NCBI GenBank assembly: GCA_951812655.1
Contig: OX638319.1
Coordinates: 186,001-250,000, forward strand
Direction: 5' to 3'
DNA length: 64,000 bases
Origin: an uncultured Candidatus Nitrosopumilus sp.
GTDB taxonomy: Archaea > Thermoproteota > Nitrososphaeria > Nitrososphaerales > Nitrosopumilaceae
The notes under the pieces are model-generated. The model saw nothing but the letters and a program-made list of their open reading frames with translations. It had not been told where the DNA came from and did not search any database. Positions within the stretch are counted from its first letter, which is position 1. Each line of letters begins with the position of its first letter. The position numbers and the translations under genes were made by a program. Positions 1 through 64,000 of this stretch are shown one piece after another.

Positions 1-38
1 TTCTCGCAACCTTTACTGTGTCTTTTAAATAAAATTCT

Positions 39-632
39 CTAGGAAGGATAGTCAAAGTCTATCTGGACGTCTCTTCCTTCCTTTATTTCTGTGATCAGAT
101 GAAACATCTTTGCGATATCGCTTCTTAGAACCTTGATCAGCTCTTGGTTGTAAATTGTGGCTGCCGGATGAATGGTAATAAAATACAATTGCCCCTCTTT
201 TCTAACCATTCTTCCTCGGTGCTTGGTGATCTCAGAACCTCCAAGCAGAGAATTAAACGCAGTATTTCCAAGTATGCAAATTATCTTCGGTTTGATTATG
301 GATATTTCCTGCTTTAGGTATTGCTTGCATGTGTCTCTTTCGGATGTTTTTGGAACCCTGTTCTTGGGTGGCCTGCATTTTACGATGTTTGTGATGTACA
401 CGTCCTCTCTTCGGACGTTCGCTTCTTCTAGTGCTTCTGACAGTTTTTTTCCTGCGATTCCTACGAATGGCTCTCCGTGAAGATCCTCGTTTCTCCCCGG
501 AGCCTCGCCGACGAAGACAACGTCTGACTTGAAATTTCCCTTTCCCGGAACTGAGTTCGTTCTAGTCTTTGAGAGCTCACATTCTGTACATTCGATGACT
601 TTGGCCCTTACGGTTTCTATTTTGCCATCCAT
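39..632 (-). CDS. Family 4-type uracil-DNA glycosylase (Fe-S)
   Basis: A 197-residue protein that should remove uracil from DNA in base excision repair. Residues 42-50 read GEAPGRNED, the family 4/5 active-site motif 1, and HPAA at 155-158 is motif 2. Cysteines C15, C18, C86 and C102 are spaced as the 4Fe-4S ligands of family 4. The gene starts one base after the tldD stop on the same strand, so the two are probably co-transcribed. The length fits the family. Family is clear; substrate range is inferred. Confidence 0.93.
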   Translation of the reverse strand: MDGKIETVRAKVIECTECELSKTRTNSVPGKGNFKSDVVFVGEAPGRNEDLHGEPFVGIAGKKLSEALEEANVRREDVYITNIVKCRPPKNRVPKTSERDTCKQYLKQEISIIKPKIICILGNTAFNSLLGGSEITKHRGRMVRKEGQLYFITIHPAATIYNQELIKVLRSDIAKMFHLITEIKEGRDVQIDFDYPS

Positions 633-633
633 C

Positions 634-2055
634 TCAATTGACGCTCCTTACTGTGGCCTTTCCCCTTATCGTAGGCCCGCCGTTTCCCATGATCATAGAC
701 TGCATGGGATCTCCTTTTCCACAGTTCGTAATGGGCCTTACTGTGAAATCGTTTCCACGTGCGTCAATTGACTCAAAGAACCTGGGAGCCGTCCCCATCA
801 CTATCACGTCTCTTAGCAAATCCGTGATCTCCCCGTTTTCTATTCTTTGTGCATATTGACATGATATGCTCCAGTTGTATCGCTTCATGTCGATTGACGG
901 AACCTTCATGTTTGATATCAAGTATCCGTGCTTTACGTCACTTATGATCTCATCGACATTCCGGTCTCCGTTGTCTATGCATGTGCAAGCCATGCGAATA
1001 AGGGGCATGAATCTATAGTTTGTTGCTCTCATGTTTCCCGTTGGTTCTGAGCCGAATATCTGGCCTGTCTCTCTGTTTTGCATGTGATTGGTCAGGATTC
1101 CGTCTTGGACAAGTTGTGTTTTTTTTGTCTTTACTCCCTCGTCGTCAAAGTGATACCAGCCTAGGCTGTTTTTGATTGTGGGATCATCAAATACGTTTAG
1201 ATGTTCTGAACCTATTTTCATTCCGATTTTACCCTTCCACCATGCACCTCCTGCCCATGCCATCTCCTTTCCAAGCACCCTGTCTGCTTCTGACGGGTGA
1301 CCTAGAATCTCATGTGTTAGTAATGATACAAAGTCGGGATTCATCACAACTGTCGCTTCTTCATCTTTTGCCTGCTTTGCATCCAGTAACTGTGAAGCCT
1401 TGGTTGCGATGTTTTTTGCACTTTCAAAAATTTTCTTATCTGACGTGATCTGCTCCATGCCTCCTCTCCCCCCCTCTGTAATGTTCACTGATTGGGCGAG
1501 CCCTGTTTGATGTGCCGTTGCTACCATGTCTGTAACTGTGTCTGTATAATTTTGCATTATTTCAGAACCCTCGCTGCTTACAAAATATTTTGAATTAACT
1601 GTGTACCATGGATTGATGATTGATTTGATTACCTTTGGTACATTTGAGATTATCTCGTTGCATTCAAATCCTACACTGATCAACTCGTCCAGTTCGGGCT
1701 TTTTCAAAACTGGAAAATTGATTTTTGTTTTTTTTGGCACATTTGGAAAAAGATCTACATTTTTTGTTCTAACTTTCATGTCGTTTGTAACGCTCTTGAT
1801 GGAATTGTCGATGGTGTCTTTGATTTGCTCAAATGACTGAGGATTTGTAATCGAGGCAAATCTCCATATTCCATTTTTCACTATTCTGATTCCTATTCCC
1901 CTGTCGTTGTTTGTCCTGACATGATCTATCTGCTTATTTTCAATCAGCACTGATTTTCTTTCTTGTTGCTCTGCCCTGGCATCGCAGTACTGAGCCCCTG
2001 AATTCTGTGCATGACTGACAGCTTTATCTGCTAGTTCTTGGAGGGATGAATCCAT
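634..2055 (-). CDS. tldD: TldD-family metalloprotease
   Basis: A 473-residue member of the TldD/PmbA family (peptidase U62). The zinc motif HEILGH lies at residues 248-253 and a C-terminal CGKGDP segment supplies the usual third ligand cysteine. TldD works with TldE as a heterodimer that degrades unfolded peptides; no TldE gene is in this window. The UDG gene follows one base downstream. Natural substrates in archaea are unknown. Confidence 0.93.
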   Translation of the reverse strand: MDSSLQELADKAVSHAQNSGAQYCDARAEQQERKSVLIENKQIDHVRTNNDRGIGIRIVKNGIWRFASITNPQSFEQIKDTIDNSIKSVTNDMKVRTKNVDLFPNVPKKTKINFPVLKKPELDELISVGFECNEIISNVPKVIKSIINPWYTVNSKYFVSSEGSEIMQNYTDTVTDMVATAHQTGLAQSVNITEGGRGGMEQITSDKKIFESAKNIATKASQLLDAKQAKDEEATVVMNPDFVSLLTHEILGHPSEADRVLGKEMAWAGGAWWKGKIGMKIGSEHLNVFDDPTIKNSLGWYHFDDEGVKTKKTQLVQDGILTNHMQNRETGQIFGSEPTGNMRATNYRFMPLIRMACTCIDNGDRNVDEIISDVKHGYLISNMKVPSIDMKRYNWSISCQYAQRIENGEITDLLRDVIVMGTAPRFFESIDARGNDFTVRPITNCGKGDPMQSMIMGNGGPTIRGKATVRSVN

Positions 2056-2095
2056 GCTGTTTGAAATTATGTTAGGTTCGTAAATCTTCTGCTAA

Positions 2096-2236
2096 CTAGT
2101 GGTTTGATATAGCAGGCATCGTAAAGTAGTATTCGTCCTCAAAATCATAGTCTGATGAGCCATTTTTGCGTAAAAATTCAAAATATTCCGTGCAGTTTTT
2201 GTAAAATTCGCTATTTTTTGAATGTTCGTTATCCAT
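2096..2236 (-). CDS. Small acidic hypothetical protein, 46 aa
   Basis: An ORF of 47 codons read directly from the sequence, beginning MDNEHSKNSEFY and ending PAISNH. It is rich in Asp, Glu, Tyr and Phe, with no membrane segment and one Cys. It begins four bases after the stop of the small gene at 2241-2414 on the same strand, and the pair fill the gap between tldD and the PINA gene. Codon usage looks protein-like. No family is recognised. Confidence 0.5.
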   Translation of the reverse strand: MDNEHSKNSEFYKNCTEYFEFLRKNGSSDYDFEDEYYFTMPAISNH

Positions 2237-2240
2237 GATG

Positions 2241-2414
2241 TCATTGGCAGTTCATGCATTTTTTCAGGAGAGTGAGTGATTTTAGTTCTAAAAGTTTGTT
2301 TTCTTTAAGCATAAACTTGTACGAAAGTATGTTGAATTGGGACTTTGCCGACTGTGCATGAACTAGGCAGCTGTTTAATTCTCTGATAGATGTAACCTGT
2401 ATTCGGACACGTGG
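2241..2414 (-). CDS. Small hypothetical protein, 57 aa
   Basis: The reading frame is open up to 2498, but the likely start is the ATG at 2414 (MPRVRIQVTSIREL), which leaves about 60 bp to the divergent PINA start. The predicted protein has an N-terminal beta-strand pattern and a basic, leucine-rich C-terminus ending KKCMNCQ. It may be co-transcribed with the 46-residue ORF just downstream. No family is recognised. Confidence 0.42.
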   Translation of the reverse strand, partial: PRVRIQVTSIRELNSCLVHAQSAKSQFNILSYKFMLKENKLLELKSLTLLKKCMNCQ

Positions 2415-2473
2415 CATTTCGATCCAAAGAAAGCAATTTAGGGACTCAGATAACTTGAAAATTGATTTAAAAT

Positions 2474-4294
2474 TTGTCAAAAATTGTATCTGATACAAGT
2501 GTGATCATAAACGGAAATCTGATTTCTCAGATTGAATCTGGCTCTGTACGTAACTCCGAGATAATTATTCCCCAGTCTGTTTTTGATGAATTGCAATCAC
2601 AAGCGTCCAAGAAAAAAGAAGAAGGGTTTGTTGGCCTGGAGAGAATCGCAAAACTGAAATCACTATCCGGTAGCTATGGCCTTAACGTGATCGTATCTGG
2701 TTCTCATCCTACATCTGATGACGTAAAGCTTGCAGGCAGCGGCAGGATCGACTCTTTGATTGTTGACATTGCACGACAAAATGACGCTGTTTTGTATACC
2801 TCTGATCGAGTGCAGCATTTGGTCGCGCAAGCTGGTGGTGTTGATTCCGTTTTTCTAAAATCTGAAATCAAAAAAGAATCGTTGGAATTTCTAAAATTTT
2901 TTGATTCAGAAACCATGAGCATACATCTAAAGGAAAACCAGTGTGCACTGGCAAAGAGGGGAAAGCCTGGTTCGTTTCGGCTTACAAAAATTGCCGATGA
3001 AGTACTTGACAGAAGTTACCTTGAAATGGTGTCCTCGCAGATACTTGACCTCGTAAACGTCTCTGATTCTACTAGTCTGGAAATTTCTAAAATTGGCGCA
3101 TCTGTCGTGCAGCATGAAGATTATAGGATTGCAATCACCAGTCCTCCGTTTTCTGAATCATTTGAGATTACGATAGTTCATCCCATTATCAGCTTGTCCC
3201 TTGATGACTACAGTGTCTCAGAAAAACTGATGGAGAGGTTTTCTGATGATGCTGAAGGCATAGTGATTTCCGGGGCGCCTGGCTCTGGAAAGAGCACTCT
3301 TGCTTCAGGCCTTGCAAACTTTTACCATGAGCAGGGAAAAATCGTGAAAACGTTTGAGTCTCCTAGGGATTTGCAGGTGCAGTCAGGAGTGACTCAATAC
3401 GGAAAGCTGGATGGGAGTTTTGACAACGCTGCGGATATCTTGTTGTTGGTGAGGCCTGATTATACGATTTTTGACGAGGTAAGGCGACGGGAGGATTTTG
3501 GCACATTTGCTGATTTGCGCTTGACTGGCGTGGGAATGGTTGGTGTTGTCCATGCGAGTTCCCCTCTTGATGCAATTCAACGATTTATTGGCAAGATTGA
3601 GCTTGGCATAATTCCCAATGTGTTAGATACGGTTGTATTTGTTAAGGACGGTGCAATCAAAAAGGTCTATGACTTGGAATTAAAAGTCAAAGTTCCAACC
3701 GGAATGACCGAATCTGATCTTGCAAGGCCTGTCATTGAGATAAGGGATTTTGAAGATGATTCCCTGGAACATGAAATCTATACCTTTGGTGAGGAAAACG
3801 TGATTGTTCCTGTTGGAAAAAATGTGGAAAAGGTGGGAATACAAAAGCTTGCAGAAGACAAGATTAGAGAAACTTTCAAACGGTATGATCCTGGAGTCGA
3901 GGTAGAGGTTCTTTCTGACAATCGGGTGAAGGTGATGGTAAACGAACATTGCATCGCGTCAATAATCGGTAGAGGCGGCTCAAACATTAGCGAACTTGAA
4001 AAATTCCTTAAGGTGCACATTGACGTAGTGGCGAAAAAATTCGAAGATTTTTCATCCATGTCTGAAAGTATTCCGTTTTCTTTTTCAGAGTCGAAGACAT
4101 CCTTGTTGTTGCTTGTGGACCGGGATTATACCTCAATGCATGCTGACATCCTAGTAAACGAAAAATTTGTCTCATCTGTGCGCATAGGCAAGAAAGGACA
4201 GATTAAAATCCCAAAGCGTTCGGACACCGCCAGAATGATCATGGGCGACTCCTCTTCTAAAAATGACATCCAAGTGATCCTCAAAGATTTCTAA
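2474..4294 (+). CDS. PINA-type PIN-domain/ATPase/KH protein
   Basis: A 606-residue protein with the domain order of archaeal PINA. A PIN domain covers about residues 1-130 (acidic residues D7 and E39, and D93 in RIDSL). A type II/IV secretion-like P-loop ATPase follows, with Walker A GAPGSGKST at 267-275 and a Walker B-like YTIFDEVRR near 332-340. A KH domain carries IIGRGG near residue 500. PINA of Sulfolobus is reported to unwind Holliday junctions, so a role in recombination or repair is likely. The start is TTG; an ATG start would cut into the PIN domain. The last 14 bp overlap the convergent regulator gene. Confidence 0.93.
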   Translation: MSKIVSDTSVIINGNLISQIESGSVRNSEIIIPQSVFDELQSQASKKKEEGFVGLERIAKLKSLSGSYGLNVIVSGSHPTSDDVKLAGSGRIDSLIVDIARQNDAVLYTSDRVQHLVAQAGGVDSVFLKSEIKKESLEFLKFFDSETMSIHLKENQCALAKRGKPGSFRLTKIADEVLDRSYLEMVSSQILDLVNVSDSTSLEISKIGASVVQHEDYRIAITSPPFSESFEITIVHPIISLSLDDYSVSEKLMERFSDDAEGIVISGAPGSGKSTLASGLANFYHEQGKIVKTFESPRDLQVQSGVTQYGKLDGSFDNAADILLLVRPDYTIFDEVRRREDFGTFADLRLTGVGMVGVVHASSPLDAIQRFIGKIELGIIPNVLDTVVFVKDGAIKKVYDLELKVKVPTGMTESDLARPVIEIRDFEDDSLEHEIYTFGEENVIVPVGKNVEKVGIQKLAEDKIRETFKRYDPGVEVEVLSDNRVKVMVNEHCIASIIGRGGSNISELEKFLKVHIDVVAKKFEDFSSMSESIPFSFSESKTSLLLLVDRDYTSMHADILVNEKFVSSVRIGKKGQIKIPKRSDTARMIMGDSSSKNDIQVILKDF

Positions 4295-4745
4295 AATCTT
4301 CTGTAATCTTTGGATTTGCTTTGAGAAAAGTGATGAATTTTCTAAGCTGTTTGATTGTTTTGGGGTTCAGGTGATGCTCTATCCCCTCTGTATCCTGGTT
4401 GGCAGTGTTAAAACCCACTCCCAAAATCTCAAAAAATTCCAGCAGTATTCCGTGCTTTTGCCTGATTCCTTCTGCGACCTGCTTCCCTTTTGACGTAAGG
4501 TTGATGCCGTGATACTTTTCATATTCCAAAAATCCATTCTCATCAAGTCTTTGCAACATCTTTGTGACGCTGGGTGCACTCACGTGCATGTATCTGGAAA
4601 TGTCAAGTGTGGTTGCGTATCCCTTAAGCTCAACCAGCTCCGCAATGATCTCCAAATAGTCCTCCTTTCTGGTACTTGAACGAGTCCTTTCCATCTGATG
4701 TGCAGCTTTGATAGAGTCCAGTCTCTTGGAATTTTTGATTGCCAT
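4281..4745 (-). CDS. DtxR/MntR-family metal-dependent regulator
   Basis: A 154-residue transcription regulator. A winged helix spans roughly residues 26-90 (EDYLEIIAELVELKGYATT, then a recognition helix around SAPSVTKMLQRL), followed by a dimerisation region containing EGIEHHLNP, the metal-binding signature of DtxR/MntR. It has no C-terminal SH3-like domain, so it is MntR-like in size. It probably represses iron or manganese uptake genes when metal is plentiful. It converges on the PINA gene with a 14-bp overlap. Which metal it senses cannot be told from sequence. Confidence 0.88.
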   Translation of the reverse strand: MAIKNSKRLDSIKAAHQMERTRSSTRKEDYLEIIAELVELKGYATTLDISRYMHVSAPSVTKMLQRLDENGFLEYEKYHGINLTSKGKQVAEGIRQKHGILLEFFEILGVGFNTANQDTEGIEHHLNPKTIKQLRKFITFLKANPKITEDFRNL

Positions 4746-4909
4746 GTGCCCTTGTAACTATGACAAATCCCGTATAATTGGGTGTCTTTTTTGCTGATTT
4801 TACTCCTTCTTTGTAGGCAATCGTACATGCCTATGTAATCTTTGTTGACCTGCATGTGACCGTAGTTGATCTTTGTTTGTTAACTATTTTTTTCTAAATA
4901 AACAGTGGC

Positions 4910-5260
4910 ATGATTGATCCCCTAAAGGAACGTCTAGACAATCTGAGAAAGTTTTCCGAATCAGCTAAGCGTAGGGCAAATCTGTATTCTGAAATCACCA
5001 GTTTTGATGACAAGCATACTGTGCAATCTTTGGGTGTGCTACGAAAAGCCCCTGCACCTGGAAAAAAGCTTCAAAAAGTGGGGTTTTTGATGTTGTGGAT
5101 TCCCGAACCTACTGGCATTACATGTGCAATAGGCGGACCTATGATTGTTGCCGGCAGATATCTTGACAAAAAATACAACGGTTCCACGTTGCATGATGTT
5201 GGCCATCAGACAAAAAACACCATCTCGTCAATTAGCGACTTTAAGAATTCAGTTCTGTAA
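4910..5260 (+). CDS. Conserved hypothetical protein, 116 aa
   Basis: The protein has a charged helical N-terminus (about residues 1-45), then a segment LMLWIPEPTGITCAIGGP (about 61-78) and a second apolar stretch that could be a weak membrane hairpin. The C-terminus is polar. A TTAACTATTTTTTTC stretch about 30 nt upstream of the ATG could supply the TATA box. It lies ahead of the DUF192 gene on the same strand, 41 bp apart. Function unknown. Confidence 0.7.
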   Translation: MIDPLKERLDNLRKFSESAKRRANLYSEITSFDDKHTVQSLGVLRKAPAPGKKLQKVGFLMLWIPEPTGITCAIGGPMIVAGRYLDKKYNGSTLHDVGHQTKNTISSISDFKNSVL

Positions 5261-5301
5261 TCCCCTTTAGTTTTTAAAAGGACTGAGCCAAATTTCTGCA
5301 T

Positions 5302-5793
5302 ATGACTACCAGGGCACAAGCGCTGATTCCTGTAACCATTGCGGCTGTGATAATCGGTGTCGTTGGGCTGATGACTCTTCCAAGTGATAGCAAGTTGGAA
5401 TCTGTTGAATTTCCACGAGGTACGATAATGGTCGATGAGGTTCCAATCGAAGTGCAAATTGCAGATGACGAGCCGAGACGTGTAAGGGGACTGATGTTTC
5501 AGGATCAACTCCCGATGGATCAGGGCATGATATTCGTGTTTGATGCACCTGGGCTCTATTCGCTATGGATGCTAAACATGCAGTTTTCTCTAGACATGAT
5601 TTGGTTTGATCATGAGGGAAAAGTCGTCCACATAGAAAAGGACGTTCCGCCGTGTCAGACCGCGTTGGAAATTACCACTTGTCAGAGTGTGGTGCCTGAA
5701 GGTGAGGCATTGTACGTTCTTGAGGTAACTGCTGGATTCATTGACAAAAACAACATCACAAAAGATTCCATGTTGACAATTATTTCTATCTGA
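5302..5793 (+). CDS. DUF192 family exported protein
   Basis: A 163-residue protein with one N-terminal hydrophobic segment (about residues 8-27), probably a membrane anchor or signal. The rest matches the DUF192 fold: RRVRGLMFQDQLPMDQGMIF, then SLWMLNMQFSLDMIWFD, then two cysteines in PCQTALEITTCQ, and EVTAGFID near the end. DUF192 proteins are small secreted or periplasmic beta-barrels of unknown function, sometimes found near metal or copper proteins. The family call is firm. Confidence 0.88.
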   Translation: MTTRAQALIPVTIAAVIIGVVGLMTLPSDSKLESVEFPRGTIMVDEVPIEVQIADDEPRRVRGLMFQDQLPMDQGMIFVFDAPGLYSLWMLNMQFSLDMIWFDHEGKVVHIEKDVPPCQTALEITTCQSVVPEGEALYVLEVTAGFIDKNNITKDSMLTIISI

Positions 5794-5826
5794 TATTACA
5801 AAGCCTTATGTTGGAATATTTTTCAG

Positions 5827-6462
5827 TTGTTCTTGATGAATAGGATGATTTTGATTTCGTCTGTAACAGCTGTGATGATCGCTGTCTTTGCTTCATTGGC
5901 ATTAATGTCTGATGGTAACGAATCAGTTTCAAATTCCATGTCCCTGTCATATGTGGACACTAACAAAGAATTGCAACTAGATTTGCAATCACACGAAATC
6001 AAAATGTCGTCGCCGTTAAAGCTCAACGGGTTCTCCATCGACACGTACTGTACGTTTTTTTCTGACGTTCTTATTCAGGACTCTATTGAATACTGCACTT
6101 CCACTGAGATATTGGATTCAAAAAACCAATATCTTGGCAATGTTCAGATGGTGGGGGGTAATTCTTTTCCTCAGTATGTCATAGGCGTGATTCAAACTGA
6201 TCCTTCGGTTTCCCAACTCGAGGATGTAAAGATAGTCATAAACTCCATGATCGAATTGATTGTATGTGATTGCTGGGATGAGAAACAACCGGGAGGGTTT
6301 GAATCTTCTGCTTCGTGGATTGACGCGGCAAATTCGCATCATCTAGAAAACATGTCTGCAACAAGCAAGTCCAAGATTAGCGGTTTGATTGAGAAGCCGA
6401 TACTGCTGGAGATCACCACAAACGAAAATGGATATCTTTGGAAATTTCTCATAACAAATTAA
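5827..6462 (+). CDS. Exported hypothetical protein, 211 aa
   Basis: Starts with TTG at 5827 or, equally well, ATG at 5836. The N-terminus is a signal peptide or anchor (RMILISSVTAVMIAVFASLA) and the rest is polar, with cysteines in DTYCTFF, IEYCTST and VCDCW. It lies 33 bp after the DUF192 gene, so the two may be transcribed together and act outside the membrane. No known domain was recognised. Confidence 0.7.
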   Translation: MFLMNRMILISSVTAVMIAVFASLALMSDGNESVSNSMSLSYVDTNKELQLDLQSHEIKMSSPLKLNGFSIDTYCTFFSDVLIQDSIEYCTSTEILDSKNQYLGNVQMVGGNSFPQYVIGVIQTDPSVSQLEDVKIVINSMIELIVCDCWDEKQPGGFESSASWIDAANSHHLENMSATSKSKISGLIEKPILLEITTNENGYLWKFLITN

Positions 6463-6506
6463 CACAAGATGTAATATACAATATCTTCATATGATTTTTA
6501 ATAATT

Positions 6507-7280
6507 ATGTTTGATCATCTCTGGATAATTCTTTTGGGATTTGCTGCCGGAATCTTGGGCTCGATGATTGGGCTGGGAGGTGGAATAATTGTGGTTCCTG
6601 TCTTAACTTTTTTGGGATTTCCCCCTACTGCAGCAGCAAGTAATAGTCTGTTTGCAGCATTAAGTAACGCAACTGCATCCACAATCGCATATTCTAGGCA
6701 AAAGAGAATTGATTTCTCATTGGGTATTAATCTTGGACTCCTTTCCATTCCTGGAACCGTTTTTGGAGCTGTAGCGTCAACTGATGTTGCACCTGATATT
6801 TTTAAAATATTGTTTGGTTTTGTATTGATTGCGTCAGCTGCCTATATTTTTTTAAGAAAAAAGATTGAGACAAGAGAAAAAACCCTGTCGAAACAAATGA
6901 TGGTATTTGCTATTGGTGCAAGTTTCTTTGCAGGAATCATTTCATCTTTTTTTGGAATTGGGGGTGGAATAATCTTTGTACCTTTGATGGTGGTTGGAAT
7001 GGGGATGGTGATGAAAAAAGCCGCGCCAACATCACAGATGATATTGTTTTTTGCATCTTTATCCGGAGTTATAGTGCATAGTGTCTTGGGACATCCTGAT
7101 TTTCTTCATGCAGGGTTGTTGGCAGTAGGGTCTTTCTTTGGTGGTTTGGTAGGTGCAAAACTCTCCTTGCACGTTAAGGAGAGGTATCTGCAAATAATGA
7201 TCACTGCCGTGCTCTTAGTTGCCGCAGGAAAGTTATTTTTGGATTCCGTCCCTGTAACTTTCAATCTGTTTGGATTCTAA
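6507..7280 (+). CDS. TauE/SafE-family sulfite exporter-like permease
   Basis: A 257-residue integral membrane protein with about eight transmembrane helices in two repeats. Each repeat carries the family signature: GLGGGIIVVPVLTFLGFPP near residue 22 and FGIGGGIIFVPLMVVG near residue 150. Members move sulfite, organosulfonates or related anions across the membrane. A basic loop RKKIETREKTLSKQ separates the halves. Transport substrate and direction cannot be inferred. The gene appears to be transcribed alone. Confidence 0.88.
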   Translation: MFDHLWIILLGFAAGILGSMIGLGGGIIVVPVLTFLGFPPTAAASNSLFAALSNATASTIAYSRQKRIDFSLGINLGLLSIPGTVFGAVASTDVAPDIFKILFGFVLIASAAYIFLRKKIETREKTLSKQMMVFAIGASFFAGIISSFFGIGGGIIFVPLMVVGMGMVMKKAAPTSQMILFFASLSGVIVHSVLGHPDFLHAGLLAVGSFFGGLVGAKLSLHVKERYLQIMITAVLLVAAGKLFLDSVPVTFNLFGF

Positions 7281-7424
7281 TCTTAGTGGTTTTTTCTTTG
7301 ATTTTGTATTGATTTGTCTTCATCTTCTCGTTATTGTGAATGCTGATTTTTTCCTAATTTTTTACCCACTGTGATAGTATGATTTCTACGTTTTTGTTAA
7401 ATATCAATTCTGCAAACTTTGCAT

Positions 7425-7490
7425 ATGACAATACTGTATGTCCCAATAAGACCCTCACGAAGAAATAATGATGAATTCGAAGACGAGTAA
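7425..7490 (+). CDS. Possible 21-aa microprotein
   Basis: A 22-codon ORF starting MTILYVPIRP, in the gap between the permease and the MaoC-like gene. A TATA-like GTTAAATATC lies about 25 nt before the ATG, as expected for a leaderless archaeal transcript. It is basic in the middle and acidic at the end. Coding status is uncertain at this size. Confidence 0.3.
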   Translation: MTILYVPIRPSRRNNDEFEDE

Positions 7491-7504
7491 CTAGTTTTTT
7501 GATT

Positions 7505-7957
7505 CTATCTGGGGGGCTCTTTTTTGATTCTGTAGATATTTTTTTTGGCAATGACCACTAGTTCATCATCCTGCGTTGTCCCTTCATAGTCGACTAAAAT
7601 TTTTCCAAATTCGTCATCAACATCTTCTTTTTGTGACACCGTAAATTTCAATTTCAAAACCTGATCCGTGTAAAATGACTTGATGAATCTGGTGTTTCTA
7701 TTTTTCCATTCTGGATCTCCGTCTGTCCCCAAAAAAATTATGTCGTTTCCATAAATTTGATTTAGTCGAGTAAACTCGCCTTCCATCCTGGACAGAATTG
7801 CCCTTCCTGATACCAGTTGCTGTTCTCCTTTTTGTTTGTCTTTTAAGAATGCATTTTTCACTCTTGAGAACTTCAAATATTCTTCTAATTCTTTATCTGA
7901 TATGCTGCATGTGGAATAAAATGAATCTCCTATCCTGAACTCTGAAAATTTTTTCAT
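7505..7957 (-). CDS. MaoC-like hot-dog dehydratase family protein
   Basis: A 150-residue protein resembling MaoC/hot-dog enoyl-CoA hydratases: an N-terminal FRIGDSFYSTCSIS segment followed by VSGRAILSRMEGEFTRL, the conserved first helix of the hot-dog fold. The active-site D-x4-H pair of R-hydratases is not obvious, so catalysis is uncertain. It starts two bases after the stop of the SDR gene on the same strand; the two are probably an operon acting on acyl-CoA or hydroxyacyl substrates. Confidence 0.72.
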   Translation of the reverse strand: MKKFSEFRIGDSFYSTCSISDKELEEYLKFSRVKNAFLKDKQKGEQQLVSGRAILSRMEGEFTRLNQIYGNDIIFLGTDGDPEWKNRNTRFIKSFYTDQVLKLKFTVSQKEDVDDEFGKILVDYEGTTQDDELVVIAKKNIYRIKKEPPR

Positions 7958-7959
7958 TC

Positions 7960-9729
7960 CTATCTTGATTCATCAACACAGAACACTATTTCTGCTGATG
8001 AAGCTGCATTATCTGACACAAGGAAATTAATTGCATCCGCAATTTTTTCATTACTTGGTTCTCCACCTGTTACAGTACCCGGGAAAACTGTAAACATTCT
8101 AATTTTTGATTTAAGAACGTCGCTTAGCTCTTGATTGACTGTAGTTGTGAATGGTCTTAGTGCCCCCCTGAAAACTTCAACTTGAGCTCTCTTTGTTCCT
8201 GAAACTTTTCTCCCGCTAGGTAAATCTGGACCGATTATCATAATTGCACCTTTTGTATCCTTGTAAAGTCGTGGGTCTTTAGCGCCACCTGGTACAAACT
8301 GTTCGAGAGCTCTTTGTGCTACGGTAGCTGGAGTTGAGATGAATTTTGCGGTGAGTGCTTCCCATGCTGCCCTGTCTAATTCCGTTAATTTTTCAACTTC
8401 TGGAAGTTTGCCTGTTACGTGAATTACTGCTAGTATGTCCCCGATGTTTGTCTTAGCTGTGTTTAGCCACTTCGCAACCTCGCCAGGATTTGTGATATCT
8501 ACTATGTGAGAATGGAATTTTCCACTAATTTGCTCTTGGATATCTTTTGGGGTTGATTCTGATATGAAACATGCAACCTTTCCTCCGTTTTTCTCTACGT
8601 GTTGTGCCAAAAATTCTACTCTTTCGGCATCTGCTTTGTCGGTTGCGTCAATTGTAAATACAACTGCTTTTCCTCCGAAATCTGGTTGATGAACACTTGG
8701 TGTTTCATTCCCAATATGTGCTCTTACAGGATAGAAAACTCTGTCTCCTGGAATTACCTTTCCGTTTAGTATTGTGGCAATCTCATCATCACACAAGTTG
8801 AGAACTGATTCTGAAACTTGTGATTGTTTTAGAAACTCTTGATCTGCAATCATATGTGATGTATTGTTTTGAATTTTTCCAGCAAGCTTTTGAATTTGTT
8901 CTAATAATCTTGTAAACGTCTCAGTTAATTTGGCAACATCTTTTCCATTTGCTAATTTTTCTGCTGTTTTTGCAATTCCTTCTGTGTCTACTCCGTCGGC
9001 CAGTATGCATTCTAACAAATCATCTTTTGCTTCTTCAACTTCAGTTGGACTTAGATCTTCGAAACCACTTACTCTCATAAATTCTGATGCAGCTTTTGGA
9101 TAAACTGTCTTGTAAATTCTGTCAGAGTGTACTGGTCCTGGGTTTGTTGCGATGGATATGATTCTTTTATCTGTTAATTCCCATGACATTGCTTCAGCTA
9201 GTCTGTTCTTTGCACCTTGTGATGCGGTGTAAGGACTTCTGAACCTGTATGGTCTTTGTTCTAGTGGTCTCTCTTCAGTAAAGAACGTTGAAATTGTGAT
9301 GATTTTTCCACCTTCTTTCATTACTTTGAGTGCTTGTACCGAACCCCAAAATGTGCCTGTCAGGTGTATTGCAATAGTGCTTTTGAATTCATCTAGTGGT
9401 GCATTTGCAAAGCATGTGACAGGTCCTGAAACTCCTGCATTGTTGATTATGTAATCTACTGTAACGTTGTCATTTTTAAGTGAATCAAACATGTTAGTCA
9501 TTGCAGTCTCGTCGGCTACGTCTACTCCTGCAAAAATTCTAACTGACGCTCCGCTGTTTTCTGGAATTTTTCCTTCAAGTTGTTTTGCTGCTTCTACTAA
9601 CACTTCTTTTCTTCTTCCGAGGATAATCACACTTGCTCCATTTTCAACAAATCTTGTGGCAATGGCTAAACCTATTCCGGTCCCACTGCCTGTAATAAGT
9701 GCAATTTTACCTTGAAATTTCATGTACAT
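7960..9729 (-). CDS. Tandem short-chain dehydrogenase/reductase (SDR), 589 aa
   Basis: Two Rossmann domains in one chain. The N-terminal one (about residues 1-260) has the cofactor motif TGSGTGIG and NNAGVSG. Its active-site segment reads PYTASQGAK, so the usual YxxxK has Gln where the Lys belongs. The C-terminal domain (about 345-589) keeps the fold but lacks a clear glycine motif and catalytic triad. Start could be 9729 or the ATG at 9723. It precedes the MaoC-like gene, which suggests acyl-CoA metabolism. Substrate unknown; the second domain may be structural. Confidence 0.85.
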   Translation of the reverse strand: MYMKFQGKIALITGSGTGIGLAIATRFVENGASVIILGRRKEVLVEAAKQLEGKIPENSGASVRIFAGVDVADETAMTNMFDSLKNDNVTVDYIINNAGVSGPVTCFANAPLDEFKSTIAIHLTGTFWGSVQALKVMKEGGKIITISTFFTEERPLEQRPYRFRSPYTASQGAKNRLAEAMSWELTDKRIISIATNPGPVHSDRIYKTVYPKAASEFMRVSGFEDLSPTEVEEAKDDLLECILADGVDTEGIAKTAEKLANGKDVAKLTETFTRLLEQIQKLAGKIQNNTSHMIADQEFLKQSQVSESVLNLCDDEIATILNGKVIPGDRVFYPVRAHIGNETPSVHQPDFGGKAVVFTIDATDKADAERVEFLAQHVEKNGGKVACFISESTPKDIQEQISGKFHSHIVDITNPGEVAKWLNTAKTNIGDILAVIHVTGKLPEVEKLTELDRAAWEALTAKFISTPATVAQRALEQFVPGGAKDPRLYKDTKGAIMIIGPDLPSGRKVSGTKRAQVEVFRGALRPFTTTVNQELSDVLKSKIRMFTVFPGTVTGGEPSNEKIADAINFLVSDNAASSAEIVFCVDESR

Positions 9730-9821
9730 ATTGTCAAAACTTTTGTGATATTTAATTGGATTGATCTGTGATCCATATTTTTCTTGATATCTTTATTTGT
9801 GGGTATGATTCACAATTTTTA

Positions 9822-10058
9822 ATGCATGATTCAGAACCTGACACATTTGTGTATCGGACATGGCCTGAAAAATTCGGTGTGATGCTTAAAGAAATAGGCA
9901 TTGATTCTGTTTCTAAGGAAATTGGAATGGATGATGTTGAAAATGATGATTACTATAGTAGGTATTTTGCTCAAACCCCTAGAATGGTGACAAACAAGGG
10001 ATGTCTTGACGTTCAAAACTCTAACATTGATGTGGTTCAAATAATTCAGAAGGGATAA
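9822..10058 (+). CDS. Conserved hypothetical protein, 78 aa
   Basis: The frame is open from 9768, but the ATG at 9822 (MHDSEPDTFVYRTWPEKFG) gives a compact acidic protein and follows an AT-rich promoter-like stretch. It has no membrane segment. Its stop is two bases before the next gene at 10061, so the two are likely translated from one mRNA. No family recognised. Confidence 0.65.
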   Translation: MHDSEPDTFVYRTWPEKFGVMLKEIGIDSVSKEIGMDDVENDDYYSRYFAQTPRMVTNKGCLDVQNSNIDVVQIIQKG

Positions 10059-10060
10059 AG

Positions 10061-10438
10061 ATGCAAGATCCAAATCCACTTCCATGGGGCGCCTTAGATA
10101 GGTTTCAAGCTCATTTTATTGTAAGAAAGGAATCCGGAACAAATTATAGTAATTACGTGGCAAAAACTGTCCTGACGACACGTGGTCATTTTGCTGACAA
10201 GATCGTATCTGATGTTAAATGGACTGGTGCTGGTAGCTTGGCATCAAAGCTAAATGATGATGCCGAATTAAACAAGATGATTGCAAAACAATCCGTCAAG
10301 GATGCAACAATATACGTTGAACCTACCGATAAGGCCATTAGGATTAGGGGGAAGTGGGATAATCATATTTCGTTTGGGATTACCAAAGATCTATTTGAGA
10401 TATATGACAGAATAGCAGGTCACATAAAAGCCGTTTAG
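10061..10438 (+). CDS. Conserved hypothetical protein, 125 aa
   Basis: A soluble protein starting MQDPNPLPWGALDRFQAHF. It has an alpha/beta pattern with no recognisable catalytic motif. It is translationally close to the 78-residue gene upstream, and its stop codon overlaps that of the convergent endA gene by 4 bp. The tight packing supports a real gene. Function unknown. Confidence 0.72.
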   Translation: MQDPNPLPWGALDRFQAHFIVRKESGTNYSNYVAKTVLTTRGHFADKIVSDVKWTGAGSLASKLNDDAELNKMIAKQSVKDATIYVEPTDKAIRIRGKWDNHISFGITKDLFEIYDRIAGHIKAV

Positions 10439-10971
10439 GCCTTCCACCAATCCAATGCAAGAAAATCTACCTGGCGTTTACCTTTTGGGATTGCTAGGAT
10501 GAATTGTTTTCTTACTGTTGTTGCTAGTCTGCCTGCAAGAACAATTGCCGTGGATGTGATTGCTTCACTTCTTGTGTAGACTTGAATTAGAAATGGTGCG
10601 TGATCAATTCCTGGTCCCTTTTGATATACTGCAAAATCACAACCGAATTTTATTCCTGGGTTGATGATGTATCCTTTGTCTCTGAAGTTTTTATAGACGA
10701 TATATTTTTTCTCAAACTCGTGAACTTCTTTTTTGCAAATCTCGTTCAATTTCTCTTTGGTGATCTTTTGTTTTGACTTTGTAATCGTTATTCTCTTGTT
10801 TTCAAGAAGGTACAGTCCCTCTATGAGATCTAAAATTAATGGGGCATCAATTTCTTCAATTTTTGGCTTTGGTATCCCTATCGGTTTCCCGTAGTATCCT
10901 TGACTGAAGAGATTGCGTGAGTCTTCTATGCTCCATACTATGATTCTGTTTTCGACCAACTCACATTTCAT
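10435..10971 (-). CDS. endA: tRNA-intron endonuclease EndA
   Basis: A 178-residue splicing endonuclease that cuts bulge-helix-bulge motifs in pre-tRNA. The catalytic triad is visible: Tyr in DKGYIINPG, His in GIDHAPFLIQV and Lys in VRKQFILAI. The frame is open further upstream, but the ATG at 10971 (MKCELVENRII) matches the family N-terminus and avoids overlap with the DUF47 gene. Thaumarchaeal EndA must handle introns at non-canonical positions, which fits the two-intron tRNA-Trp proposed at 53928-54081. Confidence 0.93.
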   Translation of the reverse strand: MKCELVENRIIVWSIEDSRNLFSQGYYGKPIGIPKPKIEEIDAPLILDLIEGLYLLENKRITITKSKQKITKEKLNEICKKEVHEFEKKYIVYKNFRDKGYIINPGIKFGCDFAVYQKGPGIDHAPFLIQVYTRSEAITSTAIVLAGRLATTVRKQFILAIPKGKRQVDFLALDWWKA

Positions 10972-11063
10972 AATGTGTCTGAAATTTAATACGTATATGA
11001 ATTCTTTATGGAATTGAAAAATATATTCCCTATAGAAGTTGTGGATTTGATTTGTATTGGGAA

Positions 11064-11717
11064 CTACAAGCTCAATGCGAGCAATATAAAAGAGTCCGAA
11101 ACTTTTTGACATTTGTCAGCCATTTCTTCAATTCCCTCTATCACATCTTTAATCAACAGTAACTCTTTTGTGTTCGTAACCTCTGAAAGAAGTTTCAATG
11201 TGGCTTGTCTGTATTTGATGTCTATTTCTCTCTCTATCGTCTGTGTCTCTTGAGCCAACTCAATTGCATTCGCGGTGTTCGTGTTTAGACTTCTGATTAT
11301 CTCGTTTAGTTTGTACACCTGATCAACTACAAGTTCTATCAATTTTGTAATGTCTTTGTCTAATCCGGCGCTCTTTAATGTTGAAATTTTTACGTTGGCA
11401 AGTTTGAATGAAATGCCTGTGATGTAGCCTGCGATTTCATCCATCGTGTATGCTGTATTGAGTAGATTCTCCCTATTCATGATTAGGCCTCCCACGTCGG
11501 CCACTTCTCGGGTGATTTTCCTTCTCAGATTTTCTACTTCTTCTTCAATGGTAGAAATTTGTGCCAATGTGCTCTTGATTCCTGTCTTGTCTTTTTTCAT
11601 CATGAGTTCTGGCAATGTGGCAAGTTCTCTTGATGCGTTAAGTATTCTGTTAATTTCATCCTGTAAAACTGCTATTGCCTTTCTTTTTGCTTGAACTTCA
11701 AGTTCTCCACTGTACAT
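11064..11717 (-). CDS. DUF47/PhoU-like protein
   Basis: A 217-residue all-helical protein. The C-terminal EGIEEMADKCQKVSD segment is the hallmark of DUF47 (TIGR00153, PhoU-like), a family often paired with Pit-type phosphate transporters. No transporter gene is adjacent here; endA follows 92 bp downstream on the same strand. Likely a cytoplasmic regulator of phosphate transport, but the partner is not visible. Confidence 0.8.
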   Translation of the reverse strand: MYSGELEVQAKRKAIAVLQDEINRILNASRELATLPELMMKKDKTGIKSTLAQISTIEEEVENLRRKITREVADVGGLIMNRENLLNTAYTMDEIAGYITGISFKLANVKISTLKSAGLDKDITKLIELVVDQVYKLNEIIRSLNTNTANAIELAQETQTIEREIDIKYRQATLKLLSEVTNTKELLLIKDVIEGIEEMADKCQKVSDSFILLALSL

Positions 11718-11782
11718 GACAAAAGGTAAAAAACCTTGAGGTAATTTAAATCCTCTATGATTTTTGATATTTTTTAGTAAAA

Positions 11783-13549
11783 CTACATTAAATTTTTCTC
11801 ATGGGCGACCTTTTTCTGTCCGTTATACAATGCAACAATTTCCTCATTGGTGGATGCGTCTTCGACCGCTTTTTCGATTCTTATTTTCCCTGTGAATTTT
11901 GGAAACCTCAGAGCTAGTCCTGCGCCTTTTCTAATTTTGTTGATTGCTGCTTTATGGATTGGACTTAGTGTGATCTCTGATGCAACTACCTCTATTACTA
12001 ATTCTGGTTCGAACCACACATCCGCTTCCATTTCGCTTGTAATGCGTGGGTTTTTTTTGATTGTAACTTTTGGGTTTAGAATCTGATAAATCTGATCTAG
12101 ATCCTCATCTGAAAATCCCGTTCCGACTTTGCAAATACTGGTGAATGTATCTTCGTCCTCATCATATGTTGCAAGAAGTAGTGTTCCATAGCTTCCTGTT
12201 CTTCTACCTTTTCCAAAAAACCCTCCTATGACCACCAAGTCCAAACTGTCTCCTAGCTCATTTTGATATTCTCGTTTTAATTTCAGCCAATGACTTCCTC
12301 TTGATCCTGCTTGATATGGCTTGTCGAGCATCTTTAGCATCAGTCCCTCGCTCCCTGAATTGATGCTGTTTTCCATGAACTCCTCTATTTCGCTCTTATT
12401 TTTAATGACGCTCATTGGAATGTATTTTGTAAAATTGTCTTCCTTGACATTTTTCTCCAACTTCTCTCTTCTCTCTTCATATCCCAACTCTAAACAGCTT
12501 TTTCCATTACAGTATAGGATGTCAAATAAGTTCACTGTAATTGGATACTGTGTGACAGCTTTCTCTATTTTGTACTTCCTTCTTCGGTGCATCAATTCTT
12601 GAAATGGTAGGAATTCCCCGGTATTCTCGTTGATTGCCACAGCTTCAGCTTCCAAAATTATGTTTTCTGCTAGTATGTTTTCTGGAATTTTTTCTATTAT
12701 GTCTGGATAGTAACTGGAAATGTTTTCCAAACTTCTGGAAAACAGCAACACTTCTTTTCCTTTAATGTGAAGTTGCACTCTTTCTCCATCTAGTTTGTAT
12801 TCTGCTGCGAATCTCTCTCCAAATTTTTCAAGCGTTTCCTCTTCACTCTTTACCCTGTCTGCAAGCATTGGTCTGATTGGATTAAACAACGCAATCTCAA
12901 ATTTTTCAACACCTTTCATGCCTTTTTCTGCAACCGTTTCTGCAACTTTCCCTAGATCACTGGAGACGTTGTATGCGTGTTGCAAAACACTCCTGTTCTT
13001 TTTATCTCCTGAAAATGTTATGGCTAATGCATCCATGACGGTATTTTCTGCAATCCCTAACCTCAAACTTCCAAGCAATATTTTCAAAATATAACTTGCC
13101 TCCATAGGGGTTGCATCATTTAGCAGACTGGAAATGTACTTCATTTTCATGTCTTGTGAGCGAGAACCTTCGAGGTTTGCAATCCTGAACAGTGTTTCAT
13201 ACACTCTTTCCACTGTGATATCTTCTGCAAGAAATGTCATCTGTGTTTTCTGTTCAAGTATTACTGAAGCTGCATGCCCAAGATCTCCTCCTTTTCTATA
13301 CTCTTCCTCAATTTTTTTTATTGCAATTCCTGATGATTTTGATATTGATTTGATTGCAATTTTTTCTGCTACGCCTAATTCCACTCCTTCAAAATCTGGT
13401 CTCAATTTTCCTTGTATGAGATACACGATTTTAGAAATTACTTCGATAGGTGTTTTTTCAAATAATTCCACAAGAAATTGCGTAAGTTCTAATCTTTTTC
13501 TAGTACTTTCCATTTTGTAAAATGAATTTGCCAAAACTGAAAATTCCAT
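11783..13549 (-). CDS. lig: ATP-dependent DNA ligase
   Basis: A 588-residue archaeal DNA ligase I. The nucleotidyl-lysine motif is EYKLDGERVQ (Lys about residue 252), followed by ligase motifs including SEGLMLK and WLKLKREY, and a C-terminal OB-fold. An N-terminal helical DNA-binding domain occupies about 1-215. It seals nicks in replication and repair. The frame extends to 13564, but the second ATG at 13549 (MEFSVLANSFYKME) matches the family start. The gene stands alone. Confidence 0.95.
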   Translation of the reverse strand: MEFSVLANSFYKMESTRKRLELTQFLVELFEKTPIEVISKIVYLIQGKLRPDFEGVELGVAEKIAIKSISKSSGIAIKKIEEEYRKGGDLGHAASVILEQKTQMTFLAEDITVERVYETLFRIANLEGSRSQDMKMKYISSLLNDATPMEASYILKILLGSLRLGIAENTVMDALAITFSGDKKNRSVLQHAYNVSSDLGKVAETVAEKGMKGVEKFEIALFNPIRPMLADRVKSEEETLEKFGERFAAEYKLDGERVQLHIKGKEVLLFSRSLENISSYYPDIIEKIPENILAENIILEAEAVAINENTGEFLPFQELMHRRRKYKIEKAVTQYPITVNLFDILYCNGKSCLELGYEERREKLEKNVKEDNFTKYIPMSVIKNKSEIEEFMENSINSGSEGLMLKMLDKPYQAGSRGSHWLKLKREYQNELGDSLDLVVIGGFFGKGRRTGSYGTLLLATYDEDEDTFTSICKVGTGFSDEDLDQIYQILNPKVTIKKNPRITSEMEADVWFEPELVIEVVASEITLSPIHKAAINKIRKGAGLALRFPKFTGKIRIEKAVEDASTNEEIVALYNGQKKVAHEKNLM

Positions 13550-13700
13550 TATTGTTCTTTGCACATCTTGGATAAAAATCTGAATTTTATTGTTTTAATT
13601 CGTCATATGCTATCTGAAATTGATATCAAAATGATGCACTGTGTTTTGAATGCACGTCTTGATTCTTCGTAAAGTGAATTGGGAATGCGTGGTTTTGATG

Positions 13701-13919
13701 TTATCTGCTTACCTTCAAGTCCAGCATAATTTCTGCAGTGTCTATGTCTTCATCCTCTAGCCATGATATCTTCCTATCAATCAAATCGTATGTTTCCAAA
13801 AGTACGCCGTTGATGTCGTGAATTTCTACTTTTTTTGCCTTTGGTTTTACCACTACATCCTGTGGTGCATGATATACACGAATCGTTTCATCGTTATGAA
13901 ATATACGTATCTTCAACAA
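13701..13919 (-). CDS. Small conserved hypothetical protein, 72 aa
   Basis: A compact beta-rich protein starting MLKIRIFHNDETIRV, with two lysine-rich turns and an acidic WLEDEDIDTAE stretch. No Cys pairs or membrane segment. It lies about 150 bp upstream of the ligase on the same strand, with AT-rich DNA before the start. No family recognised. Confidence 0.6.
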   Translation of the reverse strand: MLKIRIFHNDETIRVYHAPQDVVVKPKAKKVEIHDINGVLLETYDLIDRKISWLEDEDIDTAEIMLDLKVSR

Positions 13920-13963
13920 TGTGTTTTTTTTACAACATAGTAAATACTTGACTATTGCATGAT

Positions 13964-14095
13964 CTATTCCAATTTGTTGGTTTTCTCATGTGTCGTTGAT
14001 ATTTTGCATTGTATGGGCTCTGCTGTGACTTTTATCTTGACGTTAGAATTATAATAACCTCTTTTTTCATACTTGTTTTGCAGTACCCACCCCAT
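13964..14095 (-). CDS. Small basic hypothetical protein, 43 aa
   Basis: A 44-codon ORF beginning MGWVLQNKYEKRGYYN. It is basic with one Cys and has a plausible strand pattern (VKIKVTAEPIQCKIS). A TATA-like CATATAAAAA lies about 45 nt upstream of the ATG. It fills most of the gap between two other minus-strand genes. Real coding is plausible but unproven. Confidence 0.42.
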   Translation of the reverse strand: MGWVLQNKYEKRGYYNSNVKIKVTAEPIQCKISTTHEKTNKLE

Positions 14096-14171
14096 ACAGT
14101 TGTTGTATTTTTACACAAAACTTCTTTGTTTGACGCTTTTTTTATATGATTCACTTATCACAAATTTAAAA

Positions 14172-14600
14172 TCATATGTATCTGACGATTGTTGGTTTGT
14201 TTGGCTTAACTACGCTTGATTTTTGAGTATCTGAAATTAATGCAAAATTATACAGTTTGTATGATTTTTTATACTGTTTCATAAAACTCCACGCCACATC
14301 TAGTGTTCTAAATTCCGTTCTTATGTTTTCTATCTTACTTTTTTCTCCAAACACATTGAAAATTACCAATGAGTATTTTTTGGGTTTGTTATGCGGTTTG
14401 GCTTTAAGAATCCACGTGAGTGCAAAGATACAGACAGCTCCTAAAATTAGGTATTCTCCTGCTATCTTGAAAAATGTAATTAGTATGCCTGGTATGGTTT
14501 GTCCAAACAAAGCCACTACAAAATTTGAAAATGAGATTACCGCTATTGCCGTGAAAACATACGTTTTCCAGTCGAATATTTTTTCAAAAGCATTGGCCAT
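14172..14600 (-). CDS. Hypothetical membrane protein, 142 aa
   Basis: Two predicted transmembrane helices (about residues 13-34 and 40-63) precede a basic cytoplasmic domain of about 75 residues with the strand KKYSLVIFNVFGEK. It lies next to the first FBP aldolase/phosphatase copy but outside the repeat. No family recognised. Confidence 0.65.
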   Translation of the reverse strand: MANAFEKIFDWKTYVFTAIAVISFSNFVVALFGQTIPGILITFFKIAGEYLILGAVCIFALTWILKAKPHNKPKKYSLVIFNVFGEKSKIENIRTEFRTLDVAWSFMKQYKKSYKLYNFALISDTQKSSVVKPNKPTIVRYI

Positions 14601-14652
14601 GCTTTTTACTTTATGAGTTATTTTCTTTTAACTATTTCGATATTTTTCTGCG

Positions 14653-15878
14653 TTGCTTTTTCTAATCCGGATCTTCGTAGTTTTCCTTCTTCTCGCCCTT
14701 GGAATCGTTTCCGCCTGCTCCCTCTATCGGCTTCATCTTTTCCTTGAGTACGTCCATTCTCGCATTGTATCCCTCGGCGTATTCCAGCTCTGACGGAACC
14801 AGGGTTGCGGGATGTATGAATCCCTGGCTTCTTATCGTGATTGCCTTCTTTGTGGCAATCTCCCTTACGTAGTCCCAGTCCGGAGTCGAGAATCCGTCAA
14901 ACGGACCCGTGAACTTTCCTTCGTGCATGCTGAATACGAGTGACTCTACGATTGGAATGCAGAAATTTATCGTTGCAGCTGAATTGAGCTTGACTGGCAT
15001 GAGTGGCATGTTGTGACTTCCCCTTGTGTTTCCTGCCACAAAGTGGGGGTTGTTAAAGACGCTTCCGACCTCTTCTGTTGCCGGAAACAGCTTCTGAGTT
15101 CTGACCAGCAGAATTGGATCGTCTTTTCCGACGTATGTTCCTGCGATGTTGTGCAGTCTGTCCGTAGATGCCGCAAGGATGGGCTCTCCGTCCTTTGTGG
15201 TGACGGTATCCACGACGTATCTTCCGGGATACATCAGTGCTGCCTCCAGGGTTGGCTTGTCCTTCCACAGCTCCATTGCTGCGACTTTGCCTTCCTCGAC
15301 GTCCATGACGTTTACGATGACCCCGTCTGCAAGGTTTCTGTTTACGATAAGTCCTGTGTTGCTTAGTGCGTCTACGAACATTCTGTAGACTGGATAGTTA
15401 AATGCGCCTGGCTCCGTCTTGTCTGCTGCAAATACGGTAAACGCCTCGTTTTGTCTCTCCTCGAATTCCATTTCTGCGACTCCCGGACCCATTCCCTTGA
15501 TGTTTCCTGAGAAGGAGTCCTTGAGAAGGTCCTGTCCTGCGCCATAGAGTCCCTGCTTCTTTGCGACCTTGGTTCCTGCCATGAACGCGTCCCATGCCAT
15601 CTTGTGGATTTCCTTGTTGTCCACTCCGTGCGTGTGTGACATGACGATGTGGACATCGTCACCGCAATATCCTATGTAATAGTCGATAAGCAAATGTTTG
15701 GAATTGTTTACGGTGTCCCTTACTGCTTGAATTAGGGCATCGCTTGGTCTGGTGTGGCCTCCTATTCCGCCAACGTCAGCTTTGATAACAGAAACTGTGA
15801 TCTTCATGGTTGTACCCTTCGCTACCTTGATTAATGTGTATTTTTTTGAAATCGCGTTTTGGATGATGACTTTGCCGA
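14653..15878. repeat. Direct repeat copy 1 (1,226 bp) containing fbp
   Basis: This segment is repeated at 34307-35532 in the same orientation, 19,654 bp away. By eye the only difference is one base, A at 15833 against T at 35487. The repeat begins 9 bases after the fbp stop and ends 71 bases upstream of its ATG, so it holds the gene and probably its promoter. Flanking sequence is unrelated on both sides. No inverted termini, target duplication or transposase were seen. Confidence 0.95.
14662..15807 (-). CDS. fbp: Fructose-1,6-bisphosphate aldolase/phosphatase, copy 1
   Basis: A 381-residue class V FBPase, the bifunctional archaeal enzyme that condenses DHAP and GAP into FBP and then dephosphorylates it to fructose 6-phosphate, making gluconeogenesis one-directional. 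The N-terminus MKITVSVIKADVGGIGGH carries metal-binding Asp and His residues. The protein is identical to that encoded at 34316-35461. The gene is visibly more GC-rich than its neighbours, as highly expressed genes can be. Its nearest neighbour upstream, in the opposite direction, is the repeat-bearing receiver protein. Confidence 0.95.
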   Translation of the reverse strand: MKITVSVIKADVGGIGGHTRPSDALIQAVRDTVNNSKHLLIDYYIGYCGDDVHIVMSHTHGVDNKEIHKMAWDAFMAGTKVAKKQGLYGAGQDLLKDSFSGNIKGMGPGVAEMEFEERQNEAFTVFAADKTEPGAFNYPVYRMFVDALSNTGLIVNRNLADGVIVNVMDVEEGKVAAMELWKDKPTLEAALMYPGRYVVDTVTTKDGEPILAASTDRLHNIAGTYVGKDDPILLVRTQKLFPATEEVGSVFNNPHFVAGNTRGSHNMPLMPVKLNSAATINFCIPIVESLVFSMHEGKFTGPFDGFSTPDWDYVREIATKKAITIRSQGFIHPATLVPSELEYAEGYNARMDVLKEKMKPIEGAGGNDSKGEKKENYEDPD

Positions 15879-16040
15879 GATATGTTTGGAAATTAAAATT
15901 ATTTAATTTTTAATGATTGTGATCTATAAATGATCGCTAATTAGAATGTCTGTAATATCTGTTTAAATATGGATGCTCACTTTGTTTAAATTCGACATTG
16001 TGCCATGAGTTAATTAAATAATAACAGTACTCTAAAGCCC

Positions 16041-17951
16041 TTGTTGTTAAAAATACAAAAAATCAAGGTTTTGATCATTGACAATAATCCTGCATTTTTG
16101 AATGTGTTTGCCAAATTGTTGGAAATCAAAGGTTTTGATGTAACTGCTGAAACTTTGTTGAAGACCGGTCTCAAACATCTTGAGAAGAAATCCTTCCCCG
16201 TTGTTTTTGTTGATGCCCCCCTTGACAATTATACTGAAAATCAAATTTTGACATCCCTTGCAAAAAAACACGTTTTTAAAAATTCTAATGTATTCTTATT
16301 CTCATCTGTAGAACTGGATGAAATTGTGTTAAATCAATGGAAAAAAGAGGGTTTGTATTCGTATCTGAAAAAACCTGTAGATCGTAGTACAATAATGGAA
16401 GCATTGAGCGAAGTTCGATCCAAAATTCATGATGATTCGCATATTTCAGGGGAAATCCAAGATGAGGAGGCCACCCCTGAGCAAGTGGCTAAGCTAAATC
16501 AGTTGCAAAAGCAGATTCGGGAGTTGGAATCTCTTGCAACATCTAAATTGAATGAGGAACCTGAATCCGCTGAAGAATCCGCTGAAGATGAGGAGGCCAC
16601 CCCTGAGCAAGTGGCTAAGCTAAATCAGTTGCAAAAGCAGATTCGGGAGTTGGAATCTCTTGCAACATCTAAATTGAATGAGGAACCTGAAGCTGTGCCG
16701 CGGGAGGAACCTGAAGCTGTGCCGCGGGAGGAACCTGAAGCTGTGCCGCGGGAGGAACCTGAAGCTGTGCCGCGGGAGGAACCTGAAGCTGTGCCGCGGG
16801 AGGAACCTGAAGCTGTGCCGCGGGAGGAACCTGAAGCTGTGCCGCGGGAGGAACCTGAAGCTGTGCCGCGGGAGGAACCTGAAGCTGTGCCGCGGGAGGA
16901 ACCTGAAGCTGTGCCGCGGGAGGAACCTGAAGCTGTGCCGCGGGAGGAACCTGAAGCTGTGCCGCGGGAGGAACCTGAAGCTGTGCCGCGGGAGGAACCT
17001 GAAGCTGTGCCGCGGGAGGAACCTGAAGCTGTGCCGCGGGAGGAACCTGAAGCTGTGCCGCGGGAGGAACCTGAAGCTGTGCCGCGGGAGGAACCTGAAG
17101 CTGTGCCGCGGGAGGAACCTGAAGCTGTGCCGCGGGAGGAACCTGAAGCTGTGCCGCGGGAGGAACCTGAAGCTGTGCCGCGGGAGGAACCTGAAGCTGT
17201 GCCGCGGGAGGAACCTGAAGCTGTGCCGCGGGAGGAACCTGAAGCTGTGCCGCGGGAGGAACCTGAAGCTGTGCCGCGGGAGGAACCTGAAGCTGTGCCG
17301 CGGGAGGAACCTGAAGCTGTGCCGCGGGAGGAACCTGAAGCTGTGCCGCGGGAGGAACCTGAAGCTGTGCCGCGGGAGGAACCTGAAGCTGTGCCGCGGG
17401 AGGAACCTGAAGCTGTGCCGCGGGAGGAACCTGAAGCTGCTGAAGATGAGGAGGCCACCCCTGAGCAAGTGGCTAAGCTAAATCAGTTGCAAAAGCAGAT
17501 TCGGGAGTTGGAAAATATTTTGCAGAATAATGCAATTACTGTTGATTCACAAATAGAAGAGCATGTCCATGTAAAATCTGAATTAGGTTCTGATAATCTT
17601 GCTTTTAAAAATATAATTGATGATCTAAAATCATTACAGTCTCAATTTGAATCTGAATCCACTCATCTGTCTGAAATTAAACCATCTGCAAAAATAACTA
17701 TTGAACAGGAGAAACTTGCTAAAAATAAATTAAAAGAATCTCTTGATGACCTCTCTAGATTAAAAAATGAAATTACATCCTTTAGGAAACCTGAAGATTC
17801 TGATGTAAAATCTGATGACGATTTGTTGACAAATGAAAAAAAGCCCAAGGTTTCAAAAAAGTCTTCTCGTATAGGGACAAAAAAGCCCAAGGTTTCAAAA
17901 AAGTCTTCTCGTATAGGGACAAAAAAATCACACAAGACACGAAAGCGTTAA
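16041..17951 (+). CDS. Receiver-domain protein with 31-copy octapeptide array
   Basis: A 636-residue cytosolic protein. Residues 1-125 form a CheY-like receiver: D14 in the acidic pocket, phospho-acceptor D58 in VVFVDAPL, K111 in LKKPVD. Then come two copies of a 35-residue coiled-coil segment (DEEATPEQVAKLNQLQKQIR and onward), a perfect array of 31 EEPEAVPR units (residues 214-461), a third coiled-coil copy, a charged helical region, and a lysine-rich tail with two 14-residue repeats (KKPKVSKKSSRIGT). The start is TTG with a TATA-like AATTAAATA about 25 nt upstream. The array is acidic, about -2 per unit, and Pro-rich, so it should be extended; the tail is strongly basic. Function unknown; a phosphorylation-controlled scaffold is one guess. 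Confidence 0.85.
   Translation: MLLKIQKIKVLIIDNNPAFLNVFAKLLEIKGFDVTAETLLKTGLKHLEKKSFPVVFVDAPLDNYTENQILTSLAKKHVFKNSNVFLFSSVELDEIVLNQWKKEGLYSYLKKPVDRSTIMEALSEVRSKIHDDSHISGEIQDEEATPEQVAKLNQLQKQIRELESLATSKLNEEPESAEESAEDEEATPEQVAKLNQLQKQIRELESLATSKLNEEPEAVPREEPEAVPREEPEAVPREEPEAVPREEPEAVPREEPEAVPREEPEAVPREEPEAVPREEPEAVPREEPEAVPREEPEAVPREEPEAVPREEPEAVPREEPEAVPREEPEAVPREEPEAVPREEPEAVPREEPEAVPREEPEAVPREEPEAVPREEPEAVPREEPEAVPREEPEAVPREEPEAVPREEPEAVPREEPEAVPREEPEAVPREEPEAVPREEPEAVPREEPEAVPREEPEAVPREEPEAAEDEEATPEQVAKLNQLQKQIRELENILQNNAITVDSQIEEHVHVKSELGSDNLAFKNIIDDLKSLQSQFESESTHLSEIKPSAKITIEQEKLAKNKLKESLDDLSRLKNEITSFRKPEDSDVKSDDDLLTNEKKPKVSKKSSRIGTKKPKVSKKSSRIGTKKSHKTRKR
16461..17513. repeat. Three copies of a 69-105 bp coding repeat flanking the array
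   Basis: Copies start at 16461, 16587 and 17445. The first two share 105 bp, the third shares the first 69 bp, encoding DEEATPEQVAKLNQLQKQIR and three more residues. They bracket the 24-bp array, which looks as if it expanded inside the third or last inter-copy linker. Confidence 0.9.
16680..17423. repeat. Perfect 24-bp tandem array, 31 units
   Basis: The unit is GAGGAACCTGAAGCTGTGCC plus GCGG, encoding EEPEAVPR. Thirty-one units follow without a single base change, and a partial unit begins at 17424. The unit is about 67% GC in an AT-rich genome. Because its length is a multiple of three and has no stop in any frame, long false ORFs appear on both strands. No spacers are present, so it is not a CRISPR array. 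Confidence 0.97.
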
Positions 17952-18098
17952 GAATTTTCTAAAACTGTCCTGAAAAATATTCTTACATGTGGTGAGATGT
18001 TTTTTAAAAAATAAAGTATTATTTTTCAATCGGGATTTTTTGAGAAACGCTGTGTGCTATTTTAAAAATATTTTACATGAATTATTTTGTGCAAAAAT

Positions 18099-18800
18099 CT
18101 ATATCTTTCCTAGCCTGCTTTTGAATTCCGCATATGCTTTTTCATATGATTCCATATCTCCTACATCTGTAAAGCCTTTTTTGATGGAGTAACTGCTTAG
18201 TTTTTTCTTTCGAGTCATTGCTTTTTCGAGAACTTTGTCCATTCCATAAGGCACGTCATTTGGAATCAATGGAAATACTCCTGGTTCCATCACGTAACAA
18301 CCAGTGTTGATATTTGATGTAATTTTTGGTTTCTCTCTCCATGCTGTAATGTTGTCATTTCTATCCGTGTCTATCACGCCATACGGTAGACGCGATTTGT
18401 ATTCGTAAAGGCACATGGTGGCAAATGCTCTCTTTTGCTTGTGTTTTTTTATCATGTTCCTTAGTGAAAAGTCAAATATTGAATCACCATACATGCAAAC
18501 AAAAGTATCGTCGATGAACTCTTCTGCTGTTTTGAGCTGTCCTGCAGTTGCAAGTGGCTTATCTGAAATCGCGTACTCAATGCTTACTCCAAATTCTTCT
18601 CCCTGTTTGAAATAGTCCTGAATATTTCGGCGTAAGTAACTCACACATAGCACAATTGATTTAATGTTGTTTTTCTTCAGCCAGTTAATAGTATGTTCAA
18701 GCAACGGTCTGTCTCCGAGCGGGAGCATTGGTTTTGGAGTGAATAATGTATACGGTTGGAGTCTTGTTCCTAAGCCTCCTGTCAAAATCACCGCTTTCAT
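18099..18800 (-). CDS. Sugar-1-phosphate nucleotidyltransferase
   Basis: A 233-residue GT-A-fold enzyme that activates a sugar 1-phosphate to an NDP-sugar. The N-terminal GGLGTRLQPYTLFTPKPMLP is the nucleotide-binding signature, and VCMYGDS carries the metal-binding Asp. It lacks the left-handed beta-helix acetyltransferase domain of bifunctional GlmU. The divergent glmS gene next door suggests an aminosugar or related substrate, but mannose or glucose 1-phosphate cannot be excluded. An AT-rich divergent promoter region of 210 bp separates the two. Confidence 0.88.
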   Translation of the reverse strand: MKAVILTGGLGTRLQPYTLFTPKPMLPLGDRPLLEHTINWLKKNNIKSIVLCVSYLRRNIQDYFKQGEEFGVSIEYAISDKPLATAGQLKTAEEFIDDTFVCMYGDSIFDFSLRNMIKKHKQKRAFATMCLYEYKSRLPYGVIDTDRNDNITAWREKPKITSNINTGCYVMEPGVFPLIPNDVPYGMDKVLEKAMTRKKKLSSYSIKKGFTDVGDMESYEKAYAEFKSRLGKI

Positions 18801-19010
18801 GATGTGTTGATTTTCTTTACATATTTATCATTATTTATATTGATGAGAAAATTGTTCCTATTTTGATTTTATACTGTTTTTTTGAATTGTATTGCCTTTG
18901 AATCATCCTGAATTGTCTATGTGCATTTTTTCTTCAATTGAGTGAAATTAATGTTAGCTTAAATCAAAATTGTTATTAACCATCATGTCCGAGATTTTGA
19001 AGATAGTATT

Positions 19011-20771
19011 ATGTGTTCAATCTTAGGTTTATCTGGTGATCATGACATTGCACCTACTTTGATCGAATCTCTGAAGAAAATGGAATATCGGGGATATGAC
19101 AGTGTAGGTGTCGCAGTAAAAGATGATTCTGCTATTACCGTAAAGAAAGGTGTTGGCAAGGTAAATGCTGTAAATTCGGATCTTGACATAGATAAGATGT
19201 CCGGATTTACTGGAATAGGTCATACCAGATGGGCTACCCATGGCAGGGTGACAAAAGAAAACGCACATCCGCACATGTGTAATACTCACTCCATAGGAGT
19301 TGTGCATAATGGGATTATTGAAAATTATGTGGAATTAAGAAAAGATCTAGAAAATAATCATGGAGTCACTTTCAAAAGCTCTACTGATACAGAAGTGATA
19401 CCAAATCTCTTACAAATTTACTTCGAAAGATCTAATGATGTTAAAAAAGCAATCATGGATACTGTGAAAAAACTAAAAGGCCATTATGCCTTTGTTGCCC
19501 TTTTTAAAACTGGTGAATTGGTTGGTGTAAAGAATCACGAACCACTAATTTTGGGACTTGGAGATTCTGATCTGTTGCTAACTAGTGATGTTGTTGGTTT
19601 GCCAGAAAATATCTCATCTGCGATATACCTGGAAAATAATCAATTTGTAATAATTAAAGATCGTAAACACAAAATTTTTGATTTTGAAGGCAACGTTGCA
19701 CAGTTTGTAGTTAAAACGATTCCAAAAAATTATCAAAATGTAACCAAAAAATCTCATGAATATTTTACTGAAAAAGAAATCTTTGAACAACCCGAAACCA
19801 TTCTTGTAGCTGGAAATGATGAAGAGCATCTAGATAAAATTTCTGATGTAATCCATAATTCTGATTATGTGTATGTTACAGGCAGTGGAACAAGTTACAA
19901 TATTGCAGTGATTGCAAAATATCTTTTCTCTAAATTTGCTGGAAAAAAAATTGAACACATAATGGCCAGTGAAGCAAAATATTCTTCTCAGTATTTGATT
20001 CCAAACTCCACTCTTTTTGCAATTTCTCAAAGTGGTGAGAGCGCAGATGTTCTTGAAGCTGTTTCAATAGGTAAAAAGAAAAATTCTAAGATTATTTCGA
20101 TGATAAATTCAGAAAACTCATCGCTTGCACGTGAATCTATTTTCTCAATTGGACTTAACTGTGGACCTGAAATTGGAGTTGCTGCAACAAAGAGCTTTAC
20201 ATCACAAATGGCAATTTTGTATAAAATTGTAAATAAATTATGTGACGGTTGCATTGATGTAGATTTTAAAGTCATTTCTGAAGCATACTCTTCCATTCTA
20301 TCCGATGTTTCTGAAATTCAAAAATTGGTAAAAGATATCAAAGACATCAAAAATCTCTTTGTTATCGGTAGAGGGATTCACTATCCGATTGCAAAAGAAG
20401 CTGCATTGAAAATCAAGGAAATCACATATGTTCATGCTGAAGGAATTGCTGCGGGTGAACTAAAACATGGACCCCTTGCATTGATGGATGAAAACGCGTA
20501 TGTGGTTGTAATTAATCCCGATGATGATTCGTATGTTGATAATATATCTACTGTAAATGAAATCAAGTCTCGTAATGCAAAAGTAATTGCTGTATCTAAC
20601 AAACCTGATTCAAATTATGATTATTGGATTCCAATTCCTACAGTTGATCCTGCACTTTATCCTTTGGTTGAAATCATTTCTTTACAGCTTATTTCATACT
20701 ACCTTGCAGTTGAGAAAGGAATTGATCCTGATTACCCAAAAAACCTTGCCAAGTCGGTTACAGTGAAATAA
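19011..20771 (+). CDS. glmS: Glutamine-fructose-6-phosphate aminotransferase (isomerising)
   Basis: A 586-residue GlmS that converts fructose 6-phosphate and glutamine to glucosamine 6-phosphate. The catalytic Cys is residue 2 (MCSILGLSG). The glutaminase domain runs to about residue 215, with HTRWATHG and NGIIENY visible, followed by two SIS domains (TGSGTSYNIA, SQSGESADVLEA, IGRGIHYPIAKEAALKIKEI) and the C-terminal KNLAKSVTVK. It feeds hexosamine synthesis from the product of FBP aldolase/phosphatase. Confidence 0.96.
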   Translation: MCSILGLSGDHDIAPTLIESLKKMEYRGYDSVGVAVKDDSAITVKKGVGKVNAVNSDLDIDKMSGFTGIGHTRWATHGRVTKENAHPHMCNTHSIGVVHNGIIENYVELRKDLENNHGVTFKSSTDTEVIPNLLQIYFERSNDVKKAIMDTVKKLKGHYAFVALFKTGELVGVKNHEPLILGLGDSDLLLTSDVVGLPENISSAIYLENNQFVIIKDRKHKIFDFEGNVAQFVVKTIPKNYQNVTKKSHEYFTEKEIFEQPETILVAGNDEEHLDKISDVIHNSDYVYVTGSGTSYNIAVIAKYLFSKFAGKKIEHIMASEAKYSSQYLIPNSTLFAISQSGESADVLEAVSIGKKKNSKIISMINSENSSLARESIFSIGLNCGPEIGVAATKSFTSQMAILYKIVNKLCDGCIDVDFKVISEAYSSILSDVSEIQKLVKDIKDIKNLFVIGRGIHYPIAKEAALKIKEITYVHAEGIAAGELKHGPLALMDENAYVVVINPDDDSYVDNISTVNEIKSRNAKVIAVSNKPDSNYDYWIPIPTVDPALYPLVEIISLQLISYYLAVEKGIDPDYPKNLAKSVTVK

Positions 20772-20944
20772 GTGTTAGTGTATTAACGTTGAACTTCGTC
20801 ATAGATTGTTCTACAGAAATCTCGAAAAGTTGAATATCTTTTTCATTAAAGTATGGTTGCTGCTGCCTTTTTCTTATTCATAACCATTTTTCTTTGAATT
20901 AAACCCATGTTAAAGAATTTAACCAAGTATGATTTAGGAAAATC

Positions 20945-22150
20945 ATGAAGGTTCTTACTCTTGATGATTTCTCTCTGGAAGGTAAAACCGTCTTTCTAAG
21001 GGTGGATATGAATTGCCCAATCGACATGAATACAATGGAAATTTCTGGAAAAAAACGTATTGAGGAGGCCATTGAGACAATCAAGTCCTTGAGTCAATCC
21101 AAACTTGTGATTACTTCTCATCAGGGGAGGGTTGGAAATGGTGATTATACGGGAATGGACAAACATGTGTCGGTTTTAGAAAACCTTCTTGACAAAAAGA
21201 TCAAGTATGTGGAAGATGTAATTGGAGAATCTGCTCAGAAGGAAATTAAAAATTTACAGAATGGAGAAATACTACTTTTAGACAATCTTAGATTGTGTGC
21301 AGAAGAAAATTACGAATTTTCTCCTGACGATGCTGCTAAAACAATCATGGTGAAACGACTTGCCCCCTTGTTTGATCTATGCGTGTTGGATTCTTTTCCA
21401 AGTGCACATCGCTCACATCCATCTATAGTGGGATTTCCACATGTTTTACCTGCATGCGCAGGAAGAATTGTTGAAAGAGAGGTGAGAAATCTTGATGAAA
21501 TAATGACCGTTGCAAAGGCTCCTCACGTAATCGTACTCGGCGGTTCCAAAGTTCCGGATCGATTGGAAGCAATCAAAATGCTGATTAAAAATGGTCGTGC
21601 AGATCATATCTTGCTGACTGGATTGATAGGCAATGTGTTCATGAGAGCACAAGCTAGGATCAAATATCCTCTCGGGATTAAAAGAGAAGATGAGGTTGTT
21701 GCCAAGGCACATGCCTTGATAGGAGAATATCCCGATGTATTTACTACTCCTGTTGACGTTGCAATTGATAAAGACGGTCAAAGAATGGAGATGGATGTTA
21801 GAGATATCAAGACTGGGGACAAGATTTATGATTTGGGTCCAAAAACCGTGGAGCATTACTCGAAAATTATTTCAAGTGCCGGAACTGTGTTCATCAGTGG
21901 ACCTGCCGGCTTCTTTGAAAAAGAAAATTTCAGTTTCGGGACAAGGCAATTGCTTGATGCAATTGCGAATTCTATGGCAACCACGATTGTAAGTGGTGGA
22001 CATCTGACAACTGCTCTAAAAGAACAGGGATTGGAGGAAAAAATTAACCATATCAGCACTGCTGGTGGTGCACTTGTCTTGTATTTGACTGGTTCAAAAC
22101 TTCCTATGATTAAGGCACTTGAAACTGCAGCTACAAAACACAGATCCTAA
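20945..22150 (+). CDS. pgk: Phosphoglycerate kinase
   Basis: A 401-residue archaeal PGK, interconverting 3-phosphoglycerate and 1,3-bisphosphoglycerate; in an autotroph it runs in the gluconeogenic direction. FLRVDMNCPID near residue 18 is the substrate-binding signature; SHQGRVGNGD, LLDNLRLCAEEN and SGPAGFFEKENFSFGT are also diagnostic. It follows glmS by 173 bp on the same strand. Confidence 0.95.
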   Translation: MKVLTLDDFSLEGKTVFLRVDMNCPIDMNTMEISGKKRIEEAIETIKSLSQSKLVITSHQGRVGNGDYTGMDKHVSVLENLLDKKIKYVEDVIGESAQKEIKNLQNGEILLLDNLRLCAEENYEFSPDDAAKTIMVKRLAPLFDLCVLDSFPSAHRSHPSIVGFPHVLPACAGRIVEREVRNLDEIMTVAKAPHVIVLGGSKVPDRLEAIKMLIKNGRADHILLTGLIGNVFMRAQARIKYPLGIKREDEVVAKAHALIGEYPDVFTTPVDVAIDKDGQRMEMDVRDIKTGDKIYDLGPKTVEHYSKIISSAGTVFISGPAGFFEKENFSFGTRQLLDAIANSMATTIVSGGHLTTALKEQGLEEKINHISTAGGALVLYLTGSKLPMIKALETAATKHRS

Positions 22151-22291
22151 ATTATGTCTGTTCAAAAATGTGCTTCTAGTCTTGTAAACGTTTAGAACGT
22201 ATTTTTATTTACTTTGTTTTATGTTCAAATTCGCTTTATTTGAAAATTTGGCATCTTAAAAACCGAAAGATTTGTTATACTTGTTAAGTAT

Positions 22292-23836
22292 TTGATGATG
22301 TTGGAAAAATTAATTATTTTATGCTTAGGTCTTGTGCTCTTGATCCCTGTGATGAGTGTACATGCATTCACTGGTGATGTTGAATTGGTAGTCGATAACG
22401 TGGGAATCTCTCCGGCATCACCGAAAAATGGGGAGATGGTATCCATAACTGCCGAAATTCACAATTTGGGTTCAAAAAACACTCGTACTTTTACTAGCAT
22501 GATTACTGCTGCGTATTTTGTAGATGGTGATTTACTTCATATTGATGAAATTGGAAATATTAAACCAGGCGCGTCAAACAAAATAACCATTGCTTCTCCT
22601 CCAGTTTGGAAATCTGAGAACGGTGTTCATGACGTTAAAGTGATAATAGATTATCATGATACATTAAATGATCAATATGATTCCCCGACGAATAATTCTA
22701 TAAACAAAAATTTGCTTGTTATGCCTGTAAGGAGTACTGATATTTCAGTTGAAGCCTCTCCTCAATATCTACTTCAAGGAGAAAAAATGTCCAGAATCAG
22801 TGTATCCCTTCTTGATTCTGATTCCTTTGAATTTTTAAATGACAAAGAAATCGCTTTGAATTTTGATGATAATGACTTTGTTTTGTTAACTGATGACATG
22901 GGGATGATTTCATTCTCAAATGCTCTATCGTCACACCCTCCTGTGAAAGTTATTGCATCGTTTGGCGGTGACGAGATCTATTCTTCGTCTTCATCTTCTC
23001 TGATTTTGTATCAATTTCCATCTGAGGTGTCTTCTGCGTTGGTATTGAAATTGTCTGATTCCAATCTGCATGATTTTGAAAATAATTCTTTTGAAATTGT
23101 CATCTATCAAGATACATACGAAAAACCAATCAAAAAAATACGCCCTGACTCTGCTACTTTGTTTGATTCTGAAACTTTCTGGATTTCTCTTCCTTTTGGG
23201 CATCATTATTTTGCAGAGGTTTATCTTGATGGCAGGATATTTTCTGTAACTGATAAAAAACTATTGCAAGAGTATGGCGTAGTTGTTCAAAAGATAAATG
23301 TCCCTGAAATGGGAAAAATAAAATTTACTGTGGTTGACGAAATGGGACGTTTTGTTACAGATTCTAAAATCACAAATTGGATTTATACGTATTCTGCTGA
23401 GGACGGTTTTACTGACTGGGTAGATGTAATTCCTGTTCTTCGTGAACCATATGTTGCTAAAGCAACACTGATTGATGGACGCGTGATAAATTCTGAACCT
23501 TTCGTAGTATACCCTGGAGAACAAAAAATTATTGAAATTTTAACTTCTGAAAAAACGAGGTATGATGAAATTCCGTCTTGGGTGAAGGCAAACGCTGGTT
23601 GGTGGGCTGATGGTTCAATTGACGACTCTTCTTTTGTTGAGGGGATGCAGTTCCTGATTAGGGAACAGATTGTGTTAGTTCCTGAAACGACTTCGAATTT
23701 TTCTCAGGATTATGATGAAATTCCGTCTTGGGTGAAGGCAAACGCTGGTTGGTGGGCTGATGGTTCAATTGACGACTCTTCTTTTGTTGAGGGGATGCAG
23801 TTCTTGATAAGAGAGGGCTTGATAAAATTATTCTAA
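22292..23836 (+). CDS. Exported beta-rich surface protein with duplicated C-terminal motif
   Basis: A 514-residue secreted protein. A signal peptide (LIILCLGLVLLIPVMSVHAF) is followed by a CARDB-like Ig domain (DNVGISPASPKNGEMVSIT...), more beta-rich modules and two copies of a motif beginning YDEIPSWVKANAGWWADGSI. That motif recurs at the C-terminus of many thaumarchaeal secreted proteins. The start may be TTG 22292 or the ATGs at 22295 or 22298. Its modules match those of the protein at 25019-26338 (for example DGR(I/V) and EPYVA(K/Q)A segments), so the two are paralogues. Probably cell-surface. Confidence 0.8.
   Translation: MMMLEKLIILCLGLVLLIPVMSVHAFTGDVELVVDNVGISPASPKNGEMVSITAEIHNLGSKNTRTFTSMITAAYFVDGDLLHIDEIGNIKPGASNKITIASPPVWKSENGVHDVKVIIDYHDTLNDQYDSPTNNSINKNLLVMPVRSTDISVEASPQYLLQGEKMSRISVSLLDSDSFEFLNDKEIALNFDDNDFVLLTDDMGMISFSNALSSHPPVKVIASFGGDEIYSSSSSSLILYQFPSEVSSALVLKLSDSNLHDFENNSFEIVIYQDTYEKPIKKIRPDSATLFDSETFWISLPFGHHYFAEVYLDGRIFSVTDKKLLQEYGVVVQKINVPEMGKIKFTVVDEMGRFVTDSKITNWIYTYSAEDGFTDWVDVIPVLREPYVAKATLIDGRVINSEPFVVYPGEQKIIEILTSEKTRYDEIPSWVKANAGWWADGSIDDSSFVEGMQFLIREQIVLVPETTSNFSQDYDEIPSWVKANAGWWADGSIDDSSFVEGMQFLIREGLIKLF
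23561..23803. repeat. Two 93-bp exact repeats encoding the WVKANAGWWADG motif
   Basis: Copies at 23561-23653 and 23711-23803 are identical, with a 57-bp unique linker. Identity at third codon positions points to a recent internal duplication. Confidence 0.93.
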
Positions 23837-23951
23837 ATCCTGTGGATTCATTTGTCCTGACACTTTTGGCATCATACTCTTTATTCTGATTACGTAGTTT
23901 TACAATATTTTTGTATAGTGATTGTTTGTATTGATTGCGGATTTGTTTTCG

Positions 23952-25022
23952 TTATTCTTTTTTGCTATTGTGATGTTCAAATATTTTTTTTACAGTGTTG
24001 TCTCCATATGTGATTTGGATTTCATATACTCCATCCCCGTATTCCAAAAACTCATTGTATTCTCTAGACACATCTGGTACTGAAAAAAAAGAGTTTACTG
24101 GAATTGTGAATCCATCTGGAGTTGTTAACCTGGTACTTACCAAATTGTGGTGTGTAAGTTCAATAAATCTCTCTGAATTCTCTGTAGTTATTCCGTATCT
24201 GATTCCGTTTGATGTATTAGAATCATCGATCCACATCCCAAAATTATTATCTTTTTTTGCTATGTCTCCTGTGGTAAAGTCATATGTTGCATGTGTTCTT
24301 GGACCTCCTAGAGGAACTGAGTCATATAACAAATAATCAACTGATAGTAAATTATTCCCATTGGAAAAATGATATCTGTCATTGAGATGGAAAAATGTAA
24401 CAAACCAACCATTTTCGTGTACCGGAATGTCTTTCAATATTTGCCTGCCGTTTAATTTTATGTCTATATCTAAAAATGGACTCTCCGAAATTATTTGCCC
24501 TTCTTGAATTGAATCTCCGCTGACTATCCTTCCTGTTTGCTCAAATTCATTATCTGAAACTCCTTTCTTGATTTGGGCCTTCGTAAAATCAAATTTACCA
24601 TAAACTGTAACCTTGTCTCGGAAGCTATAATGATCTTTGTCTGTCCATATCAGTAGCGGTGCAATTGATTTGTCCGGAGAATTTTTTCCAAGCCTGGGAT
24701 CCTGGTGACTTGCCATGTCTGGCATATCTAATTCTTCTCCTATGAACCTGCAACAGAAATTCTCATTTCTGATCTTTATTTCTTTACCTGCAATTGGTTT
24801 ATGTTCACATATTTGTTCCAAATCTACATAGTCACAAAACCAGTGGTTGTAGCTATCTGAAATAGAGCTGACTCTCCATCCTGCGCATTCAGCATATTGG
24901 GGGAATACTGTACAGAAATTAAAACTTCCGGTAGTGGCAGCTTCAACCGTATCCAAACTGTAATTTGAATATGCTAAAAGAGATACTAAAATGCATATTG
25001 CTATCAATAACGGTCTGGTCAT
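23952..25022 (-). CDS. Exported hypothetical protein, 356 aa
   Basis: A signal peptide (RPLLIAICILVSLLAYSNYS) precedes a Cys-rich region of about 90 residues (FNFCTVFPQYAECAGW, WFCDYVDLEQICEH, ENFCCRF) and then beta-rich modules. Its start overlaps the stop of the upstream gene by 4 bp (ATGA), so the two are co-translated and probably act together at the cell surface. The cysteines are likely disulfide-bonded outside the cell. No family recognised. Confidence 0.75.
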   Translation of the reverse strand: MTRPLLIAICILVSLLAYSNYSLDTVEAATTGSFNFCTVFPQYAECAGWRVSSISDSYNHWFCDYVDLEQICEHKPIAGKEIKIRNENFCCRFIGEELDMPDMASHQDPRLGKNSPDKSIAPLLIWTDKDHYSFRDKVTVYGKFDFTKAQIKKGVSDNEFEQTGRIVSGDSIQEGQIISESPFLDIDIKLNGRQILKDIPVHENGWFVTFFHLNDRYHFSNGNNLLSVDYLLYDSVPLGGPRTHATYDFTTGDIAKKDNNFGMWIDDSNTSNGIRYGITTENSERFIELTHHNLVSTRLTTPDGFTIPVNSFFSVPDVSREYNEFLEYGDGVYEIQITYGDNTVKKIFEHHNSKKE

Positions 25023-26338
25023 CTGGTTTCATCCCCTCTGATGATCGTGATGACCTTTTTTTCGTCTGATTCAATTAGAAATGGTTCTGACCAAACTATT
25101 TCCCCGTTGGGAAAACTTGCTTGTGCCACATATGGTTCATTGGATGTAAATGTTGGTAGAACTTTTATCCAGTCTGTAAGTCCACGCTCATTTGTACTGT
25201 CTGAGTAAATCCATGTTTTTATATTCACATTATTTTGAGGTTCTTCCAAACCATTGACCACTCTAAATTGTATCTGGGACGATTCTGACATGTTGACTTC
25301 TTTTTTTATTACTTTGTTATTTGAAAAATAATGTTGAAATGCATCAATTATTCTTCCTTCGAGATATATCTCTGCAATGTAAGTGTGATTGGATGGCAAA
25401 GTCATCATGAAAAGATTTTCAATTGGAATTCTCTTCTCTTCATGAGTGTCTGTGGTGATTTTTTCAAAAACGCTGTCATAATTATCTTGAAATAGAACAA
25501 TTGTTAATGGTAAATTTTGCAAATCATTCTTTGAGTGTTGTTGGTAGGTCTCTATCGCTAGTGCTGCTTCCCCATCGCTAATCTTAACGGGAAAAATTTC
25601 TTGTATTTGACTTGTTACAAATGAATCCTCATTTGCATGCGTTAAAATTTTAATTGGCGTCTCTTTGAATGCCGTTTCAGTATTCAGCCAAAACTGTCCA
25701 TTGCTGTCTGAGATTACTTTACTTTGACTTATTCCTTCTATCTCAATTGTCATTTCTTTATATTTTACTTTTTCATGAAAAATGTCTGTAATTTCACCTG
25801 TGATTGAAATTTCCTGGATGTCTTTTTTATCGTTATAGCGTTGGTACGTGTCAAAGTTAACTATTGAGGGAAGGTTGCTGTCAATTTGAAATTTTTTTTG
25901 GACAATGTTGTTTTCCGGATTATCTCTTAGGTGAGACAAAGTATCGTGATAATTGATAATGACTGTAACTTCATACGTTCCTGGATTTGCGTTAAATGCG
26001 TATCCTGAAGAAATCACCTTCCCGTTTTCTAATCCTGGCAAAATATTCTCTAGTAAGCTAATTTGCACAATTTCTCCATTTACGATGTATGCGACTGTTA
26101 CTGCATCTGTCACATCTACTGTAGAGATGATGCCTGCATTGTATACTGACCCGTAAATTGTTACATTTTCTCCCTTCTTTGGGTGTTCTGGCTCGATCCA
26201 AATGTCATTTAATACTATGTCTGCAGAATTAATTTCTCCAAACAGATTAACTGATTCTGTCAATCCAAATGATGGGGAAATGGCAAATGAACACAAAATA
26301 CAAAATATCATAAGTATTCTAAGCGTGTTTGTTTGCAT
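25019..26338 (-). CDS. Exported CARDB-like surface protein, 439 aa
   Basis: A signal peptide (LRILMIFCILCSFAISPSFG) is followed by a CARDB-like domain (IVLNDIWIEPEHPKKGENVT) and beta modules that match the 514-residue protein at 22292 along most of its length, up to EPFLIESDEKKVITI. It lacks that protein's two C-terminal motifs. First gene of a two-gene unit with the 356-residue exported protein. Likely surface-located. Confidence 0.78.
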   Translation of the reverse strand: MQTNTLRILMIFCILCSFAISPSFGLTESVNLFGEINSADIVLNDIWIEPEHPKKGENVTIYGSVYNAGIISTVDVTDAVTVAYIVNGEIVQISLLENILPGLENGKVISSGYAFNANPGTYEVTVIINYHDTLSHLRDNPENNIVQKKFQIDSNLPSIVNFDTYQRYNDKKDIQEISITGEITDIFHEKVKYKEMTIEIEGISQSKVISDSNGQFWLNTETAFKETPIKILTHANEDSFVTSQIQEIFPVKISDGEAALAIETYQQHSKNDLQNLPLTIVLFQDNYDSVFEKITTDTHEEKRIPIENLFMMTLPSNHTYIAEIYLEGRIIDAFQHYFSNNKVIKKEVNMSESSQIQFRVVNGLEEPQNNVNIKTWIYSDSTNERGLTDWIKVLPTFTSNEPYVAQASFPNGEIVWSEPFLIESDEKKVITIIRGDETR

Positions 26339-26450
26339 CTTGATGTTCTAATACTCTAATGTTGAATTTATACTACACTTTTTGCAAAAAAATTATAATT
26401 TTGACATGTGAGATTCAACTATTTTTATAAATCTTTTAATTGTTAATGTT

Positions 26451-29400
26451 TTGATTGATGCCATGATTCTTAGGTATATTGTTATTGCTTTGATACTCGT
26501 TGTTGCTCTCTCCACATCTCTGTTTATATCCTATGAACTTCAGGTGTCTCCTAATTTACGTACACAGCACTTGTCTTTAGATGATGTTTTCTCTACATGT
26601 AATGAAATGGATCAACTCCTGCAATCTAATGGCTTGTCATATGAGCAAATGATTCGATTGCTGAACCTAAACGAAATTAACACCCATTTGAATTCTAAAG
26701 AAATTCAAATAGTTGAGCAATGCTTGCAAGGAAAGCTACCTGAACTTAGTTCGTATCTAATTCCACAAAAAATAGGTTTTCTGGAAGGGATTGGACTTCA
26801 TGATGCAAAAGGCATGGCAAAGATAATCACAATTGAAAAAAATACCTATTTGAGGTTAGAACATTTTGAAATCAGTTATGAGCCTAAGGTTGGCCAGAAT
26901 TTCCAAATACCTGAACTGCATGTGTATTTGAGTAAAAACAATTCTTTGACACCCGAGATTTACCTGGACAAGCTAAAAACTGGCTTGGGTGGTAAAAATT
27001 ACAAATTACCTGATGTGGATTTTAACACATATGGAACCGTGCTGCTATTTGACAAAATCACAAACGAGTCTTTTGCCAAAATCAGTTTAGGAAGTCCTTC
27101 TTATGTCTCAGACTTGTTTTATGGTTTTCTAGATAATTCAAAAAATGTGGATTATCCGAAGGCATCATCTCAGATTATCTTTGAACGATATGGATTCTTT
27201 GAGGGTATGGATGATTATGTTGCAAAAGGAATTGCAACTATTGATTATATTGAAGATGAGGGTGAATTAAAAATTTCAAATTTTGAGATCTCCCAGGGTG
27301 ATGATCTTAGGTTGTATCTTACGGATGATGGAATTGTTAAGAACAATGGCTATTGGACGTTTGATTCTTTTGGTAATGTGTACGTGAGCAGCGGTAACTC
27401 CGATGAGGTCCTCAGGTATGCCCCTGACGGGACGTTCAAGGACGTGTTTGTGAGGTCTGGCAGCGGCGGACTTTCGCTGCCCACCGGAATCACTTTCGGA
27501 CCTGACGGCAGCCTGTACGTGAGCAGCGGTAACTCCGATGAGGTCCTCAGGTATGCCCCTGACGGGACGTTCAAGGACGTGTTTGTGAGGTCTGGCAGCG
27601 GCGGGCTTGACGGTCCCAAGGATCTCATCTTCGGACCTGACGGCAGCCTGTACGTTAGTGGTAGCAACGATGTATTTCGTTTTGACGGGGAATCTGGCAA
27701 ATTCGTGGATGTTTTCGTTAGACATGGCAGCGGCGGACTTTCGCTGCCCACCGGAATCACTTTCGGACCTGACGGCAGCCTGTACGTGAGCAGCGGTAAC
27801 TCCGATGAGGTCCTCAGGTATGCCCCTGACGGGACGTTCAAGGACGTGTTTGTGAGGTCTGGCAGCGGCGGGCTTGACGGTCCCAAGGATCTCATCTTCG
27901 GACCTACTGAAAAGTATCTTTATGTTGCGAGTTTTCTAACTGATGAAATTCTTCGTTATGATGTTAATGGCGATTTTGTTGATAACATAATCAGCTCACA
28001 CAACGGTCAGATAACAAATCCAAAATATGCCCTGTTCGGACCTGACGGCAGCCTGTACGTTAGTGGTAGCAACGATGTATTTCGTTTTGACGGGGAATCT
28101 GGCAAATTCGTGGATGTTTTCGTTAGACATGGCAGCGGCGGACTTTCGCTGCCCACCGGAATCACTTTCGGACCTGACGGCAGCCTGTACGTGAGCAGCG
28201 GTAACTCCGATGAGGTCCTCAGGTATGCCCCTGACGGGACGTTCAAGGACGTGTTTGTGAGGTCTGGCAGCGGCGGGCTTGACGGTCCCAAGGATCTCAT
28301 CTTCGGACCTGACGGCAGCCTGTACGTGAGCAGCGGTAACTCCGATGAGGTCCTCAGGTATGCCCCTGACGGGACGTTCAAGGACGTGTTTGCGCATTCT
28401 GATGAAATCCATTCTCCAAATGGAATCACTTTCGGACCTGACGGCAGCCTGTACGTTGTCAGCAATTTATCCGATGAAATTCTTCGTTTTGACGGGGAAT
28501 CTGGCAAATTCAAGGACGTGTTTGCCAGCGGCGGCGGATTGTCTAATCCTTTTGATGTTTCTATAGGTGAGTTCGGTCTATTTTACGTGAGCAGCGGTAA
28601 CTCCGATGAGGTCCTCAGGTATGCCCCTGACGGGACGTTCAAGGACGTGTTTGCGCATTCTGATGAAATCCATTCTCCAAATGGAATCACTTTCGGACCT
28701 GACGGCAGCCTGTACGTTGTCAGTAATACAAACGCTGAAATTTTAAAAATCAACGATACACCTGATGGTTTGTCTTCCATCGAGAAATTCGTCTTTGATG
28801 CATCTTCAGCGTTGTATCAACCAAAACATATTGAGATGTATGATGGAAAAGTTTGTGTTAGCAGTTATCTGACAAATGATATTTTTTGTTATGATGAAGA
28901 TACAGGACAAAGTTTAGGAAAACTCACGGTGTCTTTTGATCGTACTCTTATCAGTAGAGAAAATTCTATCGCTGGTCCTGATGGCGAAATATACGTATCT
29001 GATAATCTTAGAAATGAAATTTTAAGATATGATGGCGTTACAGGTCTTTTTTCTGATGTTGTTATTAATACTGAAAATGATCAATTGCGTAGTCCATCAT
29101 ACCTCACGTTTGGTCCCGACGGTAATCTATACGTGAGCAGTGATAATAAAATTTTTAGATTTAATGGGATTACTGGTGATTTTATAGATGTATTTGTGTC
29201 CCAAAACAAGGCTGGGATAAATAATCCTCAGGGCATTGCCATTGATGATGATTTTATTTATGTAAGCAGCTATGACAATAATCGCGTTTTACGGTATAAT
29301 TCTGTAAATGGAATGTTTGTGGACGAATTCGTCAAAAGTAGAGACCATGAATTACTTAGACCTACGGGGAGTCTGCTTGATCAAAACGGTAATTTGTATG

Positions 29401-32330
29401 TCGCAAGCTCGGGTTCGAATAAAATCCTACAATATGAAACCCCGTCTGGTAAATTTCTAAATGAAATCATCTTGCAAAATTCTCCTCATGGGTTGGCATT
29501 AAATGATGACTTTCTTTTCGTTAGCCTGTTTGATTCAGATGAGGTATTATCATATGATCTGAAATCCCTTCAGTTTTCTTCACTGATTTCTGGGTTTGAT
29601 GGACTTGATGGTCCAGAGGGATTGGTTTTTGATCATGTAAACGACATTCTCTACGTGAGTAGTAGTCTGAACAACAAAATCCTGGCATATGATGTAAAAC
29701 TAGGAGTGGCATATGATGTGAAAGTAAGTTCTGGTGACGGGTTATTGCAAAAGCCTCATGGCTTGACTATGGATGACGGTATGTTGTTCATATCTAATAA
29801 CAATAACAATGAAATTCTAAAGTATGATCCCCAAGTAAATGAAATGCAGAGTTTTGTCCATGACACTGGCGAATTGATTAGGCCTGGAGGGATCACATTC
29901 GGCCCCAGCTCCAATCTTTTCATGATCAACGAAAACGATAATCTGATTTATGAATATGACGTATCTATGGGTCAATTGCTGGGGGTTTTTACCGATTCAT
30001 CTGATTCGATGAATGCCGGCTTGTCTGATGTTGGATTGCGCAGCATCATTTTCACAAAGGATGGCAAGTATCTTTTTGCAAGTGATCCATCTGCAAATAA
30101 AATTTTGGCATATGATGTTGCTAGGAATGCATATCTTGATAGCTTTTTTCTAGACGATGTTGATCTTAACTATCCCACAGATCTGACTTTGGCACCTGAT
30201 GCCAAATCTGTTTTTGTAATAAATTACGGTGACAACACAATTTCTAGTTTTACAGTTTCAGGAAATTTTAATGGGGTTTTTGCAAATCCTGGTAAAGATG
30301 GAATGACCGAATTACGGGAAATTCGATTCGGTCATGACGGAAATCTGTATGTTATGGGTGGTACTTACGGTGATATTTTTAAGTATGATGGGGATACCGG
30401 GGAGTTTTTGGGAATTTATGATGATGGCGGCACTTATCTTGGAAAAATTAATGAAAATACGCTAGGATCTAAGTACGCGTTTAATGAGGTTGATACTAGA
30501 CAAAATAACGTTGTAATGCTGTATGATCATTTTTTGGAACGTCCGTATGCCAAGATTGTCCTATATGATTCAATGGGTATCATGACTCCTCTGAATAAGG
30601 CCTGGAATTCACTTGTATCTAACTTTGTTGTGATTTCTGAACCTAAATTGAAATCTCAAGAAATAATTAAAAATACTGGATTTTTCGTGGGTCTGAATGA
30701 TGTGACTGCGTATGGCCAAGTAATTACTAAAAGTGTCGATTTGACATCGATGATTACGATAGAAAACTTTTCATTTGATTATGACGAAAATGAATACGTT
30801 TCAACGCTAAAATCTAACAATGTTTTTCAGACTGGGCCTAATCTCATTGCATGCCTGGTCTCCGCTTCATCTGATCTTGTATGTGATGATTCGAAAAATT
30901 CTATTGAATTGGGTAAACTGAATGTTAATGCTGGTGACAACAGATACTTTGTACATAATGTTGACATTGAAAAATATCCTGTAATTGTAATCTATGACAA
31001 AACTACTGAAAAATCATTTGCAAACATTCCTTTGAGGGACTATGGGATAATGCGTATATCTGGAGAATCTTTTACTGATTGGCTTTACCATGACTTTGCT
31101 ATAATTCCAATGGTTTCTATAATCATAATGATATTTCCAATCTTTTTTGATTACACTCGCGGAGCATTCAAAATAATCTTTTTCAGTATCTATTTTATTT
31201 TTGGCAACAAGAAAAAATTACACGATGTACTCATGTCCAACAAAAAAATCACCATTATGATACCTGCACATGATGAAGAAGTGGGAATAAAGGAATCGAT
31301 AGAATCTGCTCTGGCAACAGATTATCCGAATAAAGAAATCATTGTAATTGATGATGGTTCCACAGACAATACTTGGATAATTGCAAATTCCTTTGCTGAG
31401 AAAGGACTGATCAAATTAATTCACCGTGATGCCCCTATGCCTCCTGCAAAAAGCTCAAAGGCTTCTGCATTGAATCATGGGATTAACTATGCTACTGGTG
31501 ACTATGTGTTATGTATGGATGGTGACACGCTTTTGGATAAGGATGCGCTAAAAAACTCGTCCAAGTATTTTGATGATGAACAGTTTGTCGCATTTTCCGG
31601 AAATGTGAAGATCAAGGCTGGTGATGGCGGTGTCGATAACCTCTTGACGCGTTTACAAAAATATGAGTACATGGTTGCCATTGAGCTTGGGAGGCGTTTC
31701 ACATCTGTATTTCAGATACTCTTTGTTATATCTGGAGCCTTTGGAATTTTCAAAAAAGATCTAATCAAAGATGTTCACACATTTGACAAGGATACGCTCA
31801 CTGAGGATTTTGATTTAACTCTAAAATTCAGAAAAACCCGTGGAAAAATTCGTTTCGTTCCTGACTCTATAGCTTACACCTACTGTCCTTCTAGCTGGTC
31901 CGAATGGAAAACACAAAGAAATCGTTGGGCATACGGTCAATTCCAAACTCTGTCAAAAAACAAAAATCTCCTTTCGTCTAAATTCCCATTAAAAGACAAG
32001 GTCTCTTTCGTTGACATGTTTGTCTTGGATGTGATCATTAGCCTACTTTTCCCGATTGGACTGACCGTCTTGGGGATAATTTCTGTCATTATGATCATGG
32101 GGGATAATCTGCATGTTCTGGTTTATCCACTGGCGCTGATAATGTCGATATTTTTGATATTGGAAGTGATCATCTTTTCGTTTGCATCGCTGTACTCTGG
32201 TAAATCTAGTGCTCTCAAACTGATTTATCTTGTGCCCTTGATGACTTTCTTTTATAGACCTTATCTGAAAATGATCAATGTTCGAGGTCATCTTAGGGCG
32301 TACTTCAAGAAAAACGCTTCATGGGATTGA
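26451..32330 (+). CDS. Giant membrane protein: DM13-like domains, 23-blade NHL array and GT2 synthase
   Basis: A 1,959-residue protein. Residues 5-28 are a membrane anchor; about 107-212 is a DM13-like domain (GFLEGIGL..., ELHVYLSK..., AKISL). A second DM13-like domain starts near 253 (GFFEGMDD) and breaks at YLTDDG near 290. About 1,030 residues of NHL-like blades follow (I count 23), then the rest of that domain (YLGKINENTLGSKYAF, about 1325-1373). A third DM13-like domain is at 1410-1531. Then membrane helices (1543-1583), a family 2 glycosyltransferase (KITIMIPAHDEE, MDGDT, TEDFDLTLKF, QRNRW; about 1597-1825) and C-terminal helices. The GT motifs are those of processive synthases of the cellulose, chitin or hyaluronan type. 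Start TTG, or ATG 26463; TTTTTATAAATC lies upstream. Product and partners unknown. Confidence 0.88.
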   Translation: MIDAMILRYIVIALILVVALSTSLFISYELQVSPNLRTQHLSLDDVFSTCNEMDQLLQSNGLSYEQMIRLLNLNEINTHLNSKEIQIVEQCLQGKLPELSSYLIPQKIGFLEGIGLHDAKGMAKIITIEKNTYLRLEHFEISYEPKVGQNFQIPELHVYLSKNNSLTPEIYLDKLKTGLGGKNYKLPDVDFNTYGTVLLFDKITNESFAKISLGSPSYVSDLFYGFLDNSKNVDYPKASSQIIFERYGFFEGMDDYVAKGIATIDYIEDEGELKISNFEISQGDDLRLYLTDDGIVKNNGYWTFDSFGNVYVSSGNSDEVLRYAPDGTFKDVFVRSGSGGLSLPTGITFGPDGSLYVSSGNSDEVLRYAPDGTFKDVFVRSGSGGLDGPKDLIFGPDGSLYVSGSNDVFRFDGESGKFVDVFVRHGSGGLSLPTGITFGPDGSLYVSSGNSDEVLRYAPDGTFKDVFVRSGSGGLDGPKDLIFGPTEKYLYVASFLTDEILRYDVNGDFVDNIISSHNGQITNPKYALFGPDGSLYVSGSNDVFRFDGESGKFVDVFVRHGSGGLSLPTGITFGPDGSLYVSSGNSDEVLRYAPDGTFKDVFVRSGSGGLDGPKDLIFGPDGSLYVSSGNSDEVLRYAPDGTFKDVFAHSDEIHSPNGITFGPDGSLYVVSNLSDEILRFDGESGKFKDVFASGGGLSNPFDVSIGEFGLFYVSSGNSDEVLRYAPDGTFKDVFAHSDEIHSPNGITFGPDGSLYVVSNTNAEILKINDTPDGLSSIEKFVFDASSALYQPKHIEMYDGKVCVSSYLTNDIFCYDEDTGQSLGKLTVSFDRTLISRENSIAGPDGEIYVSDNLRNEILRYDGVTGLFSDVVINTENDQLRSPSYLTFGPDGNLYVSSDNKIFRFNGITGDFIDVFVSQNKAGINNPQGIAIDDDFIYVSSYDNNRVLRYNSVNGMFVDEFVKSRDHELLRPTGSLLDQNGNLYVASSGSNKILQYETPSGKFLNEIILQNSPHGLALNDDFLFVSLFDSDEVLSYDLKSLQFSSLISGFDGLDGPEGLVFDHVNDILYVSSSLNNKILAYDVKLGVAYDVKVSSGDGLLQKPHGLTMDDGMLFISNNNNNEILKYDPQVNEMQSFVHDTGELIRPGGITFGPSSNLFMINENDNLIYEYDVSMGQLLGVFTDSSDSMNAGLSDVGLRSIIFTKDGKYLFASDPSANKILAYDVARNAYLDSFFLDDVDLNYPTDLTLAPDAKSVFVINYGDNTISSFTVSGNFNGVFANPGKDGMTELREIRFGHDGNLYVMGGTYGDIFKYDGDTGEFLGIYDDGGTYLGKINENTLGSKYAFNEVDTRQNNVVMLYDHFLERPYAKIVLYDSMGIMTPLNKAWNSLVSNFVVISEPKLKSQEIIKNTGFFVGLNDVTAYGQVITKSVDLTSMITIENFSFDYDENEYVSTLKSNNVFQTGPNLIACLVSASSDLVCDDSKNSIELGKLNVNAGDNRYFVHNVDIEKYPVIVIYDKTTEKSFANIPLRDYGIMRISGESFTDWLYHDFAIIPMVSIIIMIFPIFFDYTRGAFKIIFFSIYFIFGNKKKLHDVLMSNKKITIMIPAHDEEVGIKESIESALATDYPNKEIIVIDDGSTDNTWIIANSFAEKGLIKLIHRDAPMPPAKSSKASALNHGINYATGDYVLCMDGDTLLDKDALKNSSKYFDDEQFVAFSGNVKIKAGDGGVDNLLTRLQKYEYMVAIELGRRFTSVFQILFVISGAFGIFKKDLIKDVHTFDKDTLTEDFDLTLKFRKTRGKIRFVPDSIAYTYCPSSWSEWKTQRNRWAYGQFQTLSKNKNLLSSKFPLKDKVSFVDMFVLDVIISLLFPIGLTVLGIISVIMIMGDNLHVLVYPLALIMSIFLILEVIIFSFASLYSGKSSALKLIYLVPLMTFFYRPYLKMINVRGHLRAYFKKNASWD
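27381..28722. repeat. Homogenised NHL-blade coding repeats
   Basis: Blade units of about 132-135 bp are reused as identical DNA cassettes. The segment encoding YVSSGNSDEVLRYAPDGTF appears six times. A longer block, 27630-27905, recurs exactly at 28035-28310 (276 bp) around a unique blade. These cassettes are GC-rich against AT-rich blades downstream in the same gene. Confidence 0.95.
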
Positions 32331-32343
32331 CTGTGTTTAAATT

Positions 32344-33369
32344 TTATTTTTGAATTTTATACAATTTGCTCTTTTTCCATAATGCCATTACGTCGATGAA
32401 ACTATTTCCACAACTAAGGCATGAAAACTTGAACAACGGTCGGTCAAATCTTTCATTACAGCTGGAGCAAATGTGGTATCCTGCAAATTCTCTATAGTCA
32501 GTACCTACTGAGCCTATTTGCTTGTTACATTTGGGGCATGTCTTGTAGTCTGAACCTTTCACATAAATCTCCCCGCAATCGTAATGCTCTACAAGATCTT
32601 TTTGTTGGAAGTTGGTACCTCCACATTGTGGGCATTCAGATGTGTATGTGATGTTTGTCGAATTGCATTGACTACATGCTGCTTCGGATATTTCTTTATG
32701 TGGGGTGATTAATTTACGACTCAATGCATTATTGAATATTTTTTCCGCTCTGGTTCTCTCTATATTGTAAATATCTTTGAACTTTGTAAATGTAATTTGG
32801 TTATGTGATAGTAGTAGTGATTCTAGTTCTGTCGCCGGCACTTCTTTTGGTTCTGTCGCCGGCACTTCTTTTGGTTCTGTGATTATTGCTTTTGTCCTTG
32901 ATTCGGACTCTTCATCTTCGTTTGTTTGTTGGAAACATTTTTTGAAGTCTTCTAAGATGAAAGGCTTGTGTAGAGTTGATGTGATGCCTATGTCAAATAA
33001 TTTTAGTATTTCTGGATTGTCTCTCTCTTTTGCAGATGAGATTATCGCCTTTGCATTGGGTTGAATTTCTAGTATTTCTTTGATTATTTTTTTAAGATTT
33101 TTGTTTGAACCACTGTCTATGATAATTGGTGTGTTTATGTCATTGCTTATGAAATGTGAAAAAATCTGAATTCCTTCTTTTGCTTCTTTACATATCTGAA
33201 TGTTTTCAAAACCTACCTTGACGAGAAACTTACGCATCATAATTGAAATTGTGCTGTTTGGTTCTATGACCACTATGTCAGTTTTTGAAATTGGCAGATC
33301 TGATAGTTGCTCGATTTGAAGTAGATCTATATTCTCTTGCTTGTTTTTTTCGATAACATTTATTGACAT
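32344..33369 (-). CDS. Receiver-like protein with winged-helix and zinc-ribbon output
   Basis: A 341-residue protein. Residues about 29-150 resemble a receiver domain with Asp in PIIIDSG, Ser in AIISSAKE and Lys in LHKPF; the acidic pocket has Glu (VVIEPN). A linker holds a tandem EPKEVPAT repeat of 24 bp per unit, then a helical DNA-binding-like segment (LSHNQITFTKFKDIYNIERT). The C-terminal 110 residues carry about six CxxC knuckles (CSQC, CPQC, CPKC, CSSC, CLSC), as in thaumarchaeal cysteine-rich output modules such as TackOD1. Probably a signalling protein with a DNA- or protein-binding output. Confidence 0.75.
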   Translation of the reverse strand: MSINVIEKNKQENIDLLQIEQLSDLPISKTDIVVIEPNSTISIMMRKFLVKVGFENIQICKEAKEGIQIFSHFISNDINTPIIIDSGSNKNLKKIIKEILEIQPNAKAIISSAKERDNPEILKLFDIGITSTLHKPFILEDFKKCFQQTNEDEESESRTKAIITEPKEVPATEPKEVPATELESLLLSHNQITFTKFKDIYNIERTRAEKIFNNALSRKLITPHKEISEAACSQCNSTNITYTSECPQCGGTNFQQKDLVEHYDCGEIYVKGSDYKTCPKCNKQIGSVGTDYREFAGYHICSSCNERFDRPLFKFSCLSCGNSFIDVMALWKKSKLYKIQK

Positions 33370-33479
33370 TTTCTCTTCTTGCTAATTCCAGATCACTCTA
33401 GTTTAAATATTTCATTAAACCTGATAATGGCTGTTATATGTGAGGATTTTACTGTGATATTTACAATTAAATTTACACG

Positions 33480-34220
33480 TTACTGATATTTGTGATATGG
33501 TTGAATATTTTCCAATTCGTAGTTTCCGCCTTCCTTTAACTCCATACGTGTATTTGTGGCTGATTTAAAAAGTTCTTTTGAAACCGTTGTTATTTCATCA
33601 TATGACTTGATGATGTGCTGGGTAGCTGTGGATACATTGTCTATGATCTTTTCGGTTTCACTTATGCTATTCAGCGTGTATATTTTTAATCTGTTAAAAT
33701 CACTTGTGGCAATTTCTAGTTTTTTTGATGTGATTTCTTCTATTTTCTTTGTCACGTTGAGATTACTTTGTGCTTTTTCTGCTTCTGAAGTGATCTTAAC
33801 AAGATTGTTTACTAAGTCATTTTGTGATTGTTCCAGATATTTGTGATCTAGACTTTGTCCTATTTCTTTTATTTTTTCTATTGCAATATTGATTTTGTTG
33901 ACTTCTATTTTTAATTCTGATACCTTTTGATTGTCTAACTCCTCCTTTCTTCTAGTTTCTTCTAGTTTTTCTTCTAGTTTTTCCATCTCATCTTTTTTTC
34001 TAGATAGTCTTATTTTCATTTCCTCTGTTGAAAGCTTCATTTCATGTGTGATATTGTGTGCATTCTCCATTGCCTTCGCCGTCTCATCTATTCTTCTTTT
34101 CATCTTTTCAATAGATGTGATGATCTCCGATGAGCTACTCCGATGAGCTACATGCGTGATTTCGTCTTCAATAATCGTGTTTGATATCGTCTCTACTTGT
34201 TCTCTTTGTTGTAGAGCCAT
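33480..34220 (-). CDS. Long coiled-coil protein, 246 aa
   Basis: Almost entirely heptad-patterned, with a strongly charged centre (DEMEKLEEKLEETRRKEEL) and a C-terminal half resembling the helical hairpins of signalling or chromosome-associated coiled coils. No membrane segment or enzymatic domain. It sits between the receiver/zinc-ribbon gene and the second fbp copy, all on the minus strand. A short duplication, GATGAGCTACTCC, lies near its 5' end. Function unknown. Confidence 0.7.
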   Translation of the reverse strand: MALQQREQVETISNTIIEDEITHVAHRSSSSEIITSIEKMKRRIDETAKAMENAHNITHEMKLSTEEMKIRLSRKKDEMEKLEEKLEETRRKEELDNQKVSELKIEVNKINIAIEKIKEIGQSLDHKYLEQSQNDLVNNLVKITSEAEKAQSNLNVTKKIEEITSKKLEIATSDFNRLKIYTLNSISETEKIIDNVSTATQHIIKSYDEITTVSKELFKSATNTRMELKEGGNYELENIQPYHKYQ

Positions 34221-34306
34221 TGATGAAATAATGGTTTTTAACTAATATGTGCTTTTCTGAATTATTTTGACACGCTAGAAAAAATATGTGCTTTTTTTGC
34301 AACTAT

Positions 34307-35532
34307 TTGCTTTTTCTAATCCGGATCTTCGTAGTTTTCCTTCTTCTCGCCCTTGGAATCGTTTCCGCCTGCTCCCTCTATCGGCTTCATCTTTTCCTTG
34401 AGTACGTCCATTCTCGCATTGTATCCCTCGGCGTATTCCAGCTCTGACGGAACCAGGGTTGCGGGATGTATGAATCCCTGGCTTCTTATCGTGATTGCCT
34501 TCTTTGTGGCAATCTCCCTTACGTAGTCCCAGTCCGGAGTCGAGAATCCGTCAAACGGACCCGTGAACTTTCCTTCGTGCATGCTGAATACGAGTGACTC
34601 TACGATTGGAATGCAGAAATTTATCGTTGCAGCTGAATTGAGCTTGACTGGCATGAGTGGCATGTTGTGACTTCCCCTTGTGTTTCCTGCCACAAAGTGG
34701 GGGTTGTTAAAGACGCTTCCGACCTCTTCTGTTGCCGGAAACAGCTTCTGAGTTCTGACCAGCAGAATTGGATCGTCTTTTCCGACGTATGTTCCTGCGA
34801 TGTTGTGCAGTCTGTCCGTAGATGCCGCAAGGATGGGCTCTCCGTCCTTTGTGGTGACGGTATCCACGACGTATCTTCCGGGATACATCAGTGCTGCCTC
34901 CAGGGTTGGCTTGTCCTTCCACAGCTCCATTGCTGCGACTTTGCCTTCCTCGACGTCCATGACGTTTACGATGACCCCGTCTGCAAGGTTTCTGTTTACG
35001 ATAAGTCCTGTGTTGCTTAGTGCGTCTACGAACATTCTGTAGACTGGATAGTTAAATGCGCCTGGCTCCGTCTTGTCTGCTGCAAATACGGTAAACGCCT
35101 CGTTTTGTCTCTCCTCGAATTCCATTTCTGCGACTCCCGGACCCATTCCCTTGATGTTTCCTGAGAAGGAGTCCTTGAGAAGGTCCTGTCCTGCGCCATA
35201 GAGTCCCTGCTTCTTTGCGACCTTGGTTCCTGCCATGAACGCGTCCCATGCCATCTTGTGGATTTCCTTGTTGTCCACTCCGTGCGTGTGTGACATGACG
35301 ATGTGGACATCGTCACCGCAATATCCTATGTAATAGTCGATAAGCAAATGTTTGGAATTGTTTACGGTGTCCCTTACTGCTTGAATTAGGGCATCGCTTG
35401 GTCTGGTGTGGCCTCCTATTCCGCCAACGTCAGCTTTGATAACAGAAACTGTGATCTTCATGGTTGTACCCTTCGCTACCTTGATTTATGTGTATTTTTT
35501 TGAAATCGCGTTTTGGATGATGACTTTGCCGA
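34307..35532. repeat. Direct repeat copy 2 (1,226 bp) containing fbp
   Basis: Copy of 14653-15878 in the same orientation. The single observed difference is T at 35487, 26 bases upstream of the ATG. The DNA beyond each end is unrelated to that around copy 1. Confidence 0.95.
34316..35461 (-). CDS. fbp: Fructose-1,6-bisphosphate aldolase/phosphatase, copy 2
   Basis: Encodes the same 381-residue protein as 14662-15807, with no synonymous changes that I can see. Here the divergent neighbour is the EF-1alpha gene. The perfect coding identity means either a very recent duplication or continuing gene conversion. Expression may differ because the only base change lies where a leaderless promoter would place its TATA box. 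Confidence 0.95.
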   Translation of the reverse strand: MKITVSVIKADVGGIGGHTRPSDALIQAVRDTVNNSKHLLIDYYIGYCGDDVHIVMSHTHGVDNKEIHKMAWDAFMAGTKVAKKQGLYGAGQDLLKDSFSGNIKGMGPGVAEMEFEERQNEAFTVFAADKTEPGAFNYPVYRMFVDALSNTGLIVNRNLADGVIVNVMDVEEGKVAAMELWKDKPTLEAALMYPGRYVVDTVTTKDGEPILAASTDRLHNIAGTYVGKDDPILLVRTQKLFPATEEVGSVFNNPHFVAGNTRGSHNMPLMPVKLNSAATINFCIPIVESLVFSMHEGKFTGPFDGFSTPDWDYVREIATKKAITIRSQGFIHPATLVPSELEYAEGYNARMDVLKEKMKPIEGAGGNDSKGEKKENYEDPD

Positions 35533-35671
35533 AAGTATTTTTTCAAATTCAAGTTCTCATTATTTTAAAAATCTTTTTTCAAAATTTATGTTGATAAAAT
35601 TATTTGAAAAAATGTATTTTTTTTTTCAAAAATTCATAACAGTAATAAATGCCATTAGAGGTTCTGTTGAT

Positions 35672-36970
35672 ATGGCAGATAAACAACATTTGAACCTGAT
35701 CATTACAGGTCATATTGATAATGGTAAATCTACAACTATGGGGCATTTTTTGATGGATCTTGGAGTTGTAGACGAAAGAACAATTGCAGCACACGGTGTT
35801 GAATCCGAGAAAACTGGAAAAGGTGATACTTTCAAGTATGCTTGGGTTATGGATAATATTAAAGACGAAAGAGAAAGAGGTATCACAATCGATCTTGCTT
35901 TTCAGAAGTTTGAATCCGCTAAGTACTTCTTTACTTTAATTGATGCTCCTGGACACAGGGACTTCATTAAAAATATGATTACTGGTGCATCCGAAGCAGA
36001 TGCAGCTATCTTGGTACTTTCTGCAAAAGAAGGTGAAACTGATACTGCAATTGCAGCAGGTGGTCAAGCTCGTGAACACGCATTCTTGCTAAAAACATTG
36101 GGTGTTGGTCAACTAATTGTTGCCATCAACAAGATGGATGCTGTTGAATACAAAGAAGATGCATTCAAGGCAGCAGTTGAGAAAGGCCAAAAATTAGTAA
36201 GATCTGTTGGCTACAAAGTAGATGATGTCCCATTTGTCCCAGTTTCGGGATGGAAAGGTGACAATTTAGTTAAAAAATCTGAAAACATGGATTGGTACAA
36301 AGGAAAAACATTGCTTGAAGCATTCGATGACTTTGTCGTAGCTGAGAAACCAACAGGCAAACCACTGCGTACTCCGATCCAAGATGTTTATACCATTACC
36401 GGTGTAGGAACCGTACCTGTAGGTAGAGTTGAGACTGGTATCATGAAAGCAGGTCAGAAAATCATCGTAATGCCTTCTGGCGCACTAGGTGAAATCAAAT
36501 CTATTGAAACCCATCATACTGAAATGCCTTCTGCAGAAGCAGGTGACAACATCGGCTTCAATCTTAGAGGTATTGAGAAAAAGGATATCAAGAGAGGCGA
36601 TGTTTTGGGTACTCCTGATGCACCACCAAATGTTGCTAAGGAATTCAAGGCACAAATCATCGTCATTCACCATCCAACTGCAATTGCACCTGGATATACC
36701 CCAGTTATGCATGCACACACTACACAAGTTGCAGCAACCGTTACTGAATTCCTTCAGAAAATTAACCCTGCAACTGGAGCCGTTGAGGAAGAGAATCCTA
36801 AGTTCCTCAAGGTTGGAGATTCTGCAATGGTAAAAATCAGACCTGTGAGGCCAACTTGTATTGAAACTTTCCAAGAGTTCCCTGAGATGGGCAGGTTTGC
36901 ACTTAGAGACATGGGTGCAACCATTGCAGCAGGAATTGTGAAAGAAATCACTGAAGAGTACAAACCATAG
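35672..36970 (+). CDS. tef1a: Translation elongation factor EF-1alpha
   Basis: A 432-residue archaeal EF-1alpha that brings aminoacyl-tRNA to the ribosome. G1 reads GHIDNGKST (most EF-1alpha have GHVDHGKST), G3 DAPGHRDF, G4 NKMD. The frame is open upstream to 35513, but the family start is the ATG at 35672 (MADKQHLNLI). S10 follows 9 bp downstream, an arrangement common in archaea. Highly expressed gene. Confidence 0.97.
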   Translation: MADKQHLNLIITGHIDNGKSTTMGHFLMDLGVVDERTIAAHGVESEKTGKGDTFKYAWVMDNIKDERERGITIDLAFQKFESAKYFFTLIDAPGHRDFIKNMITGASEADAAILVLSAKEGETDTAIAAGGQAREHAFLLKTLGVGQLIVAINKMDAVEYKEDAFKAAVEKGQKLVRSVGYKVDDVPFVPVSGWKGDNLVKKSENMDWYKGKTLLEAFDDFVVAEKPTGKPLRTPIQDVYTITGVGTVPVGRVETGIMKAGQKIIVMPSGALGEIKSIETHHTEMPSAEAGDNIGFNLRGIEKKDIKRGDVLGTPDAPPNVAKEFKAQIIVIHHPTAIAPGYTPVMHAHTTQVAATVTEFLQKINPATGAVEEENPKFLKVGDSAMVKIRPVRPTCIETFQEFPEMGRFALRDMGATIAAGIVKEITEEYKP

Positions 36971-36979
36971 GCAGATTTT

Positions 36980-37288
36980 ATGACTCAAACTGCCCGTGTT
37001 AAACTCACTTCAACTAGTCTTCCAAAATTGGATGATGTCTGTGGTGAGATCATGGGTATTGGTAAAAAGACAGGAGTTAAGGTAAAAGGCCCTACTCCTC
37101 TTCCTGTTAAGAGACTGCACGTTGCCACTAGAAAATCTCCTTGTGGAAGTGGTACTGAAACGTATGAGAAGTGGGAAATGAAGATGCATCGAAGAATTAT
37201 CAATATCAATGCTGATGATAAGGCAATTAGACAGTTGATGAGATTAAAAATTCCTGATGATGTCTATATTGAATTATCCTTGACATGA
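36980..37288 (+). CDS. rpsJ: Ribosomal protein S10
   Basis: A 102-residue archaeal S10 (uS10) with the diagnostic KGPTPLPVKRLHVATRKSPC loop, which contacts 16S rRNA in the 30S head. It is 9 bp downstream of EF-1alpha and almost certainly co-transcribed with it. Confidence 0.97.
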   Translation: MTQTARVKLTSTSLPKLDDVCGEIMGIGKKTGVKVKGPTPLPVKRLHVATRKSPCGSGTETYEKWEMKMHRRIININADDKAIRQLMRLKIPDDVYIELSLT

Positions 37289-37326
37289 TTTGGTATCCTT
37301 AAATTATAGAAATATTGATGATTAGC

Positions 37327-37524
37327 ATGGTTGAAGAAAACATTGAAGAAGAATTTGAAGAGACTCCTGTTGAAACATTTGAAGTAAATTACTCTTGTTT
37401 GAGATGTGGAACTAGCGTATCTAATACCGAACTTTCCAGGTTGCCTGAGATCAAATGCATTTGTGGGTTTAGAGTGTTTACCAAGGATAGACCTCCTGTT
37501 GTAAAGACTGTAAAGGCAATTTAG
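37327..37524 (+). CDS. rpo12: RNA polymerase subunit Rpo12 (RpoP)
   Basis: A 65-residue zinc-ribbon subunit: SCLRCG and IKCICGFRVFTKDRP bind zinc and are typical of Rpb12/RpoP, which bridges the Rpo3-Rpo10 region of RNA polymerase. The acidic N-terminal extension (VEENIEEEFEETP) is long for the family. Start taken at ATG 37327; TTG 37315 and ATG 37318 are alternatives. It ends one base before the stop of a convergent zinc-finger gene. Confidence 0.93.
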   Translation: MVEENIEEEFEETPVETFEVNYSCLRCGTSVSNTELSRLPEIKCICGFRVFTKDRPPVVKTVKAI

Positions 37525-37722
37525 CTATCTGTCTTTTTTGTAACTGTGTTCTCTTTGTAGATGAGTTCTCATGTCTTCCATGTTTGAAAAATATTTGTCA
37601 CATTCCTTACAATCGTACTGTAGATCTTTTCCGTGAACAATCTGTTTGTGGTTCATGCATTCTTCCTCGCTTGAAAATTTCTTTTGGCAAATATTGCATT
37701 TAATTTTTTTAAAGAATCCCAC
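37525..37722 (-). CDS. Two-finger C2H2 zinc-finger protein, 65 aa
   Basis: Two complete C2H2 fingers: CNICQKKF...HKQIVH and CKECDKYF...HLQREH, each C-x2-C-x12-H-x4-H. The protein is basic and little more than the fingers, as in eukaryotic fingers and some archaeal small regulators; nucleic-acid binding is likely. It is in tandem with the C4-zinc protein at 37725 (two bases apart), probably one operon. Confidence 0.85.
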   Translation of the reverse strand: MGFFKKIKCNICQKKFSSEEECMNHKQIVHGKDLQYDCKECDKYFSNMEDMRTHLQREHSYKKDR

Positions 37723-37724
37723 TT

Positions 37725-38135
37725 TTATCCAAACTCTGCTTTTTTGTTATCCCAGCATTTTCTGCAAAGCTGGCCATCTATCTTCCATCCGTCTTTAGGA
37801 TTGTATCTGATTAATCCCATTTTTGCCCCGCACAGTGAACAAAAATTCTTCTTTTTGCCGTGATCCTCTTCCTTTTTGTCAAAGCATTTTTTGCACAAAA
37901 GTCCTTCCATGTCCCACTGCCATCTTGGCTCCCACAGATCTGTGATTTTTTGTGTCATTCCGCACACGACGCATGGCTGTCTTACTTTTCCCTCGTAGTA
38001 TTCCTTTGACTTGTCGAAATGACAATCACCGCACAATGAACCTTTGATGTTCCATTCTCTTTTTGGTTTGTGCTTGTGGGTGAGTTCTTTTTTGCAAACA
38101 CTGCAAAATGATGGTTTTTTACTAAATAATCCCAT
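37725..38135 (-). CDS. Triple C4 zinc-module protein, 136 aa
   Basis: Three tandem modules of about 40 residues, each with two CxxC knuckles and a Trp between them (CSVC...WNIKGSLCGDC; CVVC...WDMEGLLCKKC; CSLC...WKIDGQLCRKC). Each probably binds one zinc. Start MGLFSKKPSFC. It lies immediately upstream of the C2H2 gene. Role unknown; nucleic-acid or protein binding is likely. Confidence 0.82.
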   Translation of the reverse strand: MGLFSKKPSFCSVCKKELTHKHKPKREWNIKGSLCGDCHFDKSKEYYEGKVRQPCVVCGMTQKITDLWEPRWQWDMEGLLCKKCFDKKEEDHGKKKNFCSLCGAKMGLIRYNPKDGWKIDGQLCRKCWDNKKAEFG

Positions 38136-38201
38136 TTTCTTTGATCTATGAAATTCAGCATATTCTATAAATGTAAATAAAATAAAAATAACAAAAAATG
38201 C

Positions 38202-38324
38202 TTATTTGTTTAAGATTTTCTCAAGAGCTTGACTTGCATTGAGCATGCCGTTTCTCTTGGCAAATTCTTCGATCATTTTGTATTGCTTTTCGGTAAAACA
38301 TACTGGCATTGAACGATTTTCCAT
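38202..38324 (-). CDS. Small ribbon-helix-helix-like protein, 40 aa
   Basis: A 41-codon ORF beginning MENRSMPVCFTEKQYKMIEE. The pattern of one strand followed by two helices (KQYKMIEEFAKRNG, NASQALEKIL) is that of minimal CopG/RHH DNA-binding proteins. AT-rich DNA flanks it. Likely a small transcription factor. Confidence 0.65.
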   Translation of the reverse strand: MENRSMPVCFTEKQYKMIEEFAKRNGMLNASQALEKILNK

Positions 38325-38676
38325 GTCTGTAATTCTATTTTTTTACTAATATCTTTTTCTCTTGTGAGGCATGTTTTTCGTATTAAAAAACAGGAATTGT
38401 TATCTGCAGCCATCTGAATTGGGTTCCACATGTTGCAGGAAACCTGTCTTGTAACAGGTTTCTGAGATCTGTACGTGGCTCTGATGACTTACTGAATGTA
38501 TATGTGATATTGTGGGAACTAACACAAACGTCGATGGGTATAGTTTTCACATGTGATCCTGCTTTCTTCTGATTCGCAGATGATGCAACTGCATGCATCG
38601 TATGATTCATCATCGGGTTGAACTTCTATTCGTTGTGAAAAATAATTCTTATATCCTCTGTCCTGTGTTTTCGATT
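38325..38676. other. Gap with one weak ORF and a hairpin
   Basis: No firm gene. A minus-strand frame at 38383-38598 could encode 71 residues (MHAVASSANQKKAGS...) but lacks features of any family. Bases 38438-38463 form a hairpin with a 9-bp stem (GAAACCTGT/ACAGGTTTC), one further G-T pair and a 6-nt loop. It may be a structured RNA element or lie within the doubtful ORF. Confidence 0.4.
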
Positions 38677-39045
38677 ATGCCTAATTGGGGGATCGTGTTT
38701 GGACTGATTGCAGTATCCGCTCTTATTTTGGTAATCGCATCCATATCAATACCTGGATTGATGAAATATGCCGATGAGCAATCCCAAAAGAGTGTGTTGG
38801 AGAGTATTGCCGAAGACAAAAAACTCATGTGCGGAATGCCTGATGAACTTGGGGCAATATTTTCCTCGGTTGGCATAATATCGTCTGAAAACTTCGATCA
38901 TAGGGCAAAAGGAATCTATCAGCAAATGCAGTGGGGGATGGAAATTGAAAGCTGTGACGTGGTCTATTTTCATGGGCAACTGGATGCTGAACAAAAAGAT
39001 AAGTTAAACTGGACTGATTTCTCTTGCGATGTTCCTCAATGCTAA
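38677..39045 (+). CDS. Membrane-anchored hypothetical protein, 122 aa
   Basis: The frame opens at 38593, but ATG 38677 (MPNWGIVFGLIAVSALILV) starts directly at the single N-terminal transmembrane segment (about residues 5-24), which argues for that start. The outer domain is about 95 residues with four cysteines (LMCGMP, ESCDVV, FSCDVPQC). No family recognised. Confidence 0.65.
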   Translation: MPNWGIVFGLIAVSALILVIASISIPGLMKYADEQSQKSVLESIAEDKKLMCGMPDELGAIFSSVGIISSENFDHRAKGIYQQMQWGMEIESCDVVYFHGQLDAEQKDKLNWTDFSCDVPQC

Positions 39046-39100
39046 ACCACTCACTACGGTCTGAAGAAAGATATTTCAATCCTAATTTCCTATCTGCCAT

Positions 39101-39610
39101 GTGGTAAAGAAAAGACAGATTTTGGTTATAGGTCATAATACAAACGGATGTACGCCGGAACATGAGAAAGTGGCATATGATGTGGGGATGGAAATTGCAA
39201 AATCTGGTTCTGTTTTATTGACCGGAGGATTGGGAGGAGTTATGGAGGCTGCATCTCACGGAGCAAAAGATGCAAACGGTCTCACATTGGGTATACTCCC
39301 CCAAGATGATGCGTCCTTGGCCAATGAGTATTGTGACATCGTCATACCCACTGGAATGGGATTCACTAGGGATTTTCTGAATGCACTAAGCGCCGACGGG
39401 ATAATCGTTGTGGGTGGGGGTTCCGGAACTTTGTCAGAGGTTTGTGCTGCATACATGCATAAAAAACCAATGGTTGCCATTCGAAATCTAAATGGGCCTG
39501 TTGCACAATATATTGACGGATATTTGGATCATAGGAAAAACGTAAAGATCATAGGTGTGGATAATGCTCAAGATGCGGTAAAAAAGATCTTGGACCTAAT
39601 TGCACCGTGA
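39101..39610 (+). CDS. TIGR00725-type Rossmann-like (SLOG/LOG-like) protein
   Basis: A 169-residue protein resembling the TIGR00725 branch of the LOG/SLOG nucleotide-binding superfamily: LTGGLGGVMEAASHGAK, IPTGMGFTRDFLNALSADG and VVGGGSGTLSEV. Related enzymes bind nucleotides or cleave nucleotide-sugar bonds; the activity of this subgroup is not established. GTG start at 39101, with no better ATG in frame. Confidence 0.83.
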   Translation: MVKKRQILVIGHNTNGCTPEHEKVAYDVGMEIAKSGSVLLTGGLGGVMEAASHGAKDANGLTLGILPQDDASLANEYCDIVIPTGMGFTRDFLNALSADGIIVVGGGSGTLSEVCAAYMHKKPMVAIRNLNGPVAQYIDGYLDHRKNVKIIGVDNAQDAVKKILDLIAP

Positions 39611-39690
39611 AAAATTTGCTGTTTTATTCAGCATCGGATGATTTGTCTGTTGATGTTATTCTTTAATTAAAAGTATGGGGATATTATTTT

Positions 39691-39942
39691 GTGGTAATAA
39701 AAAACGATGAAGAATGCAAGAAATTAATACAAACTTTGGATAAGGGATTGCCTCCAGAAATGATTGATGAAATAATTGCGTATCTTGAAACAACAAATAA
39801 CCGTGAATTCACTATACCGCTAATCCGATACCTGAATTCTCAAAATATACAATCTAGGCATTCGCTTTGGACCCTTGGTAGCCAAATTGCTATGATTGGT
39901 GAAGATGTTGGAAAAATCAAACAACATCTTGGAATTAAATGA
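39691..39942 (+). CDS. Small helical hypothetical protein, 83 aa
   Basis: GTG start at 39691. The sequence is mostly helical and resembles a short HEAT-like or PCI-like pair (LPPEMIDEIIAYLETTN, TIPLIRYLNSQNI). No Cys pair or membrane segment. Function unknown. Confidence 0.6.
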   Translation: MVIKNDEECKKLIQTLDKGLPPEMIDEIIAYLETTNNREFTIPLIRYLNSQNIQSRHSLWTLGSQIAMIGEDVGKIKQHLGIK

Positions 39943-40055
39943 AATGTATGATTGAAAGGATTGGTGCCTGATTCGTCGTATTATTTTATACCTGTAAATG
40001 ATGATTGGATATTTTTCGCTTAAGATACTGAGAGAACACTATTTTTTCTATGAAC

Positions 40056-41195
40056 CTACTGCATGGACACTAGTAGAGGATCCGGTCTGTAAAACTCTCC
40101 GTGCTCATCTGCAAGTTTGTTTAGTTCATCTACGATATTTTTAATTCCTATTTCTTTGGCTGTTTCAAATAATGGCTTTTTTAAACCCAGGCCTAGTTGT
40201 GCTGCTTTCTCAATTTCCTCAATATCGCTTGCACCGTTTGTAACTAGCCATGCTGCATTGTTTAGAATGTTGGCAACAATCTGAATTGGGTTGCATTTTG
40301 CTGCTATTTCTTCAGTTAATGCAACTCTTTCGTATTTGTCGTCAGAATACTTGTAGTACCCTTCTCCTGATTTTTGTCCCAGTTTCTTCTCATCAAACAT
40401 TTTTTCAACAAGCGGGTGTGGGAATATCACTTTTTTATCTCGCAAATGCATCTCGGAGGTGGCCTTGTGGATTACGTCCATCCCTGTAAAGTCGGCCAAT
40501 TCAAAAATCCCCATTGGGAAACCAAGCTTGAATTTGACTGCAGAATCTATTTCCTCTAACGTTGCATTGGTCCTGTCCATAACGAAGCATGCCTCGTGAA
40601 CCATTGGAATAAACAGTCTGTTGATTATGAATCCTGGAACATCCTTTCTGCAAAGAACTGCCTGCTTGTTAACCGATTTGACATATTTCTGAGTCATGTC
40701 CGTAATTTCCTGTGATGTTTTTTCTCCAGGTATGATTTCCACCAGTTTCATCAACTGTGGCGGGTTGAAAAAATGAATTCCTATGAACTTGTCTGGACGC
40801 GATGTGGTGTTGGCAATTTCGGTAATGGGCAGGGTACTTGTGTTTGATGCAAAAATGACTTCAGGTGCCGCTGCTTTGTCTAATTCCGCATAAACCTTTT
40901 TCTTAAGATCCATGATTTCTGGCACTACTTCTATTACCATCTCTGCGTCCTTTACTGCCTCATTCAAATCTACAACTGGTGTAATTCTTGCAAAAATCGT
41001 ATCTCCTTCTTCTTTTGATATTTTATCTTTAGATACTAGCTTGTCCAGACTCCATCTTACTTTTTCCATGGCTTTGTCCAAAAATTCCTGTTTGATGTCT
41101 CGTAACACTACCTTGTATCCTGCGGTTGCAGAAACTTGGGCAATTCCGTGTCCCATAACCCCCGAACCTAAAATTGTGATATTTTTTATTGTCAT
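40056..41195 (-). CDS. 3-hydroxyacyl-CoA (3-hydroxybutyryl-CoA) dehydrogenase
   Basis: A 379-residue NAD-dependent 3-hydroxyacyl-CoA dehydrogenase. ILGSGVMGHGIAQ is the NAD-binding loop, HFFNPPQLMKLVEI carries the catalytic His, and a C-terminal domain completes the fold, seemingly with a second partial repeat (NPIQIVANILNNAAW). In ammonia-oxidising archaea such an enzyme acts as 3-hydroxybutyryl-CoA dehydrogenase in the 3-hydroxypropionate/4-hydroxybutyrate cycle. The ORF reaches 41300, but ATG 41195 (MTIKNITILGSG) is the family start. Confidence 0.92.
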   Translation of the reverse strand: MTIKNITILGSGVMGHGIAQVSATAGYKVVLRDIKQEFLDKAMEKVRWSLDKLVSKDKISKEEGDTIFARITPVVDLNEAVKDAEMVIEVVPEIMDLKKKVYAELDKAAAPEVIFASNTSTLPITEIANTTSRPDKFIGIHFFNPPQLMKLVEIIPGEKTSQEITDMTQKYVKSVNKQAVLCRKDVPGFIINRLFIPMVHEACFVMDRTNATLEEIDSAVKFKLGFPMGIFELADFTGMDVIHKATSEMHLRDKKVIFPHPLVEKMFDEKKLGQKSGEGYYKYSDDKYERVALTEEIAAKCNPIQIVANILNNAAWLVTNGASDIEEIEKAAQLGLGLKKPLFETAKEIGIKNIVDELNKLADEHGEFYRPDPLLVSMQ

Positions 41196-41831
41196 GATAA
41201 CCGAAAATCCGACATCCCTTATAATCGATCTTATTCCACCTGTCATGAATTTTGTATTTGCCAAAAAGTATGCCATGGCAATAATGCCTGACAAGTACAT
41301 TGAGGCGTTTTAGGTGAAGTCCGTTCCAACATCATGGCAAAATACTACGTTGACATAATTTTGAAAAAATATGATTGCAATATGATTTAGTAGAAATCTT
41401 GCTAATGATGAGGGATCTCATCCTCCGTCTATATTCTCTACAGTATGTCAAATGCTGATAAATTTAAGCAGATAATTGAAAATAATCTACATCCTACTAA
41501 CTGAAGACATGTGCAGAAACTCGTAGATTCTATGATTAGCTGCTATCTGAGATAATCTTCCATTGCTAGAAAACAAAATCTACTGTTTCTGTCGCTTTAT
41601 ATTCCTGCCTGAAATCTGTGGGTTGTTTCTCATATTGTACACAGTTTATAGATTCTGTGATATAGTGCAGATTCTGTGATGGAATTGTATCCTAGATATC
41701 CATAATCGTATAAGAGATACGGAAGATTCTATTCCTGATGAACATTTCATATTTACAGAATTTTACACAATCTTTTTCATGACTTGTCGATTTGTAGAAA
41801 ATATTATTTATCAAATGTAAAATAATTGAAT
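41196..41831. other. Long AT-rich intergenic region
   Basis: About 640 bp without a convincing gene. Two ORFs of 18-22 codons (starts near 41245 and 41333) are too short to support. A short motif AGATTCTGTGAT occurs twice near 41650-41680 with related copies nearby. Otherwise nothing recognisable. Confidence 0.5.
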
Positions 41832-41921
41832 ATGAACAAAGGATGGATTCCAATTATTCTGGGATTGGTGGGTTTTACTTCCCTTGAACTGTTATTGTAT
41901 TCTGGTTTATTCTTGACTTAG
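41832..41921 (+). CDS. Possible 29-aa transmembrane microprotein
   Basis: An ORF of 30 codons, MNKGWIPIILGLVGFTSLEL and onward to FLT, forming one hydrophobic helix. A TATA-like TATTATTTAT lies about 25-30 nt before the ATG, consistent with a leaderless message. No family recognised. Confidence 0.42.
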   Translation: MNKGWIPIILGLVGFTSLELLLYSGLFLT

Positions 41922-42058
41922 ATTATTCATAATTTTTCTTAGGGTTACGTAATCCATTGTGTAATGACTGTGTTCAGAACTCTGTAAAATTATATTCAAA
42001 AACAAATTGAAAGGATGCATGATCCATCTTTTATGACATGTTCACGTAACACTGTGTG

Positions 42059-42427
42059 ATGAATATTCTCATAATTGATGATAATGAGGACGTGCTCAAA
42101 TTATTAGAAGTTCTAGTTAGTGCTACCGGACAAGAGGTGGATATTGTGAACAATGGAATACGGGGTTTGGAAATGATTCTGAACAATAATTATGATTTAA
42201 TTCTACTTGACATTACCATGCCTGAATTTAGTGGGTTTTCAGTTGTTGACAAATTAACTGAGTATGGCAAGATGGAAAAAAATGTAATCATGTTCTTTAC
42301 AGCAGCGGCAGTATCTGATACGGAACTAGAAAAATGGTATGAACTTGGAGTCAAGGGATGCCTTAGAAAACCTGTTGATCCTTCTACCCTATTTGAAAAG
42401 ATAAATGAGGTCAAGCATACCTCATGA
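42059..42427 (+). CDS. Single-domain response regulator (module A)
   Basis: A 122-residue CheY-like receiver. Acidic pocket D7 and D8 (ILIIDDNED), phospho-acceptor D51 in LILLDITMPEFSG, T81, and Lys in LRKPVD. It has no output domain; its stop overlaps the start of the cyclase-like gene by 4 bp (ATGA), so the two are coupled. Closely similar to the receiver at 44773. GTG 42056 is an alternative start. No histidine kinase is in the window. Confidence 0.9.
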   Translation: MNILIIDDNEDVLKLLEVLVSATGQEVDIVNNGIRGLEMILNNNYDLILLDITMPEFSGFSVVDKLTEYGKMEKNVIMFFTAAAVSDTELEKWYELGVKGCLRKPVDPSTLFEKINEVKHTS

Positions 42428-43083
42428 GTTCAAATCATACAGAAGATAAATTTGCCAGTCCCATACTCTCTTCAGATCATACAAGGCGAGATGACAAACA
42501 ATCTGACATGCTAAAATTTTCCGACATGTCCCACTTTTGCACCGTCTCGGTGATTGATGTGGTGAATTCTACTCAAACAACGGCCAAAATTCCTCCTTCC
42601 AAGTTGGGAGAATTCTATTCAATCTTCCTCAACTCCGTTGCAAACATTGTTAAAGAAAACGGAGGCGTCGTCGTGAAAAATATCTGTGACTCTTTGCTGT
42701 ATTATTTTGCGGTAAGCAGTACAACGAATAGCTGTATGGACGATTCATTCCGGTGCAATCTTCGTATCCTTGAAAAAAGAGACGAAATCAACGACTGTCT
42801 TGTTGAAAAAGGACTCCCGAAGCTAAGCTACAGAATCAGCAGTGACTATGGGAAAGTCTTCGTTGCAATGTCTGCAATTTCATCAATTGATGACATATTT
42901 GGGCCTGCAGTCAACATGTGTGCAAAAATCAACCATGTGGGAGAATCCAATAGGTTCTTCATAGGTCATGATCTTTACGTTCATGCTAAATCTGTTGTAG
43001 GATACAAATTCGATGAAATTGATAATGAGAAATACGGCATACCTAAATTCAACTATCCTGTGTACTATGTAGACAACTCTTAG
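42424..43083 (+). CDS. Class III nucleotide cyclase-like protein (module A)
   Basis: A 219-residue soluble protein with a class III cyclase homology domain. The two metal aspartates are D45 (SVIDVVNST) and D89 (KNICDSLLYYF, where GD is usual). The later segment IDDIFGPAVNMCAKIN keeps Asn164 but has Lys168 where the transition-state Arg is expected. It may be a weak or altered cyclase, or a nucleotide sensor. Paralogue of 45135-45791, about half its residues matching by eye. Confidence 0.8.
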   Translation: MSSNHTEDKFASPILSSDHTRRDDKQSDMLKFSDMSHFCTVSVIDVVNSTQTTAKIPPSKLGEFYSIFLNSVANIVKENGGVVVKNICDSLLYYFAVSSTTNSCMDDSFRCNLRILEKRDEINDCLVEKGLPKLSYRISSDYGKVFVAMSAISSIDDIFGPAVNMCAKINHVGESNRFFIGHDLYVHAKSVVGYKFDEIDNEKYGIPKFNYPVYYVDNS

Positions 43084-43318
43084 TGATTACAAATCAATTT
43101 AATTTCACAATTCTGGTATGGATTACGTAAACCACCTTGATACTCTGTTCTATCATCTCAAAATCACTTGCAACCTTTTCTCATGCTGATTTGTATACGT
43201 GGCATTCATCAGATGTTGTTTTCATTTGTGATACTGTGCCGTGATTTTATTAATCTGAAAAACATTCTTACAATGGATGCTGGATCTTATGTGCGGACTA
43301 AGACGATAGATCTTCCAC

Positions 43319-43486
43319 ATGCCTGATAGTCTTTTAGCCAATGTCCTGCTCCAAGGATTAGACAACCTGGCCCAGCTTCCATCAATTATCAAATCCGATA
43401 TTGTGCATTCTGATAAATATCTCATGGAATTGAAAAAATCTTATGAAAAATATCTGCAAAAACTGTGGAAAAGAAATTCAAAATGA
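43319..43486 (+). CDS. Small helical hypothetical protein, 55 aa
   Basis: An ORF of 56 codons, MPDSLLANVLLQGLDNLAQ and onward, ending KLWKRNSK. It is amphipathic and basic at the C-terminus. It overlaps the next small ORF by 44 bp in another frame, so either one is false or they are overlapping genes. Confidence 0.42.
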   Translation: MPDSLLANVLLQGLDNLAQLPSIIKSDIVHSDKYLMELKKSYEKYLQKLWKRNSK

Positions 43487-43583
43487 GAATATGCCTCATT
43501 GTTCTGACAGGTGCATATTTGAGAACATTAAAAAAAGCAAGAAGTTTGGAAATCCTGAAAATCCTCCTAGCTATTCACAATGA
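43443..43583 (+). CDS. Small zinc-binding protein, 46 aa
   Basis: A 47-codon ORF, MKNICKNCGKEIQNENMPHC and onward. Cysteines in CKNC and PHCSDRC form a C4-type zinc site, as in many short thaumarchaeal zinc-ribbon proteins. The C-terminal tail is polar. Overlaps the preceding ORF; the cysteine pattern makes this the stronger of the two. Confidence 0.62.
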   Translation: MKNICKNCGKEIQNENMPHCSDRCIFENIKKSKKFGNPENPPSYSQ

Positions 43584-43709
43584 TCGTGTTGGAAAATATT
43601 GTCATTTTGGGCAATAGAACTTTGTAGTCCATAATGGCAGAATAAAATAAAACAAATTCCACGAAACATCTTTTCTTTGGGGATTAAAAATATGCGCTAT
43701 GTTCAAAGA

Positions 43710-44234
43710 TCAACCTGAAATGTTTGCAATTATTTCAATTTTTTCGGTACCTGCATGGAAGAAAACATTCACATCATTTCCGTCAATATGGGCATCATCC
43801 CATTCTTCACCATCTACTATGACCATGAATGCATCTTCGATGTTCGGAGACAGATTCAAAATCACTTTACCCTCTTCCTGGGCATCAATCAGTACGGTGA
43901 CTGTGTCTGAATTTCTATCTACCTGAGTATCCACTAGCTGCGCGCCGTTCATGGACTGGATTGAAACCCATGATGCATAGACGGGCGAAGATTCTGAGTG
44001 GGATGCTGATCTTATATCTGAGGTGTTTGATACATTTTTTATTTTATAACACAGTTGATCTCCGCATACTATCCCCTTCGTATCTGAACCGTATTTTGGG
44101 TTGAATGTGCCATTGGCTTTCTTAAAGGCCTCTGCCTCTGGAAGCATACCAGTTCCAGTAACTATGGCCATCGTTGCAAGAATTGCAATCATGAAGGAAA
44201 CGGAAAATACATGTTTCACAATCTCAAATTGCAT
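43710..44234 (-). CDS. Exported hypothetical protein, 174 aa
   Basis: A signal peptide or anchor (FSVSFMIAILATMAIVTGTG) precedes a beta-rich domain with one CGDQLC disulfide loop and a C-terminal ISG. The frame is open to 44285; ATG 44234 (MQFEIVKHVF) puts the hydrophobic segment in the normal place. It lies between the two receiver-cyclase modules but on the other strand. No family recognised. Confidence 0.68.
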   Translation of the reverse strand: MQFEIVKHVFSVSFMIAILATMAIVTGTGMLPEAEAFKKANGTFNPKYGSDTKGIVCGDQLCYKIKNVSNTSDIRSASHSESSPVYASWVSIQSMNGAQLVDTQVDRNSDTVTVLIDAQEEGKVILNLSPNIEDAFMVIVDGEEWDDAHIDGNDVNVFFHAGTEKIEIIANISG

Positions 44235-44326
44235 TGTCCTTGATTTAAACAGGATAGTGATTATCCCTTTTGCGAAAACAGTCAAAAAATAAATAATAAG
44301 AATAAATTTTCGACTGCTATATAGAG

Positions 44327-44533
44327 ATGGGTTGTAACGGAATTTGTGACAAATTTAGGGCCACAAAGCCAGGCATGGGAGGACGCTATGAAGACGGACA
44401 AAAGAGATGTCAAACGTGTCAGATTTTTCTTTATTGCGAAAGCATCAATTGCCCATGTTATAAAATGCAACTGCGTTTGTCATCACGATACATAAAACTA
44501 AAGGGAAAGAGGATTCCTCCGGCAAGGATATGA
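44327..44533 (+). CDS. Small cysteine-rich thaumarchaeal protein, 68 aa
   Basis: Starts MGCNGICDKFRATKP. Cysteines in GCNGIC, RCQTC and NCPC, with GQKRCQTCQIF and an LR...R tail, match a family common in Thaumarchaeota and probably binding zinc. Similar proteins are often present in several copies per genome; function is not established. A start-proximal AT-rich stretch fits a leaderless promoter. Confidence 0.7.
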   Translation: MGCNGICDKFRATKPGMGGRYEDGQKRCQTCQIFLYCESINCPCYKMQLRLSSRYIKLKGKRIPPARI

Positions 44534-44772
44534 TTTACATCCACAACGCCTTTACAAGAATCAGTTCCTCTTCGTAATCGTCCTTAGGATTGTGAAAATA
44601 TTCTGCTTAAATCAAATATGAATAAAATTAAACGGGTTCTTTTTAGCATGACGTTTAATACAATGAATCTTGGTATTGATATTTTGAAAAATTTACTCTC
44701 AAAAAACATTCATCATTATCGGAGATTTTAAAATAATAATTCATTTTTATTATATTCCTCGAATAGTAACTT

Positions 44773-45138
44773 ATGAAAATATGCATTATTGATGATAATC
44801 TTGACATACTTGAGTTATTGAAAAGCATACTGAAAATAACTGGAAATGATGTGTTTGTTTCAGATAACGGCAAAGATGGACTCTCTTTGATACTAAATGA
44901 AGAATTTGATCTGATAATACTGGACATTATGATGCCTGAATTTAGTGGAATTGATGTGGTGAGGTCTTTGGAAAATCGTGGCAAACTAAAAGACAATCAC
45001 ATATTGTTTCTCACTGCGTCATCCGTATTGGATTCTGACTTGCAAGAATGGATGGACAAGGGTGTGAAAACTTGTTTGAGAAAACCAGTGGAGATCGAAG
45101 AAATTTTTGAGCATATCAGTGAGGTTCGAATGGCATGA
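44773..45138 (+). CDS. Single-domain response regulator (module B)
   Basis: A 121-residue CheY-like receiver with D7, D8, phospho-acceptor D51 (LIILDIMMPEFSG), Thr in ILFLTASS and Lys in LRKPVE. It resembles the module A receiver along its whole length. Its stop overlaps the next gene's start (ATGA). Domain and context suggest phosphorylation-dependent control of the adjoining cyclase-like protein. Confidence 0.9.
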   Translation: MKICIIDDNLDILELLKSILKITGNDVFVSDNGKDGLSLILNEEFDLIILDIMMPEFSGIDVVRSLENRGKLKDNHILFLTASSVLDSDLQEWMDKGVKTCLRKPVEIEEIFEHISEVRMA

Positions 45139-45791
45139 CCAAAAATGACAGTAGTTTGGAACGACCTTTTGTTCAACCTACAAAGAAGCATCAGCAAAAG
45201 GAGGAAATGCAAAAAAGGCATCTGGAATTTTCTGGAAAGTCTCATAACTGTTGTGTATGCGTGGTAGATATTGTGGGATCTACTAAATTAGTCTCAAAAA
45301 TTCCCGTATCCAAAACAAGCGTCTTTTATTCTACGTTTCTTAATTCCATGGCAGATGTCATCGAGAACAATAATGGGAAAATTGTAAAGAGCATAGGAGA
45401 TGCGCTGCTGTTTTATTTTGAAGACTCCCTGGAGAACTATGTCGAAACAACACTGAGATGCGGTTTGGAATTGATTGACTCACGTGATAAAATTAACAGT
45501 ATTCTAAACGAAAACGAACTTCCATCCATTAGTTATAGGGTGAGTAGTGACTATGGGATGGTACTGGTCGGAAGTTCCTCCATCTCTGCGGTGGATGATA
45601 TTTTTGGCTCAGTAGTCAACATGTGTTCGAAGATAAACCCTCTTGGAAATTCCAATGGCATGGTAATCGGAAGTGATTTTTATCTGATGGCAAAATCGCT
45701 TCCCAACTTTCAATTTCATGAAATAAAGAAAAATCCCGCCACCGGGTTAAAAAACAACTATCTCGTATTTGATGTACAGAAAAACAAATAA
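45135..45791 (+). CDS. Class III nucleotide cyclase-like protein (module B)
   Basis: A 218-residue protein with a class III cyclase domain. D45 (VVDIVGST) and D89 (KSIGDALLFYF) supply both metal ligands in canonical context. VDDIFGSVVNMCSKIN keeps Asn162 but has Lys166 instead of the Arg. Of the two paralogues this one is the better candidate for an active adenylate or guanylate cyclase; the Arg-to-Lys change, present in both, may tune activity or substrate. No membrane segment. Confidence 0.82.
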   Translation: MTKNDSSLERPFVQPTKKHQQKEEMQKRHLEFSGKSHNCCVCVVDIVGSTKLVSKIPVSKTSVFYSTFLNSMADVIENNNGKIVKSIGDALLFYFEDSLENYVETTLRCGLELIDSRDKINSILNENELPSISYRVSSDYGMVLVGSSSISAVDDIFGSVVNMCSKINPLGNSNGMVIGSDFYLMAKSLPNFQFHEIKKNPATGLKNNYLVFDVQKNK

Positions 45792-45997
45792 TATGATTTT
45801 GAGATTAAGAATTTAGAACTTTGACGCTTTTTATCACTACGTAATCCTATCTAAGATTATGAAAATGTGATTTTAAAATTAAAAAATATCAAAATAAATT
45901 TTCGTTATGGAGTCCCAAAGATCCAAAGTCTCAGATTCAATTTCACACAGAGTTGCCTGATTTTGGGACAAAAATTGACATGAAAATAAAAAAAGGC

Positions 45998-46312
45998 CTA
46001 GGGTCCTGGTTGAACCAATTCCACTTTTTGCTGTTGTTTGTCGTAGAACTCGTTGATTTCACTTGAAGGAATATTGAATGTGGCAGATACTGTATCGCCT
46101 ACCTTTGCATCACATTCAGATACGACCAAGCTAGTTCCATATTGAGATTCTGCGACACACCCGTCCTCGGTGACTGCAACGACTGTTACGTCTTCGGTTA
46201 CTTCAGTCGGAATCCAGTTCCATGGAGTCACTGTGAAAACTGCGGCGACTGCAAACCCTGCTATCAGCATGGCAATTAATACAGGTCTGGATAGTATTGT
46301 TCCCATAAACAA
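45998..46312 (-). CDS. Membrane-anchored hypothetical protein, 104 aa
   Basis: One N-terminal transmembrane helix (about residues 10-28, PVLIAMLIAGFAVAAVF) and an outer domain of about 70 residues with two cysteines, DGCVAES and SECDAKV. Second ATG at 46306 is an alternative start. No family recognised. Confidence 0.65.
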   Translation of the reverse strand: MFMGTILSRPVLIAMLIAGFAVAAVFTVTPWNWIPTEVTEDVTVVAVTEDGCVAESQYGTSLVVSECDAKVGDTVSATFNIPSSEINEFYDKQQQKVELVQPGP

Positions 46313-46553
46313 ATCAATGAGAATATTTCATATTAACGAAATAGACATTTGCCAATAATGATTTTCAATCATGAAAATTGGGCCCATACTGAATGGTTTT
46401 CACCGGCAGAGATCAGATCATGTGAATAATTTCCAAAACACCTCACAATCCCATATAGGATTGTTTCTCAACCCTTAGGTGGGATCATGTAGATTAGAAT
46501 TTGGTATGCAATGTATACGCACTGGTTATATCAAAAATATGCCTAGTAGCAAT

Positions 46554-46880
46554 ATGCAAGAATTACAACCCACATACAAGATGGAAGATGACACAAAAAA
46601 GGATGCCCTTCTCTCAGTTGTCACAGACAAATATTGCAGATCCATTCTGGAAACCGTCATGGACAAGCCAAAATCCGTGACAGAGATAGCTGCTAAAACA
46701 AGGATCCCAATCAGTACGATATACCGAAGAATCCAGACCCTTCACGACAACAAGCTACTTCACATATCCGGAATGATCAGCGATGACGGTAAGAAGTTCT
46801 TCTTGTACAAGAGCAGAATCAAAGGATTCAAAAGTAAATATGATGACGGCAAGCTGGAAGTTGAGATGATTCTCAATTAG
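46554..46880 (+). CDS. Winged-helix transcription regulator, 108 aa
   Basis: A helix-turn-helix protein: VTEIAAKTRIPISTIYRRIQ is the recognition element, followed by a short wing (ISGMISDDGKKFFLYKS). ArsR-like or general archaeal wHTH. The frame extends to 46479, but a TATA-like GTTATATCAA at about 46523-46532 favours a leaderless start at ATG 46554 (MQELQPTYKMED). ATG 46539 is possible. Confidence 0.78.
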   Translation: MQELQPTYKMEDDTKKDALLSVVTDKYCRSILETVMDKPKSVTEIAAKTRIPISTIYRRIQTLHDNKLLHISGMISDDGKKFFLYKSRIKGFKSKYDDGKLEVEMILN

Positions 46881-46963
46881 TCCTTTTGTCATAATCCCAG
46901 GCATTTTTCATAATATCCATTAGTATTATGAAATTAAATATCGATTTTGGTTTTCACCTTAAT

Positions 46964-47037
46964 GGGGACGTAGGTTAGCTCGGCATACTGCCAGCCTCGG
47001 GTGCTGGAGGTCATGGGTTCGAATCCCATCGTCCCCA
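46964..47037 (+). tRNA. tRNA-Pro (CGG)
   Basis: A 74-nt cloverleaf with acceptor GGGGACG/CGTCCCC and discriminator A. The anticodon stem is CCAGC/GCTGG around the loop CTCGGGT (anticodon CGG), and the T arm is ATGGG/CCCAT with TTCGAAT. CCA is not encoded. A TATA-like TTAAATA about 25 nt upstream may serve as promoter. No intron. Confidence 0.95.
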
Positions 47038-47190
47038 GAGGATTGAATTCTACAATGTTTCAAATCCCTCCCTGATGATTTGTTTTCGTACTTGATTATA
47101 ATGCACGTATTGATAAATTGGGATCTATCCCTGTCTTGATTGTGTGATTATTGATTTTCATAATTGTAAGAAACTGTGGTTGTAGGTGAA

Positions 47191-47216
47191 GTGGGCTCAA
47201 AAAAAATGGAGCCCAC
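47191..47216 (-). terminator. Perfect 8-bp hairpin, possible terminator
   Basis: GTGGGCTC and GAGCCCAC pair across a 10-nt A-rich loop (T-rich on the minus strand). It lies 25 bases downstream of the small minus-strand ORF at 47242-47370, where a 3' end signal would be. It could also be a processing site. Confidence 0.4.
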
Positions 47217-47241
47217 ACATCAGATTGTCACAAAGATTAAT

Positions 47242-47370
47242 CTATGCTGATCCTACTCTGACTGTCAGCTTGGATGATCTGATTTTGCTCCAAGTGCTTG
47301 ACATTCTGTCATAAATCCCATCTACTGTAAGTGAGATTTCTTTTGATTGGTTTTTCATGTTTGATTTCAT
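47242..47370 (-). CDS. Small basic hypothetical protein, 42 aa
   Basis: A 43-codon ORF, MKSNMKNQSKEISLTVDGIY and onward. It is Ser/Lys-rich and basic, without Cys. The hairpin at 47191-47216 lies just downstream, supporting a transcript. The second Met at residue 5 is an alternative start. Confidence 0.42.
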   Translation of the reverse strand: MKSNMKNQSKEISLTVDGIYDRMSSTWSKIRSSKLTVRVGSA

Positions 47371-48107
47371 GATATGTATAGTGCTTTTTTGCTTAAGAGG
47401 TGCACGTAGGACTTATCAATCGTCCATGTTTTTTTATCTCATATTTTTAATTCATACAAAATTAGATTGGATGGACAGCAAGATGAAATCAAACAACACG
47501 AAAGGACATGCCGCCATCCCAGGAATGCAATAGGTGATAATTGGATTTAAGACGTTCTACTTACGGATCATTGATACGTTTGCAAGTTTCCGCCAGACAA
47601 TTCAAAAAAATGCATCAGAACTTAAGACCAAAAACGGCAGTTGTTTGGCGACAGTTCTGACACTTGTTATGTTTCATAACTCAAAATCATATTTAGGAGA
47701 TACTGATGATTTGCATGGACGAATTCTTCGTGTCGGTCACATTGTAAAATAAGAACATCCATATCAGAATGCAAGGATGCCAGTTAGGGACTTTACCTTC
47801 AATTGGCTCTAGAATTTTTAGAGTTTTGAATTTTTCACTTTCATTACTTGACATGTTTCTAACTAAGAGTAGTTGGCACTAATAACACGAATATCAACAG
47901 AGGATAATTCAAGTAAATTCCATGCATGAGAATTTGTTTTCTATTGATTAACGTGAATGACCACGACTACACATTCTAAGGCGAGTCAATCTTTAGAATC
48001 ATGGATAAACGCAGATTGTCCAGAATAAACTCACATTCTTGTTTATTCAACTTCCATTATGCATGTCATGAATCAATCTTTTAATTTGATACGATATACA
48101 AAATAAT
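47371..48107. other. Intergenic region without a convincing gene
   Basis: A frame at 47534-47752 (72 codons, GTG start) shows no family features and I do not call it. A 20-codon ORF from 47471 (MDSKMKSNNTKGH) follows a TATA-like TTTTTAATTC and is possible but unsupported. The rest is AT-rich; an ACGATATACAAA stretch just before 48108 probably holds the PCD promoter. Confidence 0.5.
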
Positions 48108-48386
48108 ATGATGCGGTTATCACAAGCAGACATTGATGAGAGACTGGATGAGATTCAAGGATGGAAAGTCGCAGACGAAAAGCTTCACAAAGAATTCCAA
48201 TTTGACAGTTTCAACCAGGCCTTTGGGTTTATGACCAGGGCAGCCATGGAAATAGAAAAGATGAACCACCATCCAGAGTGGTTTAACGTATACAACAGAA
48301 TCACGATTGATCTGACAACCCATGATGCGGGAGGCATTACAGACAACGACGTCAACCTGGCAAGAATCCTAAACTCCCTGGTCTAG
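48108..48386 (+). CDS. Pterin-4a-carbinolamine dehydratase
   Basis: A 92-residue [23 protein letters not shown] and the later [11 protein letters not shown] match the family's H-H-P...W...H...D active site. It dehydrates 4a-hydroxytetrahydropterin so that the cofactor can be recycled, or acts as a small regulator. A PTPS-type gene follows 68 bp downstream on the same strand, pointing to pterin metabolism. Confidence 0.92.
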
Positions 48387-48454
48387 ACCATATGAGGAAT
48401 TCCAGGCACGAACGTTACAGAATTTATATTATATCCAAAGTCACCTGACTTCAC

Positions 48455-49270
48455 ATGTCATCAAGTCCTACAATTTTAGATTCTGACTTTAGATACATCG
48501 ATAAGAAAGGGAATCTGCTCAAGACCAGGACAGAGCTGACAGTTGCACAGATGCTCACGTTTCTTGAACAGGAATACGAGTACAATCACAAAATGACATT
48601 GAAAAACGGCAACGAGGTCGTCATTGATTTTAAAACAGAAAAAGGCCTAATCGAGGTGATAGACACAGACGAGGACATTGAAAAGTACAAGCAGGTCAAG
48701 GAGGACTTTCCACAGGACAAGGTAATGGCAATAGGACATGCAAAGTATGTCGCACAAATAAAAGAGCTACAGGATATCGTGTTCTATGACAAGACGCCGC
48801 AAACGGGTTCCATATTTTTAGAAGATGCATCTTTTTCGTTTGACTATGCACACATACTTCCACTGGTAGAGAAATGCTCCATATTGCACGGACACACGTC
48901 TTCTGTGATGGTGGAGCTTGTAGGACAGATGAAGGACAACCTTCTTTTGGATTTCGGAGAGGCAAAGAGAATCATCAAGGAAGTTGTAAACGTATTTGAT
49001 CATAAATTTTTCATCAACAAAAAATACCTGAAAAAAGAAGACGACTCACACTATCACATACAGTTTGAGGGACCCAAGGGAATGTTTGAACTGCAGGTTC
49101 CAAAAAACACAACCTACCTCTTGGAGGGAGAAGCTACAGTCGAGAACCTTTCAAGCGAGATTATCAAACTATTGGTTCCAAGAATGCCATCAAACGTAGA
49201 GGCAGTAGGAGTCTACATCTACGAAGGGTACAACAAGGGCTCCCACATCATTTCAAACATACAAAGATAG
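48455..49270 (+). CDS. 6-pyruvoyltetrahydropterin synthase/QueD-family protein
   Basis: A 271-residue protein. The C-terminal about 150 residues match the PTPS/QueD fold: FDYAHILP and ILHGHTSSVMVELVG give the three zinc His, LLLDFGEAKRII the usual next helix, FDHKFF follows, and ENLSSEIIKLL lies near the end. The N-terminal about 120 residues are an extra acidic alpha/beta domain (KVMAIGHAKYVAQIKEL). With PCD beside it, a tetrahydropterin or archaeal pterin role is likelier than queuosine, but this is open. Confidence 0.85.
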   Translation: MSSSPTILDSDFRYIDKKGNLLKTRTELTVAQMLTFLEQEYEYNHKMTLKNGNEVVIDFKTEKGLIEVIDTDEDIEKYKQVKEDFPQDKVMAIGHAKYVAQIKELQDIVFYDKTPQTGSIFLEDASFSFDYAHILPLVEKCSILHGHTSSVMVELVGQMKDNLLLDFGEAKRIIKEVVNVFDHKFFINKKYLKKEDDSHYHIQFEGPKGMFELQVPKNTTYLLEGEATVENLSSEIIKLLVPRMPSNVEAVGVYIYEGYNKGSHIISNIQR

Positions 49271-49281
49271 ATGGTTGAGAA

Positions 49282-51597
49282 ATGGACCCGAAAATTTCTG
49301 AAAAGGCATGGAATCCGGAGCTGGAAAAGAACGTGCTCAAGCGATGGCAAGAAGAAAAGACATATGAGTTCATTCCCCAAGAAGACAACTTTACGATAGA
49401 CACTCCGCCCCCATACCCGTCAGGCAGACCGTGGCACATAGGTGCCGCAGCGCACTATTCGCAAATTGACATGATTGCCCGTACTGCAAGAATGGCAGGA
49501 AAAAACGTCTACTTTCCGATAGGAATAGACAGAAACGGACTGCCAGTGGAGCTGTATACAGAAAAGAAGCACAAGATAAGGATGAGGGAGACAGAAAGGG
49601 GAGAATTTTTGAGCCTGTGCAGGGACGCGTTGGATGATTTGGAGGCAGAGATGATACTCATCATGAAGAGCCTCGGACTGAGCGGTGATTTTGCAAACTA
49701 CTACAGGACAGACTCTGAGGAATACAGAACGCTGACACAGTCCACGTTTATCGACCTGTGGAAAAAGGGGCAGGTGTATCTTGCAAACAGGCCAAACAAC
49801 TATGACTGGGTTTCAGGTACCACCATCGCGGATGCGGAGATCATCTACGAGGAAATTCCCACAAAGCTGGTCTACATGAAATTCAAAATCAAGGATACAA
49901 ACAAAGAGATAATCATTGCAAGTACAAGACCCGAGCTGCTTTGCGCATGCCGAACCATCATCGTAAATTCTGAGGATGAAAGATACACAGAACATATCGG
50001 AAAGAAGATAATCGTTCCGATTACCGGTGCCGAGGTGGAACTGAAGACGCATCATTCTGCAAAACAGGAATTTGGATCAGGTGCAGTGATGGTGTGCAGC
50101 TACGGTGATCAAAACGACGTTGCACTGTTTAGGGAAATGCAACTGGAGGAAATTGTCGCAATTGGGCTAAACGGAAGAATGACTGAAGCCGCAGGAGAGT
50201 ACGCAGGACTCAAACCAAAGCAGGCAAGAACAAAGATCATCGAGGATCTGGAAGCAGGAGGATTTTTGGAAAAGACCGAAGACATCATTCACAGAACACC
50301 GATTTCCGAAAGAAGCAAGATACCAATTGAAATTATTCCGATGGAAGAGTACTATCTCAAGCAAAAAGAGTCAGTATCAAAGATAAAGAAACTAGGTCAG
50401 GAAGTGACGTTTCATCCTGCCATGCACAAGCAGATTCTCATGAACTGGCTTGAATCAATCAACATAGACTGGCCGATTTCAAGAAGGAGGTATTACGGAA
50501 CCGAAATCCCAATCTGGTACTGCAAGAGCTGCTCAGAGCCCCACGTTCCGGAACCGGGAAAATACTACAAACCATGGATGGAAAAGTGCCCCATCAGCAA
50601 ATGTACAAAGTGTGACTCTACTGAATTCGTCGGAGAGGAGAGAACATTTGACACGTGGATGGATTCCAGCGTATCACCACTTTTCGTTTCCAAATTCAAT
50701 CGCGATGACGAATTCTTCAAGAAAGTGTATCCTGCATCAATTAGACCTCAGGCAAAGGACATAGTCAGGACATGGCTATACTATACACTCTTGAGATGTA
50801 AACAAATCACTGGAGAAAAACCATGGTCTGAGGCATGGATAATGGGATACGGCCTGGATGAGAAAGGAATGAAGATGAGCAAGAGCAAGGGTAATGCGAT
50901 TGATCCATTGCCGGTAATTGAGAAATCAGGTGCTGACACGTTCAGATTCTGGAGTGCAAGTGAGATAAACCACGGATATGACTTTAGGTGCAATGAGCAA
51001 AAGATAGAGTCAACCAAGAAATTCCTCAGCAAGCTGTGGAACGTCTCAAGGTTCCTGTCAAGCTTTCCGGTAATTGAGTCAGCCAAGCTGTCCGCATCAG
51101 ACAAGTGGATATTATCAGAGCTTGACAGCCTCGTCAGGGAATGCAAGCGAGGGTATGACGACTATAACTTTTTCATTCCGGCAATAGCAATCAGAGAGTT
51201 TACCTGGAACCTGTTTGCAGCCCATTACATCGAGATGGCAAAGGCGAGGGCATACGGAATAGGATTTACCGATGATGAAAGAGACGGTGCAATATTTACA
51301 TTGCACAAGACGCTGTCAACAATTCTGAAGCTACTTGCGCCGATCACTCCGTTTATCACGGATCATCTGTGGAAAGTTCTGTATTCTGATAAGAGCATCC
51401 ACACAGAAAGTCAGGCGGAGGCAGAGTCTCCGGAAGACCTTACGCTATTCACAAAGGAGATCACAGAGTTTAACTCCAACGTATGGAACGAAAAGAAGGG
51501 CAAGGACCTTTCACTAAAGGACTCAATTGCGATCCCAGTTCCGGAAAGTCTGTCTGAATTCTCAAAGGACTTTGCATCCATGCACAACTTGGAATAA
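49282..51597 (+). CDS. valS: Valyl-tRNA synthetase
   Basis: A 771-residue class I synthetase charging tRNA-Val. The HIGH-type motif is PPPYPSGRPWHIGAAAHYSQ (HIGA at 52-55), KMSKS reads KMSKSKGN near 531, and SGTTIADAEIIYEEIPTKLV is a ValS-like CP1 region. Two CxxC pairs (YCKSC, CTKC) form a zinc site. It lies 12 bp after the PTPS gene and may share its transcript. Length is at the shorter, archaeal end. Confidence 0.94.
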   Translation: MDPKISEKAWNPELEKNVLKRWQEEKTYEFIPQEDNFTIDTPPPYPSGRPWHIGAAAHYSQIDMIARTARMAGKNVYFPIGIDRNGLPVELYTEKKHKIRMRETERGEFLSLCRDALDDLEAEMILIMKSLGLSGDFANYYRTDSEEYRTLTQSTFIDLWKKGQVYLANRPNNYDWVSGTTIADAEIIYEEIPTKLVYMKFKIKDTNKEIIIASTRPELLCACRTIIVNSEDERYTEHIGKKIIVPITGAEVELKTHHSAKQEFGSGAVMVCSYGDQNDVALFREMQLEEIVAIGLNGRMTEAAGEYAGLKPKQARTKIIEDLEAGGFLEKTEDIIHRTPISERSKIPIEIIPMEEYYLKQKESVSKIKKLGQEVTFHPAMHKQILMNWLESINIDWPISRRRYYGTEIPIWYCKSCSEPHVPEPGKYYKPWMEKCPISKCTKCDSTEFVGEERTFDTWMDSSVSPLFVSKFNRDDEFFKKVYPASIRPQAKDIVRTWLYYTLLRCKQITGEKPWSEAWIMGYGLDEKGMKMSKSKGNAIDPLPVIEKSGADTFRFWSASEINHGYDFRCNEQKIESTKKFLSKLWNVSRFLSSFPVIESAKLSASDKWILSELDSLVRECKRGYDDYNFFIPAIAIREFTWNLFAAHYIEMAKARAYGIGFTDDERDGAIFTLHKTLSTILKLLAPITPFITDHLWKVLYSDKSIHTESQAEAESPEDLTLFTKEITEFNSNVWNEKKGKDLSLKDSIAIPVPESLSEFSKDFASMHNLE

Positions 51598-51703
51598 TAA
51601 ATTACAGAGAGAACGCTCTAGAATACGATATTTCATTACAGTTAAGATGATTAATCGATATTTTTGAAAAAACAATTCCTTGATGAAAAGAAAATTTTTG
51701 ACA

Positions 51704-52309
51704 TTACTTTATCAGACTTAGAAAGTACTTGTGCAGAGATACGTCCTGCGTCAGTTCTGGATGAAATGAGGTTCCAATGACGTTTCCCTTCTTTACTGCA
51801 ACTATTCTTTCATCAAACTTTGCCAACACATCTACATCTGAACCTACTTCCAAAACCGACGGGGCCCTAATGAAGACGCCGTTGAACTTTGAAATTCCTA
51901 CAGAATCCAATGACACATCGGCCTCAAAGGACTGCTTTTGTCGTCCAAAGGAATTTCGCTCCAGCTTGATATCAAGTACATCCAAGAGGGGCTGATCAGT
52001 CTGTCCGACTACCTTGTCGCTTGCAGTCTTTGAGAGCATTATCATTCCGGCACAAATTCCAAGTATGGGCATTCCGTTTGCTATCTTTTCCTTTAGGACC
52101 TTCATGGATCCGTTTGCCAAGGAAAGATGTCCAATGGTCGTGCTTTCGCCTCCGGGAATTATCAGGCCGTCCAATGAAGAAATTTCTTCTGGCGTTTTTG
52201 CCTCTACAGCATTAGCGTCAATTCCGAGATCATCGATTGCGGATCTCAATGAAAGAATATTTTCATAAACGTCTCCCTGTACAGATAGAACGCCAACTGT
52301 AAGAGTCAT
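51704..52309 (-). CDS. pdxT: Pyridoxal 5'-phosphate synthase glutaminase PdxT
   Basis: A 201-residue class I glutaminase supplying ammonia to Pdx[16 protein letters not shown] forms the oxyanion region, C86 in ILGICAGM is the nucleophile and SFHPELT carries the His and Glu of the triad. Its start overlaps the pdxS stop by 4 bp. Confidence 0.96.
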
Positions 52310-53274
52310 GCAGAACCTCCACGGTCTTGCATTCTTAATTCCAAAGTACCAACATCAAGTCCCAGCATTGATTGCCTCTCATCAATCATCTTCTGTGCTT
52401 CCTTTACCTTATCTGACTCGTTCCAAAAAGTAGTGGCTAAAACAATTGCCCTGGCCCTGTCCTTTGCATCATCGGAGTGAAAGATTCCAGAGCCCACAAA
52501 GATTCCATCGCATCCCAATGACATGAGATATGCCGCATCCGCGGGAGTCGCAATACCGCCTGCTGCAAAATTCACCACAGGCAGCCTTCCAAGCTTTCCG
52601 GTTTGCTCAACAATGTCATATGATACCTTGAATTCCCTAGCAATTCGAACCAAGTCCTGGTTGTCTCCAGAATCATAAATTGCCTTCACGGTTCTTAGCT
52701 CGTCATTGACTTTTTTGATGTGTTTTATTGCCTCTGCGACGTTGCCGGTTCCGGGTTCTCCTTTGGTTCGAATCATCGATGCGCCTTCCTCGATCCTTCT
52801 CAAGGCCTCAGCCAGAGATCTTGCACCATTGACGACGGGAGTAGGCAAATCCCATTTCCAGATATGACGAAATTCATCTGCAGGCGTCAATACCTCAGAC
52901 TCGTCAATCATGTCAACGTCGGTTTCCTGCAATACCAATGCCTCGCTTACGTGTCCAATTCTGCACTTGGCCATCACAGGAATTGTTATGGCATCCATTA
53001 TCTCCTCGATAATCTTGATACTTGCAGGACGTGCGACTCCGCCTGCCTTTCTGACCTCAGATGGAAGCTTGTCCAATACCATAACAGATACGGCACCTGC
53101 CTCTTCTGCAATCTGAGCCTGTTCCACGGTTGTAACATCCATCACCACACCGTTTTTTAGCATGTGTGCAAACCCTCGCTTGACAGTAGACGTGCCACGA
53201 ACAGTATCAAATGAATTTATTTTATCAGCAATAATTCCCCTAGCGTTTTGTCTTTCACCGGACAATGAAATCAT
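52306..53274 (-). CDS. pdxS: Pyridoxal 5'-phosphate synthase lyase PdxS
   Basis: A 322-residue TIM-barrel enzyme that builds PLP from ribose 5-phosphate, glyceraldehyde 3-phosphate and ammonia. [11 protein letters not shown]-type and [12 protein letters not shown] phosphate-binding segments and [16 protein letters not shown] are diagnostic. It has a slightly longer N-terminus than bacterial PdxS. It works as a 12-mer with PdxT, encoded next on the same mRNA. Confidence 0.96.
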
Positions 53275-53304
53275 GTTCTAATTTTTCTCCATCACTATTT
53301 GTAT

Positions 53305-53838
53305 CTATTCACTAAATTCGGACATGATCAAATCCAGCTCCGTTTCCACCATGGTAATAATTGGAGGAATGAAACCGGATGTTACATTTTGCTGCGGCCA
53401 ATGAATCTGATTGACCTGTCCGTTTAGAGTGACCTTGACATTTGACTTTTGATACTCAGTTGCGTTTTCCATAATTTTAAAAGATTCAGAAGGAATAGAA
53501 ATGAATCCGGTCTCTTTGATCAGTGCCTTGATCTTGTTGAGCTTTACCTCATCTAGCTTTGAACGAACGTCTGGCTTAAGGTAACCCTGATCAGTAACAG
53601 AGTACTTTGTGTCACCGTCATTTTTTATGTAGAGAATTTCAGTCTTTTGTGCTCCGACTCTTTCCGTAACACCATATGAGATTTTTTTCAGTTGGTGCTT
53701 TGTGTATTCGATTTCCACGCGGTCAGTGTAGTTTGATGCACTTGTAGGAATTTCATTTTTTAGCAGCATTGGCGTCACAAGCAGGAGGGCAACGATCACA
53801 GGAATGGCACCCATCGCAATGTAAATTTTTTTTACCAT
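53305..53838 (-). CDS. Membrane-anchored hypothetical protein, 177 aa
   Basis: An N-terminal helix (about residues 5-25, IYIAMGAIPVIVALLLVTP) followed by a polar outer domain with alternating strands and one segment HWPQQNVTSGFIPP. No cysteine pair. It lies 30 bp upstream of pdxS on the same strand, perhaps in one transcript, though no functional link is apparent. Confidence 0.7.
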   Translation of the reverse strand: MVKKIYIAMGAIPVIVALLLVTPMLLKNEIPTSASNYTDRVEIEYTKHQLKKISYGVTERVGAQKTEILYIKNDGDTKYSVTDQGYLKPDVRSKLDEVKLNKIKALIKETGFISIPSESFKIMENATEYQKSNVKVTLNGQVNQIHWPQQNVTSGFIPPIITMVETELDLIMSEFSE

Positions 53839-53927
53839 AATCTATACTGTATCGATTCAATGATTATTGCAAATAAATCTTGGTTAAAAAATAACTTAAA
53901 ATTCAAGTTCATTTCATCAATGTCTGT

Positions 53928-54081
53928 GGGGTCGTAGCCTAGCCTGGTAGGGCGACAGTGTCTACGAAAAAGATCACCGCTAAGGGCTCCAAAGGTGAAC
54001 TAAGCTAAACTGACTCACGGATGATGTAAGTTTGGAGCTGTAGTGACCCGTAGGTCGCCGGTTCAATTCCGGTCGGCCCCA
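53928..54081 (+). tRNA. tRNA-Trp (CCA) with two introns
   Basis: The ends form the acceptor GGGGTCG/CGGCCCC with discriminator A; the T arm is GCCGG-TTCAATT-CCGGT. The anticodon arm closes only if two segments are removed: about 53957-53983 (27 nt, between positions 28 and 29) and about 53993-54045 (53 nt, at 37/38). This leaves stem ACGGG/CCCGT and loop CTCCAAA. Mature length is 74 nt. Exact cuts may shift by one or two bases. The second intron contains TTTGGAGC, complementary to the anticodon region, as in a bulge-helix-bulge. A TATA-like CTTAAAAT lies about 26-33 nt upstream. Confidence 0.88.
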
Positions 54082-54131
54082 CGTCCTAATCAGATCATTC
54101 ATGCCCTGAACAATTATGTCAAGCAGTTCAT

Positions 54132-54359
54132 CTAGTCTTTTGATTTTAAGATTAATTGCGGGTTTGCTGCGCATGAATCGACACATTTCTCTTGCTTTTC
54201 AGGGGCTGCCTTCTCGTCTATTCTGCACACATCACATAACAAAACCAGAGAGACACCCGTCGGATTGCTTATGGTACCCTCAACTTCCGTCAGTACAAGG
54301 ACCTCGGTTAAATCATAGCATCTTTCGCACATCACTGTCATGAGAATTGTCCTCCGCAT
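54132..54359 (-). CDS. Small zinc-binding-like protein, 75 aa
   Basis: Two CxxC pairs, MCERCYD and LLCDVCRID, flank a beta hairpin (VLTEVEGTISNPTGVSLVL), the shape of a zinc ribbon. A basic, Cys-containing tail follows. The start may be 54359 or an internal ATG. It lies just after the tRNA-Trp gene on the other strand. Confidence 0.55.
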   Translation of the reverse strand: MRRTILMTVMCERCYDLTEVLVLTEVEGTISNPTGVSLVLLCDVCRIDEKAAPEKQEKCVDSCAANPQLILKSKD

Positions 54360-54784
54360 CTGACTTTGAGATGAAATGGAATGAAATACATCTCAGGGGC
54401 TTTGGCTTCTTTCATCTTTAGTGATTTTTCAGAGGAATCACTTGATTGTAGAACATCTTGGAAAAACATTTTCATGGATTTTTTTCACGTTTTCAAGATG
54501 ATAAGAATCGCTAAGCTACACATATGACAACTAACAAGTAAATCAGACATACGCATATCTACATCAAATGCCAATAGATTTCAGAACGAGTCCACCTCTA
54601 CCCCATGAGTCCGAAGTACTCTAAAGGAAATCAATCGGGATTTTGCATGGGCTGAGTTCTTTTTTTTACATAGAGAGTCTTGTTCCAAATCTCTGGAACG
54701 TTCACACTTCATCAAATCAAAAAGGTGAAGGATAATTTTGGAGAAAATCTAGCTAGAGAAAGTGAGATTCAACAATGATGTAAC
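54360..54784. other. Intergenic region, nothing convincing
   Basis: About 425 bp of AT-rich DNA between the small zinc gene and aconitase. An 18-codon ORF near 54569 (MPIDFRTSPPLPHES) looks like the beginning of a protein but ends early. No other feature is recognised. Confidence 0.45.
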
Positions 54785-57049
54785 TCACTTGTTTCTCAGA
54801 ACGTTAAGGGCAGACCCCGCCTTGAACCATTCAATTTGTGAAGCGTTGTAAGAATGTTTTAGCATTATTTCGTCTTTGTTTCCGTCAGCATGCGAAACAA
54901 TGCATTTTAGCGGCATGCAGGGTTTCAACCCGTTCAAACCTGTCAAGCTGATTTTATCATCCTCAAGAATTTTTTCATAGTCATCAGGATTCTCAAATGT
55001 CAATGCAAGGACTCCCTGCTTTTTCAGATTGGTTTCATGGATTCTTGCCAGGCTTTTTGTAATTACTGCCGCACATCCCAAATAACGGGGAGTCATGGCA
55101 GCATGTTCTCTACTGCTACCTTCACCGTAGTTGTTATCACCGATGATCACCCACCTCATCTGTTTTTCCTTGTATTGCCTTGCAATGTTTGAGAAAGATT
55201 CAACCTTACCGTTTAGAATATTCTTGCCTTGACCAACCTTGCCATTGAAGGCATTGACTGCACCCAACAGCATGTTGTCACTGAGATTATCCAAATGTCC
55301 ACGAAGAGAAAGCCATGCGCCAGCAGGAGATATGTGATCAGTCGTACACTTTCCCTTGGCCTTTACCATTATTGGGATTTCCTCAAAATCTTCACCATTC
55401 CATTTTGAAAAAGGTTCAAGACGCTGCAATCTTTTGCTCTGAGGATCAATCAGGACTTCGACATCACTGGAATCAGTCGGAGGTGCAACAAAGGTGCCTT
55501 CCGGAATCATAAACCCGTCTTCTGGAACTTCAGGTGCAGGCTTTGGAGGTTCAAGCTTGAATTTTGTTCCGTCAGCTGCAACCAAATCATCAGTCATGGG
55601 GTTAAAGGAGAGCTTTCCACCCAAGGCCAGAGCGATGATCATTTCTGGACTGCCAATAAAGTTAAGGGTGTTTCTACGTCCGTCGTTTCTTCCCGGAAAA
55701 TTTCTGTTGAATGTCGTGACAATGGTGTTTTGCTGATCCTTTTCCAGTTCGGGCCTATTCCACTGTCCAATGCACGGACCACAGGCATTTGCCAAAACTG
55801 TTGCGCCTATGTCCTTGAGGGAATCCATCTGTCCATCACGCTCAATGGTTCCCCTAATCTGTTCAGAGCCAGGAGTTATCAGCAAAGGTATTTTGGCCTT
55901 GACTCCTTTTGACTTTGCCTGTTCGGCAAGACTTGCAGCCCTAGACATGTCCTCATATGAGGAATTTGTACAACTTCCGATTAGCGCAACGGATATTGGA
56001 TCAGTGTAGTCCTTGGATTCCACATCTCCAGATAATTCAGAGATTGTTCTTGCCAGATCAGGAGTGTGAGGTCCGACAATATGAGGTTCTAGTTCGGATA
56101 GATTGATTTCGATAACGCGGTCAAAATACTTTTCAGGATTTGCCTCAACCTCAGGATCTGCCACAAGAGATTCCTTGTTTTGATTTGCTAATTTTGCAAT
56201 ATCGGATCTGTTGGTGTATTTCAGATACGTTTCCATTCTTTCATCGTATGGAAAAATTGAACATGTCGCTCCAATTTCTGCACCCATATTTGCAATGGTT
56301 GCCTTGCCAGTGCAGCTAATAGATGTCACACCAGAGCCAAAGTATTCTACAATTGCATTTGTGCCACCAGAAACAGTAAGCTCGTCTGCGACTTTCAGTA
56401 TAATATCTTTTGGAGCAGTCCATCCGTTTAGTTTTCCTGTAAGCTTGACGCCAATCTTTTTTGGATAAAGTAGCTCCCATGGCAGACCTGCCATGGTTTC
56501 AGCTGCATCAAGTCCGCCAACCCCGATTGCCACCATTCCAAGTCCTCCAGCATTTGGCGTATGAGAATCTGTACCAATCATTAGTCCTCCTGGAAACGCA
56601 TAGTTTTCCAACACTACCTGATGAATAATACCGGCACCTGGCTTCCAGAATCCGCAACCGTATTTTGCAGCTGCAGATTGCAAGAATTTGAAGACTTCAC
56701 TGTTTTCATCCAACGAGACCTTCATGTCAACATCTCCCTGAACTTCAGCTCGAATCAAATGATCACAATGCACTGTTGTCGGCAAGGATGTTTGATCTAA
56801 TTCGGCTTGCATGAATTGAAGCATCACCATCTGTCCAGTGACATCCTGCAAAGCGACTCTGTCAGGTTTTAAAAACACGTAGTCTTTTCCTCCAACAAAT
56901 CTACTGTCATCGATTTCGTTAAAATGACCAGACAGAATTTTTTCGGTAAGTGTAAGGGGACCTTTAATCACATTTCGATAATTTGCAATGTTTTCTTTTA
57001 ATTTCAGATATACGTCAGAGACGAGTTTTGCAGTAGTGTTAATTTCCAC
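54785..57049 (-). CDS. acn: Aconitate hydratase
   Basis: A 754-residue aconitase that isomerises citrate and isocitrate in the TCA cycle. The 4Fe-4S ligand cysteines are in GSCTNSSYEDM and NACGPCIGQW; TVHCDHLIRA and GEGSSREHAAM are substrate-binding signatures. N-terminal domains and swivelling domain are both present. It is of the mitochondrial-like type. Transcribed alone. Confidence 0.95.
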   Translation of the reverse strand: MEINTTAKLVSDVYLKLKENIANYRNVIKGPLTLTEKILSGHFNEIDDSRFVGGKDYVFLKPDRVALQDVTGQMVMLQFMQAELDQTSLPTTVHCDHLIRAEVQGDVDMKVSLDENSEVFKFLQSAAAKYGCGFWKPGAGIIHQVVLENYAFPGGLMIGTDSHTPNAGGLGMVAIGVGGLDAAETMAGLPWELLYPKKIGVKLTGKLNGWTAPKDIILKVADELTVSGGTNAIVEYFGSGVTSISCTGKATIANMGAEIGATCSIFPYDERMETYLKYTNRSDIAKLANQNKESLVADPEVEANPEKYFDRVIEINLSELEPHIVGPHTPDLARTISELSGDVESKDYTDPISVALIGSCTNSSYEDMSRAASLAEQAKSKGVKAKIPLLITPGSEQIRGTIERDGQMDSLKDIGATVLANACGPCIGQWNRPELEKDQQNTIVTTFNRNFPGRNDGRRNTLNFIGSPEMIIALALGGKLSFNPMTDDLVAADGTKFKLEPPKPAPEVPEDGFMIPEGTFVAPPTDSSDVEVLIDPQSKRLQRLEPFSKWNGEDFEEIPIMVKAKGKCTTDHISPAGAWLSLRGHLDNLSDNMLLGAVNAFNGKVGQGKNILNGKVESFSNIARQYKEKQMRWVIIGDNNYGEGSSREHAAMTPRYLGCAAVITKSLARIHETNLKKQGVLALTFENPDDYEKILEDDKISLTGLNGLKPCMPLKCIVSHADGNKDEIMLKHSYNASQIEWFKAGSALNVLRNK

Positions 57050-57204
57050 AATTGTTTATGAAATAGTCCCGAATTTATACTTGCAATCAAAAAACTGAGA
57101 AAATTACTTTAATACACATGCAAATTCTCAACAATTATAAGCCAAAAGTTGTTATTTTCATACAGTGTTAATTGTATCTAAATTTTCTTGTTTGAGGAGT
57201 AATC

Positions 57205-57837
57205 ATGGTCAATAAAGGATTCCCAAAGTTTGGCATGTCTCAAGCTGGAGCATTTGTCACAACCCTTAAGAATTACAATCTTCCAGATTTTATTCTAGTT
57301 TTAGTTGCCAAAGAGTGCAAATCGGAGCTTCTCGAAAGAGGAAGAATAGATGACAGGTTACAAAGCATGAATGACGATGCCTTGGAATTGCTGCACAAGG
57401 TTTTTGTCGATTGCCAAGAAGATTCTGCAGGCAAATATGCTCAATACAGATTCTTCGCATATGTCTCAAGCATATATCACAAATGCGAGGTGATAGTCAA
57501 CGACACGATACCAGGAGCGTCTGGAAAGAATCACAAAATCCCAATTGCGATAAAAAATAATGGAATGTACATTGCAGTGGCACAAAACAAAGCGACTGGA
57601 AACCCAGTAAACAAAAAGGAGACAACGAAATTTTACGAGATGGTTGACGACATCAAGAAAGGAGATCATGGAACTATGCTGACTGACGGAATCTATGGTT
57701 CTTCAGTAGGTTTCAGAAAAGACGGACTAATGGAACTTGAAACACTAAGCAAGTCAAGGGAAGATGATCCAGAAAACATGTTGAATTTCAAAACAGCGAA
57801 TTTTGAAAACAACATTTACTCAGTTACCAAATGCTAG
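57205..57837 (+). CDS. Conserved hypothetical protein, 210 aa
   Basis: A soluble alpha/beta protein. The segment KIPIAIKNNGMYIAVAQNK after CEVIVND has the hydrophobic-strand layout of some PD-(D/E)xK-type nucleases, but the Glu is missing and I do not claim it. Divergent from aconitase across about 155 bp. Function unknown. Confidence 0.7.
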   Translation: MVNKGFPKFGMSQAGAFVTTLKNYNLPDFILVLVAKECKSELLERGRIDDRLQSMNDDALELLHKVFVDCQEDSAGKYAQYRFFAYVSSIYHKCEVIVNDTIPGASGKNHKIPIAIKNNGMYIAVAQNKATGNPVNKKETTKFYEMVDDIKKGDHGTMLTDGIYGSSVGFRKDGLMELETLSKSREDDPENMLNFKTANFENNIYSVTKC

Positions 57838-57850
57838 AGGCAAAAATTTC

Positions 57851-58417
57851 TTACAAGTTTAGTTGAGAAGTGTTCATCGTCAGAAATACTGGTTTATCGT
57901 CGGTTTCTTGAAAATCTTCCCCATACTGATCAAATTCCAGCTGTTCGTAGAAATGCTTGGTCCACACATCATGGACATCATGAATGAATTTCTTATGGCC
58001 GGCAAGCCTCAGCTGTTCATGAATCAATTCATGGGAAACAGTAGTACAGTTTTTTTCTGCAAGAAATAGTGTATCGTCTTGTTCCTTAGGAGTTTGCCAG
58101 AACACCATTCCAAAGTTTTCGGCATGATATCCCTCGCATGTGCAATCAGTCCACAAAGGTTTGAAATGAGTCAAGTAGAAATGATAGATGTCCTTTCCAC
58201 GTTGCTCATGATCACGAGTCAACACATGAGTGTCTAGACGTTGAAAAATACTTCTTGGCGATGTAATCATTTCATCGCACTTGACATCGTAGTCATTGCC
58301 AAATTTTTCTTTTAGCCATACCTTGTAAAACCTGCTCATCTTTTTTACATACTCAAACTCAAACTGTCGTTTTTCACAATCTTCTTCCTTCACTACAAAA
58401 ATAAAATGCAGGATCAT
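57851..58417 (-). CDS. Predicted zinc metallopeptidase-like protein, 188 aa
   Basis: HELIHE at residues 129-134 is an HExxH zinc motif with the extra Glu, and H141 and further His in HKKFIHDVHDVW may give the third ligand. It is a single soluble domain with no signal peptide. Converges on the 57205 gene. The motif is strong, but no peptidase family is recognised; activity is untested. Confidence 0.7.
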   Translation of the reverse strand: MILHFIFVVKEEDCEKRQFEFEYVKKMSRFYKVWLKEKFGNDYDVKCDEMITSPRSIFQRLDTHVLTRDHEQRGKDIYHFYLTHFKPLWTDCTCEGYHAENFGMVFWQTPKEQDDTLFLAEKNCTTVSHELIHEQLRLAGHKKFIHDVHDVWTKHFYEQLEFDQYGEDFQETDDKPVFLTMNTSQLNL

Positions 58418-58434
58418 AATAAGAAAAAAGGAGG

Positions 58435-58674
58435 TTATGTTTGACCTTCAATACCCATCAAGGTAAGTGTAGAGCGAATCTTCTCAATTTTCCTGATTTT
58501 CCAAGTAATTGTTTCTCTAAGTTTTTCAACAGTGTCAGATTCGATCTTGGCCAAAATATCGTATGCACCAAAAGTTCCATGAACTTCCTTAACACCTTCT
58601 AGACCCTTAAGCTGCTGTATGATAGCCTCTTCGGAACCTAGTTCACAGTTTATTAGAACATAAGCTGTTGCCAT
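58435..58674 (-). CDS. Stand-alone Lrp/AsnC ligand-binding (RAM) domain protein
   Basis: A 79-residue protein with the RAM/AsnC_trans_reg pattern: AYVLINCELGSEE, GVKEVHGTFGAYDILAKIES. No helix-turn-helix is present, so it probably binds an amino acid or partners with a full-length Lrp-type regulator. Common in Thaumarchaeota. Confidence 0.87.
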   Translation of the reverse strand: MATAYVLINCELGSEEAIIQQLKGLEGVKEVHGTFGAYDILAKIESDTVEKLRETITWKIRKIEKIRSTLTLMGIEGQT

Positions 58675-58717
58675 GATTTAATTAAACAAATCGACTATAT
58701 CAATAAACCTATTGAAA

Positions 58718-59137
58718 TTAGGTTTGGGAAAGAACTATAATCCGCTTCCAAATTGACTCAGGTACGGGCATCACGGATAATCTTGAGATCCTGATCAACT
58801 CCCAGTCCTTGAACGTTTCTTCATTTTTCATTTCATCAAGAGTCACAGGACGTTTTAGGGATTTTTTGTATTTCACATCCACAACTATGAAACGTTCAAC
58901 GTCTTCGTTAGGATTAGAATACGGTTTTGAAGTAACCTGCATTATTCCTACAGCTTGTCTCTCCTTACCCGTATGATAGAATAAAACAAGATCACCAGTT
59001 TTCATCTCCCTCATATGCTTCAGTGCAAGATTGTTGTGGACACCATCCCATACGGTTGTTTTTTCTCTTTTTAGTTGTTCAAAGTTATATCCTCGCGGCC
59101 CATCAGGCTCTTGCTTTGCCAACCAGTAATTTGCCAT
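58718..59137 (-). CDS. EVE domain protein
   Basis: A 139-residue EVE protein of the PUA/YTH-like superfamily. ANYWLAKQEPDG, TVWDGVHN and MKTGDLVLFYHTGKERQAVG are typical. EVE domains bind modified cytosines or RNA bases in an aromatic pocket. It lies upstream of the RAM-domain gene on the same strand, 43 bp apart. Confidence 0.9.
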   Translation of the reverse strand: MANYWLAKQEPDGPRGYNFEQLKREKTTVWDGVHNNLALKHMREMKTGDLVLFYHTGKERQAVGIMQVTSKPYSNPNEDVERFIVVDVKYKKSLKRPVTLDEMKNEETFKDWELIRISRLSVMPVPESIWKRIIVLSQT

Positions 59138-59190
59138 TATAGTTTGATGTAATCATAGATGTTTAATGCTTTTCAAAAATGAATAATGTT

Positions 59191-59257
59191 CCCCGGGTCT
59201 GACTCGCACAAAATCATAGGTCATAGCCATACGCCTCCTCGCGTTCTAAACCCGGGG
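59191..59257. other. GC-rich hairpin between EVE gene and pheT
   Basis: CCCCGGGT at 59191 pairs with ACCCGGGG ending 59257 around a 51-nt interior. A locally high GC content in AT-rich DNA is typical of structured archaeal RNAs. On the minus strand a GGAGG precedes a 25-codon ORF (MAMTYDFVRVRPGEH) that overlaps it, so a small mRNA is the alternative. Confidence 0.4.
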
Positions 59258-59286
59258 TTGCCCACAATGTAGCATGCCTGGGTGAA

Positions 59287-59361
59287 CTAGAAATCATTGG
59301 TATCGTTACGATCAGCATCATCCCAATCCGTCTGCATGCCTGCTCTTGGGCGTTTAGACAT
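59287..59361 (-). CDS. Possible 24-aa microprotein
   Basis: ORF of 25 codons starting MSKRPRAGMQTDWDDADRN, basic then acidic. It is isolated between the hairpin and pheT. Weak support. Confidence 0.3.
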   Translation of the reverse strand: MSKRPRAGMQTDWDDADRNDTNDF

Positions 59362-59408
59362 GACACACTCCTACTAAAAACCATTGAGGAAAAATTTTAA
59401 AAAAACAA

Positions 59409-61055
59409 CTAGTTTTCGGTTGCAAGTATTGATCCAGATAGAGATAATTCAAATCCCACCACAGGTACACGAATTTTATAATTTTCGACAACAGCAGAAT
59501 TGATTTTTCCAATAATCCCAATCTGTAAATTGTTGAGAATTATTGACGCACAGTGGCCTTTTTCAAAAATAGGATCTGATGAAGTTTTTGTTTCGACCTT
59601 AATTCCAAATCCAACGTTCAGTACGGCTTGAACTACGGATTTTATTTCAGTAAAGTTTGCATCTTTGTGAGCACATATTCCCGCGAAATTAATTTTTTCA
59701 GAGACTGGATTGTCAGGGGTGAAAACGGTTCCTGTTTCAAACAACCTTTGAGGATAAGACTCGTGAATGTTTTTTGAGAGGTTTTCTATCAAGCCAGGAA
59801 GTACAGAGTCGCGTAAAATGGTATGTTCTCGGCTTTTAGAATCTAAAACCGAGATTATCTTTGAAGAGTCTCGGTTTGTCATATCATACAATACTCTTTG
59901 ACTAGTCAAACTGGAATTGAGGGCTTCAAGATATCCCAACCCAACCATTGTTTTATCCAATGACTTTAGTTGGAGAGAGACGGGGTTTGTTTGTCCCACA
60001 GTTTGTGAGGGGGACATCGTGGGTTCAAGATTCTGAATTCCATATCCCAAAGCAACTTCCTCCACCAAATCCATGGGTCCAAAAATGTCAAAGCGATATG
60101 CAGGAATTGTGCAAACTATTTCAGACCCTTTAGACAATGCTCCCAAGCGAGATTTTTTCAGACATGAAACAATTTGGGAGGGTTTGAGATCCAATCCCAG
60201 CGTCTGATTCACCAATGAAGTGCGGATAGCAAGTTTCCTCATATCAAATTCAGGCGAAGTATTTTTTGCCCCAGATATTTGAACAGATTCCAATTTGAAT
60301 CCTGCACTTTGTAAGATCATGGCCACAACTGCAAGCATGTCTTCTGCATCATTCCTTCCGATCCCGGTAATCTCCACAAACAGATTCTTAGTTTTGGTGG
60401 TAACCGTGGTTATGTTTGCATTGATGATGGGAGGAAATGAAACGGTGTTTTGATTGTCATCAAAGATCATTGGAACTTTCGATGACTGCCCCAATAGCGA
60501 ACCATAGTCTTTTCCAACATCGGTACTTGTTAAAATTTCAGAGATAGACATTTCATCTTTGGAATTCAGAGGTACAAATTTGTGATTTCTATCAGCAGTT
60601 GAATAGACCAGAGGAAATGATATTTTGTCTAAATCGTGAATTCCAATTGAAGATTTTTTTCTTTTTCTGCCAATTCCAAAATGAAGATCTTCTTGCATTG
60701 TGATCAATTGTTTAAGCGTCTTATCGTCAATTTTTCCATTCTTTGCAACAATTCCAGTAACAAAAGGCCGTATCTTTGACACGCCAGGTTTTACAGAAAT
60801 TGAATATTTACTGGATTTCTTAATTTTTAATTTTATATCTCCCGTTTTAATTCCAAGTAATCCTTGCAATCCAAGTGCAATTCCAAAATCAGTCGAATAG
60901 TCAGGTCTGTTTGGACTATACTCGATTCTCACATTGTCTTTGTCTTCAGACTCTATGTCCAATCCTAGAAAAGGTAAAGAATCGGAAATCTGTTTTTTTG
61001 ATACTTTGCCAATCAGTTTTTGAAGGCGAGAATAAGATAATTCTACTACTGGCAT
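59409..61055 (-). CDS. pheT: Phenylalanyl-tRNA synthetase beta subunit
   Basis: A 548-residue archaeal-type PheT without the bacterial N-terminal tRNA-binding extension. VRIEYSPNRPDYSTDFGIAL begins the B1/B3 region, and the alpha-type fold continues with DLVEEVALGYGIQNL and SREHTILRDSVLPGLIE. It forms the (alpha-beta)2 enzyme with PheS. Its start overlaps the end of pheS by 10 bp. Confidence 0.95.
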   Translation of the reverse strand: MPVVELSYSRLQKLIGKVSKKQISDSLPFLGLDIESEDKDNVRIEYSPNRPDYSTDFGIALGLQGLLGIKTGDIKLKIKKSSKYSISVKPGVSKIRPFVTGIVAKNGKIDDKTLKQLITMQEDLHFGIGRKRKKSSIGIHDLDKISFPLVYSTADRNHKFVPLNSKDEMSISEILTSTDVGKDYGSLLGQSSKVPMIFDDNQNTVSFPPIINANITTVTTKTKNLFVEITGIGRNDAEDMLAVVAMILQSAGFKLESVQISGAKNTSPEFDMRKLAIRTSLVNQTLGLDLKPSQIVSCLKKSRLGALSKGSEIVCTIPAYRFDIFGPMDLVEEVALGYGIQNLEPTMSPSQTVGQTNPVSLQLKSLDKTMVGLGYLEALNSSLTSQRVLYDMTNRDSSKIISVLDSKSREHTILRDSVLPGLIENLSKNIHESYPQRLFETGTVFTPDNPVSEKINFAGICAHKDANFTEIKSVVQAVLNVGFGIKVETKTSSDPIFEKGHCASIILNNLQIGIIGKINSAVVENYKIRVPVVGFELSLSGSILATEN

Positions 61056-62434
61056 TTCGAACTACTCCTTAACCATCCCAGATTATTGTTGTAAAATTCT
61101 CTTACGTCAGCTAGATCATACTTGAGCATGGCAATTCTTTCAATGCCTCCGCCCCAAGCTAAAATAGGTTGCGTGATGCCAAGGGGTTTTGTCACTTCAG
61201 GTCTGAAAATACCCATGCCAAACAACTCAATCCATTTTCCTAATTTTTCATTGTATACCATTGTCTGAAGAGATGGCTCAGTGTAAGGGAAAAAAGTTGG
61301 CCAGAATTTTATTTTGGTTATTCCGATTCGCTTGTAAAATTCGCGTTGAATCCCCATTAAATTTCTCAAGTTGGCATCCTTTCCAACAACAATACCTTCA
61401 ACCTGGTTAAATTCAACAAGATGTTTGTAACTCACCTTTTCATTTCGAAACACCCTACCCAAAGAGAAAATTCGCGCCTCATCAGGTTTTTTTTCTGCCA
61501 GATGTTTGATGGTCACACACGTAGTATGCGTCCTTAAAACCATTTTTTGCGCTTCGTTGATGTCCCACTGATATCTCCAGTTCTTCTTATGGGAACCAGA
61601 TACATTTCTAATTTGATCAGGTGTTCCAGTTTTTTTGGCAGAAACGCCATCCAAGTAAAACGTATCCTGTAATTCCCTTGCAGGATGATCCTGAGGAGTG
61701 AACAAAGCATCAAAATTCCAAAAGCTCGACTGAGACATATTTCCAAAAATTTCTGAAAAACCAAGCGTGACGAATATTTCACGTATTTCATCTATGGTGT
61801 CTTTTAGAGGATGGGTTCTTGCAACAAAGGTTTCTGGAACTTTAGCTTCAACATCGATCTCACCAAAAGAATCTGAAAGTTTCAAAGATTTTGCAGAATC
61901 AGTTAGGGCAATTTGTTTTGTCTTTACTACATTCTCGATAATAAAATCAGGTCGTTTTAAAAGCGCCGATAAATCATCTTGATCAATTTTATCCAAATGA
62001 AGTCTCTCAGTTCCTACAAGATTGACAGTTTTTTCGCCCGGAAGTTCGCCAGGTAAATTCTTGAGAGAGATGGAATCGGAAGAGGTTTCAATCCAATTAT
62101 TTTTTCTAGCCAATCCCATCGAAGGTCCAAAAACAGATCCCAATTGATCCTTCAAGAACGATAATTTTTTAGAGCCATCATTTAGTAAATTCAGCAATCT
62201 TCTTTCGGGCAATCCCTTCTCAAAAGATTCAAGGCCATTTTTACCTAAACTGATCACACTTGTTTTTGATTCTGTTACAATTGCCAAGTCTTTTAGCTTG
62301 AGCCATTCAATTCCTCGTCTGATTTGATCAGGTGAGAGATGTGTAGATTTTTCAAGTGATTCAGGGGATTGCTTGTGTCCATTCCTTAAAGAAGTAATAA
62401 TTTTTTTTTCTATATCATGGAAAACTTGGGACAA
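61046..62434 (-). CDS. pheS: Phenylalanyl-tRNA synthetase alpha subunit
   Basis: Class II catalytic subunit. The motif 2 region reads EARIFSLGRVFRNEKVSYKH, and motif 3 GGGIERIAMLKY. N-terminal winged helices are present. The frame opens at 62521 inside trpS, which cannot be right. A TATA-like box at 62457-62464 lies 26 nt before a TTG at 62434, giving 462 residues starting MSQVFHDIEKKI; TTG 62440 is an alternative. Co-transcribed with pheT. Confidence 0.92.
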   Translation of the reverse strand: MSQVFHDIEKKIITSLRNGHKQSPESLEKSTHLSPDQIRRGIEWLKLKDLAIVTESKTSVISLGKNGLESFEKGLPERRLLNLLNDGSKKLSFLKDQLGSVFGPSMGLARKNNWIETSSDSISLKNLPGELPGEKTVNLVGTERLHLDKIDQDDLSALLKRPDFIIENVVKTKQIALTDSAKSLKLSDSFGEIDVEAKVPETFVARTHPLKDTIDEIREIFVTLGFSEIFGNMSQSSFWNFDALFTPQDHPARELQDTFYLDGVSAKKTGTPDQIRNVSGSHKKNWRYQWDINEAQKMVLRTHTTCVTIKHLAEKKPDEARIFSLGRVFRNEKVSYKHLVEFNQVEGIVVGKDANLRNLMGIQREFYKRIGITKIKFWPTFFPYTEPSLQTMVYNEKLGKWIELFGMGIFRPEVTKPLGITQPILAWGGGIERIAMLKYDLADVREFYNNNLGWLRSSSKCQ

Positions 62435-62456
62435 CAGCAAAGAATTCGAAAAAGAC

Positions 62457-62464
62457 TTTTTAAA
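62457..62464. promoter_or_regulatory. Shared TATA box for pheS and trpS
   Basis: TTTTTAAA reads as a TATA-like element in both directions. Its centre is 26 nt from the TTG start of pheS and 26 nt from the ATG of trpS, the distance of archaeal leaderless promoters. Inferred. Confidence 0.55.
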
Positions 62465-62485
62465 CCTTAACCTAAGCCAAGAGGA

Positions 62486-63598
62486 ATGTCTGCAGATGAC
62501 TTTATCGTTACACCTTGGCACGTGGAAGGCGATATTGACTATGACAAGCTAATCAAGAAGTTCGGCACTGAGAAGATCTCAGCAGATCTGTTAAAACGAA
62601 TCAAGGAAAATACCGGAGAAGATTATTTTATGCTCAGAAGAGGCATTTTTTTCTCACATAGAGAGATGAACAGGATTCTTGATGAATATGAAAAAGGCAA
62701 CAAATTTTTTCTGTATACAGGAAGAGGGCCATCAGGCCATACACATATTGGTCATTTGGTCCCATGGATGTTTGCAAAGTGGTTACAAGAAAAATTTGAT
62801 GTTAATCTTTATTTTCAGCTTACTGATGATGAGAAATTTTATTCTAAACAAAATCTCACTTTAGAGGAAACAAATGAATTTGCATACGAAAATGCATTGG
62901 ATTTTATCGCACTGGGTTTCAACCCAGAAAAAACAAAAATTATCATCAATACAAGGAATATCCAAACCTTGTATCCCATTGCAGCAAATGTGGCAAAAAA
63001 AATTAATTTTTCAAACACAAAAGCCACGTTTGGGTTTACAAATGAGACAAACATCGGCATGATTTTCTACACATCGCTCCAATCTGCACCGTGTTTTATC
63101 GAAGACAAACCTGTACTGATTCCATTGGGAGTGGACCAGGATCCTCATTTTAGATTAACAAGAGATATTGCACCTAAGATTGGGAAACAAAAACCTGCGT
63201 TGATTCACAACATTATGATTCCTGGTTTAGAGGGTCCAGGAGGGAAAATGTCTGCGTCTGATGACAAAGGCACAATATACACAACAGATTCTCCAAATGT
63301 TGTAAAAAAGAAAATTAACAAGTTTGCATTTTCGGGAGGGCAGCAAGACGTGGAACAACACAGAAAGCTTGGCGGAAATCCAGACGTAGATGTATCATAT
63401 CAGTATCTAAGAATATTTTTTGAACCCGATGATGCAAGGTTAAAGATCATTTATGACGATTACAAATCTGGAAAGTTGCTCTCCGGAGAACTAAAAGCAA
63501 TTTTAATTGAAAAAATCAACAGTTTTCTTGCCAAACATCAAGAGAAAAGAGAAAAAGCAAAAAGCCAGATAAACCAATTTCTTTTTGAGAACAAATGA
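62486..63598 (+). CDS. trpS: Tryptophanyl-tRNA synthetase
   Basis: A 370-residue archaeal/eukaryotic-type TrpRS. SGHTHIGH (HIGH at 87-90) and GKMSASDDKG (near 254-258) are the class I signatures. N-terminal FIVTPWHVEGDIDYDKL is typical of this type. The adjoining hypothetical gene overlaps its last 4 bp. Divergent from pheS with a shared promoter region. Confidence 0.95.
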   Translation: MSADDFIVTPWHVEGDIDYDKLIKKFGTEKISADLLKRIKENTGEDYFMLRRGIFFSHREMNRILDEYEKGNKFFLYTGRGPSGHTHIGHLVPWMFAKWLQEKFDVNLYFQLTDDEKFYSKQNLTLEETNEFAYENALDFIALGFNPEKTKIIINTRNIQTLYPIAANVAKKINFSNTKATFGFTNETNIGMIFYTSLQSAPCFIEDKPVLIPLGVDQDPHFRLTRDIAPKIGKQKPALIHNIMIPGLEGPGGKMSASDDKGTIYTTDSPNVVKKKINKFAFSGGQQDVEQHRKLGGNPDVDVSYQYLRIFFEPDDARLKIIYDDYKSGKLLSGELKAILIEKINSFLAKHQEKREKAKSQINQFLFENK

Positions 63599-63876
63599 AA
63601 ACGAACATTATATGTGATGATAAGTACGAAGCTCAGAAATTAGCAGCGTTGATTTTCATCAAAGAGGGAAAAGAGACATTCATCACAGGGATTCTAAATG
63701 TGATAAAAAATGAATTGGTGATTTCGTTGAAGGACAAATCGGCACACAGTATTTTGCTAAAAGATGAATATAATGTGGAGAAATTTGCAGACTTTATTCA
63801 GTCAGTGATCGATAAAGAACACGAGCTGGCTTCAACTAAGGTTCTCGAGCACGTCATAGAGATAGATAAAGAATAA
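63595..63876 (+). CDS. Small hypothetical protein, 93 aa
   Basis: A mixed alpha/beta protein starting MKTNIICDDKYEAQKLAAL. It is translationally coupled to trpS through a 4-bp ATGA overlap. No known domain; possibly a helper or regulator, but without support. Confidence 0.65.
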   Translation: MKTNIICDDKYEAQKLAALIFIKEGKETFITGILNVIKNELVISLKDKSAHSILLKDEYNVEKFADFIQSVIDKEHELASTKVLEHVIEIDKE

Positions 63877-63878
63877 AA

Positions 63879-63962
63879 CTAAAGGCCAGAAACGAAATAC
63901 AGAGTTACAATTCCAACCATTGCTATTAGAGATATTCCCAGTGCGTTAAAGTCACTATTCAT
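63879..63962 (-). CDS. Possible 27-aa transmembrane microprotein
   Basis: ORF of 28 codons, MNSDFNALGISLIAMVGIVT and onward, forming a single hydrophobic helix. Its stop sits two bases from the stop of the 93-residue gene. AT-rich sequence upstream could hold a promoter. Resembles the class of tiny membrane proteins seen at 41832. Confidence 0.45.
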   Translation of the reverse strand: MNSDFNALGISLIAMVGIVTLYFVSGL

Positions 63963-64000
63963 ACATTAATTTTGAAATAATTATAATTAAAGTGTTAATA

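Follow-up and report, generated by a model that had tools for sequence, protein, structure and literature searches.

Domain organisation of the giant protein

Can a single archaeal polypeptide make a surface polymer and also handle it outside the cell? This question is raised by a gene of an uncultured Candidatus Nitrosopumilus sp., a marine ammonia-oxidising archaeon whose genome (G000) is one contig of 1.67 Mb; the stretch of 64,000 nt analysed here, called the window below, covers positions 186,001-250,000 of the forward strand of contig OX638319.1 (GCA_951812655.1). Little has been learnt so far about surface polymers in ammonia-oxidising archaea, and surface-attached Nitrososphaera viennensis raises the expression of glycosyltransferase and exported deacetylase genes (PMC11561398). 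The gene, whose product we refer to as the giant, occupies 26451..32330 (+) as one open frame of 1,959 codons, counted from a TTG, with no internal stop. An ATG at 26463 (MILR...) is kept in the two closest orthologues, so that translation probably starts there, 12 bp downstream of the TTG.

The original prediction was of a fusion of DM13-like domains, NHL blades and a processive GT2 synthase, with an ectodomain of more than 1,500 residues. Pfam reports all three elements on the protein (NHL/Vgb/SGL propeller repeats, DM13 and GT2), and the GT2 call was right. The architecture is richer than first described, with three DM13 domains and, inserted in the second of them so as to divide it in two, an array of about 23 NHL-type blades. 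From the N-terminus, all on the + strand, the gene encodes a hydrophobic segment that could be a signal anchor or a signal peptide (26463..26540), DM13-1 (residues 103-213, 26757..27089), the N-terminal half of DM13-2 (residues 238-294, 27162..27332), the beta-propeller array (residues 304-1324, 27360..30422), the C-terminal half of DM13-2 (residues 1326-1371, 30426..30563), DM13-3 (residues 1401-1528, 30651..31034), a transmembrane helix (31095..31160), the GT2 catalytic domain (31248..31937) and C-terminal transmembrane helices (31995..32285), the membrane helices being supported by both hydropathy and the structure model. Hydropathy places hydrophobic segments at the N-terminus, at residues 1543-1573 and, several of them, beyond residue 1849; the approximately 1,500 residues between the first two are therefore most simply read as an ectodomain of about the size announced, and the GT2 domain as cytoplasmic. 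The ectodomain is joined directly to GT2 via one transmembrane helix.

The propeller identity of the array is supported by Pfam (NHL, PF01436, 69.8 bits against a cut-off of 20) and by structure prediction; the blade count is about 23 both in G000 and in the orthologue from G165. Since the whole array sits between the two halves of DM13-2, its two ends should lie near each other. The AlphaFold2 model of the ectodomain is of low overall confidence (pLDDT 65, pTM 0.36), and therefore no binding site can be named; within it, residues ~828-1130 form a closed propeller that matches seven-bladed propellers with a Z of ~31 and the archaeal surface-layer YVTN propeller 1l0q with a Z of 30. The highest-ranked Foldseek matches of the array, LRP2 among them, are propeller strings of low TM score and were set aside as being without functional meaning. 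Near-identical tandem repeats of 135 bp, detected by TRF and by blade identities, cover the region of blades 2-8 (27379..28392, +). The DNA of blades 2, 4 and 7 is identical within G000 and ~98% identical within G165, compared with 79-82% between both genomes, and the blade pairs 3/6 and 8/10 follow the same pattern. This excess of within-genome over between-genome identity indicates that part of the array is being homogenised inside each genome, via gene conversion or repeated duplication.

The GT2 domain and its motifs

The Pfam GT2 match covers residues 1600-1829 (E 2e-28). The D-x-D, TED and QxxRW motifs named in the original prediction are present as DGD at residue 1690, TED at 1784 and QRNRW at 1822, together with DDGS at 1634, and DDG, DGD, TED and QxxRW do not vary among five giants and a shorter form from G191 described below. 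The top NCBIfam model is PgaC/IcaA (TIGR03937; E 2e-51, 175 bits), which shares with the giant the intact motifs and the transmembrane helices on both sides of GT2. An assignment to PgaC/IcaA proper was nevertheless rejected: the score is far under the equivalog cut-off of 422 bits, and no PF01522 deacetylase (PgaB/IcaB-type) was found in the G000 genome. PgaC also has no 1,500-residue ectodomain. A GlcNAc polymer, should that be the product, is probably handled otherwise than in the Pga system.

The GT2 model (pTM 0.60) has the Pyrobaculum N-glycan mannosyltransferase PcManGT as its top PDB fold match (6yv7; Z 33, rmsd 2.5, 334 residues), an enzyme of minimal cellulose-synthase-like shape; it also matches hyaluronan synthase (Z 28 over 365 residues) and BcsA (Z ~26). 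With hyaluronan synthase (7sp6, 8snc) and BcsA the giant has in common the DxD, TED and QxxRW motifs and, judging from the model, it may also share their GT2 fold and arrangement of transmembrane helices (Z 25-28), but identity is ~18% and neither carries a fused ectodomain. The giant could instead resemble PcManGT in being non-processive, transferring sugars to a glycolipid or a lipid-linked N-glycan, with an ectodomain that docks it to the S-layer or to acceptor glycoproteins; the rank of PcManGT as top fold match, its place among the top PDB sequence matches to this GT2 and the resemblance of the modelled propeller to 1l0q all point that way. However, PcManGT has no ectodomain and, in the printed alignment, lacks both TED and QxxRW, which are invariant in the giants, and at the family level the sequence matches polymer synthases, so that we consider a non-processive enzyme unlikely. 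A polymer synthase is favoured because the giants possess the two motifs that PcManGT lacks, and thus appear to side with the processive enzymes. That the giant is a membrane-embedded polymer synthase of the PgaC/HAS/cellulose-synthase type, fused on its exit side to a very large ectodomain, is a credible proposal, of about even probability.

A response regulator linked to the putative synthase gene

Convergent with the synthase gene lies a gene for a response regulator with the thaumarchaeal output domain TackOD1 (32344..33369, -; identified by Pfam), and this linkage is conserved; no paper on TackOD1 was found in the literature searched. In both G030 and G035 the top match of this regulator is the one adjoining their 612-residue PgaC-like GT2, and in G322 a bare GT2, near those of the giants by profile score, overlaps a gene of the same regulator type. 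These three genomes argue that the link between GT2s of this type and TackOD1 regulators extends beyond the giant. The G030 and G035 locus resembles that of the giant in that a related GT2 adjoins a related regulator, and differs in the absence of an ectodomain, in the separate deacetylase next to the GT2 and in the clade to which the GT2 belongs. At two loci of other Nitrosopumilus (L042:7552-12130 and L043:6848-11390) the 612-aa GT2 is followed by a secreted protein bearing a pair of polysaccharide deacetylase domains and by a convergent TackOD1 regulator, an organisation that is likely Pga-like. The 612-aa type was found in none of the giant-bearing genomes checked; mutual exclusion of the two was considered and dropped, as about one fifth of the genus (a rough count) carries the 612 type and 9 or 10 absences are then not significant.

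The regulator bears on another possibility, namely that the ectodomain serves chiefly in sensing or adhesion and gates the GT2 when it binds an external ligand or a surface, so that polymer is made on contact. The large, repetitive propeller ectodomain would suit such a role, as would the signalling protein encoded next door, the propeller sensor ectodomains listed by Foldseek (e.g. BT4663) and the concerted evolution of the blades near the N-terminal end, which is often seen in surface-exposed repeats. Yet the chain itself holds no known signalling element, and the regulator is a separate cytoplasmic protein; we regard a predominantly sensory or adhesive ectodomain as rather improbable.

The DM13 domains: a split domain and a missing cysteine

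On the whole giant, DM13 (PF10517) scores 44 bits, above the Pfam cut-off of 25. Taken singly, DM13-3 reaches 26.0 bits, DM13-1, which was also placed by alignment, is under the cut-off with 23.5 bits (fragment E 9e-5), and DM13-2 is recognised solely by profile comparison. With its halves rejoined, DM13-2 aligns to DM13-1 with an hhalign score of 66 (E 7e-12), against a top score of 16 for 50 column-shuffled controls, and DM13-3 aligns to DM13-1 with E 5e-9 and to DM13-2 with E 5e-11. Both halves of DM13-2 are below pLDDT 50 in the AlphaFold2 model; the DM13 identity, which the original prediction had staked on the fold, is upheld by the profile comparison.

The cysteine of the IWC/IYC signature, which we take to be nearly invariant in DM13 and its proposed redox site (Pfam description), is replaced in the alignment of the giant's three domains, which read LFD, LYD and IYD. 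It is also missing from all three DM13 domains of the G165 giant; of the giants aligned, only those of the G016 clade retain it, in their DM13-1, and the two stand-alone DM13 domains aligned carry IWC/IYC. A stand-alone DM13 protein of the source genome (G000:C1:1580817-1581086, L007) has a long run of EEKSMM repeats ahead of a DM13 domain in which the cysteine is kept. The redox or electron-transfer role first ascribed to these domains is hence disfavoured by the absence of the cysteine. Although the Pfam family bears the name 'Electron transfer DM13', the neighbouring genes that were scanned include neither a DOMON nor a cytochrome partner, and a role of the domains in electron transport for oxidative modification of the polymer or cell surface is very improbable.

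Polymer handling is the more natural reading by analogy, because insect proteins with DM13 and DOMON domains bind and order chitin. Knickkopf, which has two DM13 domains and a DOMON domain, strongly binds colloidal chitin and is needed for chitin order, while the functions of its DM13 and DOMON domains are called unclear and its chitin-binding domain is unsettled (PMC4140639). Like the giant, it has tandem extracellular DM13 domains, and these are linked with chitin, a GlcNAc polymer, once that has been made (PMC4140639); unlike the giant, it is a separate GPI-anchored or membrane protein with a DOMON domain and with neither GT2 nor propeller.

Relatives and a possible assembly route

A two-sequence profile searched against 250 Nitrosopumilaceae genomes recovered full-length giants from G000, G016, G190, G075 and G165, i.e. 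from four genomes besides the source, and partial ones at contig ends from G188, G187, G036 and G161. The G165 protein is 73% identical to that of the window, and those of G016, G190 and G075 are 38% identical to it. When 400 genomes of the class were searched, one further fragment with the same domain order was recovered, from a genome of another family (G360); it lies on a 3.6 kb contig in a draft assembly, so that contamination is possible. The named matches to the giant are Nitrosopumilus MAGs throughout, and a contig profile scan of the loci retrieved found no GT2 joined to NHL or DM13 apart from the Nitrosopumilus giants. Repeats are able to mislead assemblers and the drafts G036, G161 and G187 do break at them, but the full-length frame is present in the separately assembled one-contig genomes G000 and G165 and in several drafts, so that chance, a broken frame and mis-assembly were ruled out, the single 1,959-residue chain of the original prediction is borne out, and an artefact of assembly or annotation is scarcely conceivable.

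Smaller relatives of the giant also exist. G191 encodes a 795-residue form made of two DM13 domains, a transmembrane segment and GT2, without propellers; its DM13 domains are unreported by Pfam and were called from giant-built profiles (E 7e-9) and alignment. G082 encodes a bare GT2 of 412 residues. In the tree, the GT2s of the giants, the G191 form, a second GT2 of G165 and those of G082 and G047 group together in a single clade (99/97) from which the remaining PgaC-like GT2s of the family are separate; the place of the bare copy of G165 within this clade is weakly supported (82/62). Because relatives with two DM13 domains and GT2 and relatives consisting of the bare enzyme are both found, a stepwise build-up can be proposed, in which the simplest reading is that a bare GT2 gained first DM13 domains and then propellers; losses are also possible.

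Proposed role and comparison with known systems

Judged from its sequence, the giant probably makes and handles a cell-surface polymer. Its GT2 domain would polymerise a nucleotide-sugar at the cytoplasmic face, most likely into a GlcNAc-containing beta-glycan, and the chain would pass through the enzyme's own transmembrane segment to emerge beside DM13-3. The DM13 and propeller domains may then hold, order or tether the polymer at the cell surface or S-layer, much as Knickkopf does with chitin in insects, and the timing may be set by the TackOD1 regulator. The original suggestion, a single protein able to make a surface polymer and to sense or grip it, is consistent with this anatomy, the best reading being that the giant would grip what it makes. 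A more specific version, possible though doubtful, is that of a self-contained synthase and matrix organiser, in which the polymer exits the GT2 pore directly into a DM13/propeller assembly that belongs to the same polypeptide and would hold and shape the polymer. If true, the giant would be an archaeal counterpart to two insect proteins that are separate, chitin synthase and Knickkopf, and DM13 domains could be modules for handling beta-glycans and not electron carriers. The giant links polymer synthesis and possible handling outside the cell in one chain, and it offers a direct handle on DM13 function.

In the literature searched, neither DM13 nor NHL was found together with GT2, in agreement with the initial view that the architecture is undescribed. 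In Firmicutes, a secreted GH18 or polysaccharide deacetylase is fused to a membrane GT2 in a single chain; the ectodomains of those fusions are enzymes, whereas that of the giant consists of DM13 domains and propellers and is far larger. The giant is thus a variant of the membrane GT2 synthases with a new architecture and a putative function.

Gene neighbourhood

Immediately upstream of the giant are genes for a secreted CARDB-like protein (25019..26338, -), a secreted 356-aa protein (23952..25022, -) and a secreted CARDB protein (22292..23836, +), all syntenic with the giant, the first and third being also identified by Pfam. Beyond the response regulator lies a gene for a coiled-coil-like protein (33480..34220, -), which adjoins the regulator in G165, G187 and probably G191. 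The order PGK, CARDB, two secreted proteins, giant, TackOD1 regulator, coiled-coil-like protein, FBPase is identical in G165; most of these neighbours also occur in G016, G190, G075 and G187, and the giant and its regulator are inverted relative to the others in G016, G190 and G075. Upstream of PGK, 5-8 kb from the giant, are a gene for a GlmS-like glucosamine-6-phosphate synthase of the UDP-GlcNAc precursor pathway (19011..20771, +; SIS and GATase domains) and a sugar nucleotidyltransferase-like gene (18099..18800, -; PF00483).

The neighbourhood is flanked by an exact direct duplication of 1,180 bp (14653-15832 and 34307-35486) that contains an identical FBPase gene. G165 likewise has two FBPase copies, which lie 18.9 kb from each other, agree exactly over 1,240 bp and have 86% similarity to those of the window, and FBPase is single-copy in six one-contig genomes that have no giant. 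A response-regulator protein encoded at 16041-17951 contains an eight-residue repeat made by ~32 perfect 24-bp units (16680-17439), and a shorter relative of 282 aa takes the matching place in G165. The 3' end of the CARDB gene holds two direct repeats of 104 bp (23561-23814, 97%), and a similar C-terminal motif recurs in secreted proteins of relatives.
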